DNA of 59,623 nucleotides, from contig DAHVDE010000088.1 of the NCBI GenBank assembly GCA_027313705.1, forward strand, positions 1 to 59,623, read 5' to 3'. This document shows positions 1 through 59,623 of the stretch, piece after piece (positions within the stretch are counted from its first letter, which is position 1; the number at the start of each line of letters is the position of its first letter). The position numbers were made by a program, and so were the translations under genes. Below the pieces are notes generated by a model. It was not told the DNA's origin. It worked only from the letters and a program-made list of their open reading frames with translations, and did not search any database. Source of the stretch: Actinomycetota bacterium. Lineage in GTDB: Bacteria; Actinomycetota; Actinomycetes; Streptosporangiales; Streptosporangiaceae.

Positions 1-70
1 GGACGATGCAGGTTTCCGGTGGGCTTGCCCGCGGGTTAAGCGGGCTGTGCCCGCGGCGTTTCAGGGTGGT

Positions 71-406
71 TTAGCGCTGCCAGCGGGGGTCTGCGTCGGC
101 GATGGCCAGGCCGAGGGCTTCGAGCTCGGTGATGAGGGCGCGGAGCCGCCGCTGGTTGTCGAACCACTGCTGGTAGTCGGCGAGCTGGTCATCGGTGAGC
201 AGCCGGGTGACGGTCTTGCCGGCGACCTTGCGGGTCCACTGGTGGTAGGGGCCGTGCAGCACGGGCGGGTCGGCGTGGCAGTGGCAGTTGGCCCGGCCGC
301 ACCGGGTGAGCCGCTCGGTGAGGGTACCGGGCAGGACGAAGCCGATGCCGGCGAGCTGGCGGGCGATGCGCTCGGCTCGTGCTTGCTGGCCCCTGGTTGG
401 CGACAC
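71..406 (-). CDS. DUF6788-like small protein
   Basis: This encodes 111 residues from a GTG start. The core carries a conserved cysteine/histidine patch (RCGRANCHCHADPP, about residues 38-51), then HGPYHQWTRKVAGKTVTR and a leucine-rich helical end. This matches the small DUF6788-type proteins common beside actinobacterial transposases and integrases; the Cys/His pattern suggests metal binding. I chose the GTG at 404-406 because conservation begins just after it, although the frame stays open much further upstream. It is divergent from the gene at 467, with a 60-bp shared promoter gap. Function is unknown; the family call rests on remembered motif similarity. Confidence 0.7.
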   Translation of the reverse strand: MSPTRGQQARAERIARQLAGIGFVLPGTLTERLTRCGRANCHCHADPPVLHGPYHQWTRKVAGKTVTRLLTDDQLADYQQWFDNQRRLRALITELEALGLAIADADPRWQR

Positions 407-466
407 GCTCTCATGGTGGCATCTGGGGTCCCCCGCTTCCGGCACATCCTTCAGTATAAGTGTTGT

Positions 467-883
467 ATGACTGAGCTCGTGATGGCCGGCTATACCGCGT
501 CCTGGCAGCCTTCCTCGGTGAGTCCGCGCGCGTCGTCGTTCGCCCGGCAGGTCGTGACGGCGGCCGGGCCGCACGGCCGGGAGCGGGCGAAGAACCTGCT
601 GTGGGCCGCGGGGAAGCTCGCTGATTACGGGATCGGCCTGGGGCTGGAGCCGGCACCGGGGGTGCTGCTGCACCCGTCGGTGATCGAGCGGTTCACCGCG
701 CACGCTCCGGGCCTGACCGGGGTGACGCGGCGGACGCCGCGGACGAACCTGCGGTTCCTGGCCCGGGCGGTGGTCCCGCAGCTGCACCCCCGGGACGCGC
801 CGCTGCCCCGCGAGCGCGCGAAGGCTCCCTATACCGCGGCGCAGATCGACGGCTACCTGGCCCTGGCCGCAGCCAGCCGCTAG
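467..883 (+). CDS. hypothetical protein, probably a truncated integrase-associated protein
   Basis: This encodes 138 residues. The sequence (ERAKNLLWAAGKLADYGIGL, then LHPSVIERF, then RTNLRFLARAV) resembles the SAM-like N-terminal region of proteins that accompany actinobacterial tyrosine recombinases. It stops soon after YTAAQIDGYLALAAASR, where I would expect a longer C-terminal half, so it may be cut short. The ATG at 467-469 fits the start of similarity, although the frame is open from 47. It is transcribed away from the DUF6788-like gene. It could be a functional short protein or a remnant. Confidence 0.5.
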   Translation: MTELVMAGYTASWQPSSVSPRASSFARQVVTAAGPHGRERAKNLLWAAGKLADYGIGLGLEPAPGVLLHPSVIERFTAHAPGLTGVTRRTPRTNLRFLARAVVPQLHPRDAPLPRERAKAPYTAAQIDGYLALAAASR

Positions 884-1001
884 CCCCAGACAAGCCACCC
901 CGAAGATCATCCCCGCGACGGCAGGCACGCCCAGGAACCCTCAGCCAGAATGTCAGACCCAAACGTGAACATGGAGCCTGGCGAAACGTGAAGACCTCTG
1001 T

Positions 1002-1424
1002 GTGGAGCTCCTGGGACGTTACTCAAACTGGGCATATTGGACAGACCGTATCGAGGGCCTCAGCCAAGACCGGCGTAATGGAGTTGAACGCCCGATTCGG
1101 AAGGTTGGCACGGCTCGGCAGCTCTCTGACGCTGAAGTGACGAAACTCGTCAGGCTGTACCAGGCGGGTGCGACAACCTGCGAGCTAGCCGTCCGTTTCA
1201 AGATCCATCGAACAACCGTGTCGGAGCATCTTCACCGTCAGGGTGTGTCCATGCGCGGTCAGAGCATGGACGAGCAACAGGTGCAACAGGCTGCCGACCT
1301 CTACGCCCAGGGCTGGTCGGTGGCCCGAGTCGGCGGGGAGCTTGGCTTCAACGGCGGCACCGTGTGGTTGGCACTGCGTAAGCATGGTGTACGGATGCGA
1401 GACGTACACGGTGGCATCCGGTAA
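1002..1424 (+). CDS. helix-turn-helix DNA-binding protein, possible recombinase remnant
   Basis: This encodes 140 residues. Two helix-turn-helix-like segments are visible: LVRLYQAGATTCELAVRFKI followed by HRTTVSEHLHRQGV (about residues 50-83), and AADLYAQGWSVARVGGEL followed by NGGTVWLALRKHGV. This Hin-type tandem HTH occurs in serine recombinase tails and as free-standing small proteins. No resolvase catalytic domain is present. The N-terminal 40 residues are not recognised and the GTG start is uncertain. It ends before a strong hairpin at 1526-1567. Confidence 0.5.
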   Translation: MELLGRYSNWAYWTDRIEGLSQDRRNGVERPIRKVGTARQLSDAEVTKLVRLYQAGATTCELAVRFKIHRTTVSEHLHRQGVSMRGQSMDEQQVQQAADLYAQGWSVARVGGELGFNGGTVWLALRKHGVRMRDVHGGIR

Positions 1425-1525
1425 TGGTTCCCACGAAGTCAAGCGACAAAGCCAAAGTGAGAGCGACACCCAATAAGATTGGGCGTGACTCCAACACCAT
1501 AAGAATCATAGATAATTGCTGAGTC

Positions 1526-1567
1526 GGAAACCCGGGCAAGGACGATGAAGTCCTTCCCCGGGTTTCC
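1526..1567. terminator. bidirectional intrinsic terminator hairpin
   Basis: An 11-bp perfect stem (GGAAACCCGGG at 1526-1536 with CCCGGGTTTCC at 1557-1567) encloses a second pairing, AAGGAC with GTCCTT. It lies between the plus-strand HTH gene and the convergent minus-strand membrane protein gene, so it can serve both. Confidence 0.75.
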
Positions 1568-1600
1568 ATTGCTCGAGGCTTCCGCGCGGCCGTGCTTTTG

Positions 1601-2989
1601 TTAGACCTTTCGGGCGAACGGCTGGCACACGGCCGATTTGAGGCCCTCGAAGCGAACGACGAACGATTGCCTCGGGCCACTACTCTGCGTAGTGCAATTG
1701 ATGGGATTGAGTTCCCGCGTGAGCTTCGCGCTGCGGAGCCTAGCGGATTCGAGCTTGGTCTGACGGTCGTGTTCGGCAGCGGCTTCGCTTCGTGCACCCT
1801 GCTGCCGGTGGCTCCAGACCAGCAGGAATGTGCCGAGAACTAGGACCACGACGACGTAGATTCCGAGTACAATACCCGCCGCAGCCAGCGCCGTCTTTGG
1901 ATGAGTGATTCCCCCGAATAGCAGGAACTCTGCTACCAGGACAACGAGGAGCGGGGGTGGCGTGAGGGCCCACTGAATAAATGGTCTCCTAACCCTTCTT
2001 GTAGACATGTACCCGTATTGGCCGGTCTCCTTGACTTCGCGAACAAGCCATACGGACGTGGTCGCCTTCTCCCACGCCACGCGTGGCGGCTTCGCCCATG
2101 GTCTGAGCAGAGCTTCGTACGAGATACCGCGCATGCCCGCGAGCAAGAGGGCTAGCACGATGAGCAGGTTGAGCACGGCGACCACGGCCAGTACAGGTAT
2201 GCCGATGCCGATGCAGACCGCAGCGGCGAAGGGCAGAGTGCAGGCCGTGAACAGGGCACGGGCCCGGACACGGCACGGATCGACGGGCTTGGAGTCCCAC
2301 GGGTACAGGCCCGCGAGTTTGCGGGTGATCCAGTGGTTGTCCTCCGCAGTCGCGAAGTGGGCTTCGTCGATGTCGAGTTCGACAGCCGCTTCCTCGGGGA
2401 GGCGAGAGATGGAACTGAAGTCGGCCCGGATCCCCATTGGGAACTCAGACTCAAGGGCGGCAATGCGGGCTTGCAGCGTCCGCCGCTCCCCTTGCAGGCG
2501 CTTCTCGTCGGCTGATGAAAGGTCTCTATCTGCGGAGCAGAGATCATCGAAGATCTTGCTCAGTCGCCGACGCATTCCGAAGAGTTCAACGGGGCGACGC
2601 GGCTCGACCAGTCCCATCCGGTAGTCGCCGTAGTCGTCCCGCTTGAAGATCTTCTCTCCTGGGTTGGAGCCGTTCTGGCGCCAGACGATGGCGGCATGGA
2701 CGGTGTTCTTGCCAGGAGTGAAGAAGCGAACGTAACGCACTCCCTGCTTGAGCGGGAAGAGTTGACGACTCATCTCGTCCTGGCCGTGTGTGACGACGAT
2801 CAGCATGTACGGACGGAGCACACCGAGCTCCGCCAGCCTGGCGATGACCTCAGGCGAGACGCACCACTCCATTCGGACTGATGGACTGCCTGAGCCGTTG
2901 GGTGGGATGACCGGGATGAGCTGAATCGCCGGAGGGCGGTCAGCTTCGGCTACGATCTTATCAGTGGACACGGTTGGTCTCGATTCCAC
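1601..2989 (-). CDS. multi-pass membrane protein of unknown function
   Basis: This encodes 462 residues. The N-terminal 200 residues are soluble and include a helical charged stretch (RRLSKIFDDLCSADRDLSSA, then LQGERRTLQARIAALESEF). Two hydrophobic blocks follow, near 250-290 (a hairpin) and near 345-395 (two segments), giving about four membrane helices with a cytoplasmic C-terminal tail rich in charged residues. I recognise no family. It lies downstream of the CD-NTase/VRR-NUC gene on the same strand, but 478 bp of AT-rich DNA separates them, so it is probably a separate transcript. A role in the neighbouring defence cluster is only a positional guess. Confidence 0.6.
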   Translation of the reverse strand: MESRPTVSTDKIVAEADRPPAIQLIPVIPPNGSGSPSVRMEWCVSPEVIARLAELGVLRPYMLIVVTHGQDEMSRQLFPLKQGVRYVRFFTPGKNTVHAAIVWRQNGSNPGEKIFKRDDYGDYRMGLVEPRRPVELFGMRRRLSKIFDDLCSADRDLSSADEKRLQGERRTLQARIAALESEFPMGIRADFSSISRLPEEAAVELDIDEAHFATAEDNHWITRKLAGLYPWDSKPVDPCRVRARALFTACTLPFAAAVCIGIGIPVLAVVAVLNLLIVLALLLAGMRGISYEALLRPWAKPPRVAWEKATTSVWLVREVKETGQYGYMSTRRVRRPFIQWALTPPPLLVVLVAEFLLFGGITHPKTALAAAGIVLGIYVVVVLVLGTFLLVWSHRQQGARSEAAAEHDRQTKLESARLRSAKLTRELNPINCTTQSSGPRQSFVVRFEGLKSAVCQPFARKV

Positions 2990-3467
2990 CGCACTGCATG
3001 CGCCACGAATTTGGCGCTATGCCTCAGATATAACTTGAGAGCGGCGCTCCAGTGTCAATTCACCAGAGCGCTGCCCTCAATTTATCAATGAGCCGTATAT
3101 TTATAGCATATTGTTAATACGAATACAATAGTAAGCTCAATAGCACGGGGTTACTTACCTACTATGCCCAGGATCGGTTGGTTTGCTGGATCGGTGAGCA
3201 ACTTGGCCTCAAGGGCGATACCGCGTGGCGAGTTCTACGGTAACACGGTTTGCGGGTGCGGCCGACATGCGGCGGGCGGCTGCCACGGTAATGAGCTATC
3301 ACCACTATTCAGTGGTTGCCCTCCCAGGTTCCCGCTCGGATTTCGTAGCTGATAATGAAGAACGACCTGAAGGTTCAACTCTTCAAGTCGTTGGGGCCAC
3401 GATCACCGTTGTCCTGGCCCACTGATGAGCAGCTCGGTCATACCGCGCCTAGCCCAACCAGTCCTGC
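2990..3467. other. AT-rich intergenic region, probable promoter of the 1601-2989 gene
   Basis: These 478 bp hold no convincing gene. Bases 3040-3150 are much more AT-rich than the surroundings. Short plus-strand frames at 3164-3352 and 3225-3425 have no ribosome binding site or coding character and were left out. Confidence 0.5.
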
Positions 3468-5687
3468 TCAATCTACTCCAAGCGTATCTAACGGTTTTCC
3501 CTCGATGACCACATCAAGTCGTCGAGTGCGATGAACTTTGACGACTCGGAACGGTAGCTTAAGAATTTCATGATTGCCCTTGATCCAAGACCGCTGGTCA
3601 TCGCTCAGCTTGTCGCTACTTGACTTGACCTCAATGAATTCAACGTCCTGCGGCCCGCCCGGAGTATCACGCCTCGTCATCAGATCAGGCCAACCGAGGA
3701 AGCGCTCCCAGTAGGACTCAGCCAGATAACGCAAGATCAGCTTCACGAGTGGAGCACCGAGCACAGTTATGAGTTGACGGGCGCGCTGTTCGTCCTCCTC
3801 GGTGTATGCCCACAAGTACTGACGTAGAGGACGCGATGGCTCTTGCCAATAATCGTAAGCCCACAGCATTTCAGCCGTATCGTTGGGCAGCATATCCATG
3901 TGGGCGTCCAGTGCTTGTCCGCGACGACGGGCATGCGCTGCGCTGCCGAAGTCATGAGGCAGCAACGTCCAAATGAGTCCGTGCTCGTCGGTTCCTACGC
4001 CGTCGCGTCCGCCGAAGCCGCTCGGCCTGAGACGAGGGTCGTCTGGAGACTGCACCCACAGCCACATGAGGTTGCCGAACAGCGTTTGAAGCGGCCGACT
4101 CTCGCAGAACATGACTTCACGGCCCTGCGCCCGTAGTTGCCTTGCAACGAACTCCTCGACCTGGACGCCTTGAGCCGGATCGTCGACGTCGAGCGGGAGC
4201 ACCAGGGCGGGGCCAGCGGAGCGGACTAGGTAACAAGCTGGAACGCTCTCGACGGTCACGTCGTTGGTCTTGATGACATCGGCATCTGACGGCCTGGTGA
4301 AGTCATACTTCGGATGCAGCGCATGGGTAGCTTTTATACGCTCGATGACTGAGCACTCGATCTCGGCGTACTTCTCTGCGTGCTCTCGTCGATAGTCGAA
4401 GAACTGAGCCTTGCCACTCTCGTCGAGTAGCGGGAGCCCCTCCGCTCGACACCAGGCCAGAAACTCAAGCGCTGTGTCTCGATAGATTTCATGCCAGTAA
4501 TATCTGTGAATCAGGCTGGCAGATCCGCGATGAGCCGCCTTCGGATAGGCCTTCGGCTGTTCACCCCTGCACTGGTCACATACATCAGGCGTGAGAGGAT
4601 GCGTCACTCTCACGTCGTCACGTGTGTGCTGGTCAGTGCCGGTCATTGCCTGGTGTGGCGAGACGTAGAGTGCGATGTCCTGGTCACACAAACAGGTCAT
4701 GACGGCCGAGCAGTCACTGCACACATACTTACGCAACGACTCCCACGGGTTAAGGAGCGTGCGATTATGATGTGTGCATGTATTGCTTGGCCGAGCCATA
4801 TTGTGCCATCCATCAGTAATATGCTGGGAACTGACCAGCGAAGAGCAGACCCACTGCTCGAAGGCGGCTTTAAGGTTGCCTTTGGCTGCAGCGTCATAAG
4901 CTTTCCGGGCTCTGCTTACGGCTGTATCAAGCTTTGACAAAGCATCCTGTTTCAATGACTCCGAAGAGTAGGCATGAATCCGCCCAGTTGTGCCGGTGGG
5001 GTCATTCATCGAGGCGAGCTTGATCCCTTGCAACTCCTCAAGCAGGAGACAGATGTCCATCCAGTAGACGACAGCGTTCTGACGGCGAGTGTATGCGGCG
5101 GCCCGCATTTCTAGGTAGAACGACGATACGGGAACGTTCCGGTAGTACTTCCAGGCCTTAACGAGTCGCGCCAGGGCTTTGGCCTTCCCTTTTACCGGCA
5201 TCGTGTTGGACTCGTTGACATAATCAAGGTGTGCCTCAGGTGTAGACTGCATCCATTCGGTCGTAACCCCAGGGATGTTGTACTTCATGTTATCACCAAC
5301 CTGCTGGAGCAAGTAGGCTGGTATAACCTCTACACGCTCGTATCCGGCACCGAAATCAAGGACGACGGCAGGTTTCGCTACATGAATATACGTCGATGGG
5401 TAGCGTTCTTTCAGGGCGTCACGCACTGCAGAAAGTGCGCTTGATCCGTATGCGGGCTTTGACGACTTGAGCGATGCAAACAGGTCGACGTCACTATGGC
5501 CGCTGACGCCGGTTCCGTGTCGAAACGATCCACTCTCAAAAATGCGGTACAGCCCGAACCTAGCGTGGAGCTTTGCCTCTATCCCCACACGATGAGACGC
5601 AGCCTTGGCACGTTCGGCATCGGTCGGGGTGATGCGGCTAAGGAACGCCTCGAACCCTTCGTTAGCGGTCTTAGCCACTACTCTCAT
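3468..5687 (-). CDS. CD-NTase (SMODS) fused to a cysteine-rich linker and VRR-NUC nuclease
   Basis: This encodes 739 residues. Residues 1-290 form a CD-NTase: GSFRHGTG at 53-60, catalytic SDVDLF with D66 and D68, a third acidic residue in VEVIPA (E120), and the helical LVKAWKYYRN...SSFYLE region. Enzymes of this family make cyclic oligonucleotide signals. The middle (about 297-400) carries CTHH, CSDC, CLC and CDQC motifs, a likely zinc site. The tail has VRR-NUC/PD-(D/E)XK features: GWPDL near 665, EVK near 686-688 and DDQ near 697. ATG 5685-5687 overlaps the SLATT gene by 17 bp. GTG 5676-5678, 9 bp after a GGAG, is an alternative start. An upstream in-frame start at 5834 would add an unrelated extension. 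A CD-NTase is normally a separate gene of about 300 residues, so the fusion is unusual; ATG 4797-4799 could also yield the nuclease half alone. Confidence 0.85.
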   Translation of the reverse strand: MRVVAKTANEGFEAFLSRITPTDAERAKAASHRVGIEAKLHARFGLYRIFESGSFRHGTGVSGHSDVDLFASLKSSKPAYGSSALSAVRDALKERYPSTYIHVAKPAVVLDFGAGYERVEVIPAYLLQQVGDNMKYNIPGVTTEWMQSTPEAHLDYVNESNTMPVKGKAKALARLVKAWKYYRNVPVSSFYLEMRAAAYTRRQNAVVYWMDICLLLEELQGIKLASMNDPTGTTGRIHAYSSESLKQDALSKLDTAVSRARKAYDAAAKGNLKAAFEQWVCSSLVSSQHITDGWHNMARPSNTCTHHNRTLLNPWESLRKYVCSDCSAVMTCLCDQDIALYVSPHQAMTGTDQHTRDDVRVTHPLTPDVCDQCRGEQPKAYPKAAHRGSASLIHRYYWHEIYRDTALEFLAWCRAEGLPLLDESGKAQFFDYRREHAEKYAEIECSVIERIKATHALHPKYDFTRPSDADVIKTNDVTVESVPACYLVRSAGPALVLPLDVDDPAQGVQVEEFVARQLRAQGREVMFCESRPLQTLFGNLMWLWVQSPDDPRLRPSGFGGRDGVGTDEHGLIWTLLPHDFGSAAHARRRGQALDAHMDMLPNDTAEMLWAYDYWQEPSRPLRQYLWAYTEEDEQRARQLITVLGAPLVKLILRYLAESYWERFLGWPDLMTRRDTPGGPQDVEFIEVKSSSDKLSDDQRSWIKGNHEILKLPFRVVKVHRTRRLDVVIEGKPLDTLGVD

Positions 5688-6189
5688 CTCCGTGTTCGTC
5701 TGCCTGATAATGCTGTGCGCCCTGCTCGATCGACCGTCTGGCCCGATGCCAGGCGCCAGGCGACGGGATCTCAGCCGCCTGATTAAGTTGCTGCAGCCGC
5801 TGAACGATCTGGCCGAGCTGATCCCGAGCTTCATTGTCCACTAGGTTCGGCAGATCAATGTTCAAGAAGATCCGCACATCCTGCTGTAGTGCGCGATAGG
5901 CAGTGGCGGAACCTGAGGCCTTCTCCTTCGTCTGGGGCGCCCCCATGGAAGCCGCAATGGCTCCTATCCCTGCGGCTAGGACTGCGACAAGCCCTGCCCA
6001 TCTCGCCGAAAATACCTGCGAAAGCCCACCAATACCGGCCACCGCGGCCAAGGCGGCTGCGGCGCCTCCGATCCAGCGATCGACACGACGCCACCGCTTG
6101 GCGTACTCAAACTGTGTCTCCGACGCGTAGGTAGCAGATTCAAGTATGCGACTTGCCTCGTTACGAATCTCGTCCTTTGTTGATGCCAC
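5671..6189 (-). CDS. SLATT-family two-TM protein, predicted membrane effector
   Basis: This encodes 172 residues from a GTG start. A charged N-terminal helix (YAKRWRRVDRWIGG) leads into two adjacent membrane helices (about 40-60 and 67-85), then a cytoplasmic helical tail. This is the SLATT layout; such proteins are predicted to be pore-forming effectors that respond to nucleotide second messengers made by linked SMODS nucleotidyltransferases. The gene overlaps the CD-NTase/VRR-NUC start, so the two are translationally linked, which fits synthase plus effector. It begins 88 bp after the C5 methyltransferase. The exact SLATT subfamily cannot be settled by eye. Confidence 0.8.
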   Translation of the reverse strand: MASTKDEIRNEASRILESATYASETQFEYAKRWRRVDRWIGGAAAALAAVAGIGGLSQVFSARWAGLVAVLAAGIGAIAASMGAPQTKEKASGSATAYRALQQDVRIFLNIDLPNLVDNEARDQLGQIVQRLQQLNQAAEIPSPGAWHRARRSIEQGAQHYQADEHGDESSG

Positions 6190-6277
6190 GCTCTAAGCCC
6201 CCATTAGTCGAGGGATCCAACCAATTTTGGTAGCCGTGCAGCTAAGTGGTTCTTTTAGGTATAGTGTTCTTATTTCG

Positions 6278-7339
6278 TCATTTGGCTGCCTCGATAACCT
6301 GCCTCGCGACCTTCTCAGCCAGCAGCGGCGGTACGGAGTTTCCGAGCTGCGCCTGGATGCTGGCGCGGGAGCCCACCAATTCGAACTCGTCGGGAAAGGT
6401 GAACAGCCGCTTGATCTCGCCGACACGCAGCCGCCGGTTCTCCCAGTGGAAGGGCCCGACGTTCGGACCAGGCTGGGCCTGGATCGTTGGAGACGGCCGC
6501 TCGGGGTCGAGCTTCAGGAGGAATGACCAATACCGGCTACGCCACTTGAACTGTGGATCGGGATGGCCACGTTCGGCCGTGTAGTGGAGGTAGTTCTCAC
6601 CAGGCGGGATGTCTGGCAATAGATGCGCGTACTGCCCGCGCAGCACCTCGCCGGGTTCGGGCTCGCAGTCGAGGCCAGCTAGCGCCTGTCCGGTCGTGAC
6701 ATGTGGGGTCGTTCCAGCACCTGACATCCGACGCTCCCACATGCCCGTGTGGCTCGGCTCGGGCAGCTCAGGCAGACGGCACCCCTTGGGTACTCCAACG
6801 ATGAACAGCCGCGGCCTCACCTGGGGCACGCCGTAGTCGGCCGCGTTGAGGACCTTGGCGTCGAAGCTATAGCCCGCCTCGTGGATCTCCCGTAGCAGCC
6901 GCTTATACGCAGGTCGGCTGGCCTGGTTGTTGTAGGTGAGCGCGTAGACGTTCTCCAGGATGAAGGCCCGAGGTTTCGCCTCAGCCAGGACGCGCGTGTA
7001 AGCCTGCAACAAGCTGGCACCGGGGTCGAGCCCAGCGCGCTTCCATTCCAGCCAGAACCCGGACTTGGAGAACGGGGTGCAGGGTGGCCCGCCGACAAGC
7101 AAGTCCGGGCGTTCGCTGGTGCCCAGGCCTGCCTTCTCCAAGATTTCCCCGGTGGGCGTGTCGAGGATGTCTTGGCGGATGACCGGCGAGACCAGGTGAT
7201 GGAAGTTCTTCTCCATGGTGAGAACGGCGTCGGCGTCATGCTCGACCGCTGCCGCCACCCGGAACCCGGCCGCCTCGACGCCCAGATCGAGACCGCCCGC
7301 CCCGGAGAACAACGAGATCGCCACAGGTTGGTCTGCCAT
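6278..7339 (-). CDS. DNA (cytosine-5-)-methyltransferase
   Basis: This encodes 353 residues of normal length. The C5-methyltransferase motifs are all present in order: FSGAGGLDLG (motif I, SAM binding) at the N-terminus, GGPPCTPFS with the catalytic cysteine (motif IV), ILENV (motif VI), QVRPRLFIVG (motif VIII) and GNSVPPLLAEKVARQV (motif X). It methylates cytosine in a specific site and should protect DNA from the neighbouring endonuclease. It starts 68 bp after the endonuclease stop and precedes the SLATT gene by 88 bp, so one transcript could carry all four genes. The recognition site cannot be read from the sequence. Confidence 0.93.
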   Translation of the reverse strand: MADQPVAISLFSGAGGLDLGVEAAGFRVAAAVEHDADAVLTMEKNFHHLVSPVIRQDILDTPTGEILEKAGLGTSERPDLLVGGPPCTPFSKSGFWLEWKRAGLDPGASLLQAYTRVLAEAKPRAFILENVYALTYNNQASRPAYKRLLREIHEAGYSFDAKVLNAADYGVPQVRPRLFIVGVPKGCRLPELPEPSHTGMWERRMSGAGTTPHVTTGQALAGLDCEPEPGEVLRGQYAHLLPDIPPGENYLHYTAERGHPDPQFKWRSRYWSFLLKLDPERPSPTIQAQPGPNVGPFHWENRRLRVGEIKRLFTFPDEFELVGSRASIQAQLGNSVPPLLAEKVARQVIEAAK

Positions 7340-7407
7340 GCCAGCCAGGATCGCATGCCCTAGTGACAGTGGGGCCGTGACGCACCGATTGGGACGAAGG
7401 TGACCGG

Positions 7408-8196
7408 CTAGTCTCCGGGGGGTGTCTGGGTCTGCTGGGCCAGGAGCTTGTTGAGCTGGTTGCGGACGGTACCGCCGATGCGGAAGTTGTAGGCACGCCA
7501 GAACTTGTAGAACTCGTCGGCCGTCTTGAACTCGCCCCGGCCCTGGCGAAGATCTTCCAGGTCGAGCACCGCACCGAGGTACTCACGGGTGGTAGACGAG
7601 CGCTTGCGACTGCCGATGCGCCACGGCTCCTGGACGATGAGCTCCAGGTCATCGACGCGGGAGGCGCTGTCGCGGTTCAGCGTATAGATGCCGATGACAT
7701 CCAGGTGCTGGACATAGTCAGCGAAGGGCCGGAACGTGCCCGGCCAGTGCAGCGTCGGGTAGGCAAAGTAGGTGTTGCCGGTGTAGAGCGTGATCCGGCT
7801 CTGGGTCTGGGTGGGCGGAGTTTTCTTGGTGACCTTACGCTGAGCGATCTTGATGTCAACGGCGTAGAAGGCATCGCCGACACCCGGCCCGGAGACTTCA
7901 AGATCCGGATAGAAGCGCTCGCCGCCTCTCGTCGCGGTGAGTGCGCCGTCCGAGGCCGCGATCCGATCGAGCAGGAAGTCAACGATGCTGACCTCGAGCA
8001 CGTTGGCCAGAGCCGCCGGTTCCTTCGGTAGGGGCAGCAGATGCCCGTGATCGTGAAGCTGCGCTTCAAGGTCACCCGCATGCGTAGCGGTCAGGGGCCA
8101 GTGCGTACTGCCCGCGGTGCGGAAGACGCCACGCAGGTCGTACACGTACTCCTGGCACTGCGCACGCAGCCACTGCTGCAGATTGACGGTGGTCAC
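7408..8196 (-). CDS. EcoRV-like type II restriction endonuclease
   Basis: This encodes 262 residues. The active-site pattern YPDLEV followed about 14 residues later by AVDIKI matches the PD...DxK arrangement of EcoRV-type enzymes, which have D, D and K as metal ligands. Downstream, SRITLYTGNTYF and a YVQHLDVIGIYTLN segment resemble the EcoRV-like family as I remember it. I chose GTG 8194-8196 because VNLQQWLRAQC looks like the true start; an in-frame ATG at 8250 would add 18 residues. Its partner is the C5 methyltransferase immediately downstream. EcoRV itself pairs with an adenine methyltransferase, so the cut site here probably differs. Confidence 0.8.
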   Translation of the reverse strand: MTTVNLQQWLRAQCQEYVYDLRGVFRTAGSTHWPLTATHAGDLEAQLHDHGHLLPLPKEPAALANVLEVSIVDFLLDRIAASDGALTATRGGERFYPDLEVSGPGVGDAFYAVDIKIAQRKVTKKTPPTQTQSRITLYTGNTYFAYPTLHWPGTFRPFADYVQHLDVIGIYTLNRDSASRVDDLELIVQEPWRIGSRKRSSTTREYLGAVLDLEDLRQGRGEFKTADEFYKFWRAYNFRIGGTVRNQLNKLLAQQTQTPPGD

Positions 8197-8230
8197 CGCC
8201 CAATCCTGGCATCTGACTGGTGACTGCGCA

Positions 8231-8333
8231 TACCTGACACGTCGCAGCATGTTACAGGTAGGAGCAACAAGGTCGCAGCTACAGAACCTGTCAGCCGAGA
8301 CTTAGGTACTAAGTCAATCGTAAGTCCTACCTG
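8231..8333. promoter_or_regulatory. repeated TACCTG/CAGGTA boxes upstream of the endonuclease
   Basis: Upstream of the endonuclease start are TACCTG (8231-8236), CAGGTAGGA (8255-8263), ACCTG (8286-8290) and TCCTACCTG (8325-8333). The second and fourth form a 9-bp inverted repeat, and the first and second a 6-bp one. Such repeated half-sites suggest a regulator-binding promoter region, as in controlled restriction systems. No controller gene is visible nearby, so this is tentative. Confidence 0.35.
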
Positions 8334-8439
8334 AAAGCTCAATGTATCTATTGAGCGCTCGGGGAGGTTTCCCGCCGGGCCGGGTGGCCACGGCGGGAAC
8401 TCTCAGCCATAGGCGGCGGAGGAGGAGGACGTGATGGCG

Positions 8440-8919
8440 TTACTGTGCGAACCGCGCGTACGTGATCCCCAGGGCGGCAGCGTAGTGCGCCTTTCCTCCT
8501 GCCTGGCAGGAGGACGCGAACGACAGACGCTGCGGGAGGTTGGCGTTCAGTAGGACTGAGCGCGATAGCGAGTGTGCGAGCGCGTTGTAGAACGCGATCA
8601 TGTCGTCGCAGCTCATCGAGTCTGCGTTGACGGTGGCAGCGGCGGTGTCGGGCCAAGCGGTGTTGGCCACGGTCGGGTGGGCCGGCAGCGTGCTGCCCGG
8701 AGCCATCTGAGTCATGGTCCAGTTGTAGTTCTTGGCCTCCTGACGAAGCCCCCGCAGGGCGGCGATCTCGTGGGACTGAGCAGCGGTGAGCTGCTGGTGC
8801 AGCGTCGCGATGGCCGCAGCCTTCGGTGCCGACGATGTCGAGAAGTTGGTGCCCGCGAAGAAGCTCAATGCCATGAGGGCGAGAACTGCCGTGCGATAGA
8901 GCCACTTGATGTTCAGCAT
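8440..8919 (-). CDS. membrane-anchored or secreted hypothetical protein
   Basis: This encodes 159 residues. One hydrophobic segment at about 8-25 follows a short basic start (MLNIKWLYRTAVLALMALSF) and is a signal anchor or signal peptide. The rest is soluble, with a helical stretch LHQQLTAAQSHEIAALRGL and two cysteines (MSCDD, SSCQAGG) that could form a disulfide outside the cell. ATG 8917-8919 has GGAG six bases upstream; the frame also offers a start at 8946. I recognise no family. Confidence 0.6.
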   Translation of the reverse strand: MLNIKWLYRTAVLALMALSFFAGTNFSTSSAPKAAAIATLHQQLTAAQSHEIAALRGLRQEAKNYNWTMTQMAPGSTLPAHPTVANTAWPDTAAATVNADSMSCDDMIAFYNALAHSLSRSVLLNANLPQRLSFASSCQAGGKAHYAAALGITYARFAQ

Positions 8920-8988
8920 TGCCGTCTCCAAGGACGGGACCCGCATGAGCTGGTTGCGCGGTGCACCCAGACCTCACTGAACCTATTG

Positions 8989-9040
8989 CTAGGCCGGGTA
9001 TGTGACCGCACTTTTGCGAGTGATCACGTACCCGGCCTAG
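8989..9040. terminator. long inverted repeat, possible terminator
   Basis: A 12-bp perfect inverted repeat (CTAGGCCGGGTA at 8989-9000 and TACCCGGCCTAG at 9029-9040) has a 28-base loop. It lies between the end of the ATPase gene (9198) and the start of the 8919 gene, so it could end the ATPase operon. It lacks a clear U tract, and an operator role is possible. Bases 9041-9160 are AT-rich and hold no gene. Confidence 0.45.
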
Positions 9041-9197
9041 ATTGCCTATATATGACTGTGAGAATACGTCAACCAGTAATAGTGGCATACTGATTGAACG
9101 CTCAACATTGTAACATTAATGGTAGATTTTGTCAATAATCGAGCTAGCAGCGCATGGCGGCTAAGGATCAATGAGCGGCTGTCTTGGTGATTAGCAG

Positions 9198-9839
9198 TTA
9201 CAGGCCAGCGGCCTCGGCCACAAGCGCCCACACGACCTTGCCGCTTGAGTTGTCCGGCAGGTACGAGCCCCAACCTGTACTCAGGCTCTCGACCAACAGC
9301 AGTCCGCGGCCACCCTCGGCGTCCAGCTCTGCGTTCTGCAGTTTCGGCATCCGATGGTCGCTGTCCCACACTCGGACAAGGACGCGCCTTCGATCGGAGA
9401 AGAGCCAAAGTCGGACCGGTGGCACCCCTGGCGCCCAGTGCCCGGCATATCGGCTAGCTGTCAAGCCTACTGAGGCTTGTACCGCGTTGGTCACCAGCTC
9501 TGAGACGATGAGTTCGACCGTCTCCCCGAACGTGGCGAACAGCTCCCATTCCCGAAGCACGTGACATGCATGCAGCCGCGCACAGGACACCGCACTGGGC
9601 AGCGCCCCAAGTTCAAGGAAGGTTTGGAGCGGCCACGCGTCGGACAGGCCTGCGCCCTCACCGCGCAGAGGCAATACCGGCACCGGGGCGTAGCTCGGGA
9701 GACTGGGCCAGGGCATGGCGGGTTCCGACAATGGCGCCCATGAACGGACTGGACGTTGCCATACGCGGTCGCATTCCATGATCAGGACAGTACGAACGCG
9801 AACCGATCCGGCCAAGGGATTTGCTCGGTTTTGCTTCAA
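9198..9839 (-). CDS. ATP-binding protein, anti-sigma/HATPase-like
   Basis: This encodes up to 213 residues. The C-terminal 140 carry the GHKL signatures of RsbW-like kinases: ETVELIVSELVTNAVQAS (N box), VRVWDSD (G1 box) and EGGRGLLLVESLS (G2 box). In actinomycetes these proteins pair with XRE regulators and small proteins in widespread developmental or regulatory sets. The TTG start overlaps the XRE stop (TTGA), which argues for coupling, but the first 60 residues look non-conserved and the true start may be an internal ATG such as 9779. Whether it phosphorylates an anti-sigma antagonist is unknown. Confidence 0.8.
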   Translation of the reverse strand: MKQNRANPLAGSVRVRTVLIMECDRVWQRPVRSWAPLSEPAMPWPSLPSYAPVPVLPLRGEGAGLSDAWPLQTFLELGALPSAVSCARLHACHVLREWELFATFGETVELIVSELVTNAVQASVGLTASRYAGHWAPGVPPVRLWLFSDRRRVLVRVWDSDHRMPKLQNAELDAEGGRGLLLVESLSTGWGSYLPDNSSGKVVWALVAEAAGL

Positions 9840-10684
9840 GAAATCTTGTGGATCATCCTGTCCCGGGCGTCCGTGATCATCCCTCTAGCCTCCGGTCCAT
9901 AGACCGCCAGGGCGGCGAGACGTTCGAAGGCCCGCCCGTAGAGGGCGATCTCGTCGGGCCGGACGAGCGATAGCTCGGCGCTGTAGGTGTCGAACTGGAC
10001 GAGCGCGTCGTCGAGGATCCAGAACCCGTTGTTGAGCGGTACCCGGTAGGGAGCATCCGCTGGGATGATCCCGAGTCGCAGGCGAGGCAGCTTCATTACT
10101 TCCAGCAGATGCTCGAGCTGGCCTGCCATGACCTGGGGGCCTCCGACGTTGGTGTGCAGCGCCTGCTGTGCGATAACCATGTGGAAATGGCGGTCGCCGT
10201 GTGTCAGCACTCTCTGCCGTTCGAGCCGGGCTACCGCGCCCTCCTCGGCATCATCGGGAACGCGGAGGAAGTCAATGAAGGTCGAGAGGACAGCGATGGC
10301 GTAGTCGTGGGTCTGCAACAGCCCAGGGATGACGGCTGGCTCAAAGATCCGAAACAGCCGTGCGCGCTCATACGCCGCCGCCGAGGCCTGCTGGCGGCGC
10401 TTGGTGCCGCTGCGCATGATGCGCCGCCACTCGGCGAACTGGGTCTCAATGCTGCGCACTGCGGCGATGAGGTCGGGGAGCTGGTCCAAGGCTCGGCAGT
10501 GCTCACACCAAATGCGCAGGTCTTCCTCGGTCGGCGTCTGCTTGCCGTGCTCGATCTTTGAGACTTTGGATGACAGCCAGCTGCTTCGCCGGGCTAGCTC
10601 CGTACCCGACAGGCCCGCATCCCGGCGGATGTCGCGCAGACGGATCCCCAAGGACGCTCGGGCCTGATCGGCGGAGGTGGCCAC
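9836..10684 (-). CDS. XRE-family regulator with DUF5753-type C-terminus
   Basis: This encodes 282 residues from a GTG start. Residues 10-65 are a helix-turn-helix (LRDIRRDAGLSGTELARRS, then SSKVSKIEHGKQTPTEEDL). The remaining 200 residues match the DUF5753-type domain (IPGLLQTHDYAIAVLS, then RLRLGIIPADAPYRVPLNNGF). These regulators typically sit beside a DUF397 or DUF6879-type small protein and an ATP-binding protein, exactly as here. It starts 13 bp after the DUF6879 gene and overlaps the ATPase gene, giving one four-gene operon. Confidence 0.88.
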   Translation of the reverse strand: MATSADQARASLGIRLRDIRRDAGLSGTELARRSSWLSSKVSKIEHGKQTPTEEDLRIWCEHCRALDQLPDLIAAVRSIETQFAEWRRIMRSGTKRRQQASAAAYERARLFRIFEPAVIPGLLQTHDYAIAVLSTFIDFLRVPDDAEEGAVARLERQRVLTHGDRHFHMVIAQQALHTNVGGPQVMAGQLEHLLEVMKLPRLRLGIIPADAPYRVPLNNGFWILDDALVQFDTYSAELSLVRPDEIALYGRAFERLAALAVYGPEARGMITDARDRMIHKIS

Positions 10685-10697
10685 GCTAAGGGGGCCT

Positions 10698-11210
10698 TCA
10701 TGCGACGTATCGCGCGTAGGGAATGGCTCGGTCCCACACCTGATCCCGAACGGCCAAGCATTGGGCTAGGAGCTGCGGGCTGGCGTCATGCGCAAACCCG
10801 CCCGTACGGCCATCCTCCGAGAACACGCTCAGCACGAGCGTGTTCTCGTCAAGCAGCCAGTAATCCTCGCTCGGGAAGTCGACGTTTTCGGCCAGATGGC
10901 GCGGCAGGTACCGCATGTCTTCGCCAGCTTCCACGTTGAGCCGTGAGATATCCAGGCCCCAACGGGTGTAGGCGGTGTGCGGCAAGCTCACCACCCTAAC
11001 GCGCTGAACTTGCACGCCAGCCGCGGTGACCTCCCGCAGGAAGCTCAGCCAGTCCTGGTGCCAGGCGTAGTCGTCGGGCTGGCCGCGCTGCCACCTGCCG
11101 AAGGCCTCATCCTCGGCCGCAACGTTGTAGGTGTCCTTCAGCTCCAGGTGGAAGGCGCGCCTACTGGCACGCGCGAGCGCTTTGAACTCTTCATAGCTCA
11201 GTGGCTCCAT
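10698..11210 (-). CDS. DUF6879 family protein
   Basis: This encodes 170 residues. It shows the DUF6879 pattern: SYEEFKALARASRRAFHLEL at the N-terminus, DWLSFLREVTAAGVQVQRVR, then HTAYTRWGLDIS and DYWLLDE. The molecular function of the family is not established; it is often the partner of an XRE regulator in actinomycetes. It overlaps the 70-residue gene upstream by 20 bp and is followed at 13 bp by the XRE gene, supporting co-expression. Confidence 0.85.
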   Translation of the reverse strand: MEPLSYEEFKALARASRRAFHLELKDTYNVAAEDEAFGRWQRGQPDDYAWHQDWLSFLREVTAAGVQVQRVRVVSLPHTAYTRWGLDISRLNVEAGEDMRYLPRHLAENVDFPSEDYWLLDENTLVLSVFSEDGRTGGFAHDASPQLLAQCLAVRDQVWDRAIPYARYVA

Positions 11211-11403
11211 GCTCCTCCCCTAGGTGGCGCATCAGCTGCTTCGGGACTCGGATCACTGTCTCGCCGTTGGGTACGGCTCCGACCTGGCCCAGGGCTTCGG
11301 CGTCGAGCGTGAACCCCTGGATAACGTACTGGCCGTCGTCGGTCTCCCACAGGGTCGGCGAGTTCCCACCTTGTGTCTCCTTGCCGAGGAACGTTAGCCG
11401 CAT
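11191..11403 (-). CDS. small conserved actinobacterial protein (70 aa)
   Basis: ATG 11401-11403 has a good GGAAGGA ribosome site, and the frame upstream looks non-coding. The product begins MRLTFLGKETQGGNSPTLWE, reads DGQYVIQGFTLD in the middle, and ends with a charged stretch. It resembles the short acidic proteins found with DUF6879 and XRE pairs. It is the first gene of the four-gene regulatory operon and overlaps the next by 20 bp. No function is known to me. Confidence 0.7.
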   Translation of the reverse strand: MRLTFLGKETQGGNSPTLWETDDGQYVIQGFTLDAEALGQVGAVPNGETVIRVPKQLMRHLGEEHGATEL

Positions 11404-11610
11404 CGGTCGTCCTTCCGTTGTGATCTTGCCCGAATTTGCTCGGACCTCGGGTCGATCCTGGACCAGGATGGGACGAATCGTCAAGGTGGCTGGATGGTAA
11501 GACTTCCCCTACGGGCGCGGGATGATCACGTCTGTCGGGGACGATCCATCACCGAGGCGTCAGGAGTGCCGGCATCGCGGGTAGCTTTCCTGATGGGAGG
11601 TGTGCGTAGC

Positions 11611-12630
11611 TTGAACATCAACTCCACCGTCGCCGGGCTGACCGATGAGCTCAGTGACTACGTCGGCCTGATGTCTGGTCTCGCCGTCACGTCTGCCGAC
11701 GTGGTCCGTCTGGTGGAGCGAGACCTCGCATCTTCGGACGAGTCAGAGTGGTGGTACTCGCCAGGCGGTTGGATTCACGGAGCACCCCAGCAGTGGGTAC
11801 GGGTCCGCGCCGAGGACTTGGAGTCGTTGGTCATGCGGCTGCTCTACGCGGTCGGAGCGCTACCTAGCCCATGGAACCAGATGCAGCTGGCCCGGAAATT
11901 TGCCTCAGAGCATCCGGAGATCGTGGATAGCATCCCGCCATCGCCCGACGAGGATGAGTCCCCTTTGCCAGTGACGCCATGGGTGCGCTTCTTCTGGCTC
12001 GTCAGCAGCGGGAGAGTTACCAAGAAGACGCCGCCTGAGCTGAGGGAGTTGATGACCGACTTCAAGCATCGCTCGATCATCGATCTCATATTCCGGACCG
12101 AGCGAGTTTCGTGGGACGGCAGCATTCCGTTGCGGGAGCTGTTTCACCTCGGCGACCTCGGCGCTGGCCTCACGGCCAACCAAGCCTCGGCCGCCTTGAT
12201 CGACCAACGGTTTATCGACTACCTCCACGCACAGCCCGAAGACCTGTCGCGAATGCACTGGCGGCAGTTCGAGTTCCTGGTCGGTGAGTTCTTTCGTCGT
12301 AACGGCTACGACGTTCACGTGACCCCGCCGAGCGGTGACGGTGGTGTGGACGTGCGGGCTGTACGTGGTGGAGGGATAGTTGGGCCAGAACTCATCCTGA
12401 TCCAGGCGAAACGATTCGCTGATGACCGCCAGGTCGGCATCGAGACCGTGAAAGCGCTGTGGAGCGACATCAACGAAGCAGCAGCCACGCGCGGCGTCAT
12501 AGCGACCACCTCGACGTTCGCACCGGGTGCACGCGCTTACTGTCAAGCTCGGCAGTACCGGCTGACGGCGGCAGAACGACCAATGGTAGAGAGCTGGCTC
12601 AAAGCTATTGCCACCTACCCTCGCTCGTAG
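11611..12630 (+). CDS. Mrr-like restriction endonuclease
   Basis: This encodes 339 residues from the chosen start. The C-terminal 130 residues are an Mrr_cat PD-(D/E)XK domain: WRQFEFLVGEFFRRNGYDV, the catalytic SGDGGVDV, then LILIQAKRF (QxK). The N-terminal 200 residues are helical and unrecognised; they may be the targeting domain. The TTG at 11611 has GGGAGG ten bases upstream; ATG 11593 and 11494 are in-frame alternatives. Mrr-type enzymes usually cut modified DNA, which fits the defence setting. It is convergent with the ThiF gene, 8 bp apart. Confidence 0.82.
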   Translation: MNINSTVAGLTDELSDYVGLMSGLAVTSADVVRLVERDLASSDESEWWYSPGGWIHGAPQQWVRVRAEDLESLVMRLLYAVGALPSPWNQMQLARKFASEHPEIVDSIPPSPDEDESPLPVTPWVRFFWLVSSGRVTKKTPPELRELMTDFKHRSIIDLIFRTERVSWDGSIPLRELFHLGDLGAGLTANQASAALIDQRFIDYLHAQPEDLSRMHWRQFEFLVGEFFRRNGYDVHVTPPSGDGGVDVRAVRGGGIVGPELILIQAKRFADDRQVGIETVKALWSDINEAAATRGVIATTSTFAPGARAYCQARQYRLTAAERPMVESWLKAIATYPRS

Positions 12631-12638
12631 CCCGCGCA

Positions 12639-14183
12639 TCAGGACGGTGGTGTCGGGAGTGGCTGCAGGAGCGTCTCCAGGACGCGGAAACTGTACGAGG
12701 CCATGAGCACGGTACGGCCCGCTGGACTGATCAGGCGCCAGGTGACGGTGTCAGTGCCAAGCTTATTCGGGTTGCCGAAAGAAGCTACGAGGTTGCCATC
12801 GTCACCGAAACCCATGCCATTGCTCAGTTCTACGCACATGCCAGAGGCACCGCCGTACGCTTGAGCGTTGGCGCTCTTTGACCAGGGATCGCCCCGGCTC
12901 GACCACTCGTCGTGGTAGCCCTGCTGGCAGAGAGCGCTCACGACGCTCTTGGTGAGGCCGCTGACTTCAAGCACGACCTGGTCACCGCTGTACAGGTTCC
13001 CGCTCGTGCAGTCACTGCCGTCGTTGGCATAGCTGCTGGTGTATCTCGGGTCGCAGATCAGGCGGGTCTGCGACGGTGGAATCGGTGCCCCAGCCGCAGG
13101 CCGGGCTGACGATGTTGCCGCCCCACCAGCGCCTGACGTCCCTGCAGGCTGGTTCGAGGGACCAGCCTGCGACCCTGCCGTAGTGGGTCCGCTGACCAAC
13201 CAGGCGACGGCCAGGACAAGGAGGACTGCAGAGGCGGCTACGGCGGCAAAGATCTGGGCGAATCGACGCCGTCGCAGGTGACCTGTGCTGTCCCACGATG
13301 GGCCTGTGGCAGCCGGAGCCGTGGTAGTCGGCGGGTGCGGCTGTGGCAACGTCTCCGCATCAACTCGCGACGGGTCGGCTGCGGACAGATCCTGGCCGCC
13401 ACAGGCTGGGCAAGGCGCGAGCGGAAAGGGAACGCGAACGTTGCGGCTGTAGAGCCCAGTGTTGGGGAAGCTGGCCCGGATGCCGGGCGAGGTTGGCGTC
13501 AGGCCGTGAACGTAGATGGCGGTGCGCTGCGGGTCAAGGATGGCCGAGCGCTCGTCTGCCGGATTGAGCAAGGCGGCTACAACCTGGGCGGTGGCCAGGG
13601 CGACGAGCTGGATGTCGACGCGGGCGCCTCTGGCCGCCTGGGCATCAGCCGACGCCTGCCGGAACGACACCCAACACTCGTAGCACGGCGTGTGGCGACC
13701 AGGGAGGACCCAGAGCAGCTCGCCAACCTCGGCATCGCGGACGCGCGGGTCCACCCAGACGGCCGGGTACACGGCAGGAACCTCGGCAACCAGGCAGTTC
13801 TGGTTGACGCGGCGCTGGCAGTCGGCGGAATCAGTCGCAGCAACGACAACGTCAGCAGCGTTAACGAGCTGCAGCTGCTCATCTATGGGCAGTTCCAGGT
13901 AGTCAGCATCAAGGCCGGTGGCGTCGCACGTCGGCAGGTCACGGCAGATCTTCTGGGCTAGGGCTGAGGCCTTTGGCTGGCCTATTGCCTGAGCACCCAG
14001 CGGATGCCGGACGATGTTCTCAACCGCCAGGACGTCGGGATCGACGAGCCACAGCGGGCTGCAGCCGATCCGCGCCAGTTCCTCGGCCAGGAAGCCACCG
14101 ACCGCCCCCGCACCGACAATGAGGACCGCGCCCCGGCGGCGATGATGCCGTGCGTAGACGCGGTCCTCGGGCAGCTCGGTCAA
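12639..14183 (-). CDS. E1-like ThiF adenylyltransferase with TM helix and outer domain
   Basis: This encodes 514 residues. Residues 1-270 form a ThiF/MoeB/E1 fold: VLIVGAGAVGG (nucleotide loop), NIVRHPLG with the arginine used in adenylation, GQPKASALA, and two CxxC zinc pairs (CYEC, CPAC). A proline-rich linker leads to a membrane helix (about 308-330, IFAAVAASAVLLVLAVAWLV). A 180-residue low-complexity and globular outer region with several cysteines follows. Such enzymes adenylate the C-terminus of a small protein or peptide. The TTG start overlaps the stop of the 59-residue gene (TTGA), suggesting coupling. An E1 domain joined to an extracytoplasmic domain is unusual; no E2 or JAB gene is nearby. 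Confidence 0.82.
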   Translation of the reverse strand: MTELPEDRVYARHHRRRGAVLIVGAGAVGGFLAEELARIGCSPLWLVDPDVLAVENIVRHPLGAQAIGQPKASALAQKICRDLPTCDATGLDADYLELPIDEQLQLVNAADVVVAATDSADCQRRVNQNCLVAEVPAVYPAVWVDPRVRDAEVGELLWVLPGRHTPCYECWVSFRQASADAQAARGARVDIQLVALATAQVVAALLNPADERSAILDPQRTAIYVHGLTPTSPGIRASFPNTGLYSRNVRVPFPLAPCPACGGQDLSAADPSRVDAETLPQPHPPTTTAPAATGPSWDSTGHLRRRRFAQIFAAVAASAVLLVLAVAWLVSGPTTAGSQAGPSNQPAGTSGAGGAATSSARPAAGAPIPPSQTRLICDPRYTSSYANDGSDCTSGNLYSGDQVVLEVSGLTKSVVSALCQQGYHDEWSSRGDPWSKSANAQAYGGASGMCVELSNGMGFGDDGNLVASFGNPNKLGTDTVTWRLISPAGRTVLMASYSFRVLETLLQPLPTPPS

Positions 14184-14359
14184 TCGAAGGTCTGGCGCGC
14201 CACCCGGATCGGCTGCGGCCGAGTCTCGGGGTCCTCGCCGGGCTCAACCTCTGGCTTAAGCTCGCCGGTCGTGGTGTCGAGGAACCACTGACGCTCGCTT
14301 TCGCGGAGCTGGTCCCTGGTCTGGCGGAGTTCTTCTAGGATTTTCGGTGCATTCCCCAT
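14180..14359 (-). CDS. 59-residue protein coupled to the ThiF-like gene
   Basis: ATG 14357-14359 follows a strong GAGGAGGAA ribosome site. The product starts MGNAPKILEELRQTRDQLRE, an amphipathic charged helix, and ends with an acidic, proline-containing tail, PIRVARQTFD. Its stop overlaps the ThiF start. The context invites the idea that it is the substrate or partner of the E1-like enzyme, but it has no diglycine end and no ubiquitin-like fold that I can see. No family is recognised. Confidence 0.6.
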   Translation of the reverse strand: MGNAPKILEELRQTRDQLRESERQWFLDTTTGELKPEVEPGEDPETRPQPIRVARQTFD

Positions 14360-14556
14360 GGCATTCCTCCTCGATCCGAGGGAGAAACAGGATACCACGG
14401 GTATATATTTCCCATGGGTCACGCAAGTTCACTTTTTTCCCGCTAAACACTCGAATCATCAGTGATCTCTTCTGTAACGGCAGTCTCGGTTCTCAACACG
14501 CATTCGCCCGACGCACATTTACCTTGGGGAACCCCGAATTTCAGAAGGAGTGCCCA

Positions 14557-14640
14557 ATGAGCCAACTCGTACTGCGCGGGAGTACTACGACCCCGCACCT
14601 AAGTAAGGAGCACCGCCCAGCAGGTGGACTGGTCAGTTAG
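14557..14640 (+). CDS. 27-residue orphan peptide
   Basis: ATG 14557-14559 has a strong AGAAGGAG ribosome site six bases upstream. The product is short: it begins MSQLVLRGSTTTPHL and ends RPAGGLVS. It is divergent from the 59-residue/ThiF pair, with 197 bp between the starts, and ends 30 bp before the convergent acyltransferase stop. The good ribosome site and isolated position suggest a real small peptide, conceivably a modified-peptide precursor. It is too short for the coding evidence to be firm. Confidence 0.35.
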   Translation: MSQLVLRGSTTTPHLSKEHRPAGGLVS

Positions 14641-14669
14641 GAAGCTTCTGGCCACACACAAATAGCACG

Positions 14670-15890
14670 TCAAGTAGTTGCGCTATGCGCCACTTCGGGA
14701 GAAGGATCCCGTTCGGCGACCACGGGCCTTCTGGCTGGCAATCTAAGCATCTTAATACCGGCAATTCGGTCCTTGATCCAGCCCGCGAAGCGGGTGGACG
14801 GTTCATCGACGGAGACTGCGTATAGGAATGCGACGCAGATTGACACGACAAGACTGGGCGCGAATGCGAGAAGGATGCTAGATCGGTAGCCGAATGAATG
14901 CCTCAGCGCAATGAAGAGGTAGCCGGTGTAGCTCCCCGGAACGAGGAAATGCGTGAGATATAGCGCGAATGATATCCGGCCCATGAATAGCGAGAGCTTG
15001 CCTGCAAGCCCACGCTGTAGCTGGGAGCTGGTCATGACAGCGACCATCACGAGCAAAGCGCCAAGTGAGTGAACTGTAGTTTGTAGTTGGTACGCTGGCA
15101 GCCAGCTCGATATACCGGCAAACATCGTGTCACGCAGCGGACCGTAAGGAACACTGCCTAGTAGAAGCCCTGCTGCGAGCAACGGCATCCAGACCCAGCA
15201 ACCCAGTATGGCCCGTGTGCGCTGGGCTAGCTCGTGGAAATAGATATCCGAGAACACGAGGCCAAACACGAAATCGACGTAGTAGGTCTTCCATAACAGC
15301 AGCACGAGTACGGCGTAGATGAACCAACGCCTTGGAAGTCGGCCGAATGCGGCAAGAGCGCAGAAGATTAATATTGATCCTATGAACTCGAGCTTCATCG
15401 TCCAAAGCACTGGATTGTATGTGTCAGTGTCGCTGGTAAGTATTTGCCAGAAACCCTGTTGCAGGGCCGTTAAGAAATGCGGAGGGAATTGCCAGAAGGC
15501 ATTCCACCATGGGCTCCCGCTGAGAGCGGCGGCTTGTTGATTGTGAAGGTGACCAGTCTTCAATAACACATAGGCGAGCAAGACGGAGCCACCCGCTGGC
15601 AATGCTAGGCGGAAGTACCGTTTAATGATGCTGCCTACGATCTCTATTCTGTTTCCGAGCCTAAAGAAGCTTGCGCTCAATACGATGCCGCTTAGGATGA
15701 AGAAGATGCATACCGAGAAGTCGCCATCGACGAACAGGTAAAGGGGTGAATTGTGTATTAGGAGCTCATTAGCATTGTGATACTGCCCGCCCTCATTTAT
15801 GGCAAAAGGCAGGAGCGCGAATATATAGTGGTTCAAAACAACAATAAGTGCCGCCCATCCCCGTAGCCCGTCTAGAAAACGTAACTTCAT
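14670..15890 (-). CDS. acyltransferase 3 family membrane protein
   Basis: This encodes 406 residues. The start FLDGLRGWAALIVVLNHY carries the histidine of the acyltransferase 3 (OafA/NodX) family, followed by IFFILSGIVLSASFF and about ten membrane helices. Such enzymes O-acylate sugars or lipids at the cell surface; the substrate is unknown. ATG 15888-15890 has an AAGGTGGTTAGGA ribosome site. It stands alone; its 5' end faces the terminator of the CHAP gene. Confidence 0.88.
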   Translation of the reverse strand: MKLRFLDGLRGWAALIVVLNHYIFALLPFAINEGGQYHNANELLIHNSPLYLFVDGDFSVCIFFILSGIVLSASFFRLGNRIEIVGSIIKRYFRLALPAGGSVLLAYVLLKTGHLHNQQAAALSGSPWWNAFWQFPPHFLTALQQGFWQILTSDTDTYNPVLWTMKLEFIGSILIFCALAAFGRLPRRWFIYAVLVLLLWKTYYVDFVFGLVFSDIYFHELAQRTRAILGCWVWMPLLAAGLLLGSVPYGPLRDTMFAGISSWLPAYQLQTTVHSLGALLVMVAVMTSSQLQRGLAGKLSLFMGRISFALYLTHFLVPGSYTGYLFIALRHSFGYRSSILLAFAPSLVVSICVAFLYAVSVDEPSTRFAGWIKDRIAGIKMLRLPARRPVVAERDPSPEVAHSATT

Positions 15891-15948
15891 TCCTAACCAC
15901 CTTAGTTCATTTTTGATTCATATGCCAACCTGGTAGCATTAGTAAATT

Positions 15949-15984
15949 GAGAAGGCCCCCGGCGCGGCGGCCGGGGGCCTTCTC
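15949..15984 (-). terminator. intrinsic terminator of the CHAP gene, now separated from it by the IS
   Basis: A 14-bp perfect stem (15949-15962 with 15971-15984) encloses an 8-base loop, followed on the minus strand by TCAATTT. It lies just beyond the ancestral stop codon of the CHAP gene (16031-16033) and was pushed about 1.1 kb away by the IS630 insertion. Confidence 0.75.
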
Positions 15985-16047
15985 GCTAGGGGCTACTTGG
16001 GAATCCGCTCTCGGTTTCGCCGTTGTAGGACTAGCCCACGTTGGCTA

Positions 16048-16067
16048 GTGTTATGAGTCATTAATTC
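16048..16067 (+). repeat. left terminal inverted repeat of the IS630 element
   Basis: The sequence is GTGTTATGAGTCATTAATTC. It differs from the complement of the right end at four positions. Confidence 0.85.
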
Positions 16068-16091
16068 TATGTTAGCTAGTAGGATTGGCGG

Positions 16092-17165
16092 GTGCCGAGT
16101 CCGAAACTGGTGCCGCTGGTGCTGACCGATGACGAGCGGCGGACGCTGACCGGGTGGGTGCGGCGGCGCACGACCGCGCGGGCGCAGATCGTGCTGGCCT
16201 GTGCCGGGGGCGGGTCGATCGCGTCGGTGGCCGCTGAGCTGGGCGTGTCCCGGAACATGGTGTCGAAGTGGCGGAGCCGGTTCCTGCGCGACCGGCTGGA
16301 AGGGCTATCTGATGAGCCGCGGCCGGGCCGGCCCCGGACGGTCACCGACGAGCAGGTCGAGCTGGTCATCACCAGGACCCTGGAAGAACGGGGCCCGGGG
16401 CAGGACACGCACTGGTCGACCCGGTCGATGGCTGCGGCGACGGGCCTGTCGCAGACGGCGGTATCGCGGATCTGGCGGGCCTTCGGCCTTAAGCCGCACT
16501 TAGTCCAGACCTGGAAGCTGAGCACCGACCCGAAGTTCATCGAGAAGGTCCGCGACATCGTCGGCCTCTACCTCGACCCGCCGGCGAAAGCGCTGGTGCT
16601 GTGCGTCGACGAGAAATCACAGATTCAGGCGCTGAACCGGACGGCGCCCTGCCTGCCGATCCTGCCGACGACCCCGGCGCGGCGGACTCATGACTACGTG
16701 CGCAACGGCACCACCAGCCTGTTCGCCGCCTTCGAGACCGGCAGCGGATCGGTAATCGCCCAGCCGTACCGCCAGCACCGGCACCAGGAGTTCATCCGGT
16801 TCCTCAAGCTGATCGACGGCGCCGTCCCGAAGGACCTGGACCTGCACCTGGTCCTGGATAACTACGCCACGCACAAGACACCCGAGGTCCGGAAATGGCT
16901 GCTGCGCCACCCCCGGTTCCAGCTGCGCTTCACCCCGACCAGCGCCTCGTGGATGAACCTGGTCGAGCGGTGGTTCGCCGAGCTGACCAGGCGCAAGCTC
17001 CGCCGCTCCGCCCACCGCAGCGTCACCGAGCTCGAAGCCGACCTCCGCAGATGGACCAACGAATGGAACCGGAACCCCAGGCCCTTCGTCTGGACCAAGA
17101 CCGCCGACGAGATCCTCGACACCCTCGCCGCCTACTGCCAGCGAATTAACAACTCAGGACACTAG
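16092..17165 (+). CDS. IS630-family transposase
   Basis: This encodes 357 residues from a GTG start. An N-terminal helix-turn-helix (SIASVAAELGVSRNMVSKWR) and a second DNA-binding segment precede the DDE catalytic domain, with VLCVDEKSQ (first D), LVLDNYATHK (second D) and SWMNLVERWF (E). Length and motifs are intact, so it may be active. The stop codon TAG (17163-17165) is built from the duplicated TA target plus the first flanking G, so the element carries no stop of its own. Confidence 0.93.
   Translation: MPSPKLVPLVLTDDERRTLTGWVRRRTTARAQIVLACAGGGSIASVAAELGVSRNMVSKWRSRFLRDRLEGLSDEPRPGRPRTVTDEQVELVITRTLEERGPGQDTHWSTRSMAAATGLSQTAVSRIWRAFGLKPHLVQTWKLSTDPKFIEKVRDIVGLYLDPPAKALVLCVDEKSQIQALNRTAPCLPILPTTPARRTHDYVRNGTTSLFAAFETGSGSVIAQPYRQHRHQEFIRFLKLIDGAVPKDLDLHLVLDNYATHKTPEVRKWLLRHPRFQLRFTPTSASWMNLVERWFAELTRRKLRRSAHRSVTELEADLRRWTNEWNRNPRPFVWTKTADEILDTLAAYCQRINNSGH
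17143..17162 (-). repeat. right terminal inverted repeat of the IS630 element
   Basis: On the minus strand it reads GTGTCCTGAGTTGTTAATTC. It abuts the target TA at 17163-17164 and overlaps the last codons of both the transposase and the CHAP gene. Confidence 0.85.
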
Positions 17166-18584
17166 CTGGTACGTCGTGACTGAGTTGCCAGGTGTCCAGT
17201 ACGACTCGTCGATCGCTCCGTTGTTCATTCCGGTGAACACGGGGTATGTGCTCCCGGTCAGGCCGAACGCGATGCTGTTGATTTGATTGCCCGGATTACC
17301 GAGCGTGGTTGTGTTCGGAGAGCTCGACCTGGGAACCCAGTAGGTCTCGTAGTCATATCCGTTGGCAGCTCCGCTGAACACGTGGTATGTGCCGCCCGTC
17401 AGAGCGAATGCGATGCTGCTGACGGACGAGCCGTAGCCGACCAGCGTGCTGTCGGTCGGTGAGATGGACCCGGGGACCCAGTAGGTCTCGTGGATCGTCC
17501 CGTTGGCCAGGCCGCTGTAGACGTGGTACGTGGTGCCCGTCAGGGCGAACGCGATGCTGTTGACAGACGATCCGGAACCGACGTTGTACAGCGTCGCGGT
17601 AGTCGGTGAGCCTCCAGAGGTCCAGTAGGTCTCGTAGATATATCCGTTCGCAGCTCCGCTGAACACGTGATAGGTGCTGCCCGTCACCGCGAAGGCGATG
17701 CTGTTGACGGATGATCCGTAGCTCACGAGCGTGTCGGTGGTCGGCGGGACCGACCCGGGAACCCAGTACGTCTCGTAGATCGCTCCACTCGACGTGCCCG
17801 TGAACACGTGGTACGTGCCGTCGGAGGTGACTGCGAAGGCGATGCTCTTGATGGCCGAACCGACGTTCCCGAGGCTGTCGGTGGTCACCGAGTTCCCGGG
17901 GGTCCAGTACGACTCATCGACTGTACCGTCGGACATGCCACTGAAGAGGTGGTACGTGCCGTCGGAGGTGACCGCGAAGGCGATGCTGTTGACTGTGCCC
18001 GCGGATGCAAGGTCCTTGAAGTGGATGAAATGGCTCGGCCAGTACCCACCTCCGGGCGTAATGGTTCTCCAATCGAATGGGCCATACTGCCAGTTGTCTT
18101 CAGAAACAGTGATTGACTGGATCGATCCATCACTGTTCTTGGATACGGCCTCCACATATGCAACGTGGCCGCTGGAGTCCGCTCCGTGATATCCAGCTTC
18201 CCATTGCGCGACCGATCCGACACCCGGAGTGGTGTCTACGGTAGTCCCGTCCGCCGTCGCGTTGTTATCCCACTCAGAGGCGTTGCCCAAGTGGTTCGGC
18301 GTGGGCGTGGACGCACCGTTCACGGCTTGCTCGACGTACGCAGCGTAGTTCGTACAGTTGTGACCGGAGAACTCGCTCCAGTACATGTTGCCATTGTTCG
18401 CGCCGTAGCCGTGATCTGTGTAGCCGATGCCGGTGCAGTTGCTGTAGCTGTTGTTAGAACATAGGCTTGTGTCGGCGAGGGCAGGCTTGGCGCCGCTCAG
18501 GATGAGCCATGCCGACAACAGCCCTAGGAATAGCACGAAGACGACAGGCGTTCGCCTGACCCTTCTTGCCGCCGTCGTATTCAC
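17154..18584 (-). CDS. secreted CHAP amidase with six propeller-like repeats, 3' end altered by IS630
   Basis: This encodes 476 residues. A signal peptide (about 1-38, cut after ALA) precedes a CHAP domain with C77 (GHNCTNYAAYV), H140 (GHVAYVEAV) and N164 (SEDNW), a cysteine amidase or endopeptidase acting on peptidoglycan. From about residue 200 six repeats of about 46 residues follow (SIAFAVT, then TYHVFSG, then ETYWVPG), the number expected for a six-bladed beta-propeller, probably for wall or sugar binding. The IS630 insertion changed the end from LANVG-stop to LVS-stop, so the protein is almost unaffected. Confidence 0.85.
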   Translation of the reverse strand: MNTTAARRVRRTPVVFVLFLGLLSAWLILSGAKPALADTSLCSNNSYSNCTGIGYTDHGYGANNGNMYWSEFSGHNCTNYAAYVEQAVNGASTPTPNHLGNASEWDNNATADGTTVDTTPGVGSVAQWEAGYHGADSSGHVAYVEAVSKNSDGSIQSITVSEDNWQYGPFDWRTITPGGGYWPSHFIHFKDLASAGTVNSIAFAVTSDGTYHLFSGMSDGTVDESYWTPGNSVTTDSLGNVGSAIKSIAFAVTSDGTYHVFTGTSSGAIYETYWVPGSVPPTTDTLVSYGSSVNSIAFAVTGSTYHVFSGAANGYIYETYWTSGGSPTTATLYNVGSGSSVNSIAFALTGTTYHVYSGLANGTIHETYWVPGSISPTDSTLVGYGSSVSSIAFALTGGTYHVFSGAANGYDYETYWVPRSSSPNTTTLGNPGNQINSIAFGLTGSTYPVFTGMNNGAIDESYWTPGNSVTTYQLVS

Positions 18585-18726
18585 GACGACTCCCTTCCCG
18601 GATTGGTACTACGCTTCCCAACCCGAGCCTTTGTTCATTTCTTATCAGCGAAGGCTCGGATTGAGTGCGCCACCTTAGAATATAGCACAGCGAAATGAAA
18701 ATGCTTTGTGAAATGGCGGAAACGAA

Positions 18727-19881
18727 TTAGCCTCCTAATTGCTCCATTACTGAGGGTTTCTCTGTAGCCTCAGCACGCTCCTTACTGGGGGTTCGGTAAT
18801 TTGTGATGAGGTCCTTGAGCGACTCGTCGGCCGCGAAGCGCGGCGTGCGGTACCAGGTCTGGATGCGTTCGAACTCGGTCTCGACGGTCTCGCCGAACGT
18901 GTCGCAGCTAGCGATGACCAGGCCAACCTCACAGCGCTCGGCATGCGCGTCACGTGGGCAAGTACAGCGTCGGAGCCATGTTTCAGCCTTGGCGAGCGTG
19001 AAGTCAGTAAGGCCCGCTGCGCCGAGGCTTTCGGTGAACGTGTCGTGGTCGGGGTCGACGGCTGATCCATAGATACGGCGGAGCCGGGCCATGAACTCGT
19101 CGGGGAACGGGTCGTGGTACTCGATGCGCTCTACCGCATCATTGAGCCTGGTGCAGCCCTCGTCGGTGGGAGCGAACCACAGGGGTCCGTGACGCCGGAA
19201 GAAGCGGTGGCGGAGGTAGCTGAACTCGACGTTCCAGTAGACGGCGGTGGCGAGGTACAGCTTCCAGGACGGCAGGTCACCTGCGAGCTGGACGTGCGCG
19301 GTCATGAGATCAGCCTGGAGAGCGTAGGCCGACGTCTCCAAGCGGAAGTAGTGGTCGCGGAACAGCTCTAGCCAGTACAAGGCGACCGTCTGCGGCACGT
19401 CGGCCCCGACTTCGAGCGCGCGGCCCCACTGGTGCAGGTCGTCTTCACGATCCAAACCGAGGAGGGCCTGGGCAACGAGGCGGAGGAGCCGGACCTCATG
19501 ACGGGCGCGGTACTGGCGATCGCCAACGCCGCTCGCTTCTCGTGTCTTAGTGCGGGCTTCGGCTGCGGACAGGCTCTTCGTGGCGTAGTGAACCCGGAGC
19601 AGCATCTGGGCCTTGGCGATGGGAGTGGGCTGGCTCGGCGGACCCGGATGGTCATGGTCGTCGGTGAGACGTTCGGTGGCCTCGCGCGTGAGGTGGCAGA
19701 TGCTCGCGGCGACAGCGAGTGCCGTATCGGTGTGCGTGCGACGACGCACGACACCGAGACCGGCAAGCCGTGGCAACCGCGGAATGAGCGGCTCGACCTC
19801 GAGCGGCTCCAGGCCCGCCTCGCGAACAAGGGCTAGCTCCGGCACGAGGTCGTCGAGGGCCGGTTGCACTGCTTCGGTCAT
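18727..19881 (-). CDS. hypothetical protein, 384 aa
   Basis: The start MTEAVQPALDDLVPEL at 19881 is preferred over the in-frame start at 20025 because the intervening residues look non-coding. The protein is soluble and mostly helical, with a cysteine/histidine cluster CTCPRDAHAERCEV (about residues 316-329) that may bind metal. I recognise no family. It is the last minus-strand gene before the plus-strand mobile-element operon, and its membership of that element is open. Confidence 0.6.
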   Translation of the reverse strand: MTEAVQPALDDLVPELALVREAGLEPLEVEPLIPRLPRLAGLGVVRRRTHTDTALAVAASICHLTREATERLTDDHDHPGPPSQPTPIAKAQMLLRVHYATKSLSAAEARTKTREASGVGDRQYRARHEVRLLRLVAQALLGLDREDDLHQWGRALEVGADVPQTVALYWLELFRDHYFRLETSAYALQADLMTAHVQLAGDLPSWKLYLATAVYWNVEFSYLRHRFFRRHGPLWFAPTDEGCTRLNDAVERIEYHDPFPDEFMARLRRIYGSAVDPDHDTFTESLGAAGLTDFTLAKAETWLRRCTCPRDAHAERCEVGLVIASCDTFGETVETEFERIQTWYRTPRFAADESLKDLITNYRTPSKERAEATEKPSVMEQLGG

Positions 19882-19991
19882 GCATTCAAGAGTGCCACCT
19901 GGCTGCCATCTCGCGCCCTCCCGGCAGCAGGCCGTCTGGAGGTCAACTCGGACCAGGCGGCCACTGGTGCCGCCGGAGGCGGAGGTGGCAC

Positions 19992-20180
19992 ATGAAGCAA
20001 TCAGGTTCGGTGGGGCAGCGCTCACGGATGATCGGGTCGGCCACGGCGCGGCTGGTCAGCCGCAAGTGGGCCTGCCTCGAGTGCGCGGGTGAGTACGGGT
20101 GCCACGTGGGCGGCCGAGGCTGCGAAATATGCAGCCCACCACGTAATCCACGGCCTCGTCCCGACTGGGAAGACGAGTGA
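19992..20180 (+). CDS. small cysteine-rich protein (62 aa)
   Basis: ATG 19992 follows the purine-rich GGAGGCGGAGGTGG. The product is basic at the N-terminus and then has WACLECAGEYGCHV and CEICS, five cysteines in a zinc-ribbon-like spacing, and an acidic end. It lies just ahead of the 56-residue membrane protein gene on the same strand, at the left edge of the transfer operon. Function is unknown. Confidence 0.5.
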   Translation: MKQSGSVGQRSRMIGSATARLVSRKWACLECAGEYGCHVGGRGCEICSPPRNPRPRPDWEDE

Positions 20181-20216
20181 GCGACAACTGCCGCTCTGCA
20201 CAGATGGGAGTGTCCC

Positions 20217-20387
20217 GTGAAGGGCTGGATGAAGCATGCCGCTGGGGCGCTCGCCCTGCTGATGGGGATCGCGGTCGGGGCGCACATGATCTACAGTCTG
20301 CTCGCGCCCCTGCTGCCGCTCCTCATCAGCGGCGCGGTGCTTGTCATTGTCTACGCCACGGCTTCCGGCCTTTGGCGTCGCCTGTAG
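20217..20387 (+). CDS. small membrane protein (56 aa)
   Basis: GTG 20217-20219 follows GATGGGAG. After a short basic start (VKGWMKHAAG) there are two hydrophobic stretches that could form a membrane hairpin, then WRRL at the end. It fits the small membrane proteins often found upstream of conjugation genes in actinobacterial elements. No homologue is recognised. Confidence 0.5.
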   Translation: MKGWMKHAAGALALLMGIAVGAHMIYSLLAPLLPLLISGAVLVIVYATASGLWRRL

Positions 20388-20559
20388 ATTCGCCAAGTTT
20401 TCGTTCACAAGTCGAGCGGAATTTTGGAAGGTCACCTGAAGTTCGTAGACCTCCATCTACATATAACAACCTTAAGACATGCCCGCATTGCAGCGGCTGG
20501 GTTTCTTATGCCCGGCGTTGTAGCTGGGGGTCCACATGTAACTGGCAAGGGGGTGAGTG

Positions 20560-20721
20560 ATGTCAAAACGGATTCGGATTACCGCGATTTACAGGCAGGA
20601 ACCGGAGATCAGGCTGTTCGTGCTCGCCCTCATCGAACTAGCCCGCCAGCTCAACGAAGCCGAACAAGCCGCTCGCCCGCCTAGAGCCGAGGGTCAGCAA
20701 GTCGGAGATAGCAGCCAGTGA
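20560..20721 (+). CDS. small helical protein (53 aa) coupled to the VirD4-like gene
   Basis: The ATG at 20560 sits within GGGGGTGAGTGATG. The product, MSKRIRITAIYRQEPEIRLF onward, is helical and charged. Its stop overlaps the GTG start of the VirD4/TraG-like ATPase (GTGA), so the two are coupled. Function is unknown; a small accessory role in transfer is inferred from position only. Confidence 0.55.
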   Translation: MSKRIRITAIYRQEPEIRLFVLALIELARQLNEAEQAARPPRAEGQQVGDSSQ

Positions 20722-22994
20722 AGGATCTCGCACTTCTCCTCATAACGCTGGTCTGCGGATGTGCTCCGGCTGGTGGGCTCTTGCTGCTACGGGTTCGCAG
20801 CGCGACCCGGTGGAGCGGCAACCTGGTCGCGTACGCGTTGCAGTTTCCACGGGGCCTGGACGCGGGAGCGGTCACCGCCTTCGTGAGCGGGCTGTCGGGT
20901 CTTGCCGTGCCGAAGTCTCGTCGGCCGTTCATCGTGCGGGCCGTGGTGCTGGAGACGACGGCCACCCACGAGGGGATCGAGCACCATCTCATTACCGCGC
21001 AGGCCGATTCCCACATCGTGCTGACTGCTCTGCGCGCCGCTCTGCCCGGCGTGGCGGTGACGCCAGCCCCCGACTACCGCCTGATGCGGCCGATGTTGGC
21101 CACTGAACTCGGCTTGTCTAACCACCGGCGACCGCTGGGCGTGGACAAGCCAGGCGTGGTGAGTTCTCATGTCCTGGCAAGCCTCCAGCCGGTCGAACCC
21201 GGCGAGCAGGTCATCGTCCAATGGTCGGCGCGCCCCGTCGGCCCGCTGCCCCTGGTGCTAGCGGCCGTCAAGCGGCCCGCCAAGCAAACCTGGTTCGACC
21301 AACTGTGGGATGCATTCAGCGCCCGCGAGTACAACGCCGAGACGGTCAAGGCCGCTCGGGCCAAGCAGGCGAGCCCGGTCTTCATCTGCTCGGGGCGAAT
21401 CGGGGTCGCAAGTGCCAGTCCGAAGCGCGCGCACTTGCTGCTCGGCCGGACCCTGGCCACGTTCCATTCGGCCAGTGCCCCGAGCGTGCGCCTATACCGG
21501 CGGCGACTGCCCAGCGGAATAGTCGTACGAGCACTGCACGAGCGGCGGCTCCCGCTCCTGACGTATCCGTGCACCCTCAATGCGGCCGAGCTGGGCCCGC
21601 TGGCGGGACTCCCACTAGGCGACGTGACCTTGCCGGGACTGCGGCTGGGCGGTAGTCGGCAGCTCGCCCCGGCGTCCGACATCCCTTCCGGAGGACGGAT
21701 CGTGGCTCAAGCCACCTTCCCCGGCGCGGAACGGCCGCTGGCCATATCGCTGACTGACTCGCTGCGACATCTCCATCTCATCGCCCCGACCGGGGCCGGG
21801 AAGTCCACGGTGATGCTCAATCTCGCCGCTCAGGATATGGCGGCTGGCCGTGGCATCGTCGTGGTTGACCCCAAGGGCGACCTGGTGGCCGACGTGCTCG
21901 ACCGAGTACCACCGAGTCGGGTTGGAGATGTCTGTCTGCTCGATCCGACGGACGAGGAGCGCCCGGTCGGCCTCAATCTGCTCAGCGGGGCGACCGCTGC
22001 TCCTGAGCTGGTGGCTGATCAGGTGGTCGGGATCTTCCACCAGCTGTACGCCTCATCGTGGGGGCCACGGACGGCTGACATCCTGCGCTCGGCGCTGCTC
22101 ACGCTGGCTGACGAGCCCGGGATGACGCTGTGTGAAGTGCCGCTGTTGCTCACCGACCCGGCCTTTCGCAGGAGGCTGGTCGGCCGTATCGATGACCCGA
22201 TAGCGCTCGGGCCGTTCTGGGGCTGGTTCGACGGCTTGTCGGAAGGTGAGCGAGCAGCGGCTATCGGGCCGGTCATGAACAAGCTCCGCGCCTTCCTGCT
22301 ATCGCGGCGGCTGCGCAATGTGCTCGGCCAGGCCCGACCCAAGCTGGATCTGGACCAGGCCTTGGCAGAACGGCGGATTCTGCTCGTGCCACTGGCCAAG
22401 GGCCTCCTGGGCGATGAGGCCGCCGCGTTGATTGGCTCACTGCTAATCGCGCGACTCTGGCAGGCCGTCCAGCGCCGCGCTGCGCTGTCGGCTGACGGTC
22501 GGCCGCTGACATTCGCCTACATCGATGAGTTCCAGGATTACCTGCATCTGCCGACGAACGTCGCCGACGTCCTGACACAGGCCCGGGGCTTGGGCCTCGG
22601 GCTGACGTTGGCCCATCAGCATCTCGGGCAATTGCCTCCGGCGGTGCGGGATGCGGTGCTGGCCAATGCCCGCAGCCGGGTCATCTTCCAGCTCTCGGCG
22701 GCCGATGCCCAGACGTTGGCCCGCGAACTGGCTCCCCATCTGACCGCGACGGATCTTGGCGGACTCGGCCCCTACGAGGTTGTCGCCAGCCTGTCCACGG
22801 GCGCGCGAGTGGCTCCGCCGGTAACTGGGATCACGTTGCCGCCTCCGCCGAGCACCGGTCAGGCCGCCGCCGCTCGCGAAGTCTCGCGCAGGCGCTACGG
22901 CATCGACCGCCAAATTGTCGAGCGCCAAATCCGAGCCCGCCACGAAGGCCGCCCGGGCAGTGGTGCGGTCGGACGACGGGAGGCGCGATCATGA
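20718..22994 (+). CDS. VirD4/TraG-like coupling ATPase
   Basis: This encodes 758 residues. A membrane helix near the N-terminus is followed by a large region and an ATPase core: Walker A IAPTGAGKSTVML, then VVVDPKGDLVADVLDRV, and a Walker B-like FAYIDEFQDYLHL with ARGLGLGLTLAHQHLGQLP. These are marks of type IV coupling and conjugation ATPases that recruit DNA or protein to a transfer channel. The gene begins the main operon and overlaps the next gene by 4 bp. No VirB4-type partner is seen in the window. Confidence 0.87.
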   Translation: MKDLALLLITLVCGCAPAGGLLLLRVRSATRWSGNLVAYALQFPRGLDAGAVTAFVSGLSGLAVPKSRRPFIVRAVVLETTATHEGIEHHLITAQADSHIVLTALRAALPGVAVTPAPDYRLMRPMLATELGLSNHRRPLGVDKPGVVSSHVLASLQPVEPGEQVIVQWSARPVGPLPLVLAAVKRPAKQTWFDQLWDAFSAREYNAETVKAARAKQASPVFICSGRIGVASASPKRAHLLLGRTLATFHSASAPSVRLYRRRLPSGIVVRALHERRLPLLTYPCTLNAAELGPLAGLPLGDVTLPGLRLGGSRQLAPASDIPSGGRIVAQATFPGAERPLAISLTDSLRHLHLIAPTGAGKSTVMLNLAAQDMAAGRGIVVVDPKGDLVADVLDRVPPSRVGDVCLLDPTDEERPVGLNLLSGATAAPELVADQVVGIFHQLYASSWGPRTADILRSALLTLADEPGMTLCEVPLLLTDPAFRRRLVGRIDDPIALGPFWGWFDGLSEGERAAAIGPVMNKLRAFLLSRRLRNVLGQARPKLDLDQALAERRILLVPLAKGLLGDEAAALIGSLLIARLWQAVQRRAALSADGRPLTFAYIDEFQDYLHLPTNVADVLTQARGLGLGLTLAHQHLGQLPPAVRDAVLANARSRVIFQLSAADAQTLARELAPHLTATDLGGLGPYEVVASLSTGARVAPPVTGITLPPPPSTGQAAAAREVSRRRYGIDRQIVERQIRARHEGRPGSGAVGRREARS

Positions 22995-23908
22995 GCGGCC
23001 CGGGTTCCGGTCGCTCTGCCGATCGCGTGACGAAGGCGGGCGCGTCCACGCAGGTCAAGACGACCAGCAGTGGCCAATTCGCAGACGGCTCCTGTACCTC
23101 ATCCGATGTCGCAACGAAGAGGCCCAGCTACGTGACGGCGCGGCGGCTGACGAGCTTGGAGCGCTCCCTGTTCGAACGAGACCGCCAGGTCCTGGCCACC
23201 CTGGCGCGGGTGCGGGTAGCGACGGCTCACCAGCTCTACCAGCTCCACTTCGAGGGGGTCACGCGTCGTCAGGGCCGGGCGAGTCTGGCGTCGCTGGCTG
23301 ATCGTCGGCTGATCACGCGGCTGCCCCGGGTCGTCGGCGGCGTCCGGGCTGGTTCGACCGGCTACGTGTACACGCTCGACGTGGCCGGCCAGCGCCTCAT
23401 GCGCCCAGATCACGACCGGTCGCAGCGGCCCTGGAGCGTCGGCCGCGCCTTCCTGGACCACAGCTTGGCCGTGACCGAGGTCTATGTGCAGCTCGCCCTT
23501 GCGCAGCGCGACGGACGGCTGCGGCTAGCGGACTTTTCGACCGAGCCCACCTGCTGGCGGCGCTTCCACGGCCAGGGTGGTGTCCGGCTCGTGCTCAAGC
23601 CGGATGCGGCCGCGCGCCTGGTGCTCGGACAGTACGAGGACCGCTGGTTCCTGGAAGTCGACCGAGGCACCGAGTCGAGCACGGCTATCGCGCGCAAGTG
23701 CGAGCTGTACCGGCGCTACTGGCAAGCGGGAGTCGAACAAGCACGTATGGGCGTGTTCCCCAAGGTGCTCTGGCTTGTGCCGGATGAGCGTCGTCACGCC
23801 GTGGTGGTGGACGTTCTCGGCCGGCAGCCGGCCGAGGCCTGGCCGCTGTTTGCCAGCGCGCTGTTCAATGATGCGGTCCAGCGGTTGCTCCGGGGAGCAG
23901 GCGAATGA
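22991..23908 (+). CDS. replication-relaxation family protein
   Basis: This encodes 305 residues. A winged-helix-like segment (RDRQVLATLARVRVATAHQL) leads into the domain with the features of the replication-relaxation family: VGRAFLDHSLAVTEVYVQL, PDAAARLVLG and WFLEVDRGTES. Members relate to plasmid relaxation or replication and sit beside VirD4-like ATPases in mobile elements, as here. It overlaps both neighbours by 4 bp, so the three genes form one translationally coupled block. Confidence 0.85.
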   Translation: MSGPGSGRSADRVTKAGASTQVKTTSSGQFADGSCTSSDVATKRPSYVTARRLTSLERSLFERDRQVLATLARVRVATAHQLYQLHFEGVTRRQGRASLASLADRRLITRLPRVVGGVRAGSTGYVYTLDVAGQRLMRPDHDRSQRPWSVGRAFLDHSLAVTEVYVQLALAQRDGRLRLADFSTEPTCWRRFHGQGGVRLVLKPDAAARLVLGQYEDRWFLEVDRGTESSTAIARKCELYRRYWQAGVEQARMGVFPKVLWLVPDERRHAVVVDVLGRQPAEAWPLFASALFNDAVQRLLRGAGE

Positions 23909-24891
23909 CCGAGCTACCCCGCAACACCATCTTGGTCGGTGATGCGGCTAGGCGGCTCCGCGAATTGCCGGGCGCCAGCGTGGACTGCGTGATCACATCA
24001 CCGCCGTACTTCCAGCTGCGTGATTATGGGGCGGCTGGACAGATCGGCCTGGAACCCCAGGTGGATGGCTGGGTGGCGGCGCTACACCGCGTCTTCGCTG
24101 AGGTGGCCCGGGTGCTCAAGCCGACCGGTGCGCTGTGGCTCAACCTGGGCGACAGCTTCTCCCGACGCCATCGCTACGGCGCACCCCCGAAGAGCCTGCT
24201 GCTCGCCCCTGAGCGGCTTGTGCTAGCTCTGGCGGACGATGGCTGGATCGTGCGCAACAAGGTCATCTGGGCCAAGACCAACCCGCTGCCGTCATCGGTG
24301 ACTGACCGGCTTAGCCTGACCTACGAGGTCGTCTACTTCCTGGTGAGGTCCGCCAAGTACTTCTTCGACCTGGATGCCATCCGCGAACCGCACCGCTCCA
24401 GCGCGGCTAAGCGGGCCCGCCCACCGCTCAACCTGACGCCAGATTGGGCTGGGCCGCTGGCCGCGACGCTGGGCGGTCTGCGCCGAGCCCGGGCAGCGGG
24501 CACGCCGGGTCACGTGTTGGGCAAGAACCCCGGTGACGTCTGGCAGATCGCCACCCATGGCTTTCACGGCGCGCACTTTGCCACCTTCCCTGAAGCACTT
24601 GTCCGGAAGCCGATCCTGGCCACCTGCCCGCGGGCTGTCTGCGTCGCCTGCGGCCAGCCCTGGCGGGAAGAGGCTCAGATCGGCCAAGGGACGCTCGCGC
24701 CCTGCGGGTGCGGAGCCAAGGCGCGGCCTGGCGTCGTCCTGGACCCGTTCTTCGGCAGCGGCACGGTCGGCCTTGCCGCCCAACGGCTGGGCCGCGACTG
24801 GATCGGCATCGAGGTTAACCCCGCTTATGTCGAACTCGCCCAGGACCGGCTCGCGACATCGCAGCCAACCGAGACGGAGGCGGCGGCGTGA
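23905..24891 (+). CDS. DNA N4-cytosine or N6-adenine methyltransferase, beta-class order
   Basis: This encodes 328 residues. Motif IV (TSPPYFQLRDYG, about residues 31-42) comes first, and the SAM-binding motif (DPFFGSGTVGLA, near 280) last, the beta-class order. A zinc-ribbon insert (CPRAVCVACGQ followed by CGCG) lies between. It probably methylates element or host DNA to evade restriction or set a regulatory mark; no cognate nuclease is adjacent, so it is an orphan. It overlaps the replication-relaxation gene by 4 bp. Confidence 0.9.
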   Translation: MTELPRNTILVGDAARRLRELPGASVDCVITSPPYFQLRDYGAAGQIGLEPQVDGWVAALHRVFAEVARVLKPTGALWLNLGDSFSRRHRYGAPPKSLLLAPERLVLALADDGWIVRNKVIWAKTNPLPSSVTDRLSLTYEVVYFLVRSAKYFFDLDAIREPHRSSAAKRARPPLNLTPDWAGPLAATLGGLRRARAAGTPGHVLGKNPGDVWQIATHGFHGAHFATFPEALVRKPILATCPRAVCVACGQPWREEAQIGQGTLAPCGCGAKARPGVVLDPFFGSGTVGLAAQRLGRDWIGIEVNPAYVELAQDRLATSQPTETEAAA

Positions 24892-24966
24892 GCCCTCGTC
24901 GGTGTCGTGCGGCCGCAGGAGCCATCCATCCGGATGACCGGCCGCACCCGCACCGAGGAGGAAGCA

Positions 24967-25293
24967 ATGCCCGAACCACGCAACGGCAGCGTCAAGACGC
25001 TCGCCATCCGGCTCGCGGACGACCTGCACGCACAGCTCAGTCTCGTAGCCCAACTCGACGAACTCACGCTGACCGACGCCATCCGGCGAGCCATTGAGGA
25101 GTTCATCGAGCGCAAGCGAGCCGAGGGCGACTTCGCTGCCCGAGCCGCCGCCATGCTCGAAGAGATCGACCGCGAGGCGGCCACCCGTCGCCAGTCGATC
25201 GAGGCACTCTTCGGCACGGCCGGCCCGCCCGACGCGGCAGCCGACCCGCCCAAGGGCCGCGCTCGCTCCAAGAGCGACGAGCCAAGCGTGTAG
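24967..25293 (+). CDS. ribbon-helix-helix protein
   Basis: This encodes 108 residues. The ATG follows GAGGAGGAA. The N-terminal strand and two helices (VKTLAIRLADDLHAQLSLVA, then LTLTDAIRRAIEEFIERKRAE) are a CopG/Arc fold, with a charged helical and proline-rich tail. It is likely a DNA-binding regulator of the element, or an antitoxin without a visible toxin. A terminator follows at 25313-25346. Confidence 0.75.
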   Translation: MPEPRNGSVKTLAIRLADDLHAQLSLVAQLDELTLTDAIRRAIEEFIERKRAEGDFAARAAAMLEEIDREAATRRQSIEALFGTAGPPDAAADPPKGRARSKSDEPSV

Positions 25294-25312
25294 CCACCCG
25301 GCTGCACCATCC

Positions 25313-25346
25313 GGGGGAAAGGGCGGCACCTGCCGTTCTTTCCCCC
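25313..25346 (+). terminator. intrinsic terminator after the transfer operon
   Basis: GGGGGAAAG (25313-25321) pairs with CTTTCCCCC (25338-25346), and an inner CGGCA/TGCCG extends the hairpin. It separates the transfer block from the XRE/ImmA block. Confidence 0.6.
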
Positions 25347-25482
25347 GCACCCAAGTCACCTTCATCAGATCTGCCAAGACAAAGTCCGAAAATCATTTAA
25401 ATAATTGGCCAGGAACCGTCGACCATCGTCCACGGGAAGAATAAAATTGATGTACCGGAAGAAACGAAAGGATTTACCAAAA

Positions 25483-25869
25483 ATGACTGATGACACTAAT
25501 ACCAAAAACGTGGAACAGGCGACGGCTCGGCTGGGCGCACACGTACGCCATCTGCGCCAGATCAAGGAACAGAGCGTTCGCGGGTTGGCTGCAAGGGCCC
25601 AGGTTGACGCCACCTGGCTGTCCCGCCTGGAGCACGGCATCTATGCCTCACCAGACCCACGCTCACTCTGGCGCTTGGCACAGGCACTGGAGATCGACGT
25701 TGAAGAACTCTATCTCGATGCCGGGTACTCAGACGGTCGCGGCCTGCCGGGGTTCGGCCCTTACCTGCGCGCTAAATATGACCTGCCTGCTGAAGCCATC
25801 TTGCAGTTGGAAGCCCATTTCGAGCTGATCAGCGAAAAGTATCATGATAAGAAAGGAGAAACTCTATGA
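25483..25869 (+). CDS. XRE-family regulator, partner of ImmA/IrrE peptidase
   Basis: This encodes 128 residues. The helix-turn-helix spans about 18-75 (LGAHVRHLRQIKEQSVRGLA, then DATWLSRLEHGIY). ATG 25483 has AAAGGA upstream; an earlier ATG at 25450 is possible. Its stop overlaps the start of the ImmA/IrrE gene (ATGA). In ICEBs1-type switches the peptidase cleaves the repressor to trigger excision; a similar switch for the adjacent serine recombinase is inferred. Confidence 0.82.
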   Translation: MTDDTNTKNVEQATARLGAHVRHLRQIKEQSVRGLAARAQVDATWLSRLEHGIYASPDPRSLWRLAQALEIDVEELYLDAGYSDGRGLPGFGPYLRAKYDLPAEAILQLEAHFELISEKYHDKKGETL

Positions 25870-26429
25870 GTTCTATCATCACCGCCGTGCGCGACATCAT
25901 TCCTATCCGCCCGCTCACCTTTGTGGAAGCGCTACGAACCGCTGAGCTGCAAGCCACCAAGCTCCTTGAACTCAGCGACCTGACCGAACCACCGTTCCCG
26001 GACACCATCATCTGTGAGCTGCCCAAGCTGCAGGTCGAGCGCATCATCCCGGCACCCGCCTCCGGCGCGACTCAGTGGAGCCGGGGTCGCTGGCTCATCC
26101 TGCTGAACGGCGCGGAACGCCCCGCACGCCAGCGCTTCAGCCTGGCCCACGAGTTCAAGCACGTGCTCGACAACCCGTTCATCGACGTGCTCTACCCGCG
26201 CACCGGCAGCATGTCGCCAGCCGAACGGGCCGAGCAGATCTGTGACTACTTCGCTGCCTGCCTGCTCATGCCACGCACGTGGGTCAAGCGGTCCTGGACC
26301 CGCGGCACCCAGGAGCCGCGCACCCTGGCCCGGCAGTTTGACGTCTCGAAACAGGCCATGCAGGTGCGGCTGCTGCAGATCGGGCTCATCGACCCCGAAG
26401 CCCGCTGCCTGACGGTCGGAGCCCTGTGA
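25866..26429 (+). CDS. ImmA/IrrE family metallopeptidase
   Basis: This encodes 187 residues. The zinc motif HEFKH (H95, E96, H99, in FSLAHEFKHVLDN) and the downstream EQICDYFAACLLMP, which gives the third ligand region, are clear. The C-terminus has a helical segment (LARQFDVSKQAMQVRLLQIG) that resembles a DNA- or repressor-binding region. It is coupled to the XRE gene and followed at once by the recombinase, so it probably controls element excision or stress response. Confidence 0.9.
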   Translation: MSSIITAVRDIIPIRPLTFVEALRTAELQATKLLELSDLTEPPFPDTIICELPKLQVERIIPAPASGATQWSRGRWLILLNGAERPARQRFSLAHEFKHVLDNPFIDVLYPRTGSMSPAERAEQICDYFAACLLMPRTWVKRSWTRGTQEPRTLARQFDVSKQAMQVRLLQIGLIDPEARCLTVGAL

Positions 26430-26461
26430 TGGACAAAGTGGCCTCGACAGGAGGGCTGATC

Positions 26462-28330
26462 ATGGACGAATCGCTGGCAAGTCTGCACGACGGTGAGCCC
26501 ACGGCGGTGCTGTACCTGCGGGTCAGCACGCCCAGTCAAGTCAAGACGGACTACGACCCTGAGGGAATCTCTATCCCAGCTCAGCGCGAGGCCTGCCTGC
26601 GTAAGGCCAGCCAGTTGGGCGTACGAGTGCTCGATGATGGCGAGTACATCGAGCCCGGGCGAACCGCTACCAGCATGGACAAGCGCCCGGCCTTCCAGGC
26701 AATGCTGGAGCGGATACGAACGCAGCGCGACGTCAACTACGTGATCGTCTACAAGCTGTCCCGGATGAACCGCAACCGGCTCGACGACGCCTTCGTGCTG
26801 ACGCGGCTGCGCAAGTACAACGCCACGCTGGTGTCAGCGACGGAGAGCATCGACGCAACACCGGTCGGGCAGCTTATGCACGGCATCCTGGCGGCCTTCA
26901 ACGAGTACCGCTCCGCCGAGGATGGGGCTGATATCCGGTACAAGATGGGCGAGAAGGCCAAGCGGGGTGGCACCCTCGGCCGGGCCAAACTCGGCTACAC
27001 AAACATCCGCGACCGATTCGAAGGCCACGAGGTGCGCACGGTGGCCATCGATCCGGAACGAGCGCCCTTCGTGACGCTGGCGTTCGAGCTGTATGCCACC
27101 GGCGAGTACAGCCTGGAGCGGCTAGCCGACGAGCTGACCACGCGGGGCCTGCGCACCCGACCAGGCCGTTACCCGGCCGGGCCGGTATCGGACTCCAAGC
27201 TCGGCACGATGCTGCGTGACCGGTACTACCTCGGCATCGTGACGTACAACGGAGCTGAGTATCCCGGACGTCATCCAGCACTCGTCACGCAAGAGCTATT
27301 CGACCGGGTCCAGACGATCCTCGATGCCAGCGGCGTCAGCGGCGAGCGTAGGCGCACTCATGATCACTACCTCAAGGGCACCCTCTGGTGCCACCGCTGT
27401 CACGAGCGCGGGGAGCGCCGGCGCCTCATCATCACGAAGACGACCAACCGGCATGGCGTCAGCTACATGTACTTCTTCTGCCGAGGCCGCCAAGAGGCTG
27501 GCTGCGACCTGCCCCACCTGCCGGTCGAGCACGTTGAAGACGCTGTGACGCGCCACTGGGCCACGGAGCGCATATCCGAAGAGATCCAGGCGCGAATCGG
27601 GCAAGGGCTCAAGACCGTCCTCGATGAGACCACCGCCAGCCTGCGACTCCTCCGAGAGCAACTCAGTGTGGAGCTGGCCCGGATCGACCGGCAGGAAGAG
27701 AACCTGCTTGATCTTGCCGCAGACAGCTCCCTGGATACTGGCAAGGTCCGAACGCGACTATCCCGGCTCCAGTCCCAGCGCAAAGAGATCCAGGGGCGGC
27801 TTGGAAACAGCGATGAGCACATGGCCCAGGGTGCTGCCGTCCTTGCGATGCAGCTTGATCTGCTCCAGAATCCGCAAGAGCTCTACCGGCAGCTATCTGA
27901 CCAGGGTCGGCGTCTGCTCAACCAGGCGATGTTCGAGGAACTGCTGATAGACCAGGACCGCGAGGAACTGACGATCCAGGTTGCAGGACTGACGTATACC
28001 GAGCCCGTCCGCGATCTTGTACTTGCCGCCCGCTACTACCGCGAACAGCACCAGCCTGAGCGGACTGCCAACGCAAACAGGCTCACCGTAACTGGTGAGC
28101 CTGAGCGGAGAACCTTGGCGGGCCTGCTCTTCCCCGTTTTTCAGGACGAGGGTTGGAATAAGACCGCCATGGTGGAGCTTAGGGGATTCGAACCCCTGAC
28201 CTCTTGCATGCCATTCGCGGTGGTCTCCTCCGCCAAGGTCGCGAGAGGTCTGTTTGTGCAGGTCAGAGGCGCGCGGCATTCGCGCTGCGTCGATCCTAGG
28301 CCGGCCGAAGCGGGTTGCGTAGTCACTTAG
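26462..28330 (+). CDS. large serine recombinase, C-terminus runs into a tRNA-Ala fragment
   Basis: This encodes 622 residues. The resolvase domain has catalytic S22 in VLYLRVSTPSQ and YKLSRMNRNRLDD. A recombinase domain (LGRAKLGYTN, then LADELTTRGLRTRPGRYPAG) and a zinc-ribbon (CHRCHERGERRR, then CRGRQEAGCDLPH) with coiled coil follow. ATG 26462 has GGAGG upstream; ATG 26429 overlaps the previous stop. From about residue 571 the frame crosses the att copy of tRNA-Ala (VELRGFEPLTSCMP is translated tRNA) and ends at 28330 in non-native sequence. A hairpin at 28078-28103 lies near the likely true end. It should integrate the 20-28 kb element. Confidence 0.88.
   Translation: MDESLASLHDGEPTAVLYLRVSTPSQVKTDYDPEGISIPAQREACLRKASQLGVRVLDDGEYIEPGRTATSMDKRPAFQAMLERIRTQRDVNYVIVYKLSRMNRNRLDDAFVLTRLRKYNATLVSATESIDATPVGQLMHGILAAFNEYRSAEDGADIRYKMGEKAKRGGTLGRAKLGYTNIRDRFEGHEVRTVAIDPERAPFVTLAFELYATGEYSLERLADELTTRGLRTRPGRYPAGPVSDSKLGTMLRDRYYLGIVTYNGAEYPGRHPALVTQELFDRVQTILDASGVSGERRRTHDHYLKGTLWCHRCHERGERRRLIITKTTNRHGVSYMYFFCRGRQEAGCDLPHLPVEHVEDAVTRHWATERISEEIQARIGQGLKTVLDETTASLRLLREQLSVELARIDRQEENLLDLAADSSLDTGKVRTRLSRLQSQRKEIQGRLGNSDEHMAQGAAVLAMQLDLLQNPQELYRQLSDQGRRLLNQAMFEELLIDQDREELTIQVAGLTYTEPVRDLVLAARYYREQHQPERTANANRLTVTGEPERRTLAGLLFPVFQDEGWNKTAMVELRGFEPLTSCMPFAVVSSAKVARGLFVQVRGARHSRCVDPRPAEAGCVVT
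28172..28214 (+). repeat. attL, 43-bp copy of the tRNA-Ala 3' end
   Basis: This is identical over 43 bp to 40379-40421 and covers the tRNA from the anticodon loop to the discriminator base plus one. Sequence identity breaks at both ends (G/A on the left, T/G on the right). Confidence 0.9.
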
Positions 28331-28345
28331 TTAGTCACTGGTTCT
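28320..28345 (+). promoter_or_regulatory. integrase arm-type sites, left end
   Basis: TAGTCACT occurs at 28320 and 28332, spaced 12 bp, followed by GGTTCT. The same pair with the same spacing and orientation lies at 40331 and 40343 inside the right end. Paired direct repeats flanking the core fit arm-binding sites of a tyrosine integrase. Confidence 0.65.
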
Positions 28346-28376
28346 TCCGGCCTCGCCGACAAGGAGGTGAGGCACG

Positions 28377-28598
28377 TTGGCAATCCGCATCGACGACGAC
28401 CTTATGACTTTGGAGATCGACGGCACCGTCATCGCCAGGGCCAGACGGCTAACTGGCGGCTGGTGGGAGATCTCCTACTGGCCTAGGTTCTTCGACCGCA
28501 ACCAGGCAATCACGGCGCTGACCGTGACTGAGCTGCTGGAGAGCGGCTATCCGAGCGATGACCCGCTCGTGCTGGCGTTGCGGGAGGAACTGCGATGA
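28377..28598 (+). CDS. small element protein (73 aa)
   Basis: TTG 28377 has a near-perfect AAGGAGGTGA ribosome site. The product (MAIRIDDDLMTLEIDGTVIA at the start, WWEISYWP in the middle, acidic end) is soluble and unrecognised; similar short acidic proteins occur next to DUF2637 genes in actinomycete elements. Its stop overlaps the DUF2637 start. Confidence 0.65.
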   Translation: MAIRIDDDLMTLEIDGTVIARARRLTGGWWEISYWPRFFDRNQAITALTVTELLESGYPSDDPLVLALREELR

Positions 28599-29173
28599 CC
28601 GACCGGCTCATCAGGATCACGACCGCGCTCGCTGTGGCGACGGTCGCGGCGGTGGCGGCAGTGATCTCCTACCGTCACGCTTACGAATTGGTCAGCACAC
28701 ACGGCGAGACTGGGCTGACCGCGCGGCTGGTTCCCTTTACCGTCGATGGCCTGATCGTTGCAGCCAGCATGCTGATACTCGATGCCAATCGGCGGGCCAA
28801 GCCTGTACCAGCGCTGGCGCGGTGGTGCCTGGGTGCTGGCATCGTGGCGACCATCTGCGCCAACCTGGCGCATGGCCTGGGACACGGCCCGATCGGCGCC
28901 CTGGTCAGTGCGTGGCCCGCGCTCGCGCTAGCTGGCTCATTTGAGTTGCTCATGCTGCTGATCCGGGCTGAGCGCGAGGAAGCAACTAGGCAAGGCTCAG
29001 ACGCCGCCAAGACACGACGTGGAGCCAAGGTGGCGCAGCGTGCGCCAGCCGTGCCAACCATGGGGCAGACGATCAGGGAGCGGCATCAGGGCGGCCGCAG
29101 TCAACGCGCCATCGCACGAGAACTCAGCATCGACCGCCGCAAGGTCAAGCAGATCATTGATCAGGCGACATGA
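28595..29173 (+). CDS. DUF2637 membrane protein, spread-type
   Basis: This encodes 192 residues. Four membrane helices (about 8-27, 43-62, 75-97, 103-125) are followed by a cytoplasmic tail with a helix-turn-helix-like stretch (GRSQRAIARELSIDRRKVKQ). DUF2637 proteins are common in actinomycete plasmids and AICEs, where they are linked to intramycelial spread; the DNA-binding tail fits contact with the element. It is coupled to the gene before it and ends at a terminator. Confidence 0.82.
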   Translation: MTDRLIRITTALAVATVAAVAAVISYRHAYELVSTHGETGLTARLVPFTVDGLIVAASMLILDANRRAKPVPALARWCLGAGIVATICANLAHGLGHGPIGALVSAWPALALAGSFELLMLLIRAEREEATRQGSDAAKTRRGAKVAQRAPAVPTMGQTIRERHQGGRSQRAIARELSIDRRKVKQIIDQAT

Positions 29174-29178
29174 TTGAG

Positions 29179-29215
29179 GGTGGCGTGCTTAGGTGACCTC
29201 GCCAGGCACGCCACC
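29179..29215 (+). terminator. intrinsic terminator after DUF2637 gene
   Basis: GGTGGCGTGC (29179-29188) pairs perfectly with GCACGCCACC (29206-29215), followed by TTAAT. Confidence 0.6.
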
Positions 29216-29344
29216 TTAATGCTGCTCAACTCCGTGCCGACCTCATGACTGAACTCGCGCGAGAACAATGCTCAAGCAGGCGTGCATTTCCGAAAGTATG
29301 CTATTTGCTTCGACCTGACTGGGCATAGCCCCAGCCTCGTGCAT

Positions 29345-29554
29345 CTACTTATTTCGCTTATCGACAATCCTGCTTTGATGGTAATTTCTCTCGGACGGAC
29401 TGACAACACCATTGTTGCTCAGCTCGTATAGGTACTTGCCGAGGCTCTTCGGATCACTGATCCAGCCTTTATGTAGAAGTATCTCCGCGAGGGACGTGTC
29501 GAGAGTATGTGTAGTGTGCAAGACTGCGAGCAGCCAGCCTTTATTTTTCGGCAC
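29345..29554 (-). CDS. small cargo protein (69 aa), unknown
   Basis: The product starts MPKNKGWLLAVLHTTHTLDT and contains SLGKYLYELSNNGVVSPSER, suggesting a small winged-helix fold. Its start lies 14 bp inside the end of the 29541-29906 gene, so the two are coupled. Base composition is clearly less GC-rich than the rest of the element, a sign of separate origin. No family is recognised. Confidence 0.5.
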   Translation of the reverse strand: MPKNKGWLLAVLHTTHTLDTSLAEILLHKGWISDPKSLGKYLYELSNNGVVSPSERNYHQSRIVDKRNK

Positions 29555-29906
29555 GTTTCAGACGGGAAGCAATTGAATTTCGCAAATCGCGTATGTTTAG
29601 ATCTCCAACTTTGCGATGAGAGATGCGTTTGAAGGTAGAGTTAAACCGAGTAGAGCTGCTCCGACCGTCAATGCGCATAATGCCAGGCTCAGCATTCGGA
29701 TCGAGCATGACACATAGATAATCGGCACTCTTGTTGGTTCCTTTACTTTCTCTGCGAGATAAGAATGAGTTGTTGAATACGATGAAATCTCCCACCGGAA
29801 CTCGCTCCTTGTGGCACCAATCTTCAAATATCTGTGAGCCGAGGAGAGTGGATACCTGATGACAGGCGGCCTTATAGACTTGTTCTTGCTGCTCCGCTGA
29901 TGGCAT
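29541..29906 (-). CDS. low-GC cargo protein (121 aa), unknown
   Basis: ATG 29906 (MPSAEQQEQVYKAACHQVST) is preferred; the frame is open to 30029. The product is mixed alpha/beta with VPVGDFIVFNNSFLSRR and YLCVMLDPNAEPGIMRIDGR, and a basic end. It overlaps the 69-residue gene by 14 bp. The pair is AT-richer than its neighbours and faces away from the transfer genes, so it looks like cargo; a defence or toxin role is only a guess. Confidence 0.5.
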   Translation of the reverse strand: MPSAEQQEQVYKAACHQVSTLLGSQIFEDWCHKERVPVGDFIVFNNSFLSRRESKGTNKSADYLCVMLDPNAEPGIMRIDGRSSSTRFNSTFKRISHRKVGDLNIRDLRNSIASRLKRAEK

Positions 29907-30246
29907 TGGAGTAACCACTTTCGAACTAAGTGAGACTTTAAGGAGCCTGATCGATGCGCTGCGCGGCTCGCGATTCGCAGTTAGGCATCCAACGCCAGGC
30001 TCGAACCTCGGGGCACTTCGGCAGGTCATTCATTATAGCGCCATGCGAGAGATGATCGCCTAGTTTCCAACTGATCAAGTTGGATTTTGAATACGTTTAT
30101 GAGGACATCTCGGTTTGTTCGTGAATCGCGATGTTGTGGTTTCGGCAACTGCTTGCATTTGGGCGCGTATGAGGCTCTGCACACTGCCTCGTGCGTTCGG
30201 AGGGCTCAGGTTAGTGGTCGGGCCGCTTGGCCGAAAGTAGATATAT

Positions 30247-30819
30247 GTGCTGAGAAGGCGCTATTGTCATAGAGTCGCTGGTGAAGGGGTCGAACGGTTG
30301 CGTACGTTTGGCGAGCGGCAGGTATACGAGGGCCCCGAGCTGCGTATGGGCCAGCTTGATGTCGAGCTGCCCGGTGGCGAGCGCATCTGGTGGGATGTCG
30401 TACACCTGTTCCGCTCCGCCTCGGCGGTCGTGGTTGATGGCAACGGCCGACTACTGCTGGTGCAGCGGAATCGGTTCGTGATAGGCCGTTTGGGCTGGGA
30501 GCTGCCTGGTGGCCCGGTCGATGAGGACGAGGAGCCACAGGAGGCCGCAGCGCGAGAGCTAGAGGACCAGACCGGGTACAGAGCCAGTAAGCTTTACGAG
30601 CTTCTGAGGTTCTCGCCCGAGCCGCGCTCGGTAGACGGTGAGCACACGATCTTTCTCACCCGAAGCCCCGAGCGGATCGACAGCGAAATCGCCACCTGGG
30701 ACATCGGCCGCGTGGAGTGGATACCACTGGAGTCGGTTCCCGGACTAGTCGCAAGTGGCGAGATCTGGGCAGGCGCGACGCTAGTCGGATTAATGAAGTA
30801 CCTGGCTGACGAACGCTAA
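30247..30819 (+). CDS. Nudix-fold protein, Pif-like, with degenerate Nudix box
   Basis: This encodes 190 residues. The Nudix region is GWELPGGPVDEDEEPQEAAA followed by RELEDQTGY: the helix that should read REUxEExGU has DQ in place of the two glutamates, one of which is a metal ligand in MutT. Catalysis may be weakened or lost. The pSAM2 immunity factor Pif, which blocks entry of a second copy, is also a Nudix protein, so by position this is probably the element's transfer-immunity protein. It could instead be an ADP-ribose-type hydrolase with a relaxed motif. The start ATG is uncertain. Confidence 0.75.
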   Translation: MLRRRYCHRVAGEGVERLRTFGERQVYEGPELRMGQLDVELPGGERIWWDVVHLFRSASAVVVDGNGRLLLVQRNRFVIGRLGWELPGGPVDEDEEPQEAAARELEDQTGYRASKLYELLRFSPEPRSVDGEHTIFLTRSPERIDSEIATWDIGRVEWIPLESVPGLVASGEIWAGATLVGLMKYLADER

Positions 30820-30846
30820 CGTCCGTTCAGGCTGTGCCCAGAGAAC

Positions 30847-31413
30847 CTAGGCGTGCGCTGACTTCGATCTGATCAGGCGATGGGCTTCTTCAAGCGCGAG
30901 CTGCCACGGGAACGTGCCAATGAGATCGTCTCCGGCGCGTGGCGCGTGTGGCTCGATACCGCCAGGGCCAAGCAGGATATGCACCCCTTCGCTACGCAGG
31001 GCTTCGACGCTGCGCCGGAACGGCTGCCGGCCAGCGAGCGCGCTGTTGACGAACGGAAGAACGACGATCGGCACGCCAAGGCCGGTCGTCTCGGCCAGGA
31101 CGCCGAGGGCATACGTATCGCTGATCCCGTGTGCCCACTTGTTGATCGTGTTGTACGTGGCCGCCGCGACGATGATCGCGTCCGGTATCGCGGACCTCGG
31201 ATCGCCGGGTTTGCCGTACTCGCTGCGTACCGGCTTGCCGGTCAGTTCCTCAACAGCGGCCGAGTCGAAGAACTCCAGCGCGGCAGGGGTCGCGATCACC
31301 TGAACTACCCACCCGCGATCGTGGGCGAGCTTGACGAAGGTCTCGATAGCCGAGGCCGGGCCGGCACCGCACACGATCACCGACAAGACGCGCCGAGTCT
31401 GGCCGTCGCTCAT
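30847..31413 (-). CDS. flavoprotein (PPC decarboxylase-like fold)
   Basis: This encodes 188 residues. VIVCGAGPASA at the N-terminus, ATPAALEFFD, PDAIIVAAATYNTINKWAHG and PIVVLPFVNSALA match the FMN-binding flavoprotein family related to phosphopantothenoylcysteine decarboxylase. The ATG overlaps the stop of the XRE-TPR reading frame (ATGA). Flavoprotein genes behind XRE-TPR regulators are common in actinomycete elements; the substrate is unknown. Confidence 0.8.
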   Translation of the reverse strand: MSDGQTRRVLSVIVCGAGPASAIETFVKLAHDRGWVVQVIATPAALEFFDSAAVEELTGKPVRSEYGKPGDPRSAIPDAIIVAAATYNTINKWAHGISDTYALGVLAETTGLGVPIVVLPFVNSALAGRQPFRRSVEALRSEGVHILLGPGGIEPHAPRAGDDLIGTFPWQLALEEAHRLIRSKSAHA

Positions 31414-32806
31414 CTGGCCACGCCAATCCGCTCAGCGAAGTCTTCGGCATCGCGCCTGACGGTAGGCGGAACTGCGGCGAGCAGTTCCCGTACGAGCCGG
31501 TGCACGGCAGGCCGGTCGGCTACTTCCTCGTGCGCGGTTTGCTCGGCCGAACGAAGCGCCAGGTAAGCCTTCTCGTGCTTGCCCCACAGCAGATAAGCAC
31601 GGGCAGTGTCGATGAGCAGGCTCGCTCGGCGTTCGGTGACCTTGATCGTGCTCAGTTCGATACTGCGGGCCACTTCCACTGCGGTTCCGGCGTCGCCGAG
31701 GGTGACACAGATGTTGACCCGGTGCTGCCTGGCATTGGTGGGTCCGAACGCGGTGCCACGCAGGTTGCCGTCTACGCCGAGCCGGCGGCCGGCTTCGTCG
31801 GCTTCGTCAAGGAGTTCGAGGGCCGCACCGCGGTTGTCGTCTTCGGCGGCTGCGATCGCGCCGCGGAGCAGGATCGATCCGTAGACCGACAGGGATTCGG
31901 GGGAGTGCGCGGGGAGGTCGTGGTCGAGCTTGGCCGCGTAGCTGCGGGCGGTTGCGGTGGCGGCTGCCAGGTGACCGCCGCGCATGAGCGTGTGCGTAAT
32001 GATGCGGGAGCTGGCCCCGACCATGAGCGGATCTTCGCTGGCTCGGGCAGCGGTCATGCTGCGGTCGGCGGCGAGGTAGGCCAGGCCCTGGTCGTCCAGC
32101 TTCAGCAGCAGCCCGGCTGCGACGTGGTAAGCGTCAGCGGTCAGTCCGTACACCTGGAGTTGCTCGTCTCCGTCCGCTGCGGTCGATGCGTCGGCGAGCC
32201 GCCCGAGCAGGCCGGGGAGAGTCTTGGTACCTTGGCGTAGCGGCACGCCTGGTAGTCGAGCCGGGCTCGGCTGACCGCTTTGGCGAGCGCGGCGACATTG
32301 GCCTGCGCGTCGAGCTGGGCCGTCTCAGCGGGGGAGTGGCCGAACAGAACTGATGCGAACGGGTCGGCGCTGGTGAACGTACCGGGCGGAGCGGCCGGGA
32401 GCATGGCGCTCACCACGGACGCGCCGGTTAGTCCGACGAAATCACGGCGTCGCACTGGGTCGCCTCCCTCCTCTTCAGCCGTCGAGCCGGGCGGCGGAAG
32501 CAGGTGCCACTCTTCGAGCGGGGCCAGGCCGAACCTGATGCGAGCGGGATCGGGCATGCGGAGCCCATCGGCGATGTCCTCGAACCCCGACATGTACTTG
32601 ATGCCGGCGACCTTGCCCTCTAGCTTGCTGATCTTCGGCTGCGTCAGGCGGCATGCCGCGCCGATCTGGGTCTGACTGACCTTGGTGTGATGCTGGATCA
32701 GCAGGAACAGTTCGCCGACATCCCGCGTCGCCAGAGCGTCTTTCGTCCGGGGCAGGTTCCAGAACCAATCGGGGATCTCGAATAACTCGATACCGCCAAT
32801 GGGCAT
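31410..32806 (-). pseudogene. XRE-TPR regulator, frameshifted
   Basis: Two frames together make one protein of about 465 residues. Frame 1 (32806 to about 32225) has a helix-turn-helix near residues 40-75 (VSQTQIGAACRLTQPKISKL) and runs to YQACRYAKV; frame 2 continues LPGLLGRLADAST through TPR-like repeats to 31410. The join is near 32215-32235, where one base seems to be missing. ATG 32804-32806 has GGAGGGA upstream. It may be a real mutation, a sequencing error or, less likely, programmed frameshifting. It is divergent from the 32930 gene and coupled to the flavoprotein gene. Confidence 0.75.
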
Positions 32807-32929
32807 GTCGGCGTCCCTCCGGATCGGCGCTTCGCTCGCTGTTGGAAGCTGGCAGCTACGAGCTTATGCCTTCGAGGCATATACCTGCCTGGGATGGCTT
32901 AGCCGGGCCGTGACCGCGATCTTGGGTGC

Positions 32930-33112
32930 ATGATTACCGCGCTCAAGCACCAGGCCGAGACCTGCTCGTCATGTCGAGGCCGTGGCTGGAAATACTGCCG
33001 GTCGCGGCGTGCCGTGGCCATTGGGGTTGTGACTTCAGGGCATTCTGCGCCGAAACGTACGACGTGCCCTGACTGTCGCGGAATCGGCACGGCGGCGGGA
33101 ACGGCTGCCTGA
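32930..33112 (+). CDS. small double-CxxCxGxG zinc protein (60 aa)
   Basis: Two DnaJ-type zinc motifs are visible, CSSCRGRGW and CPDCRGIG. Its stop TGA overlaps the ATG of the next gene (TGATG), so it is coupled to the XRE regulator. Such small zinc-finger proteins are frequent in actinomycete elements; function is unknown. Confidence 0.65.
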   Translation: MITALKHQAETCSSCRGRGWKYCRSRRAVAIGVVTSGHSAPKRTTCPDCRGIGTAAGTAA

Positions 33113-34020
33113 TGACCGCTTCCACGATTAATGGTCAGAATGTCCGCGTAGAAGCTCCCGCCAGCGCCGGTATCCCGATCGGTCCGACGATCCGGCGGTA
33201 CCGGCTGGGGGCGGAGTTGCGCAGGCTTCGTGAGGCAGGTGGTTTCCGGCTGGAAGACGTCGCCGCCCGGCTTGACGTGGCTCCGAGCACGCTGTCGCGC
33301 ATCGAGACCGGAAAGGCACCAGCACGGACCTCCTACGTCTTGGCGATACTTGATTTCTTCGGCGTGGATGATCCCGACGAGCGGCGGTATCTCGCTGACC
33401 TGGCGCGGGAGGGCCAGCGCAAGGGATGGTGGGCAGAGTATGACGACCTGCTCCCGCCCGGTACCGGCGCATATCTGGGTTTGGAGTCCGCCGCTGAAGC
33501 GGTGTGCACCTTCGCCGTGCAGACCATACCGAGCTTGCTTCAGACCCGCGACTACGCTGCGGCAGTGATCCGGGCAGCCCGCGCGCTGTCTGATAAGCAG
33601 GTTGACGCACTCGCCACGGCAACGATGCGCCGCCGGCAGTTGCCCAGCGGCAAGCGCGAGTTGCACGCGATTCTCGATGAGTCCGCGCTGCTCACGCAAT
33701 TCGGCTCGGCAGGCGTCATGGCAGAGCAACTCGATTACCTGTCCCGTGCAGCCGAAGATCCGGTGATCACGATTCAGGTTCTTCGCCTGGCCACTCCCCG
33801 GCAGATCCTGTCGCCCGGATTCACGATCATGAGGTTCAGCGATCAGGCCGATAAGGACGTCTGCTGCCGCACTGACGACAACGATCACATCACCATCACC
33901 GACGACAACCGCACCGTCACCAGCCTGCGCAACACCTTCGCCAGGCTCGCCGCGCACGCGGAGTCAGCCGACAGCTCAACGCGGCTTATCAGCGAGCTGG
34001 CCGAGCGCTATGGCAACTAA
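33112..34020 (+). CDS. XRE-family regulator with DUF5753-type C-terminus
   Basis: This encodes 302 residues. The helix-turn-helix (LRRLREAGGFRLEDVAARLD, then APSTLSRIETGKAPARTSYV) spans about 35-90; the C-terminal part has QTIPSLLQTRDYAAAVIRAA and LDESALLTQFGS, the DUF5753-type domain. It probably controls the element or its cargo. It is coupled to the zinc protein gene and precedes the 200-residue gene by 42 bp. Confidence 0.88.
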   Translation: MTASTINGQNVRVEAPASAGIPIGPTIRRYRLGAELRRLREAGGFRLEDVAARLDVAPSTLSRIETGKAPARTSYVLAILDFFGVDDPDERRYLADLAREGQRKGWWAEYDDLLPPGTGAYLGLESAAEAVCTFAVQTIPSLLQTRDYAAAVIRAARALSDKQVDALATATMRRRQLPSGKRELHAILDESALLTQFGSAGVMAEQLDYLSRAAEDPVITIQVLRLATPRQILSPGFTIMRFSDQADKDVCCRTDDNDHITITDDNRTVTSLRNTFARLAAHAESADSSTRLISELAERYGN

Positions 34021-34062
34021 GCAGCCCGATCCGAGGCCGACAGAGAGAACCAGGAAGACACG

Positions 34063-34665
34063 ATGACCGCCATCACGGAAACGCCGGAAACAACAACGCT
34101 GGATAACGGCCTCGCTGCCAAGACGGCCGAGATTGCCGCTGACGCGCTGAACGCCCACGGATTCGATGTCCGCAATCCCGCTCAGCAGGGGAGTTCGATC
34201 CTCCAGGTCACGAATGTGCGCGGCGCGTTGTGCGAGCTAGTGATGTGCGGCAGCGGCGTATTCGACTGGGAATATCGCTCCCTTGAAGGCAGCCAGTCTG
34301 ACCCGTCCAGGCTCGCCGCAATGGCCATGTGCATCCTGAGCGTTGATCGTGCTGCGGATAGCTGCGTGCCTGTCGCGCACAACCGAGGTGTCACGCTGAA
34401 AGGCCAGATCGGCCGGGCGCTTGCCGACCAGGGCATGCACGTCAGCCTGAACGTGCTCGACACGGACGAGCTGTTCTTCGAGGTCTACTCCGAGGTCGCC
34501 ATCACCAACCCGGCCCGGCCCGACAGAGGAACGGTCTGCGTGGCCGACGATGGTCTGCTCTGGTGGCGCGGCCAGGTCCGCAACGCCGACCATCGCGAAG
34601 ACGGGCTAGATCTCGCTGACATCACCGACACGCTTACCCGGACTCTGCTCGCCTGCACGGTCTAA
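34063..34665 (+). CDS. hypothetical element protein (200 aa)
   Basis: An AGGAAG ribosome site precedes the ATG. The product is soluble alpha/beta (NVRGALCELVMCGSGVFDWE, GMHVSLNVLDTDELFFEVYS). It looks like a conserved partner of XRE regulators in actinomycete elements, but I cannot name the family. It ends 92 bp before the GntR gene. Confidence 0.6.
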   Translation: MTAITETPETTTLDNGLAAKTAEIAADALNAHGFDVRNPAQQGSSILQVTNVRGALCELVMCGSGVFDWEYRSLEGSQSDPSRLAAMAMCILSVDRAADSCVPVAHNRGVTLKGQIGRALADQGMHVSLNVLDTDELFFEVYSEVAITNPARPDRGTVCVADDGLLWWRGQVRNADHREDGLDLADITDTLTRTLLACTV

Positions 34666-34713
34666 TGAATTACTGCTCATCCGCGCGACATCCCGGCTGC
34701 CTGAGCGATAGAG

Positions 34714-34731
34714 TGCTTGAGTACACAAGCA
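34714..34731. promoter_or_regulatory. GntR operator 1
   Basis: TGCTTG-AGTACA-CAAGCA is a perfect 6+6 palindrome upstream of the GntR start at 34758, placed for autoregulation. Two further CTTG-N6-CAAG copies lie past the gene. Confidence 0.65.
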
Positions 34732-34757
34732 ATTAGCTCTACACGGGAGGCTCGGCC

Positions 34758-35489
34758 ATGGCGTACGAGTACACGCCGCCCAAGTACGCGCAGGTCATCG
34801 CTGAGCTGCAGCGGCGGATCGAGAGCGGTGAGTACCCGCCTGGTTCGCTCCTCCCGTCAGAGAACCAGCTCTCCAGCGAGTTCGCTATCGCCCGGCCCAC
34901 GGTCGTGCGCGCTCTTCGGGTGCTGCGCCAGGAAGGCTGGATCGACACGCAGCAGGGCAAGGGAAGCTTCGTCCGAGGTCGGCCGGCACTAAGTGGTTCG
35001 GCAGCCGAGCGGCCCGGCCTGGTCGAGCTTGACCGTGACGAGTCCCGCGACCAGGGGACGCTGATCTCCGCCGAAACCATTCCCGCGCCGGCGCGAATCG
35101 CGTCCCTGCTCGGCATCGCGGCCGATTCCGGCGTGCTGCGCCGCAGGCGGCTTCTGCACCGAGATGGCGAGCCCTCGGAGATCGTGACGTGGTGGCTGCC
35201 GGTGCCGCTGGCGGAAGAGGCCGGCCTTGACGCGCCTGAGCCGGTGCGCGGCAGCGTGCGATCGGTGGCCGAGCGCACCACCGGCAAGCGGATCGATCAC
35301 GTGGCCGAGCACGTCGTGGCCCGGCAGGCGGCACCGCACGAACTGGAACTGCTCGGTATTTCCCCGGCAGCTCCGGTGCTCGCCGTGTACCTGAGTGTGC
35401 GCGATGCCACCGGACAGCCCATGCTGGCCATCGACCTCGCCATGCCCGGCGACCTTCACGAACTAGAAGACGCCTATCCAGCCGGCTAG
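34758..35489 (+). CDS. GntR-family regulator with UTRA domain (KorSA-like role)
   Basis: This encodes 243 residues. The winged helix (IAELQRRIESGEYPPGSLLP, then FAIARPTVVRALRVLRQEGW) is followed by a UTRA effector domain (about 85-235). The ATG follows GGGAGG. AICE and Streptomyces plasmid transfer operons are controlled by GntR proteins of the KorSA/TraR kind, and matching palindromes flank this gene on both sides. It likely represses itself and the downstream spread/transfer operon. Confidence 0.88.
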   Translation: MAYEYTPPKYAQVIAELQRRIESGEYPPGSLLPSENQLSSEFAIARPTVVRALRVLRQEGWIDTQQGKGSFVRGRPALSGSAAERPGLVELDRDESRDQGTLISAETIPAPARIASLLGIAADSGVLRRRRLLHRDGEPSEIVTWWLPVPLAEEAGLDAPEPVRGSVRSVAERTTGKRIDHVAEHVVARQAAPHELELLGISPAAPVLAVYLSVRDATGQPMLAIDLAMPGDLHELEDAYPAG

Positions 35490-35514
35490 TATTCGCTTAC
35501 CAGTCTCCTGATTG

Positions 35515-35528
35515 CTTGATTAACCAAG
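35515..35528. promoter_or_regulatory. GntR operator 2
   Basis: CTTG-ATTAAC-CAAG lies in the promoter of the 35598 transfer operon, 26 bp after the GntR stop. Confidence 0.6.
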
Positions 35529-35557
35529 TGAGCCGACGTACTCTCCTTGCATGATTA

Positions 35558-35571
35558 CTTGTATGACCAAG
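35558..35571. promoter_or_regulatory. GntR operator 3
   Basis: CTTG-TATGAC-CAAG lies 43 bp from operator 2 (start to start) and 27 bp before the 35598 start. Two spaced sites suggest cooperative repression of the transfer operon. Confidence 0.6.
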
Positions 35572-35597
35572 CACTCAGGCGATCAGGAAGCCGGGCG

Positions 35598-35822
35598 ATG
35601 ACCGCGCTGACGTTCATCGTCGCCGGGTTAGTCCTGGCTCTCGCTATCACCCTGCTGGCACTGCTCGCCGTGGTCATCGCCGGCATTCATGCCGCCGAGC
35701 GCCACCAGAACCTGCCTCACGTGCCCCGGACCAGGTCCGAGGCCATCGCCCGCCGCATCCTGGCCGTCCCGCCGGCCCAGGCCAGGCCCGCGCGCCGCTA
35801 TCACGCCGAAGCAAGGAGGTAG
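35598..35822 (+). CDS. small membrane protein (74 aa)
   Basis: ATG 35598 with GGAAG upstream is preferred over the in-frame 35547, which overlaps an operator. One strong membrane helix (LTFIVAGLVLALAITLLALL) is followed by a basic cytoplasmic tail. It is the first gene of the transfer operon and probably a spread-type accessory protein. Confidence 0.6.
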   Translation: MTALTFIVAGLVLALAITLLALLAVVIAGIHAAERHQNLPHVPRTRSEAIARRILAVPPAQARPARRYHAEARR

Positions 35823-35825
35823 CCG

Positions 35826-36017
35826 ATGACCTTTCCCACATATGAAGCCCTCGGAGACCGCTGCCCGTGCGGGGCAGCGCTCGAACACGGCATGCACCGT
35901 TGCCGCAAGTGCCGCGCCCGGTCCCGGTATCGCCGCCGCAAGACCTACCGCAAGCGCGCCACCCGGTCACTGAACGGCCGGGCCGGTACCGCTTCGCCGA
36001 GGAGGCGGGACAGATGA
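35826..36017 (+). CDS. small basic zinc-finger-like protein (63 aa)
   Basis: The sequence CPCGAALEHGMHRCRKCRAR gives a four-cysteine zinc site, and the rest is highly basic, suggesting nucleic-acid binding. It starts 3 bp after the previous gene, and its stop overlaps the next start (ATGA). Confidence 0.6.
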   Translation: MTFPTYEALGDRCPCGAALEHGMHRCRKCRARSRYRRRKTYRKRATRSLNGRAGTASPRRRDR

Positions 36018-36208
36018 CCGTCACCGTCCCCCTAGTGCTGATCGCCGGCCTGGCCGTCGTCATCGCTTACCGCTACCTAGGACTCCGTGTCTGGCAGGCC
36101 GTGCTGTGCTTGCTGGCCGGGTTCCTGCTCGCGGCGACTAGCGCCGCGCCTGAGATCAGCACCGCGATCACAGCCGTCGTGCACTGGCTCGCCGGCTTCC
36201 GACCCTAG
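36014..36208 (+). CDS. small two-TM membrane protein (64 aa)
   Basis: ATG 36014 follows GGAGGCGGGACAG. Two hydrophobic segments (VTVPLVLIAGLAVVIAY and WQAVLCLLAGFLLAATSAA) make a membrane hairpin. It is coupled to the genes around it; it fits the small Spd-like membrane proteins of AICE transfer operons. Confidence 0.6.
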   Translation: MTVTVPLVLIAGLAVVIAYRYLGLRVWQAVLCLLAGFLLAATSAAPEISTAITAVVHWLAGFRP

Positions 36209-36228
36209 CCATGAAGGGAGTGATGCCT

Positions 36229-36567
36229 ATGTCCGACCAATTCCAACGCACCGACAGTCTTCGGGAGGCAGCCAGCCGACATCACAGAATCGTGAGCTAC
36301 CTCGCCGAGGTACTCGACCTACGCCACCCCGACGACATCTGGCCGTACCTGGAAGCGGTGCTCGCCGACATCCCGGCGATGGCCGGGGAGATCAGCCGCC
36401 AGGGCACCGACCTGGCGGAAGCCAGGCTCAACCGGGCCAACCTCGCCGCCGCCGCCTTGGCCGTCATCGCGGCGACTAGGGACGGCGAGCCTGACGCCAT
36501 GGACTACCTGCGTGACGAGCTGGCAGCCCAGGGCCACGACGCCGACGACCCGAGGAGCCGTCTGTGA
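36229..36567 (+). CDS. small helical protein (112 aa) coupled to the FtsK/TraB gene
   Basis: ATG 36229 is 8 bp after AAGGGAG; in-frame ATGs at 36211 and 36223 are alternatives. The product is mostly helical and acidic (DIWPYLEAVLADIPAMAGEI). Its stop overlaps the GTG start of the transfer ATPase gene (GTGA). No family is recognised. Confidence 0.6.
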   Translation: MSDQFQRTDSLREAASRHHRIVSYLAEVLDLRHPDDIWPYLEAVLADIPAMAGEISRQGTDLAEARLNRANLAAAALAVIAATRDGEPDAMDYLRDELAAQGHDADDPRSRL

Positions 36568-38381
36568 CCAGGGCCGGACAGATGCGCCGGTACTCGCGGC
36601 GGCTCAGCCGGTCTGGATTTCAGCCCATGATGATGGTGACCAGTGACGACCGGCTACCGGAGACAGCCGCCGTGCTTATCTTCCGATGGGCATGGCGGTA
36701 TCGCTCCGAACTAGGCCCGCTGGTCATCGCCGCCGCGACCATGGCCGTCGGCGCCATTGCCCACGTGGTCCACCACGCCGGCTGGCCGGCGATTGTCGCT
36801 GCCATAGCTGCCATCGCAGCGGGCCTGCTCGCCGGGTTCGGCAGGCGGCTCGGCCTGACCTCGCTAGCCGAACGGTCGTACGCCGCGACCGTGGTCACCA
36901 CCATGGGCGGATGGCTCTCGGCGGCTATCGCGGCCGGGCCGCTGCGAGGCCCGCTCCCTCAGATTCTCGCGATCGGCTGCCTGGTGCTGGCGATACCGTG
37001 GTGGACCAGCCACCGGCGACGGGCCAGGGTACGGGTCGAGCGCAAGCTCGAAGCCTGGCCGGTCATCGCGGAGTCAGTCGGGCTGGCCAGATCACGAGTC
37101 ATGTCAGCGGTAGTTACCGCGTGGGGCTGGCAAGCCCGCTTCGGGCTGGCCAGGGGCCAGACCATCGCCGATGTGATCACCAAGCTGCCCGCCATCGAAT
37201 CAGGGCTCGGGACCACCCGAGGCGCAGCCCGCGCCTTCCCGACCCCGGACAACCGAGCGCACCGATTCGAGCTGCGAGTTCTGGAAATCGATCCGCACGC
37301 CGACGCCATTCCCTGGCCCGGCCCGTCCATCTCCGCCATTGCCCAGCCCATTGACCTTGGCCCGTTCGAAGACGCCGAACCGTGCCGTGTCCTGCTGCTG
37401 CGCCTGCACGCGCTGCTCGGCGGCATGTCCGGGTCAGGCAAGAGCGGGGGAGTGAACGTGCTGATGGGCAACCTGACCGCCTGCCGCGACGTCGTGATCT
37501 GGGCCATCGACCTCAAGCGCGGCATGGAACTGCAACCGTGGGCATCGTGCATCGGCCGACTTGCCACCACACCCGCGCAAGCGCTCATGCTCCTGCGCGA
37601 CGCCGTGACCGTGCTGGAAGCCCGCGCTGACTACCTGACCAGCCACGGCCAGCGTGTCTGGCGACCGACTCAAGAACTGCCCGCCCTCGTGATCGTCATC
37701 GATGAGTACGCCGAGCTGGCCGCTGACACCGCTTCCTACACGGACTCGATCGCCCGGCGCGGTCGCGCTCCGGCCGTGACCCTGATCGCCGCGACCCAGC
37801 GGCCGACCCAGAAGGCCATGGGCCAAGGAGCCGTGCGCTCGCAGATGGACGTACGGATCTGCTTCCGGGTCCGCGAGCGCAAGGACACCGACCTGATCCT
37901 CGGACAGGGCATGCTCACCGCCGGCTGGCACCCGCACCAGCTCAATGCGCCGGGCAAGTTCCTGATCTCAGCACCCGGCCACGACACGCCCCGCAGAGCC
38001 CGCGCCTACCTCCTCGATGACGAACTGGTAGCGGCCACTGCTGCCCGCCACGCAGCAATCCGGCCGGCACTTGACCAAATGTCGGCCACCGCCATCGGTA
38101 CCCCGATCCAAGATCAGCCAACAACCTCCGCTCAGCAGGCGATACCATCGCCGACGCCTCAGAGCGAGCACTCCGACGACGATTCGCCCGATGCCCTGCT
38201 ATGGGATGCCTTGTCACTGGCCGGGAACAACGGCATCCCGGTCACGGGCCTGATGGCCGCTACCGGCATGAGCCGCCGATGGGTCTACTACCGGCTTCGT
38301 GACCTGGCCAACGCCGGCCGGGCCGTCGCATCCGAGGACGGCACCTGGCGAGCGGCCGACTGTGACAGTGACGCAGAGTGA
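36564..38381 (+). CDS. FtsK/SpoIIIE-type transfer ATPase (TraB/TraSA-like)
   Basis: This encodes 605 residues. N-terminal membrane helices (about 45-85 and 105-145) precede the motor domain: Walker A GGMSGSGKSGGVNVLMGNL, DLKRGMEL, Walker B LVIVIDEYAEL, and TLIAATQRPTQKA. The C-terminus ends with a winged-helix-like segment (GIPVTGLMAATGMSRRWVYY) that would read DNA repeats. Such single-protein translocators move double-stranded DNA between mycelia in Streptomyces-type conjugation. It is the last gene of the transfer operon. Confidence 0.9.
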   Translation: MTRAGQMRRYSRRLSRSGFQPMMMVTSDDRLPETAAVLIFRWAWRYRSELGPLVIAAATMAVGAIAHVVHHAGWPAIVAAIAAIAAGLLAGFGRRLGLTSLAERSYAATVVTTMGGWLSAAIAAGPLRGPLPQILAIGCLVLAIPWWTSHRRRARVRVERKLEAWPVIAESVGLARSRVMSAVVTAWGWQARFGLARGQTIADVITKLPAIESGLGTTRGAARAFPTPDNRAHRFELRVLEIDPHADAIPWPGPSISAIAQPIDLGPFEDAEPCRVLLLRLHALLGGMSGSGKSGGVNVLMGNLTACRDVVIWAIDLKRGMELQPWASCIGRLATTPAQALMLLRDAVTVLEARADYLTSHGQRVWRPTQELPALVIVIDEYAELAADTASYTDSIARRGRAPAVTLIAATQRPTQKAMGQGAVRSQMDVRICFRVRERKDTDLILGQGMLTAGWHPHQLNAPGKFLISAPGHDTPRRARAYLLDDELVAATAARHAAIRPALDQMSATAIGTPIQDQPTTSAQQAIPSPTPQSEHSDDDSPDALLWDALSLAGNNGIPVTGLMAATGMSRRWVYYRLRDLANAGRAVASEDGTWRAADCDSDAE

Positions 38382-38521
38382 GTGCAAATGATCTTGTGCA
38401 CGGCACCGCCTCGCGCGCGTCTGCACTGGATGGACGCTCGTGCACCATGCACGTGCACACCCCGGCGGTTACTCACCGCGACCACAGCCGACCCTCTAAC
38501 AGCGGGAAGGAGGTGAGGCCC
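38382..38521. promoter_or_regulatory. TGCAC-rich intergenic region before the excisionase
   Basis: Three GTGCAC palindromes (38396-38401, 38440-38445, 38453-38458) and further TGCAC half-sites cluster within about 65 bp between the transfer gene and the excisionase. In pSAM2-like elements the replication gene lies around here; instead only this repeat cluster is present. It may be a binding site for Xis or a regulator, or part of an origin or transfer site. Confidence 0.4.
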
Positions 38522-38707
38522 ATGCAGGCATACACAGTCGAGCAAGTAGCCAAGATCTTGCACGTCGGCCGCGACAAGATCTACTACCTGATCCGTACCG
38601 GCCAGCTCCGCAGCATCAAGATCGGCAAACTCCGCCGCATCACCAGCCAGCATCTAGCCGAGTTCGTCGCGACACTCGAAGCCGTGACCAAGCCTCCGAA
38701 CCGTTGA
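38522..38707 (+). CDS. xis: excisionase, AlpA/MerR-like
   Basis: This encodes 61 residues. The ATG has a perfect AAGGAGGTGA ribosome site. The sequence YTVEQVAKILHVGRDKIYYL followed by GQLRSIKIGKLRRI is the winged helix-turn-helix of excisionases. It lies ahead of the integrase gene as in other AICEs and should direct excision at the att sites. Confidence 0.85.
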   Translation: MQAYTVEQVAKILHVGRDKIYYLIRTGQLRSIKIGKLRRITSQHLAEFVATLEAVTKPPNR

Positions 38708-38739
38708 CCTGTGCATAGCGACGCTACACATTGCTTTAC

Positions 38740-38892
38740 ATGCGAGACACGTCACTCCCACCCGTAAGAGTGGAGTCCCAGCTCAAGGAACGGCTCACCA
38801 CATATGCAAGAAAGCAAGAACGCGAAATCTCCTGGGTCATCAGGAAGGCGGTCGAAGAGTACCTCGACCGGCACGACGCCAACGGGCAGTGA
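38740..38892 (+). CDS. small ribbon-helix-helix protein (50 aa)
   Basis: ATG 38740 gives MRDTSLPPVRVESQLKERL, then ISWVIRKAVEEYLDRH, a CopG/Arc-type fold. It sits between excisionase and integrase, 98 bp before the integrase start, and may regulate integrase expression. The ribosome site is weak. Confidence 0.6.
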   Translation: MRDTSLPPVRVESQLKERLTTYARKQEREISWVIRKAVEEYLDRHDANGQ

Positions 38893-38990
38893 GGACTGCC
38901 GACCCTGGCCACCACGAGCACGGTGGTACGCCTCGAACGCAGGCCAGGGCACGCCAGGACGCCAATCTGGCAACGCCAACCGGAGGAGTG

Positions 38991-40340
38991 ATGCACGTGA
39001 CCGTACAGCAGTCAAAGCGAAGACGCGATCGTGGCGACGACGGCATTTCCTGGGACAAGACCAACAAGTGCTACGTCGGCACGATCTCGCTCGGCTACGA
39101 CACCAGCGGCAAGCGCCAGCGCCGCACGGTACGCGGAACCACCAAGACGCAAGTCAAGGACAGGCTCGATGCCCTGCGCGGCGAGATCAAGGCCGGCGTG
39201 CGCACGCCAGCGACGTACACCGTCAGGCAATGCGTGCAGGACTGGCTCGACTCGCTCACCCTAGATCCGGAAACCGTCGCCGGTTACCGAGGCCAAGCCG
39301 AGAAATGGATCTATCCCAGAATCGGCGCGGTCAAGCTCAAGAACCTGACCGCGACCGATGCCGAGAAGTTCTTCCACAACATCGGCAAGGCGCTCAGCAA
39401 ACGATCACTCATCGGCGTCAAAAGCACGCTGCGCCGATCCATCCGGCGAGCCCAGAAACACGACCTGATCGGCCGCAACGTAGCCGAGCTGGCCGACCTC
39501 CCAGAAGGCCAGCCCGGCCGGCCATCCCGTGCCATGACCCAGGACCAGGCCGGCAAGGTACTCGCAGCGGCAACCGGCAAGCCCGCCGGCTACGTAATCG
39601 TCATCAAGATCGGCAACTACCGCCAAGCCGCCGCTCACGCCGCCACCGACAAAGGACAACTCGCCTGCGGCAACAAACCGCACGCCGACCGCAAGATCAC
39701 CACGATCAGCGACGACCTAGCCGACACCACGTGCATAGCCTGTCGCGCCAGGATCGGCATCGACCAGCCCGGCGACCAAGGACGGCTAGCCGCCCTGTTC
39801 GTCCTCGCCATCACCCTCGGCATGCGCCCCGGCGAGCTACGGGCACTGCGCTGGGATCACATCGACCTCGACCAGGGCATCATCCACGTCTGGCGATCCA
39901 CCAGGCGTGACGGCGACACCAAGACACCCAAGTCACGCCGCTCCCTGATCATGCCCAAGCGAGCCATACAGGCCCTGCGGGCGCACAAGAAACGCCAGGC
40001 CGCCGAACGTCTCGCCGCTGGCGAAGCCTGGCAAGACCACGGCCTCCTTTTCTGTAACGAGGACGGCCGGCCATACACCCGCGACGCGCTCAACTGGCGG
40101 TTCGCCAAAGTAACCAAGCTCGCCGGAATCGGCCACTGGCACGCCCACGAAGCCCGCCACACTGCCGTTTCGATCATGAGCAGCAACGGCACCCCGATCC
40201 AGGAGATCACCGACACCATGGGCCACAAGTCCACCCACGTCACCGAGACGGTGTACCGGCACGTGATCGTGCCAGCCATCCGAGGCGGCGCGTCAGTCAT
40301 GGATCAGGTCTTCGGCGAGACCGCCGAAGTTAGTCACTAG
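38991..40340 (+). CDS. int: tyrosine integrase
   Basis: This encodes 449 residues. ATG 38991 follows GGAGGAG; the frame is open further back. An AP2-like arm-binding start (GTISLGYDTSGKRQRRTVRG) and a SAM-like core-binding domain (about 75-180) precede the catalytic domain: R in GMRPGELRALRW, HEARH (about 386-390), GH near 411 and Y422 in ETVYRHV. An insertion of about 50 residues with cysteines (LACG, CIACRAR) lies before the first catalytic arginine. The stop codon falls inside the right arm-site repeats, 39 bp from attR, and the target is the adjacent tRNA-Ala. Confidence 0.92.
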   Translation: MHVTVQQSKRRRDRGDDGISWDKTNKCYVGTISLGYDTSGKRQRRTVRGTTKTQVKDRLDALRGEIKAGVRTPATYTVRQCVQDWLDSLTLDPETVAGYRGQAEKWIYPRIGAVKLKNLTATDAEKFFHNIGKALSKRSLIGVKSTLRRSIRRAQKHDLIGRNVAELADLPEGQPGRPSRAMTQDQAGKVLAAATGKPAGYVIVIKIGNYRQAAAHAATDKGQLACGNKPHADRKITTISDDLADTTCIACRARIGIDQPGDQGRLAALFVLAITLGMRPGELRALRWDHIDLDQGIIHVWRSTRRDGDTKTPKSRRSLIMPKRAIQALRAHKKRQAAERLAAGEAWQDHGLLFCNEDGRPYTRDALNWRFAKVTKLAGIGHWHAHEARHTAVSIMSSNGTPIQEITDTMGHKSTHVTETVYRHVIVPAIRGGASVMDQVFGETAEVSH

Positions 40341-40356
40341 ATTAGTCACTAGTTCT
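40331..40356 (+). promoter_or_regulatory. integrase arm-type sites, right end
   Basis: TAGTCACT occurs at 40331 and 40343, 12 bp apart, matching the pair at 28320 and 28332. It includes the integrase stop codon. Confidence 0.65.
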
Positions 40357-40378
40357 CGAACAGAGGTCCGGAAAACCA

Positions 40379-40452
<74 letters not shown>

Positions 40453-41050
40453 GCGACGCCGCTCGCCAGATCTTATCCCGTCCTGTCCGGTCACCAGCGC
40501 CACGCCAGTGTACAAGAAACTGACCCTGCTTCGTCGCCCGGTATGCGTCAGACGGCAGCGAAGACAACATGCAAACCCCGTCTGACCAGAAATCCTGTTC
40601 ATGGGACGAGGGCGATCTTTCCCCCAGTTGCGGTGTGCATCAAGGCCGGCGTGCGCTCTCGCGGCTTCCCTCAGCGGGCAGGTCCGCCAGATCGGCAGGT
40701 CAGGCTGCTTCGCCACAGCGAGCGCGGCCGGCTTGCCATGGGCGGTACGGTTCCTGTCGCTTGGATCTGGATCTGGATCTGGCGACCGAGTTGCACAGGT
40801 CGGTGACGGTCGTGATTGCCGGGCGTATCGCCGGGCCGGGCACTGGCTAGCGGTGCAAGCCTGTCGCGAACTGCCCGGCTGATCCGACTGCCGGGGTAGG
40901 GCCGCCAGTAAGGGCCGCTGTCGGGCCTATGTGGAGGGGATGTAGGGGTTCTGTCACTGGGGGAGCCGCACTTTCCCCCCGACCATTGAACAGAAAGGCA
41001 GAAGGGTTGTCAGAACCCGAAAAGCACCCCGATTCCAAGGAGCTCACGAG
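40453..41050. other. intergenic region without a convincing gene
   Basis: Almost 600 bp between the tRNA and the 41051 gene. Several overlapping short frames exist, but none has coding character or a good ribosome site. A short GGATCT tandem run lies near 40763-40784. The end of the region should hold the promoter of 41051. Confidence 0.5.
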
Positions 41051-41329
41051 ATGACCCGTGGTCGTCCGCTGTGGCTCGGCGTGGCGATAGCCACGGCGGC
41101 CGCGGCAGTCATAGCCGGTGCTGCCGTCCAGGCGATGGCCGCGCCGCACGCCGCCAGGCCAGGCAATTACCAAGGCCCGGCCCGCCCCGCCCGATCAGCG
41201 GTCGCGCACCAGTTGCCGGCCATTACCAACTACCGGGGTCCGGCCAGGCGGTCAGCACCCGGTGCCGCCGCCAATGTCAGCAACTCCAACATGCCCGCAT
41301 CACTTCGCGCCAGAAGAGGATCGAACTAG
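41051..41329 (+). CDS. small secreted protein (92 aa)
   Basis: ATG 41051 follows AAGGAG. A signal peptide (about 1-30, ending AQAMAA or close by) is followed by a low-complexity Ala/Pro/Arg-rich, disordered mature part. The next gene starts 2 bp after the stop and is also secreted, so the two are an operon. Function is unknown. Confidence 0.6.
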   Translation: MTRGRPLWLGVAIATAAAAVIAGAAVQAMAAPHAARPGNYQGPARPARSAVAHQLPAITNYRGPARRSAPGAAANVSNSNMPASLRARRGSN

Positions 41330-41331
41330 CC

Positions 41332-41895
41332 ATGAAGACCAAAACCAGCCTCGGCTACCTGACCACTCTGGTCGCCGGAATCGCGATCGGGGTTACCGCC
41401 GTGGGAACTGCTACCGCGTCATCGGCAGGCGCGAGGCCCGTGCCGGTCAGGATGGCCACCCATCATTATACGCTGGCGGCGTCGGCGTTCGCTCCTGACG
41501 GCCTGCACAACGCCGCGAGCGACTACTTCAATCAATGGGATCCGACGACACTTTCTAACCAGGACTCTGGCCGTTGCTTCAACGCCGGGCTGTCGCTGCC
41601 CGTTGGCGCGACCCTGAAGGGCATTACTTTTTACTACACTCCTAGCAGCAGTTCCGTCCTGCACGCCGAACTCAACCGGCAGGACCTGACCAATCACAGC
41701 TTCGTTATGCCGGTCAGCTTCGATGCGCCCGAGGCGACAGGCACCCCTGCGCCCTACACGGCGACCTACAAGCGGATCCCCAGTCAGTACGCCGCCGTGA
41801 ACATGACTCACTACGCCTACTCAGTCGGTGTCTGCCCGTACGGTGGAGTCACGTTCTCGGGCGTGAACATCACCTATACGGTGCCCGTCAGCTGA
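41332..41895 (+). CDS. secreted hypothetical protein (187 aa)
   Basis: ATG 41332 gives MKTKTSLGYLTTLVAGIAIG, a typical signal peptide ending near TATASSAGA. The mature part is beta-rich (LKGITFYYTPSSSSVLHAEL, CPYGGVTFSGVNITYTVPVS) with two cysteines. It resembles small secreted beta-sandwich proteins; no family can be named. A strong terminator follows. Confidence 0.7.
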   Translation: MKTKTSLGYLTTLVAGIAIGVTAVGTATASSAGARPVPVRMATHHYTLAASAFAPDGLHNAASDYFNQWDPTTLSNQDSGRCFNAGLSLPVGATLKGITFYYTPSSSSVLHAELNRQDLTNHSFVMPVSFDAPEATGTPAPYTATYKRIPSQYAAVNMTHYAYSVGVCPYGGVTFSGVNITYTVPVS

Positions 41896-41918
41896 TGACG
41901 GACAGCGCCTCGCGAGCG

Positions 41919-41946
41919 AGCGCCCTGGCCATTCGGCCAGGGCGCT
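41919..41946 (+). terminator. intrinsic terminator
   Basis: A 12-bp perfect stem (41919-41930 with 41935-41946) with loop ATTC is followed by TTTCC. Confidence 0.8.
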
Positions 41947-42055
41947 TTCCATTGCCTCTCGACGGGGTACCTCGCCAACGTGCCCGATTGATAGTAGGTT
42001 CGCTGTCGATCAAAAGATCACTTACCTGCGAAGCAAGAGCCCAAAGGAGAGCATT

Positions 42056-43480
42056 GTGCTTAAAAAGCGGATGGTGATGGCGACTGCCGGAACTGGTTTA
42101 CTGCTGGTGATCGGCCTGGTCGCCGCCGTGGCCCCGGCCGCGCAGGCGAGCACTCACTCTGGCGCCTTCTCGGCTCCGGCGCTGCCACTTAACATGAAGC
42201 TAGTTCACGCGGGTGCGCAAGCCCCGACCGACGCGCAATGCGAAGCGCTATTCAGCCAGCCTTGCTACAGCCCGCAGGACATGCAAACCGCCTACGGCGT
42301 CGATCATCTGCTGAACGCCGGAGACAACGGCAAGGGGCAGACGATAGTCATCGTCGACTCCTACGGCAGCCCGACCATCGCCGCTGACCTGGCCGCTTTC
42401 GACCAGGGCTTCGGCTTGCCGAACCCGCCGAGCTTCACGATCCTGTCTCCGCTCGGCATTGTTCCTTACGACCCGAACACCTACCCGGACGAGATCGGCT
42501 GGGCGGTCGAGACCACGCTCGACGTCGAATGGTCGCACGCCATGGCGCCTGACGCAAGCATCGTGCTGATGACCAGCCCAGTCGACGAGACAGAGGGCGT
42601 CCAGGGCATGCCTCAGTTCAACGAACTCGAGAACTATGTCCTTCGCCACCATCTCGGCAACATCATCTCCCAGAGCTGGGGCGCGACAGAGAACACCTTG
42701 TTCAATGCCCCAGGCGAGCGTGTCATCAGGTCCTTCGAGCGGACCTATGCGCGAGCCGCCGCGATGGGCGTGTCCGTGTTCGCATCCGCCGGTGACGGGG
42801 GGACCGCGAACCCGGAGACCGACGGCAGCACCATCTACCCGTTCCCGACCGTCAACTTCCCTGCGTCGTCGCCTTTGGTGACCGCAGTCGGAGGCACCAG
42901 CCTTTACACCGATACCAGCGGCAACTACCAGTCGGAGACCGTATGGAACTCTGACGGCGGCGCGACCGGCGGCGGTGTCAGCCAGCAGTTCCGCGAGCCG
43001 CTCTACCAGGCATTCCTTCCTTCGTCTGACCAGGCCATGCTGAACGGTCACCGTGGCTTGCCTGACGTCGCGTGGAACGCCGACCCGAACACCGGGGTGC
43101 TGATCTACCTGTCGTTCCTCGGTGCCAGCCAGGCCGGCTACTACACCATCGGCGGGACAAGCGAAGGCGCACCGCAATGGGCCGGCCTCACCGCCGACCT
43201 CAACCAGCTCGCCGGTCATCCGATCGGCTTCCTCAACCCGTACCTCTACGCGCTCGGCGCCGCAGGCATCGGCTTCCACGACATCACGGTCGGGAACAAC
43301 AGCGTCGGCGGCATCCCCGGCTACAACGCCACTCCAGGCTGGGACGCCACTACCGGATGGGGCACTCCTGACCTCGGCCGGCTGTTCGGCGACCTGGCCT
43401 TCCTCGCTCGCGGCCACCACGGCGCCGGCTTCGGCTCAGAGCGCGCCCTTATCGCGCGCGCCCGCGCGCTGCGTCATTAG
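42056..43480 (+). CDS. secreted S53 (sedolisin) family peptidase
   Basis: This encodes 474 residues. The GTG follows AAAGGAGAG. A signal peptide (about 1-32, ending PAAQAS) precedes the catalytic domain: VETTLDVEWSH carries the Glu and Asp, SAGDGG the oxyanion Asp, and GGTSEGAPQWAG the Ser. These are serine-carboxyl proteases that work at acid pH, secreted to digest protein. The usual prodomain of about 180 residues is missing; only about 40 residues lie between signal and catalytic domain. It is monocistronic. Confidence 0.92.
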   Translation: MLKKRMVMATAGTGLLLVIGLVAAVAPAAQASTHSGAFSAPALPLNMKLVHAGAQAPTDAQCEALFSQPCYSPQDMQTAYGVDHLLNAGDNGKGQTIVIVDSYGSPTIAADLAAFDQGFGLPNPPSFTILSPLGIVPYDPNTYPDEIGWAVETTLDVEWSHAMAPDASIVLMTSPVDETEGVQGMPQFNELENYVLRHHLGNIISQSWGATENTLFNAPGERVIRSFERTYARAAAMGVSVFASAGDGGTANPETDGSTIYPFPTVNFPASSPLVTAVGGTSLYTDTSGNYQSETVWNSDGGATGGGVSQQFREPLYQAFLPSSDQAMLNGHRGLPDVAWNADPNTGVLIYLSFLGASQAGYYTIGGTSEGAPQWAGLTADLNQLAGHPIGFLNPYLYALGAAGIGFHDITVGNNSVGGIPGYNATPGWDATTGWGTPDLGRLFGDLAFLARGHHGAGFGSERALIARARALRH

Positions 43481-43495
43481 AACGCCGCCCGCTAT

Positions 43496-43526
43496 GGTGG
43501 CGATGGGTCTGCGGCTCATCGCCACC
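43496..43526. terminator. terminator-like hairpin
   Basis: GGTGGCGATG (43496-43505) pairs with CATCGCCACC (43517-43526), 15 bp after the S53 stop. There is no U tract. Confidence 0.45.
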
Positions 43527-43578
43527 GGCGGCGAGCAATTAAGACTGACTTCTTTTCCCGCCAGAAAGCACCTGGCGG

Positions 43579-43929
43579 TCAGGCAATGACGGGTTCGCCG
43601 TCCACCACGGCAACACCGGCGTGCTCGCCTATCACCGCCGCTACCCTGGCCGGGTCGTCGGGAGTGATGAACGGCAGGATCCGGCTCCCGGTGTCCAGAA
43701 TGAGCGCGGTCTTCTTCGCGGGCCTGCCGGGATCCAGGCTGGCCCAGTACCGCAGCGTTGTGCTGCCCCAGATGCGCCCTCGCCCGGTCACGGTGCCAAT
43801 CGGCACCCGCCTGACTTCGCGTATCGCGCCATAGGGCACCCGCTTGGTCCCCCACGGAAAGTAATAGCCCTTGATCAGCACCGCGTCGGCCGTGCAGGTA
43901 ATCCACTGGTCACGGTAAAGGTCGTTCAC
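43579..43929 (-). CDS. bacterial PH-domain-like protein (116 aa)
   Basis: The start reads WITCTADAVLIKGYYFPWGT, then VPYGAIREVRRVPIGTVTGR and GRPAKKTALILDTGSRILPF, the beta-rich pattern of small bacterial PH-like proteins. It is cytoplasmic, with no membrane helix. It is convergent with the S53 gene. Function is unknown. Confidence 0.65.
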   Translation of the reverse strand: MNDLYRDQWITCTADAVLIKGYYFPWGTKRVPYGAIREVRRVPIGTVTGRGRIWGSTTLRYWASLDPGRPAKKTALILDTGSRILPFITPDDPARVAAVIGEHAGVAVVDGEPVIA

Positions 43930-43992
43930 GTTACCTCACCTCCGCCAATTTCACCTTACCCCCACCGTCGCCCCACCCCCGCAGCCGGTACG

Positions 43993-44045
43993 CCGACGTT
44001 GCGACGTCGCGGGGGCTGGGGCACGCACGTTGCGACGTCGCGGGG
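43993..44045 (+). repeat. two copies of the CGTTGYGRMGTYGYGGGG interspersed repeat
   Basis: Two near-identical 20-bp units (about 43996-44015 and 44027-44045) read ACGTTGCGACGTCGCGGGG. The same motif in the form CGTTGTGGAGTTGTGGGGG recurs near 57.7 and 59.5 kb. Confidence 0.6.
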
Positions 44046-44147
44046 CCTCGGATGGTGCGTGGGTTAATTTATGCCTGCTCGTGGCGGGCACCTGCTGTTC
44101 GGGGTTAATCAGGCGGTTGGTGTAGCATTTTGCGCTGTGAGGTGGTC

Positions 44148-44849
44148 ATGAGCCCGGCACTGGCCGGCAAGGTCGCGGTGGTCACTGGCGCGGCGCACGG
44201 CATCGGCACGGCCATCGTGGCCGCGCTCGAAGCCGAAGGCGCCATCGTGTACGGGGTAGACAAGGACACCGCCGACCTCAGCGATTCAGCCGCCGTCAGT
44301 GAGTTCTTCGCCGCCGTAGGCGACGTTTCCATCCTGGTCAACAATGCCGGGGGAGTGGCCGGGCAGGTCGGCAAGCCGCTCGAGGACGTTACCGGGCAGG
44401 ATTGGCGTGACGTCGTCGATGCCAACCTGACCACGGCGTTCTTGTGCAGCCGTGCGGTGATCCCTGGCATGAAGCGGCGCGGCTGGGGTCGCATCATCAC
44501 GATCTCGTCCGCCGCCGGCCTCACCGTCAGCAAGACGGGCATTCAGGCCTACGCCAGCGCCAAGGCCGCCCAGATCGGGCTGACCAGGCAGCTAGCGCAC
44601 GAGCTCGGGCCGTTCGGCATCACGGTGAACTGCATCGCGCCCGGTTTCATCTTGTCCAACCCGACCACCCTTGCGCAGTGGCAGAGTTACGGTGCCGACG
44701 GCCAGGCCGGCCTGGTCAGCGGCATCGCTATGCGCCGCCTCGGCCAGCCAGCCGACATCGCCAACGGCGTCCGCTTCTTCGCCGCAGAGTCATCTGGCTG
44801 GGTAACCGGCCAGGTCATCGCGATTGACGGCGGCAGTGCTTTCCTTTAA
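44148..44849 (+). CDS. short-chain dehydrogenase/reductase
   Basis: This encodes 233 residues. VTGAAHGIG (cofactor loop), NNAGG, ISSAAG and YASAK (catalytic Tyr and Lys) are all present, followed by PGFILSNPTT and the standard IDGG end. The aspartate in VYGVDKD suggests NAD(H) preference. The substrate is unknown. Its stop lies 26 bp inside the M20 peptidase frame, so the two are probably an operon. Confidence 0.92.
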   Translation: MSPALAGKVAVVTGAAHGIGTAIVAALEAEGAIVYGVDKDTADLSDSAAVSEFFAAVGDVSILVNNAGGVAGQVGKPLEDVTGQDWRDVVDANLTTAFLCSRAVIPGMKRRGWGRIITISSAAGLTVSKTGIQAYASAKAAQIGLTRQLAHELGPFGITVNCIAPGFILSNPTTLAQWQSYGADGQAGLVSGIAMRRLGQPADIANGVRFFAAESSGWVTGQVIAIDGGSAFL

Positions 44850-46179
44850 CCGCGACGACGCGGACTACGTAGCCGAGCTCAGCGAGTTCGTCGCCGTGCC
44901 GAGCGTGAGCAGGGACGCGTCGCCGCAGACGATGCTGGCCGCGGCGAACTGGCTGGCTGCCCAGCTTGAGTTCGCCGGCGGCAGGGTCGAGCCGACCGCG
45001 GGCCATCCGGTCGTGCGCGGGGAATGGCTGGGGGCATCAGGGGCTCCGACCGTGCTCGTCTACGGCCATTACGACGTGCAGCCCACCGGCGACCTGGCCG
45101 AATGGCTGACTCCGCCGTTCGAGCTGACCGTGGAAGACGACGTCATGCGCGGCCGGGGCGCGACCGACGACAAGGGCCCCATCTACGTCGTGCTGAAAAC
45201 CGCCCAGGCCTTCTGCGCGCAGGAAGGCGGCCTGCCGCTCAACGTGAAATTCCTCTTCGAGGGCGAGGAGGAAATCGGCAGCCCGCACCTGCGCGGCTAC
45301 GTCACCGAGCACGCCGCCGAACTGGCTGCCGACCTGGTGATCTCGGCTGACGGCGCGATGTGGCGGCCAACCGAGCCGTCAGTCTCGCTGGCCTCCAAGG
45401 GCCTTGTCAGCCTCGACGTCATCGTGACGGGCGCCAGCACGGATCTGCATTCTGGCCGTTATGGCGGCACTGTGGCTAACCCGCTGCACGTGCTCGCTGA
45501 GATACTTGCCAGCTTGCACACGCCGGACGGCGCTGTCGCCGTCGACGGCTTTTATGCCGGCATTCCGCCGCTCAGCGAGCAACGGCGCGGCGAAATCGCC
45601 GATATCCCGTTCTCCGCCGCTAGCTTCCTGGCCGGGCTCGGGTTGTCGCAAGGACACGGCGAACCTGGTTACAGCACACTTGAGCGGCTGTGGGAGCGGC
45701 CGACCCTGGACGTCAACGGCATCAGCGGCGGCGGCAAGTACACGGTGATCCCGCACCGCGCGGTCGGCCACGTGTCCTGCCGCCTGGTTCTGGGCCAGGA
45801 TCCTGACGCGGTGCTCAAGGCGGTCACCGCGCACGTGCTCGCCAGGCCCGCGTCTGGCCTGCTGGTGACGGTCAGGCCGGACGAGGCGCGAGTCCCCGCC
45901 TACACGATCCCGGCCAGCCACCCGGCCGTTCGCGCCGCAGTCGCGGCGCTCGAGGCGGTCTATCCAGGTCAGGAGGTACTGCTCGCCTGCGTGCCAGGCA
46001 CGTTGCCCGCGACCGAGCTGTTCGAGACCGAGCTTGGCGTCAAGACGTTGTTCTTCTCCTTCTCCACCGCCGACGAGAAGCTGCACGCGCCCAACGAGTT
46101 CATGCGGCTTCGCCGGCTGCGGGAGGGCATGCGAGCCTGGGAGCACCTCTGGCGGCTGCTCACCGACCCTGCCAGGTGA
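44824..46179 (+). CDS. M20-family metallopeptidase (dipeptidase-like)
   Basis: This encodes 451 residues. Metal and catalytic motifs are in place: LVYGHYDVQP, GRGATDDKGP, FLFEGEEEIGS, and the dimerisation domain starting VTGASTDLHSG. It hydrolyses dipeptides or N-acyl amino acids in the cytoplasm. The TTG at 44824 or the GTG at 44836 may be the true start; both overlap the dehydrogenase gene. It is convergent with the CHAT gene, overlapping its end by 20 bp. Confidence 0.9.
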   Translation: MTAAVLSFNRDDADYVAELSEFVAVPSVSRDASPQTMLAAANWLAAQLEFAGGRVEPTAGHPVVRGEWLGASGAPTVLVYGHYDVQPTGDLAEWLTPPFELTVEDDVMRGRGATDDKGPIYVVLKTAQAFCAQEGGLPLNVKFLFEGEEEIGSPHLRGYVTEHAAELAADLVISADGAMWRPTEPSVSLASKGLVSLDVIVTGASTDLHSGRYGGTVANPLHVLAEILASLHTPDGAVAVDGFYAGIPPLSEQRRGEIADIPFSAASFLAGLGLSQGHGEPGYSTLERLWERPTLDVNGISGGGKYTVIPHRAVGHVSCRLVLGQDPDAVLKAVTAHVLARPASGLLVTVRPDEARVPAYTIPASHPAVRAAVAALEAVYPGQEVLLACVPGTLPATELFETELGVKTLFFSFSTADEKLHAPNEFMRLRRLREGMRAWEHLWRLLTDPAR

Positions 46180-49100
46180 AAGCCGCCCAGGAGTGCACGG
46201 CGCGGTAGGCGCGGCTGCTGGTCGTGCCCGCCAGTTCGCCCGGCAGGTCTTCGAGCCCGGCCCGGCCGGCGTCGAGCATCCATAGCTGCGCCTCCCGCAG
46301 GGCGGCCGCCGGGCTGTCTTGCTGGCCGAGAAAGTGATGGAACATGATCAGAAGCTGGGCCGCCGACCGGTCTTCCGCAGGCCACCGCGCCCCGACCACG
46401 CCATAGGCACCGGCCGCGAGCAGCGCGGATGCCAAGGTAAGTGCCTCGTCATGGTCAACGTCGGTGAGGTCGCTCAGGCAGGCGCCGAGCACGGCGAGAA
46501 AGCCGGGGGACTGCGGTTCCCGGCGCTCGGCCTGGGCGACGATCTCGGCGATCGTCAATTTCGCTCCGCCAGAAAGCACCAGATGGGAGTCGGCCAGGGA
46601 GTGCGCGACCGTTGCGTGGCAGCCGCAGTGCAGCAACGACGCGGCGGCAGCGGTGCCGCCTGGCAGCCTGGACAGCACGCGTCCTGGCGTAGCTTCGCCT
46701 GAAGCGCCTGGCAGTTTTCCGAGCAACTCGGCATGCGGATAATAGCGCCTGCGGATCTCCGCCGCCTCGGTGACGGTGCTCGGCAGGTCCCCGGTCGGGT
46801 TGGCGACGATGACCGGCTGCTCGGCCGGGGAAACCCGGCTCAGGCGCACGGCGCGGGCGAACTGCCTGGCCGTCGCGGCGTAGCTGACGATGGCGTCGTC
46901 GATCGCGTAGCGCAGGCGGCCGCCAGGTCCCTCGACGTCACGGGTGCGGGCGGCATGCCAGGGAACGGCGCCCAGGTTGCCTGCCGGGATCAGCACCAGC
47001 CTGGCCGGGCGGTGCAGCCGCCAGCCTTCCGCGAGCCGCAGGACGGGTGCCATCACCGCGTGCCAGGCCCAGTCGCAGGTGCTCTCCAGCGCCTCATGCC
47101 AGGCCGCCCTGGCGGCGTTGCCTGCCCGCGGGCTGGCCAGCAGGGACAGGGCGGCGTTGTAGTCGGGCACCTGGCGTTCCGCCAGGCGGGGGAGCGGAAT
47201 CGCCTCGGCCGCGATCGCCGTCACCACGAGCGCCGTGCCCGGCGGCACCAGGTAGACGAACGCGTCAGCTCCGGCGGCCACCAGGGCACCTGCCAGATCC
47301 GCGATGGCCGGCCTGGTCAGCCAGGCTGCCTCGGGCGAGGCGTCGCGCAGCGCGGTGAAGACCTGGTACCTGATATCCGACGGGATAACCAGGTCGCCGT
47401 CCCGGCTTTCCCAGGGGAAACGACCGCCGCTTGCCAGCCCTTCCTGCCAGGGCGCGACCAGGTCGTCGCGGCCGGCTGCCCGCAGCAGCGCAGGCACGCT
47501 GGCCGCCACGGTGGTGGCATGCAGGACCAGGCCCCTGCCGAGCTCGAGCGCCTGGACGGCCTGCTCTGGCCTGGCGTTGCTGATGCTCCAGCGCGCTACC
47601 GCAGTGGCGTGGGCGGAGGCTAGCCTGGCCACCTCGAGGCCGCGGCTCGCGCCGGCCTGAAGCAGGACCTCGGCGGCCAGTTCCTCGAGCGCGGTCAGCC
47701 CGGCCTCGATGGCTTCGTCATAGTCCCGGTTCAGTTCAAGTGCGACGGCCAGGCTCCACAACGCGGCGGACCGCAACGGCGCTTGCCTGCCGCGCGTCGC
47801 GGCATCGGCCTCGCGCAGTGCCGCGATGCCGTCCGCAAGGTCGCGCGGGTCTGCGCTGAGCGCGTACCGGTCGCAGTGCGCCTGGCCGAGCAGCAGCAGG
47901 CGGCGAGCGCGGTGGAAGACAGGTACCTCGGGGCGCGCGGTTTCCGTACGCAACGTGGTCAGGGCGGCGTCCACGAGTCCGAGGTCGGAAGTCAGCCTGC
48001 CGAGTTCCGCGCGTGCCCGCGCGCCGCGTTCGGGCAGGTGGTGGCCATCAAATGGGACGCCTGGACGGGACAGGTCGGCGGCGTCGGCGATCAGCCGCAG
48101 GCCCTCGGCGCGGTTTCCCGCCCTGCGCATCAGGCATTCACCGAGGCCGGCCAGCACGATCGGCCGCCAGCCGTCATCGTGGTCCAAGAGTCTCAGCTCG
48201 CGCCGCACGCTGGCGATTGCATCGTCGGCCGCGGTCTGGTCACCCCTGGTCATGGCGCGGTCCGCGGTGTCGAGGGCGGCGAGTGCGCGGCCGAGCGCGG
48301 GCTGGCCTGCCTCGGCCAGGGCGAGCAGCGGCACGGTAGCGCGCAGGTGCAGGTCGGCGGCCTGCATGTCGGCGAGCATGCCGGTCTGCAGGTACCGTTC
48401 TGACAGCACGTTGTGGGTGAAGGCGGGAATCATCTGGCTCAGCGGGTGGTCGGGCGGCAGCAGTTCGCCCGCTCGCCTGAGGTCCGCCAGGGTCTGCTCA
48501 TCGCCAGGTGACTCGCCGTCCCTGATCGCCCGTGAGTACCTGGCGAGGAAGTTCAGGGCGTGCAGCACGCCAGCTTCCTCGGTCTGGTCCCTTTCCCCGG
48601 CGAGGCCCTCTACCGCGATCGCCTCGATCCGCTCGGCCGGCACGCTCGCCGGGTCGGTGGCGGCCGTCATCCCGGTCACCACGCCGAGCACGTTGCGAGC
48701 CAGTCGCCGCCAGGGCGCTTGCGGCCCGGATGCCGCAACGCCCTCGGCAAGTTCGCGCAGTGCCTCACGCTGGCCGGTGACCGCGTCGTCGATGCGGCCG
48801 CGCAGGCTGTTGATCAGCCCGGTGACAAGCTGCACGGCGGGCTGGTAAGGATCGTCGTCGGGCAGGCGGCTTCCTTCTGCCCTGATCGCGCGCACGTCAG
48901 GTATGCGGCCGGTGAACATGGCGTTCGCGCCGCGCAGGATCGCCATCCCGGTCGCGAGGCGCGCGTGGGCGATCCTGGCCTGGTTTCGCAGGTTGGCGTC
49001 GAGCGTCTTCGACTCTTTGGCCAGCGCGAACAACCTGAGCGCCTCGCCGGCATCACGCCAGCCCTGCCCGGTCTCCGGCGGCTCAGCCCAGCCAGTGATC

Positions 49101-49237
49101 AGTCCCGTGCCCGCGCGGTTAGCCAGGAGCTTGCCAAGCGTCAGGCGGTGTCGGTCCAAGTCACCTGCCGGATCATCAGGCGCGGTCAGCCGCCTGAAGC
49201 GCTCGATCGACTCGTCGGCATCCCCGTCTTCGCCCAT
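46160..49237 (-). CDS. TPR-CHAT caspase-like protein
   Basis: This encodes 1025 residues. The first 600 or so are helical TPR-like repeats; the last 330 form a CHAT domain. The caspase-like dyad is visible: His in LLHCGCHAT (H874) and Cys in VLGACLSD (C920), with the family's end (AYGVVGARWPAED, then RAVHSWAAFTWQG). CHAT proteases are cysteine peptidases of the caspase/separase clan; some act in defence or programmed cell death, and many in actinomycetes have unknown triggers. No partner gene is adjacent, so the target is unknown. Confidence 0.88.
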   Translation of the reverse strand: MGEDGDADESIERFRRLTAPDDPAGDLDRHRLTLGKLLANRAGTGLITGWAEPPETGQGWRDAGEALRLFALAKESKTLDANLRNQARIAHARLATGMAILRGANAMFTGRIPDVRAIRAEGSRLPDDDPYQPAVQLVTGLINSLRGRIDDAVTGQREALRELAEGVAASGPQAPWRRLARNVLGVVTGMTAATDPASVPAERIEAIAVEGLAGERDQTEEAGVLHALNFLARYSRAIRDGESPGDEQTLADLRRAGELLPPDHPLSQMIPAFTHNVLSERYLQTGMLADMQAADLHLRATVPLLALAEAGQPALGRALAALDTADRAMTRGDQTAADDAIASVRRELRLLDHDDGWRPIVLAGLGECLMRRAGNRAEGLRLIADAADLSRPGVPFDGHHLPERGARARAELGRLTSDLGLVDAALTTLRTETARPEVPVFHRARRLLLLGQAHCDRYALSADPRDLADGIAALREADAATRGRQAPLRSAALWSLAVALELNRDYDEAIEAGLTALEELAAEVLLQAGASRGLEVARLASAHATAVARWSISNARPEQAVQALELGRGLVLHATTVAASVPALLRAAGRDDLVAPWQEGLASGGRFPWESRDGDLVIPSDIRYQVFTALRDASPEAAWLTRPAIADLAGALVAAGADAFVYLVPPGTALVVTAIAAEAIPLPRLAERQVPDYNAALSLLASPRAGNAARAAWHEALESTCDWAWHAVMAPVLRLAEGWRLHRPARLVLIPAGNLGAVPWHAARTRDVEGPGGRLRYAIDDAIVSYAATARQFARAVRLSRVSPAEQPVIVANPTGDLPSTVTEAAEIRRRYYPHAELLGKLPGASGEATPGRVLSRLPGGTAAAASLLHCGCHATVAHSLADSHLVLSGGAKLTIAEIVAQAERREPQSPGFLAVLGACLSDLTDVDHDEALTLASALLAAGAYGVVGARWPAEDRSAAQLLIMFHHFLGQQDSPAAALREAQLWMLDAGRAGLEDLPGELAGTTSSRAYRAVHSWAAFTWQGR

Positions 49238-49278
49238 AGGCCATTCTCGCTCGCGTCAAGGCGGATAGCACAGAGCAG

Positions 49279-49313
49279 AGAACCCCGCGCCTCGGCGAGA
49301 GGCGCGGGGTTCT
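49279..49313. terminator. intrinsic terminator
   Basis: A 15-bp perfect stem (49279-49293 with 49299-49313) has a 5-base loop and lies after the minus-strand 49342 gene. Confidence 0.8.
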
Positions 49314-49341
49314 GGTGCGCTACGGCGACCCTGGGCCGCTA

Positions 49342-50190
49342 TCAGAAGCGGTGGGTGGCCGTCGAGATGTCGTAGCTTGAGCCCCAGTACCACTGGGTGG
49401 CTGAGGCGCCAGGCACGATGTGCGGGACACCTGTCGGATCGGCGATCCACCAGCGAACCCGGTTCTGCATCTGCTGCGGCAGCGTTCCGATGGCAGCCTT
49501 TGCGGCCGGCCACTCTGAGCGCATCGTGTAGATCACGGCCAGCGAGTTCGGGTGCTGGCTGAGCCTGCTTTGCGCCCAGCTTGCAGCCATCTGCGGCGTG
49601 GCATCGCCGGGCTCGACGTCGAGCGCCATGGCCGAGGGGTCGTGCCCGGTCGTGTCGATCCAGACGACCTGCTTGTGCCCGGCAAGCTGAGCGCGCGAGG
49701 CTGCGTAGGAGCCGGTGGCGTAGGCAGCCGCCACGTGCTGGGCGGGCAGCGCCGACGGCGTCGTCGAGTCGTAGATCAGGTACGGCTTGGCAGGCGCCCG
49801 GTGCCTGATGGCTGCTACGTGCCCGGCCGGTCCGCCGTTACCCATCTGCGCGTGAGCGAACTGGTGGTGCGTGCCGCGCACGATCGTCGACGATCCTGCG
49901 GCCTCGACACCTTTGCCGCGGGTGCCGTTCGCGTGCGCCTGAATCGTCTGGACCTGGGAGCTGTGAACTCCTGCCTGGTTCAGCGCGTTCTGGCCGCCTG
50001 TGCCCGCTGCGGCCGGGCCGCCTGAAAGTCCTGCGGCGAGGCCGGCGGATGCGACGGCCGTCAGTGCGCCGGCGCCGACCACCAGCTTGGCGTGGTCCTT
50101 GGCGAACCGGACGGTGCGTGAAGACTGCTCAGATACCGATGAACGGAATGATTCGGACTTGTTACGGACAGTGTTCAGTACAGAGTCCAT
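49342..50190 (-). CDS. membrane-anchored or secreted hypothetical protein, glycosidase-like domain
   Basis: This encodes 282 residues. A basic N-terminus and a hydrophobic segment (about 36-60) act as signal or anchor. The C-terminal 170 residues read LIYDSTTPSALPA, KQVVWIDTTGHDPSAMALDV, NSLAVIYTMRSEWPA and QYRWWIADPT-like stretches, recalling the TIM-barrel layout of GH25-like or DUF1906-like wall hydrolases. No catalytic pair is certain. ATG 50188-50190 is chosen; a TTG at 50202 is in frame. Confidence 0.55.
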   Translation of the reverse strand: MDSVLNTVRNKSESFRSSVSEQSSRTVRFAKDHAKLVVGAGALTAVASAGLAAGLSGGPAAAGTGGQNALNQAGVHSSQVQTIQAHANGTRGKGVEAAGSSTIVRGTHHQFAHAQMGNGGPAGHVAAIRHRAPAKPYLIYDSTTPSALPAQHVAAAYATGSYAASRAQLAGHKQVVWIDTTGHDPSAMALDVEPGDATPQMAASWAQSRLSQHPNSLAVIYTMRSEWPAAKAAIGTLPQQMQNRVRWWIADPTGVPHIVPGASATQWYWGSSYDISTATHRF

Positions 50191-50202
50191 GCGGGGGGTC
50201 AA

Positions 50203-50561
50203 AACTAACCTCGGGGGTATCGGGCGCTAAGGGGGAGCGCTCGGCGGGCACCCAGTGGCGCTGCCACAGGCTGGGGGGCCTGGGTTCTGGCAGACCGCAC
50301 GATTGCGACGCGGGGGCAAGGCGTGCGTTGCTTTGGGGGGCAACAATCACATGCCTGGGCGCGTTCTGTTACTGACAGTGAACGTCAGATAGCTCTGGGC
50401 TATTGCCCGTTACGCCTGAGACGGGCTATGAGGTGCGTCACAGAGGTCTCTTTACCGGCTTATACGCAATGCCGGATATGAGAGGTGGTGGGCAGGTGCG
50501 GCGTCCCGCAGCCAGCGGCCAGGAGGCGACGGTACGTCTTCTCTCGGCCACGGCCTGGCCG
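50203..50561. other. intergenic region, no gene seen
   Basis: About 360 bp with poly-G runs near 50228, 50270 and 50336. Short frames overlap on both strands but none looks coding. The right part is the 3' side of the minus-strand hydrolase; the left part should hold the promoter of 49342-50190. Confidence 0.5.
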
Positions 50562-51872
50562 TCACTCCAGCCGGGAACCAGGCGCACCTGGCGCGGCGGC
50601 GCGGATCCAGGCCGCGATGCGGGCGACGATGGCGGCGTCCAGGTGCTGGGCGGGCTCGTACTCGGCCGGGGACGAAGGGCCTGTGCCAGTGAAGAACAGG
50701 TGATTGTCGGCGTCGAAGACCTCGATCGTCACGCCGGCGCGGCCGGCCAGGCCCGCTGACCAGCGCACCAGGTCGTCGGACACCGTCACCTGGTAGTCGC
50801 GGCCGCCCTGGAGGATGAGCATCGGCTTGCCGGCGGCGGCGGCGGTGGCGACCGGGTCGTAGCCGCGCAGGTCGAGCCAGTAAGGGGCGGGCACGCCGAA
50901 CAGCAGGTCGCTTGCGTGGCTGGCCGCGGTAAGCGCCAGGCTATCGACAGCCTCGGCTTGCCTGGTGAGCGCGTCGATGGCGGGCTGACTGGCCGCCGCC
51001 GTGGCCGGGTTGAGCGAAGCGAGGTAGCGGACCTGGCGCACCGCGGCCCAGTGCACGGGCTGGGTGCCGCCGGCCAGGATGACGAGCCCGGCCACGGCGG
51101 GCTCGGCGGCCGCGACGCGCGGGGCGGCCGTGCCGCCGAGGCTGTGACCGAGAACGTATACCTGGTGCGGATCAACGCCCGGCTGGCGCCTGAGCAAGCC
51201 GACGGCCGCTACCGCATCGGTCACGTATTCGTCGGCGAGAGTGAAGCCGGGATTCGCCGCGACCTGCTCGCCATGCGCGAAGGTCACCTTGTCGAACCTG
51301 AGCGCCGCCACGCCGGCGGCGGCCAGCCCCCAGGCGAGATCCTTGAACGGCTTGTTGCGGCCGGCCGTCTCGTCCCTGTCATGCGGGCCGGAGCCGCTGA
51401 GCAGCACGACCGCGGGATGCGTGGCCTCCTCGCGCGGAAGCGTGAGAGTGCCAGGAACCGCGAGCGGCCCCGCCCCGACCGTGACATCTCGCTCGTGCAG
51501 GCGGCCAGGATCGGCGTAGGGCGGCGGCTCCCATGGCGCGGTCGGCGCGGCGGCGCTGGCCGGTGCCAACTGGATCCCGGCCAGCCAGCCGGCATCGGTG
51601 ATGGTGATGATCAGCGTGAGATCGCCGTGCTCGAAGGCCAGCGGTATCTTCACCTCGGCCGCGCCAGGCGCGACAGGTTCGCTGACCGGATCGCCGGCGC
51701 AGGTGAGCTTGCCGTGCTTGCCGACCTCCGCAGACCAGGCAGACTCGATTGCCCCGGCAGGCATCAGTGACCGGAGCGGTGGCGCCAGCCGTTCGTGTAC
51801 CTGCTGGAACTGTCCCGTCATTACCAGGTCAACTACCTCAAGAGCGACCGCCTCCGCTGATCGTGCATTCAT
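50562..51872 (-). CDS. alpha/beta hydrolase with N-terminal DUF3887-like domain
   Basis: This encodes 436 residues. Residues 1-110 resemble the DUF3887-type dimer domain (VDLVMTGQFQQVHERLAPPL). The hydrolase part has LLSGSGPHDRDET, the nucleophile elbow YVLGHSLGGTAAP, GGRDYQV for the acid, and DADNHLF for the histidine. It lacks a signal peptide. Esterase or peptidase activity is likely; the substrate is unknown. ATG 51870-51872 has GGAGGG upstream; GTG 51884 is in frame. Confidence 0.88.
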   Translation of the reverse strand: MNARSAEAVALEVVDLVMTGQFQQVHERLAPPLRSLMPAGAIESAWSAEVGKHGKLTCAGDPVSEPVAPGAAEVKIPLAFEHGDLTLIITITDAGWLAGIQLAPASAAAPTAPWEPPPYADPGRLHERDVTVGAGPLAVPGTLTLPREEATHPAVVLLSGSGPHDRDETAGRNKPFKDLAWGLAAAGVAALRFDKVTFAHGEQVAANPGFTLADEYVTDAVAAVGLLRRQPGVDPHQVYVLGHSLGGTAAPRVAAAEPAVAGLVILAGGTQPVHWAAVRQVRYLASLNPATAAASQPAIDALTRQAEAVDSLALTAASHASDLLFGVPAPYWLDLRGYDPVATAAAAGKPMLILQGGRDYQVTVSDDLVRWSAGLAGRAGVTIEVFDADNHLFFTGTGPSSPAEYEPAQHLDAAIVARIAAWIRAAAPGAPGSRLE

Positions 51873-51958
51873 CTCTGTCCGCACCCTCCGGCTCGTGGTA
51901 CACCGGGCATACTGCCAGACCTCCGCGCCGGTGCGCCCTGGTCGCTTGCCGCCAGATG

Positions 51959-52849
51959 CTATCCGATCACGAACCAGGCGATCGGGAGCTTGCTCGTGGC
52001 CCTGCCGGTGAGGGTGATCGTGAACTTCCCGCTGCCTGCCTGAGCCGCAGCGATCGAGACCGTGCCCTGGGGTCTTTGAATGGTGGCAAGCACAAGGCTC
52101 GATGAGGTCACGCCCGGCTGCTTGACGGTCACGGTCTTGGTGCCTGCCAGGACATGGGCGAGTCCTGAGTTCTTGAAGACCGCCTTGCCTGCCACGTGCA
52201 GCGCGACGCCCTCGTCGTTCTGCGCCCAGACGCCGACGCCTTTAGTCGAGTGCCCGTAGACGCCGTTGCCGCCGTCCTTGGACGCGTCGTAGCCGGCCAG
52301 GCCGCTCTGGCCAGCTACGTTGCTCTGCCCGACGACGCCGCTGCCCTTGTAGGAATAGCCGAAGACGCCATGGCCGAGGTTGGACTGGCCGTAGACGCCG
52401 TGACCCTGGTTGTCCGCGGCGACGTCAATTCCGGCTACGCCGCTGAAGCCGCCGGTGGAGGCCATGCCGGTGACCCCGTTCTTGTGCTCGGAAATTCCGA
52501 GCACGCCAGAGCCGTAACCTGACCGCCCGTACACGCCGTTCGACGGCGGACTGCTCGCGCTTGTCGTGTCGTCGAAGCCAGAGACCCCTGACTGGCCATG
52601 CATCTTCGTGCGGCCCTCGATGCCGGTGCCCGAGCTCGCGCTGATCGAGGTAGTGCCGCTGGCCGAGTTGGCCTTGCCCAGCTGAACCGAAGAGGAGTCA
52701 GGAGCAGCCTGGGCCAGGCCGCCGCCCGCCACGCTCGCGGCTACTCCGGCACCGGCGGCGGCCGCTCCGAGCATGAGCATCCTTCGCCCGTAGTGACCCG
52801 CCTTCGCGTCGGCTGGCTCGGTCGCAGGCTGCTCCGTATGGTCGCTCAT
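51959..52849 (-). CDS. Tat-exported repeat protein, beta-helix-like (paralogue A)
   Basis: This encodes 296 residues. A twin-arginine signal (YGRRMLMLGAAAAG) is followed by about ten GVxGxS-type repeats (GVYGRSGYGSGVLGISEH, GVFGYSYKGSGVVGQS), as in left-handed or phage-tail-type beta-helices, and a C-terminal beta domain (KTVTVKQPGVTSSSLVLATI). ATG 52847-52849 follows GGAAGGCAGA, identical in the next gene. It and paralogue B arose by tandem duplication. Role unknown; probably a surface structural protein. Confidence 0.75.
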   Translation of the reverse strand: MSDHTEQPATEPADAKAGHYGRRMLMLGAAAAGAGVAASVAGGGLAQAAPDSSSVQLGKANSASGTTSISASSGTGIEGRTKMHGQSGVSGFDDTTSASSPPSNGVYGRSGYGSGVLGISEHKNGVTGMASTGGFSGVAGIDVAADNQGHGVYGQSNLGHGVFGYSYKGSGVVGQSNVAGQSGLAGYDASKDGGNGVYGHSTKGVGVWAQNDEGVALHVAGKAVFKNSGLAHVLAGTKTVTVKQPGVTSSSLVLATIQRPQGTVSIAAAQAGSGKFTITLTGRATSKLPIAWFVIG

Positions 52850-53030
52850 GACAATCTGCCTTCCATTCGCTCCAGAAGCCTTAATGCCATTCAACAGCTG
52901 ATAGTCAGCCATCAGCTGTCATTACGTTACACCGGCCCTACCATACAACTATTGGCAGCCATTAGGCAATAATGCTAGAAGTGTCGCAAAAGGCGATTTA
53001 TCAAGCGAAAGTAACTGGTGAAAAATGCGA

Positions 53031-53846
53031 TCAGTGCACCAGGATCATCCATCCGATTGGCAGCGGGCTCGACGGGCTGGCCGAGAGCGTGATCGTGAAC
53101 GAGCCGGCGCCAGGTTCCGCCGCCTCGATGTAGACGCCGCCCTGCGGCTTCTGGATCGTGGCGAGGACGATGCTCTCTGGCGTGACGCTGCCATTGGTTA
53201 TCTTGACGGTCTTCTGGTGCGCGGGCACATTCGTCACGCCGCTGTTACTGAACTTGGCCTTGCCCTCGACAACCAGGGCGGTTCCCTTGGGGCTGGTGCA
53301 ATGCAGCGCATTGCCATTCTCGCTGGTGCAGAAGATGGCGTCACCCTTGGACGACTGGCCGAACAGGCCGCGGCCGCCTGAACCAGATGTCAGGTCGATC
53401 CCGGCTACCCCGCTCTGGCCAGCCGTGGAGTTCTGGCCGACGATGCCGGTTCCGTGCTCGGAGATGCCGAGGATTCCGAACCCGTGTACGGAGCGGCCGT
53501 AGACTCCGTGGCCGCCGCTGGCCGTACTGGTGTCGAAACCGACCACGCCGCTGTGATCGCGGGCGTAGGTCTGGCCCTTCAGGCCGTCGCCGCCCCTGGT
53601 GATGACCTGCGTGGTCGACCGGGTCGAGTTGTCCTTGCCGAGCAATACGGCACTAGAGCCCGCAGGCTCGGCCTGGGCCGTGGCACCGCCGGCGAGCGCG
53701 GCCGCGACCCCTGCGCCCGTGGTCGCTGCCCCGAACATGAGCGCACGGCGCCCGAAGCGCCGCCTGGATCTCATGGCGGGACTAGTTGATATCTGGGCCT
53801 GTCCTTCTGACTCCATTGCGTGACTCTGCGCCGAATGATCGCTCAT
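53031..53846 (-). CDS. Tat-exported repeat protein, beta-helix-like (paralogue B)
   Basis: This encodes 271 residues. Tat signal FGRRALMFGAATTG, then GVYGRSVHGFGILGISEH-type repeats, fewer than in paralogue A, then the same beta domain ending (LATIQKPQGGVYIEA, LPIGWMILVH). ATG 53844-53846 follows GGAAGGCAGA. About 180 bp separates the two genes. The repeat region differs in length, so unit number has changed since duplication. Confidence 0.75.
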   Translation of the reverse strand: MSDHSAQSHAMESEGQAQISTSPAMRSRRRFGRRALMFGAATTGAGVAAALAGGATAQAEPAGSSAVLLGKDNSTRSTTQVITRGGDGLKGQTYARDHSGVVGFDTSTASGGHGVYGRSVHGFGILGISEHGTGIVGQNSTAGQSGVAGIDLTSGSGGRGLFGQSSKGDAIFCTSENGNALHCTSPKGTALVVEGKAKFSNSGVTNVPAHQKTVKITNGSVTPESIVLATIQKPQGGVYIEAAEPGAGSFTITLSASPSSPLPIGWMILVH

Positions 53847-53955
53847 GACGTTCTGCCTTCCGTTCCTGCCCCATTGAGGGCTTACCTTACATCGGACCAC
53901 TGTCCGCCACGGCTGAGCTACGCCGGGCGCTAAGGTCAAGGCTCAGGACTGCCCT

Positions 53956-54261
53956 GTGCGGGTACATAACTGGGATGAGGTATCAGGCTGGGGCAAGGTC
54001 GCCGTGAAGGGTGACCGGGTCGAGATAGTCGTGGACTCGGGCGGCGACACGACGAAGACCTACGAGATCGGGGCGACCAGGGCCGGAAGGCGCGTTGAGG
54101 TTGTCAGCAGGCGCGGCCTGATCGAGGTGAGCGAGGTAACGAGGGGCGGCACTGCCGTCAGGACCGCGAGATTCATGGCCAGCCGGGTCGTCGCCGTGGT
54201 CGAGCATCCCGCGCCACGCTCGGCGTCCCGCGCGGTGCCCGGCAGGCGTCCGCAGGCATAA
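53956..54261 (+). CDS. hypothetical basic protein (101 aa)
   Basis: GTG 53956 opens a small beta-rich product (GRVEIVVDSGGDTTKTYEIG-like strands, VVSRRGLIEVSEVTRGG) with a basic tail. It is divergent from paralogue B. There is no recognisable family; the start codon and even the coding status are moderately uncertain. Confidence 0.5.
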   Translation: MRVHNWDEVSGWGKVAVKGDRVEIVVDSGGDTTKTYEIGATRAGRRVEVVSRRGLIEVSEVTRGGTAVRTARFMASRVVAVVEHPAPRSASRAVPGRRPQA

Positions 54262-54349
54262 CCGCCTGACCTGCCCGCTGGCCAGGCCGGGCCGTCGTTG
54301 CGGCCGACGCCCGCCCCGGCTGTCGGCGGGATGTAGCAGACTGGTCGCC

Positions 54350-54979
54350 ATGACTGCGGCAAAGGAAAAAGCTGACCTCAAGCGGTACCTTCAGAAGGCG
54401 CGTGCGACGCTGCTGTGGAAGCTGGAAGGGCTTTCCGAGTATGAAGTCAGGCGGCCGCTGACGCCGACGGGCACCAACCTGCTCGGGCTCGTGAAGCACG
54501 TGGCCAGCGTGGACCTGTCGTACTTCGGCGCTACCTTCGGACGGCCTTTCGGGGAGAAGCTGGCCTGGGAGATAAGCGACGACGACGCCGAGCGGATCGG
54601 CGAGCTCGGGCCTGACGTGCTCTCGGCCGACATGTGGGCGACCGCTGAGGAGTCACGCGAGGAAATCACTGGCCTTTACCGCCGGGTGTGGGCGCACTCG
54701 GACGAGACCATCGACTCGCTGCCCCTTGATGCCGTCGGCCACGTCAAGTGGTGGCCTGCGGGCCGTAACGAGGTGACGCTGCACCAGATCATGGTGCACG
54801 TGATCGCCGAGACCCAGCGGCACGCCGGACATGCGGACATCGTGCGGGAACTCATTGACGGGTCCGCCGGCCTGAGCCAGGACGGTGACAATATGCCGGC
54901 CGCGGACGGGGCATGGTGGGAGTCGCACCGTGCCAAGCTGGAGCGGGTAGCGCGCCAGGCCGGCGAGGCTCGCGCCTGA
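54350..54979 (+). CDS. DinB/DUF664 family protein
   Basis: This encodes 209 residues. A four-helix layout with the expected metal histidines: NLLGLVKHVASVDLSYFG, and EVTLHQIMVHVIAETQRHAGHAD. DinB-type proteins in actinomycetes include mycothiol-dependent enzymes. The catalytic role here is not known. The stop is followed at once by a 15-bp tandem repeat. Confidence 0.88.
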   Translation: MTAAKEKADLKRYLQKARATLLWKLEGLSEYEVRRPLTPTGTNLLGLVKHVASVDLSYFGATFGRPFGEKLAWEISDDDAERIGELGPDVLSADMWATAEESREEITGLYRRVWAHSDETIDSLPLDAVGHVKWWPAGRNEVTLHQIMVHVIAETQRHAGHADIVRELIDGSAGLSQDGDNMPAADGAWWESHRAKLERVARQAGEARA

Positions 54980-54980
54980 T

Positions 54981-55085
54981 CGCGCCGTGCCTGGTCGTGC
55001 CGTGCCTGGTCGTGCCGTGCCTGGTCGTGCCGTGCCTGGTCGTGCCGTGCCTGGTCGCGCCGCGGCCGGTCGTGCCGCGGCCGGT
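54981..55085 (+). repeat. 15-bp minisatellite, 7 units
   Basis: Seven units of CGTGCCGTGCCTGGT (54981-55085); the first has one substitution (CGCGCC) and the last two are variants ending GCGGCCGGT. It fills exactly the space between the DinB stop (54979) and the stop of the convergent TetR pseudogene (55086). Confidence 0.95.
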
Positions 55086-55631
55086 CTATCCGGCTTCTCC
55101 TTCTGCGTCGGCAGGCGTGCTGGCCAATTCCTCTGCACGGCTAGGCGCGATGCCCAGCTTGACGGCCCCGGCGGCGATCTCCGTTTCCACTGGCACCTCG
55201 GCCTGGCCGAGCTGAAACTGCCTGCCGGTCAGCACCGCGATCAAGGAGATGATGCGGATCCCAGGCGACCGTCTCCCCGGGGACGGAAGCAGGATTCCTG
55301 CATGGTCAGCAGTGACGCCGCGATCTGGGCCGCCGCGATCTGGGCCGCCATGAGCCGGGCGGCAGTCTCGCCGTACTCGCCAGCCAGAACCTGTGCCAGT
55401 TCCTGGCGCTGCTGGTAAAGAATGGCGTTCGCGGCGCCCTGTAGTGCCTGGCTGCCCCAGATCACCCGCACGCGGGTGATTAGCAGGTCAAGCTCCGCTG
55501 CGGGCAATTGCATGGCGGCGATCTCGTTCACGGCCACCGCGTCGAAACCGCGCTCGGCGAACAGCCGCAACGCGGCAGCGGCGATTCGCTGTCTCGTCTG
55601 CTCCTTTCTTGCGCCCGCGAAGACCTGCCAT
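55086..55631 (-). pseudogene. TetR-family regulator, broken
   Basis: A TetR N-terminus is recognisable as MAGLRGRKK in one frame and EQTRQRIAAAALRLFAERGF then DAVAVNEIAA in another, so a frameshift lies near 55608. After NEIAA the usual recognition helix is missing and the sequence jumps to the ligand-binding half (RVIWGSQALQ), pointing to an internal deletion. The end (LIAVLTGRQFQLGQAEVPV) is read in a further frame. It cannot encode an intact regulator. Confidence 0.75.
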
Positions 55632-55920
55632 GCAAACGTAATGCCGTACCTGACTCAAAATCCGACCAAGTATGACAATGGCTGGCCTTCTCGCCCGATC
55701 GCAGGGAGTGGCTGGCCGTCGCCATGACCCCTTGGCGGCCTGGCTGACCGCACTCCGGTGAGCACCGCCAGTTGCCAGGAGGCCGGGCATTTCGCATTGA
55801 GAATGCGCCTTCCAAATAGAAATGCGTTTCGCACTTGCGTGAAATGAAAAAGTTGCATGCCACCGCCGCTTAATAGCAAACTGCCGTAGCGAATGCAGAT
55901 CTCACGAGAAAGTTACTCAT

Positions 55921-57333
55921 GTGTCCAGTTCGTATGGCGAATGGCTGCGTAAACATCGCCAGGCCAGGAGCTGGAATGTGCCCGAGATGTGCCGTCAGCT
56001 TCGCCGGGTCGCAACCGAAGCAGGCGACAAGTTGCCGGACAACGAGTGTCTGGTCACGATGATCCGCCGCTGGGAGAATGGCAGCGGCGTCTCGGAACGA
56101 TATCGCTTGCACTATTGCCGTGCCCTTGGCTTGCTGCCCGAAGACTTTGGCCGGGCGGCGGCCAGCCGGCCTCCGGGAAAGCTGTCCAGGTCACCGGAGC
56201 CAACTCCGAATCTGCCGCTACCGGAAATCGCTGTGGCCGGTCAAGGCCGGCTTGCGAGCACGGATGAAGTGGACGGTGGTAATGGTCGCCAGACGCTCGG
56301 CTGCGAGGTGCTGGCAACCGCGCATGAAGGCAGCGAACATGTCGAGCGTGCAGAAAGACGCGAGATCGGCGACGCGACTCTTGAGCAACTGCGGGCCGAG
56401 GTCACCAGGCTGTCCCGCGAATACATGACCGGCGAGCCGGTACCGCTGTTCTTTGCGATGCGGCGGGTGCGCGGGCGCCTGCACGCGGCCCTTGACAGGC
56501 AGATCTGGCCGCGTGACAGGACAGAGGTCTACTTCCTGCTCGGGCTGCTCAGCGCGCTCATGGCTGACGCGGCCAACGACGCCGGCGCTCCGGCCGCTGC
56601 GGAAGAGCTTGCCCGGACTGGCTGCGCCTATGCCACCGTCATCGATCACCGGCCGCTCAAGGCCTGCCTGCGCCTGGAACTCGCGCTGATCGCACGCTGG
56701 ACCTGCCAGCCAGTCCGCTGCCGAGACGAGGCACTCACCGGCCTGGAGTCGCTGTCACGTGGGCCTCACGGCGCGCAACTGCATCTGCTGCACGGCATTG
56801 CCTGCGCGCGCCTTGGCGATGCAGATGGCGCCAGGCAGGCGATGGCCGCCGCTTCGGACTCGCGTGAGCACGAGTACAGCGACGAACTGCTCGAGATCGG
56901 CGGCCAGTTCGGCTTCTCTCGCGCCACCCAGCACTATTACGCCGGTTCCCTGGCAATCGAGCTCCCAGACGCTGAGTCTGACGCCATCGCCTGGCTAGAG
57001 CAGGCGATGAAGCTGTACGCGGCAGGTCCGGAGCCCGGCGAGCACCACAGCCTGCATTGCAGGATGAGGGCGCTCGCCGATCTGGCCAGCGCCAGGCTCA
57101 GGGCCGGGCAATTCGACGCCGCCGAGAGCGCCGCGGCCCTGATCTTCGAGTTGCCTCCGAACTGGCGGGCGGCGCCTTTGCCCAGGCACCTTGACCGGGT
57201 GCGGGCCGAGCTGGCCAAGCCCGCATACCAGGGCCTGTCAGCCGCGCGCGAACTCGAAGAGCGAATCGAGTGGTTCTGCCGCGACACCATCTCCAGGCAA
57301 CTCGGCTTGCTACCTGCCCAGGACCCGCGCTGA
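55921..57333 (+). CDS. XRE-TPR regulator
   Basis: This encodes 470 residues from a GTG start. The N-terminal 80 residues are a helix-turn-helix (YGEWLRKHRQARSWNVPEMC, then LVTMIRRWENG); the rest are TPR-like helices (SALMADAANDAGAPAAAEEL and similar) for ligand or protein sensing. Such actinomycete regulators respond to unknown signals. The gene stands alone with about 290 bp of upstream DNA. Confidence 0.85.
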   Translation: MSSSYGEWLRKHRQARSWNVPEMCRQLRRVATEAGDKLPDNECLVTMIRRWENGSGVSERYRLHYCRALGLLPEDFGRAAASRPPGKLSRSPEPTPNLPLPEIAVAGQGRLASTDEVDGGNGRQTLGCEVLATAHEGSEHVERAERREIGDATLEQLRAEVTRLSREYMTGEPVPLFFAMRRVRGRLHAALDRQIWPRDRTEVYFLLGLLSALMADAANDAGAPAAAEELARTGCAYATVIDHRPLKACLRLELALIARWTCQPVRCRDEALTGLESLSRGPHGAQLHLLHGIACARLGDADGARQAMAAASDSREHEYSDELLEIGGQFGFSRATQHYYAGSLAIELPDAESDAIAWLEQAMKLYAAGPEPGEHHSLHCRMRALADLASARLRAGQFDAAESAAALIFELPPNWRAAPLPRHLDRVRAELAKPAYQGLSAARELEERIEWFCRDTISRQLGLLPAQDPR

Positions 57334-57373
57334 CCGGGTTAATTTGACGGAAAGAAACTCGACCTTCAATGAA

Positions 57374-57697
57374 TTACCACGGCGGGGCTGGCGGCCAGGA
57401 ACGCATGGATGTCGTGCACGTCAGCGCTGACCCAGTGGCCCAGTCGTGCTTGCGCAGCCTGGTCAGGAAGATGGCCAGGTCCCGGATGACGGACAGGCGG
57501 GCCTGCTCCCCGCGAGCCTGCTTCGCGCGGGCCTGCTCCCCGCGAGCCTGCTTCGCGCGGGCCTGCTTCGCGCGGGCCTGCTTCGCGCGAGCCTGCTCCC
57601 CGCGGGCCTGCTCCCCGCGGGCCTGCTTCGCGCGGGCCTGCTCCCCGCGAGCCTGCTCCCCGCGGGCCTGCTTCGCGCGGGCCTGCTCCACGCCCAC
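57374..57697 (-). CDS. possible pentapeptide-repeat protein (107 aa), doubtful
   Basis: From a GTG at 57697, a (GEQAR/AKQAR) pentapeptide repeats 13 times, encoded by the minisatellite at 57497-57691. A short non-repeat tail follows (RLSVIRDLAIFLTRLRKHDW). The repeats are hydrophilic and helix-prone, whereas the plus-strand reading gives Arg-Ala-Cys-rich text, so minus is more plausible. There is no convincing ribosome site. Confidence 0.3.
   Translation of the reverse strand: MGVEQARAKQARGEQARGEQARAKQARGEQARGEQARAKQARAKQARAKQARGEQARAKQARGEQARLSVIRDLAIFLTRLRKHDWATGSALTCTTSMRSWPPAPPW
57497..57691 (+). repeat. 15-bp minisatellite, 13 units
   Basis: Thirteen units of GCGRGCCTGCTYCSC (57497-57691), with two alternating forms ending CTCCCC and CTTCGC. 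Unit length is a multiple of three. It is unrelated in sequence to the minisatellite at 54981 but has the same period. Confidence 0.95.
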
Positions 57698-57789
57698 GTT
57701 GTGGCGTCGTAGGGGTAAATCCGCAGGCTGCTGGGCCGACGTTGTGATGTTGTGGGTGTCCTGGTCCGCACGTTGTGGAGTTGTGGGGG
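57693..57789 (+). repeat. three copies of the CGTTGTGGAGTTGTGGGGG interspersed repeat
   Basis: Copies lie at about 57693-57715, 57735-57758 and 57766-57789, variably diverged from CACGTTGTGGAGTTGTGGG. They sit between the minisatellite and the AbiEi gene. Confidence 0.6.
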
Positions 57790-57858
57790 TTGGTCTTGGC
57801 GGGGGGCGGGGGGCGTGGGCGCAGCGTCATTGTCAGACCTTGATGGAATCCTGCAGTC

Positions 57859-58812
57859 ATGAAAAACACTGCAACCGATCAGCTCATCGAGAAAACGCTC
57901 CGCATCCAGGCCAACGTGATTGCCCGATCGCAAGCCCTTTCTGCCGGCCTGACGCAAGACGCCTTACGGTACCGGATTCGATCCGGCGGTCCGTGGACCA
58001 GAGTGCTTCCGGGCGTTTACGTCGCCCGCAGCGAAATACTGTCGGGTGCGCAACGAGAGATCGCGGCAGTGCTCTATGCGGGAAGCAACTGCGTGGTCAC
58101 CGCACAGGCCGCGCTGTTTCATCACGGTGTGCGGGCACCGGTCACCGAGCTAGTCGACGTGCTCATTCCTACTTCGGAAAATCGGCAGAGTTCAGATTTT
58201 GTGGTTACGCACCGCACGGCGAGGATGCCCGAACGGCCAGTTCTCCGCAACGGCATTAAATGGGCACCTCCGGCACGAGCTGTGGCCGACGCAGCGCGAT
58301 TCCGCCTAAATGACCGCGACGTCAGGGCATTGGTAGCCGACTCCGTCCAGCGGAGAATTTGCGCGATCCACCAGTTGAGCGATGAGCTGCGAGCAGGACC
58401 CAATCAGCGCTCAAGTGGGCTGCGGGCAGCACTGGAGGAGGTCGCTGACGGGGTGGCTTCCGCCGCCGAGGGTGACATGCGGAAGTTGATCAAGGGAAGC
58501 GGGCTGACCGAGCCCATGTATAACCCGGACCTGTATGTGGATTCTGAGTTCCTAGCGCGACCCGACCTCTGGTGGCGGGATGCTGGAGTAGCAGGAGAAG
58601 TGGACTCGCGTGAATGGCATATTTCGCCAGAGTCGTGGGCTCGAACAGTGGCACGCCACGCCAAGATGAGTGCCCATGGCATTATCGTGCTGCACTTCAC
58701 CCCCAGCCGGATCAGGACAGATGGTCGGCGGGTAATCGGCGAGCTGCGATCGGCGATCGAGGTCGGACGGCAGCGCCCGGCTCTGCCTATCCGCGCTTTC
58801 CCCACCATATGA
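57859..58812 (+). CDS. AbiEi-type antitoxin domain fused to Vsr/DUF559-like nuclease domain
   Basis: This encodes 317 residues. The N-terminus is an AbiEi-like winged helix (IARSQALSAGLTQDALRYRI, then PWTRVLPGVYV). The C-terminus (EGDMRKLIKGSG, then RPDLWWRDAGVAGEVDSREW) recalls a PD-(D/E)XK nuclease of the Vsr/DUF559 type. No AbiEii toxin gene follows. Such fusions are common in actinomycetes and their role is not settled. Confidence 0.8.
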   Translation: MKNTATDQLIEKTLRIQANVIARSQALSAGLTQDALRYRIRSGGPWTRVLPGVYVARSEILSGAQREIAAVLYAGSNCVVTAQAALFHHGVRAPVTELVDVLIPTSENRQSSDFVVTHRTARMPERPVLRNGIKWAPPARAVADAARFRLNDRDVRALVADSVQRRICAIHQLSDELRAGPNQRSSGLRAALEEVADGVASAAEGDMRKLIKGSGLTEPMYNPDLYVDSEFLARPDLWWRDAGVAGEVDSREWHISPESWARTVARHAKMSAHGIIVLHFTPSRIRTDGRRVIGELRSAIEVGRQRPALPIRAFPTI

Positions 58813-58859
58813 CGTATCAATGGATTGCCAGCGCCCGCAGCCCGGAGACCGTCACCTAC

Positions 58860-59472
58860 CTCTGACAACCCTTCAAGGGCTGCTTTGTCCCTCGGGCAGA
58901 TGGCGCGCGACACGCTCAGCCTGATGACGCGGTTGCAGATAAGAAGTGCCGATGTGCTGGGCTGGTCGATGGGCGGGATGGCTGCACGGCAAGTAACGCT
59001 CGACGCGTCGGGACGAGTGGTCAGGCTCGTGCTTTGTACCACGACTCCTGGCGGGCGACATGCCCGGAGGCCGGCTCAGCGGATCCAACGGATGCTCACG
59101 AATTCGCGGGTGCCGGCGACTTCCTTGCTAGCGCTCGGCTTTCCGCCTGACATGGCCGGGACTCGTGGTGCCGTCATTCAGGGATATGAGGTGGCCAGGC
59201 AGTCAGGCCTAACAGGTGACAGCTTCTCGATTAGCACACGGATTGGCGCCGATCACGCCTGGCGGCGGCGATTACGACCGGCTTCCATCGACCTATGCCC
59301 GCACGCTCGTGCTGCGGGGCCGACTCGACTCAGTAGACCCGCCCTATAACGACCGTCTCATTGTCGGCCGGTCCCGCACGCCAGCGGAGGAAGTTTCACC
59401 GCCGCTGGGCACGGCGTCATGTTCCAGTACCCGGTCACGGTCGCCAAGACGATCAACCAGTTCCTTCCATAG
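58860..59472 (+). pseudogene. alpha/beta hydrolase fragment, broken
   Basis: The sequence begins mid-protein (GQMARDTLSLMTRLQIRSAD, then VLGWSMGGMAARQV, the nucleophile elbow), lacks the N-terminal third, and changes frame near 59250-59400 before the recognisable end (HGVMFQYPVTVAKTINQFLP, stop at 59470-59472). It cannot make a full hydrolase. Confidence 0.7.
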
Positions 59473-59488
59473 GTCACCAGCGCCACGC

Positions 59489-59623
59489 GCACGTTGTGGA
59501 GTTGTGGGGGTGGGGGTGCGGGCGTTGTGGAGTTGTGGGGGTTGGGTGCCGGGTTGCGGGGTGGGGTCGCGCACGTTGTGGAGTGGTGGGGGTGGGGCTG
59601 CTGGCGTTGTGGCGTTGTGGGGG
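59489..59623 (+). repeat. four copies of the CGTTGTGGAGTTGTGGGGG interspersed repeat
   Basis: Copies at about 59489-59510, 59519-59541, 59571-59591 and 59601-59623, the first two nearly identical. The array continues to the window edge, so its true length is unknown. No gene lies in this stretch. Confidence 0.65.

Follow-up and report, generated by a model that had tools for sequence, protein, structure and literature searches.

An E1-like adenylating enzyme that ends in a membrane helix and a small, aspartate-terminated protein encoded directly upstream of it form a real, conserved two-gene family beyond chance, to judge from the linkage of the two genes in all 15 loci compared and from the selection acting on the core and the tail of the small protein. 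The pair was recognised in a contig of an Actinomycetota bacterium of the Streptosporangiaceae (DAHVDE010000088.1, assembly GCA_027313705.1), of which positions 1–59,623 were analysed (59,623 bp, hereafter the window). The positions of all features of the pair are listed in Table 1. No account of such a pair was recognised in a literature search covering open-licence papers.

Fourteen further copies of the enzyme were found by searches, giving 15 loci including the window. The homologues came from four sources: genome contigs (loci L007 and L008); 100 relatives, four of which matched, namely the window genome, a true relative (G033) and two genomes with JAB-E1 fusions; 392 genomes from the genus to which Streptomyces sp. 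NTH33 belongs, with four matches of which three were new; and 200 genomes of the family of the same strain, with 11 matches of which eight were new. The JAB-E1 fusions (G031 and G055), another ThiF protein (L009) and a fragment in G033 (L018) were excluded, and G606, representing the same place as G293, was counted once. The fragment in L018 (G033:C540; 1501–1632, minus strand) belongs to an additional copy of an enzyme of this family and lies near a CBS-domain gene. Carriers of the pair are scattered soil bacteria, and pairwise identities among the 15 loci were 61–94% for the enzymes and 42–95% for the small proteins.

The enzyme was found in 2 of 394 members of a class-wide sample, the window genome and one already known, and the profile of the small protein matched 1 of 297 in the order of the window, which was the window itself. 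G033 carries the pair, yet neither the order sample nor the class sample listed it as a match; it may not have been sampled. In the reverse search, the small-protein profile gave five matches in the 392 Streptomyces genomes: the same four as the enzyme profile, all with E-values no higher than 3.1e-32, and a single weak one (G361, E 5.4e-4). The latter was a long frame overlapping other frames, with no E1 in its 3.1-kb locus, and was treated as a chance match. Neither plasmids nor phages gave a match to the window enzyme, a plasmid search with the small protein of L007 was likewise negative, and searching viral contigs with patterns for the enzyme and the small protein gave no confirmed relative. 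Five weak plasmid matches were obtained with the L007 enzyme; the two that were examined were ThiF genes in CBASS-type operons.

Table 1. Features of the two-gene locus in the window (DAHVDE010000088.1), with the evidence for each
Feature	Position (bp)	Strand	Evidence
Small partner gene	14180..14359	-	59-aa ORF, ends ARQTFD
Shine-Dalgarno-like GAGGAGG ahead of the small gene	14366..14372	-	Sequence
Small protein, conserved core, residues 23-37 (RQWFLDTTTGELKPE)	14249..14293	-	pN/pS 0.33 over 15 sequences
Small protein, conserved C-terminal tail, residues 50-59 (PIRVARQTFD)	14183..14212	-	pN/pS 0.32; no variation at R52, A54, R55 or the final D in 15/15
E1-like enzyme gene, 514 aa	12639..14183	-	ORF; Pfam ThiF 4.7e-24; TTG start overlaps small-gene stop codon
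Adenylating domain, residues ~1-270	13374..14183	-	Invariant residues, MoeB alignment, fold matches
First CxxC pair, C167/C170	13674..13685	-	Present in 15/15
Second CxxC pair, C258/C261	13401..13412	-	Present in 13/13 copies reaching that far
Transmembrane helix, residues 311-329	13197..13253	-	Mean hydropathy 2.64; comparable helix in 13/13 C-terminally complete copies
Outer part, residues 330-514 (185 aa), four Cys	12642..13196	-	Window copy only

The initial annotation had described a small protein directly upstream of the enzyme and overlapping it, and had suggested searching for conserved pairs of the two genes. Such pairs were found: the small gene directly precedes the enzyme gene in all 15 loci, and at the window junction (GATTGA) its stop codon TGA and the enzyme start codon TTG overlap. 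The enzyme starts at an overlapping TTG in 13 of the 15 loci and at an overlapping ATG in L024; in L055 the genes are separated by a 12-base gap, which rules out that the overlap of stop and start is universal. In 8 of the 13 loci with an overlapping TTG, the window included, no other ATG, GTG or TTG start follows the in-frame stop; the other five have a GTG further upstream. Because the overlapping TTG is the sole possible start in those 8 of the 15 loci, the tail of the small protein is not double-coding there. In a comparison of seven loci, five (L007, L008, L022, L023 and L024) carried the motif TAxCGTxG(A/G)AA ahead of the small gene; it was not seen in the window or L011.

The small protein matched no Pfam family. 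It measures 59 aa in 13 of the 15 sequences and 65 and 72 aa in the other two, where the extra residues lie in the linker; a fixed length of 59 aa held for the first seven sequences and was given up when all 15 were compared. Invariant over the whole set are M1, G2, A4, P5, W25, L27, D28, G32, L34, P36, R52, A54, R55 and the last D, and the consensus reads WxLDxxxGxLxP in the core and VRVARWxFD in the tail. The last residue is aspartate in every sequence and is directly preceded by an aromatic residue in 14. A tryptophan occupies the fourth position from the end in 13 sequences, replaced by glutamine in the window and arginine in L011. The C-terminal residues first noted in the window are therefore conserved as regards the final aspartate, and QTFD as a whole is a minority form (WTFD in 9/15).

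Over 15 sequences, pooled pN/pS was 0.52 for the N-terminal part, 0.33 for the core and 0.32 for the last ten residues; the linker, measured in the 13 small proteins of equal length, gave 0.76. The first seven sequences had given 0.53 for the N-terminal part, 0.19 for the core (residues 21–37), 0.22 for the tail and 1.13 for the linker. By these ratios, selection at the protein level acts on the core and tail of the small protein, while the linker is fast-evolving and variable in length. The structure model, poor as a whole (mean pLDDT 58), has a helix at residues 7–21, strands at 25–27 and 34–36, and an unstructured tail. Ring formation through three side chains was considered and rejected: K35 is replaced by arginine in 2 of the 15 sequences, T57 by isoleucine, leucine or valine in four, and W56 is absent in two, including the window.

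The window enzyme matched Pfam ThiF at 4.7e-24 (85.3 bits, cut-off 28.1) over residues 17–205, and Pfam detected no E2 domain in it. Twelve residues are invariant in all 15 enzymes (G24, G26, G29, D48, N56, R59, K71, T117, D118, C122, C167 and C170), as are C258 and C261 in the 13 long enough to include them. Alignment with MoeB placed R59, K71 and D118, present in 15/15, opposite MoeB R73, K86 and D130, which PMC12355090 names as active-site equivalents. Foldseek and VIA-align matched the enzyme model with E1/ThiF folds (ThiF, MoeB, UBA5, Atg7 and the SUMO E1; Z 16.6–18.6 among the matches listed); the model had a mean pLDDT of 53 and was good only at about residues 20–50 and 70–140 and in the helix. 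The ThiF/E1 domain with adenylation residues and the two CxxC pairs proposed in the initial annotation were thereby confirmed, with no sign that the ATP-binding geometry is lacking; zinc binding by the CxxC pairs is probable by homology.

No cysteine occurs at residues 171–200, taken as the crossover-loop region, in any of the 15 enzymes; C86 and C122, which do not vary, lie outside it. Assuming the assigned start codons, some 18–36 residues precede the nucleotide-binding strand, and 8 of the 15 enzymes have no earlier ATG, GTG or TTG. Given these starts, there would be no room for an N-terminal RRE. The helix of the window enzyme is preceded by LRRRRFAQ. Twelve of the 13 C-terminally complete enzymes stop 2–7 residues past the helix, and those other than the window's, of 308–329 aa, consist of E1 and helix. 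The helix-fused outer domain that had been described is indeed present in the window copy; as a defining part of the enzyme it did not hold up, being found in 1 of the 13 complete copies and having no other match in 60 genomes.

By family profile, the nearest E1s among the loci compared were JAB-E1 fusions (7.2e-30 and 7.5e-24); other proteins with ThiF and E2-E1 scored from 7.6e-14 to 3.3e-5, and PADLOC E1-E2 models reached 3.5e-28. Among PDB sequences Cap2 matched best (7tsq, 4e-14), with TcdA at 8.5e-10 and MccB at 4.5e-6. A single-sequence search with the L023 enzyme placed MoeB first (1.3e-9). NCBIfam scores stayed below cut-off for both ThiF (59.5 of 275 bits) and TcdA (34.5 of 304 bits). 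In sequence, the enzyme leans to conjugation-type E1s rather than to MccB.

The JAB-E1 fusions, found in two actinobacteria (L012/L046 and L013/L047; operons at 5134–8102 of L046 and 5948–9740 of L047), have the closest E1 domain and an upstream partner gene whose product also ends in aspartate (NNLDD and NIGQD). They differ from the present family in their fused JAB domain (Pfam), in that no terminal membrane helix was seen, and in their partners, which are 186 and 381 aa long, have no Pfam match and are E2-like by eye only, whereas the small protein is mostly 59 aa. A likeness of the helix-hairpin modules of these partners was seen by eye and discarded, as 19 of 150 shuffles were as good. 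Two of 20 matches of the L046 fusion were examined, and one lay in a CBASS-type operon, the other not. ThiF/ThiS and MoeB/MoaD share the E1 fold, the ATP-site residues and the two CxxC pairs with the present enzyme; their partners, however, are Gly-Gly beta-grasp proteins, whereas the partner here ends in aspartate in 15/15. TcdA, the tRNA t6A dehydratase, is a single-domain E1-like protein, as is the present enzyme, and has a membrane tail; we know of no peptide partner for it.

Cap2 of type II CBASS is likewise an E1, and activates the C-terminus of a protein without a ubiquitin fold, the CD-NTase (PMC10097602). Its own features are a fused E2, a substrate that requires a C-terminal glycine or alanine (PMC10097602), a predicted catalytic cysteine and the CD-NTase partner, whereas here no E2 domain was recognised and the end is aspartate. 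MccB, PaaA, GrcB, EnfB and IndF have a small precursor gene beside that of the adenylating enzyme, as found here, and an equally spaced arginine and lysine in the ATP site. Enzymes of this type carry an N-terminal RRE (PMC12250964; PMC12150305) of about 90 residues, for which the present enzymes would lack room; the membrane helix of the latter is a further difference. In ThiF-like peptide enzymes a nucleophile attacks the ThiF-made adenylate directly, and IndF joins the C-terminal isoleucine of IndA to the indole of the tryptophan three residues before it (PMC12150305), a spacing equal to that of the tryptophan in 13 of the 15 tails described here.

The ORFs around the 14 loci other than the window were compared by blast. 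Among the matches listed, nothing was common beside the pair, except for synteny among three genomes and a few ORFs common to two or three; an MFS-type ORF recurred in 5 of the 14 loci at varying distance. No transporter or protease, and no E2, JAB or sulfurtransferase, recurred beside the pair among the matches listed for these 14 loci, in which some neighbours were unannotated. The pair looks self-contained by this comparison. Some copies have stress-type genes in their vicinity (a globin and a flavohaemoprotein-like gene in L007, a universal stress protein gene in L023, a phosphoribosyltransferase gene in L011, and nitroreductase and pyridoxamine oxidase genes in L065); none of these recurs beside the pair.

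The window copy sits among restriction, CBASS-type and mobile-element genes. An Mrr-type endonuclease gene (11494–12630, plus strand; 7.7e-23) runs towards the enzyme gene; no recurrence of such a gene was seen at the remaining loci. A CBASS-like pair (3468–6189, minus strand) comprises a 788-aa ORF with SMODS (CD-NTase) and VRR-NUC nuclease domains in one frame and, overlapping it, an ORF for a 2TM/SLATT-type effector; the joining of SMODS and VRR-NUC may merit attention. A C5 cytosine methyltransferase gene is followed by one for an EcoRV-like endonuclease (6278–8250, minus strand; Pfam 9e-52 and 1.4e-9), likely a type II restriction-modification pair. Mobile-element genes on the plus strand (20718–28330 and 36564–40340) encode a coupling-protein-like ATPase, a serine recombinase, an FtsK-type ATPase and a tyrosine integrase. 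Elsewhere in the window are a protein with an N-terminal CHAP domain (Pfam) and repeats (17154–18584, minus strand; 141-base tandem repeat), a 1025-aa protein with a C-terminal CHAT domain (46160–49237, minus strand; 9.7e-35), and 15-base tandem repeats of 13 and 7 copies (57497–57693 and 54974–55077) in or near pentapeptide-like repetitive frames.

Based on these comparisons, the two genes may encode an enzyme and its dedicated substrate, the C-terminal aspartate of the small protein being adenylated at the membrane and passed straight to product; we give this reading a little less than an even chance. The E1-like domain would face the cytosol, tethered through its C-terminal membrane helix, and would bind the small protein through the N-terminal helix and conserved core of the latter. 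The tail, which reads VRVAR(W)x(F)D and is flexible, would enter the ATP site. There the carboxylate of the last aspartate would be adenylated, to judge from the conservation of the ATP-site residues and from the aspartate found at every C-terminus. The adenylate would go straight to product, as in MccB/PaaA/IndF-type enzymes, so that a peptide modified at its C-terminus, cyclised or conjugated would arise at the membrane. The tail is the likely substrate because a docking part, a free linker and a tail with an invariant aspartate are encoded just ahead of an E1-like enzyme whose ATP site is intact. That the adenylate would be used directly is suggested by the lack of a cysteine in the crossover-loop region, and action at the membrane by the membrane helix of the enzyme. 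An indole ring is ruled out as the universal product, because the tails of the window and of L011 have no tryptophan. Counted against the substrate reading were the lack of the RRE that published ThiF-like peptide enzymes carry, the lack of a transporter or protease recurring beside the pair among the matches listed, a possible thioester at another cysteine, given that C86 and C122 are invariant, the weak similarity of the small-protein core to Prok-E2_A, the closer sequence relation of the enzyme to conjugation-type E1s than to MccB, and the low confidence of the small-protein model (mean pLDDT 58).

The sequence relation is also what favours ubiquitin-like conjugation, in which the small protein would be a non-beta-grasp tag attached by its C-terminus to membrane-located proteins. 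The profile matches to JAB-E1 fusions and PADLOC E1-E2 models and the PDB match to Cap2, with the E-values given above, are in line with this, as is the Cap2 precedent of a non-ubiquitin protein activated via its C-terminus (PMC10097602). C122 is invariant as well. However, the pair has no recognised E2 or JAB domain and none recurs beside it among the matches listed, the crossover-loop region has no cysteine, and the aspartate end differs from the glycine or alanine that Cap2 needs (PMC10097602), so that we regard conjugation as unlikely. Rather than a substrate, the small protein could be an accessory subunit of the enzyme or regulate it, and might be what is left of the C-terminal end of an E2 domain, given that its core weakly resembles the last part of Prok-E2_A. 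One of seven small proteins scanned gave a weak match to the C-terminal portion of that family (E 0.059, 13.3 bits, cut-off 25), and hhalign of the core to eight Streptomyces E2_A segments scored above 200 of 200 column shuffles with both 7 and 15 sequences. This alignment spans 17 residues at 15–18% hhalign probability and was tested after the match had been noticed, and a subunit would leave the invariant C-terminal aspartate behind a free linker unexplained; we rate the chance that the small protein has such a role as low.

A sulfur-carrier function, in which the enzyme would make a thiocarboxylate on the small protein as ThiF and MoeB do on ThiS and MoaD, would fit an enzyme that has a single-domain E1 fold, closest to ThiF and MoeB among others, and two CxxC pairs. 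It is very improbable in view of the missing Gly-Gly end, of the approximately 37 residues before the linker, which in the poor model seem too few for a beta-grasp fold, and of the fact that no sulfurtransferase recurs beside the pair among the matches listed. Finally, the small ORF might be a translated leader that merely couples or regulates translation of the enzyme, as stop and start codons overlap or adjoin in 15/15; amino-acid-level selection in two blocks around a free linker nearly excludes this, and we consider it hardly credible. The initial annotation had gone on to propose a new conjugation, peptide-modification or signalling system. This interpretation is supported in part, by the joint conservation of the small protein and the enzyme and by the ATP-site residues kept in 15/15; none of the three functions in particular was borne out. 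The pair has no recognised E2 or JAB domain, no cysteine in the crossover region and no C-terminal glycine.

Compared with known E1-like enzymes that have a dedicated small partner, what is new here, on the sequence evidence, is the combination of no RRE, no crossover-region cysteine, an Asp-ended partner and a membrane tail. We propose, as a more doubtful extension of the enzyme-substrate reading, a class of peptide activation in which a tail-anchored, RRE-free E1-like enzyme would adenylate, on the inner side of the membrane, the C-terminal aspartate of a dedicated small protein with its own docking module. The peptide would thereby be cyclised or conjugated at its C-terminus with neither an E2 nor a crossover-loop thioester. 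Such peptides might serve in membrane signalling, stress response or defence, and the window copy would add an extracellular sensor-like domain. One published search for ThiF-like peptide enzymes kept enzymes with a fused RRE only (PMC12150305), and as described there it would miss the present family. If the proposal is true, an E1 domain can take a non-ubiquitin, Asp-ended peptide at the membrane without RRE, E2 or crossover cysteine. In sequence the enzyme is near the E1s of bacterial ubiquitin-like conjugation, in layout the pair is like peptide natural-product systems, and it may link both.
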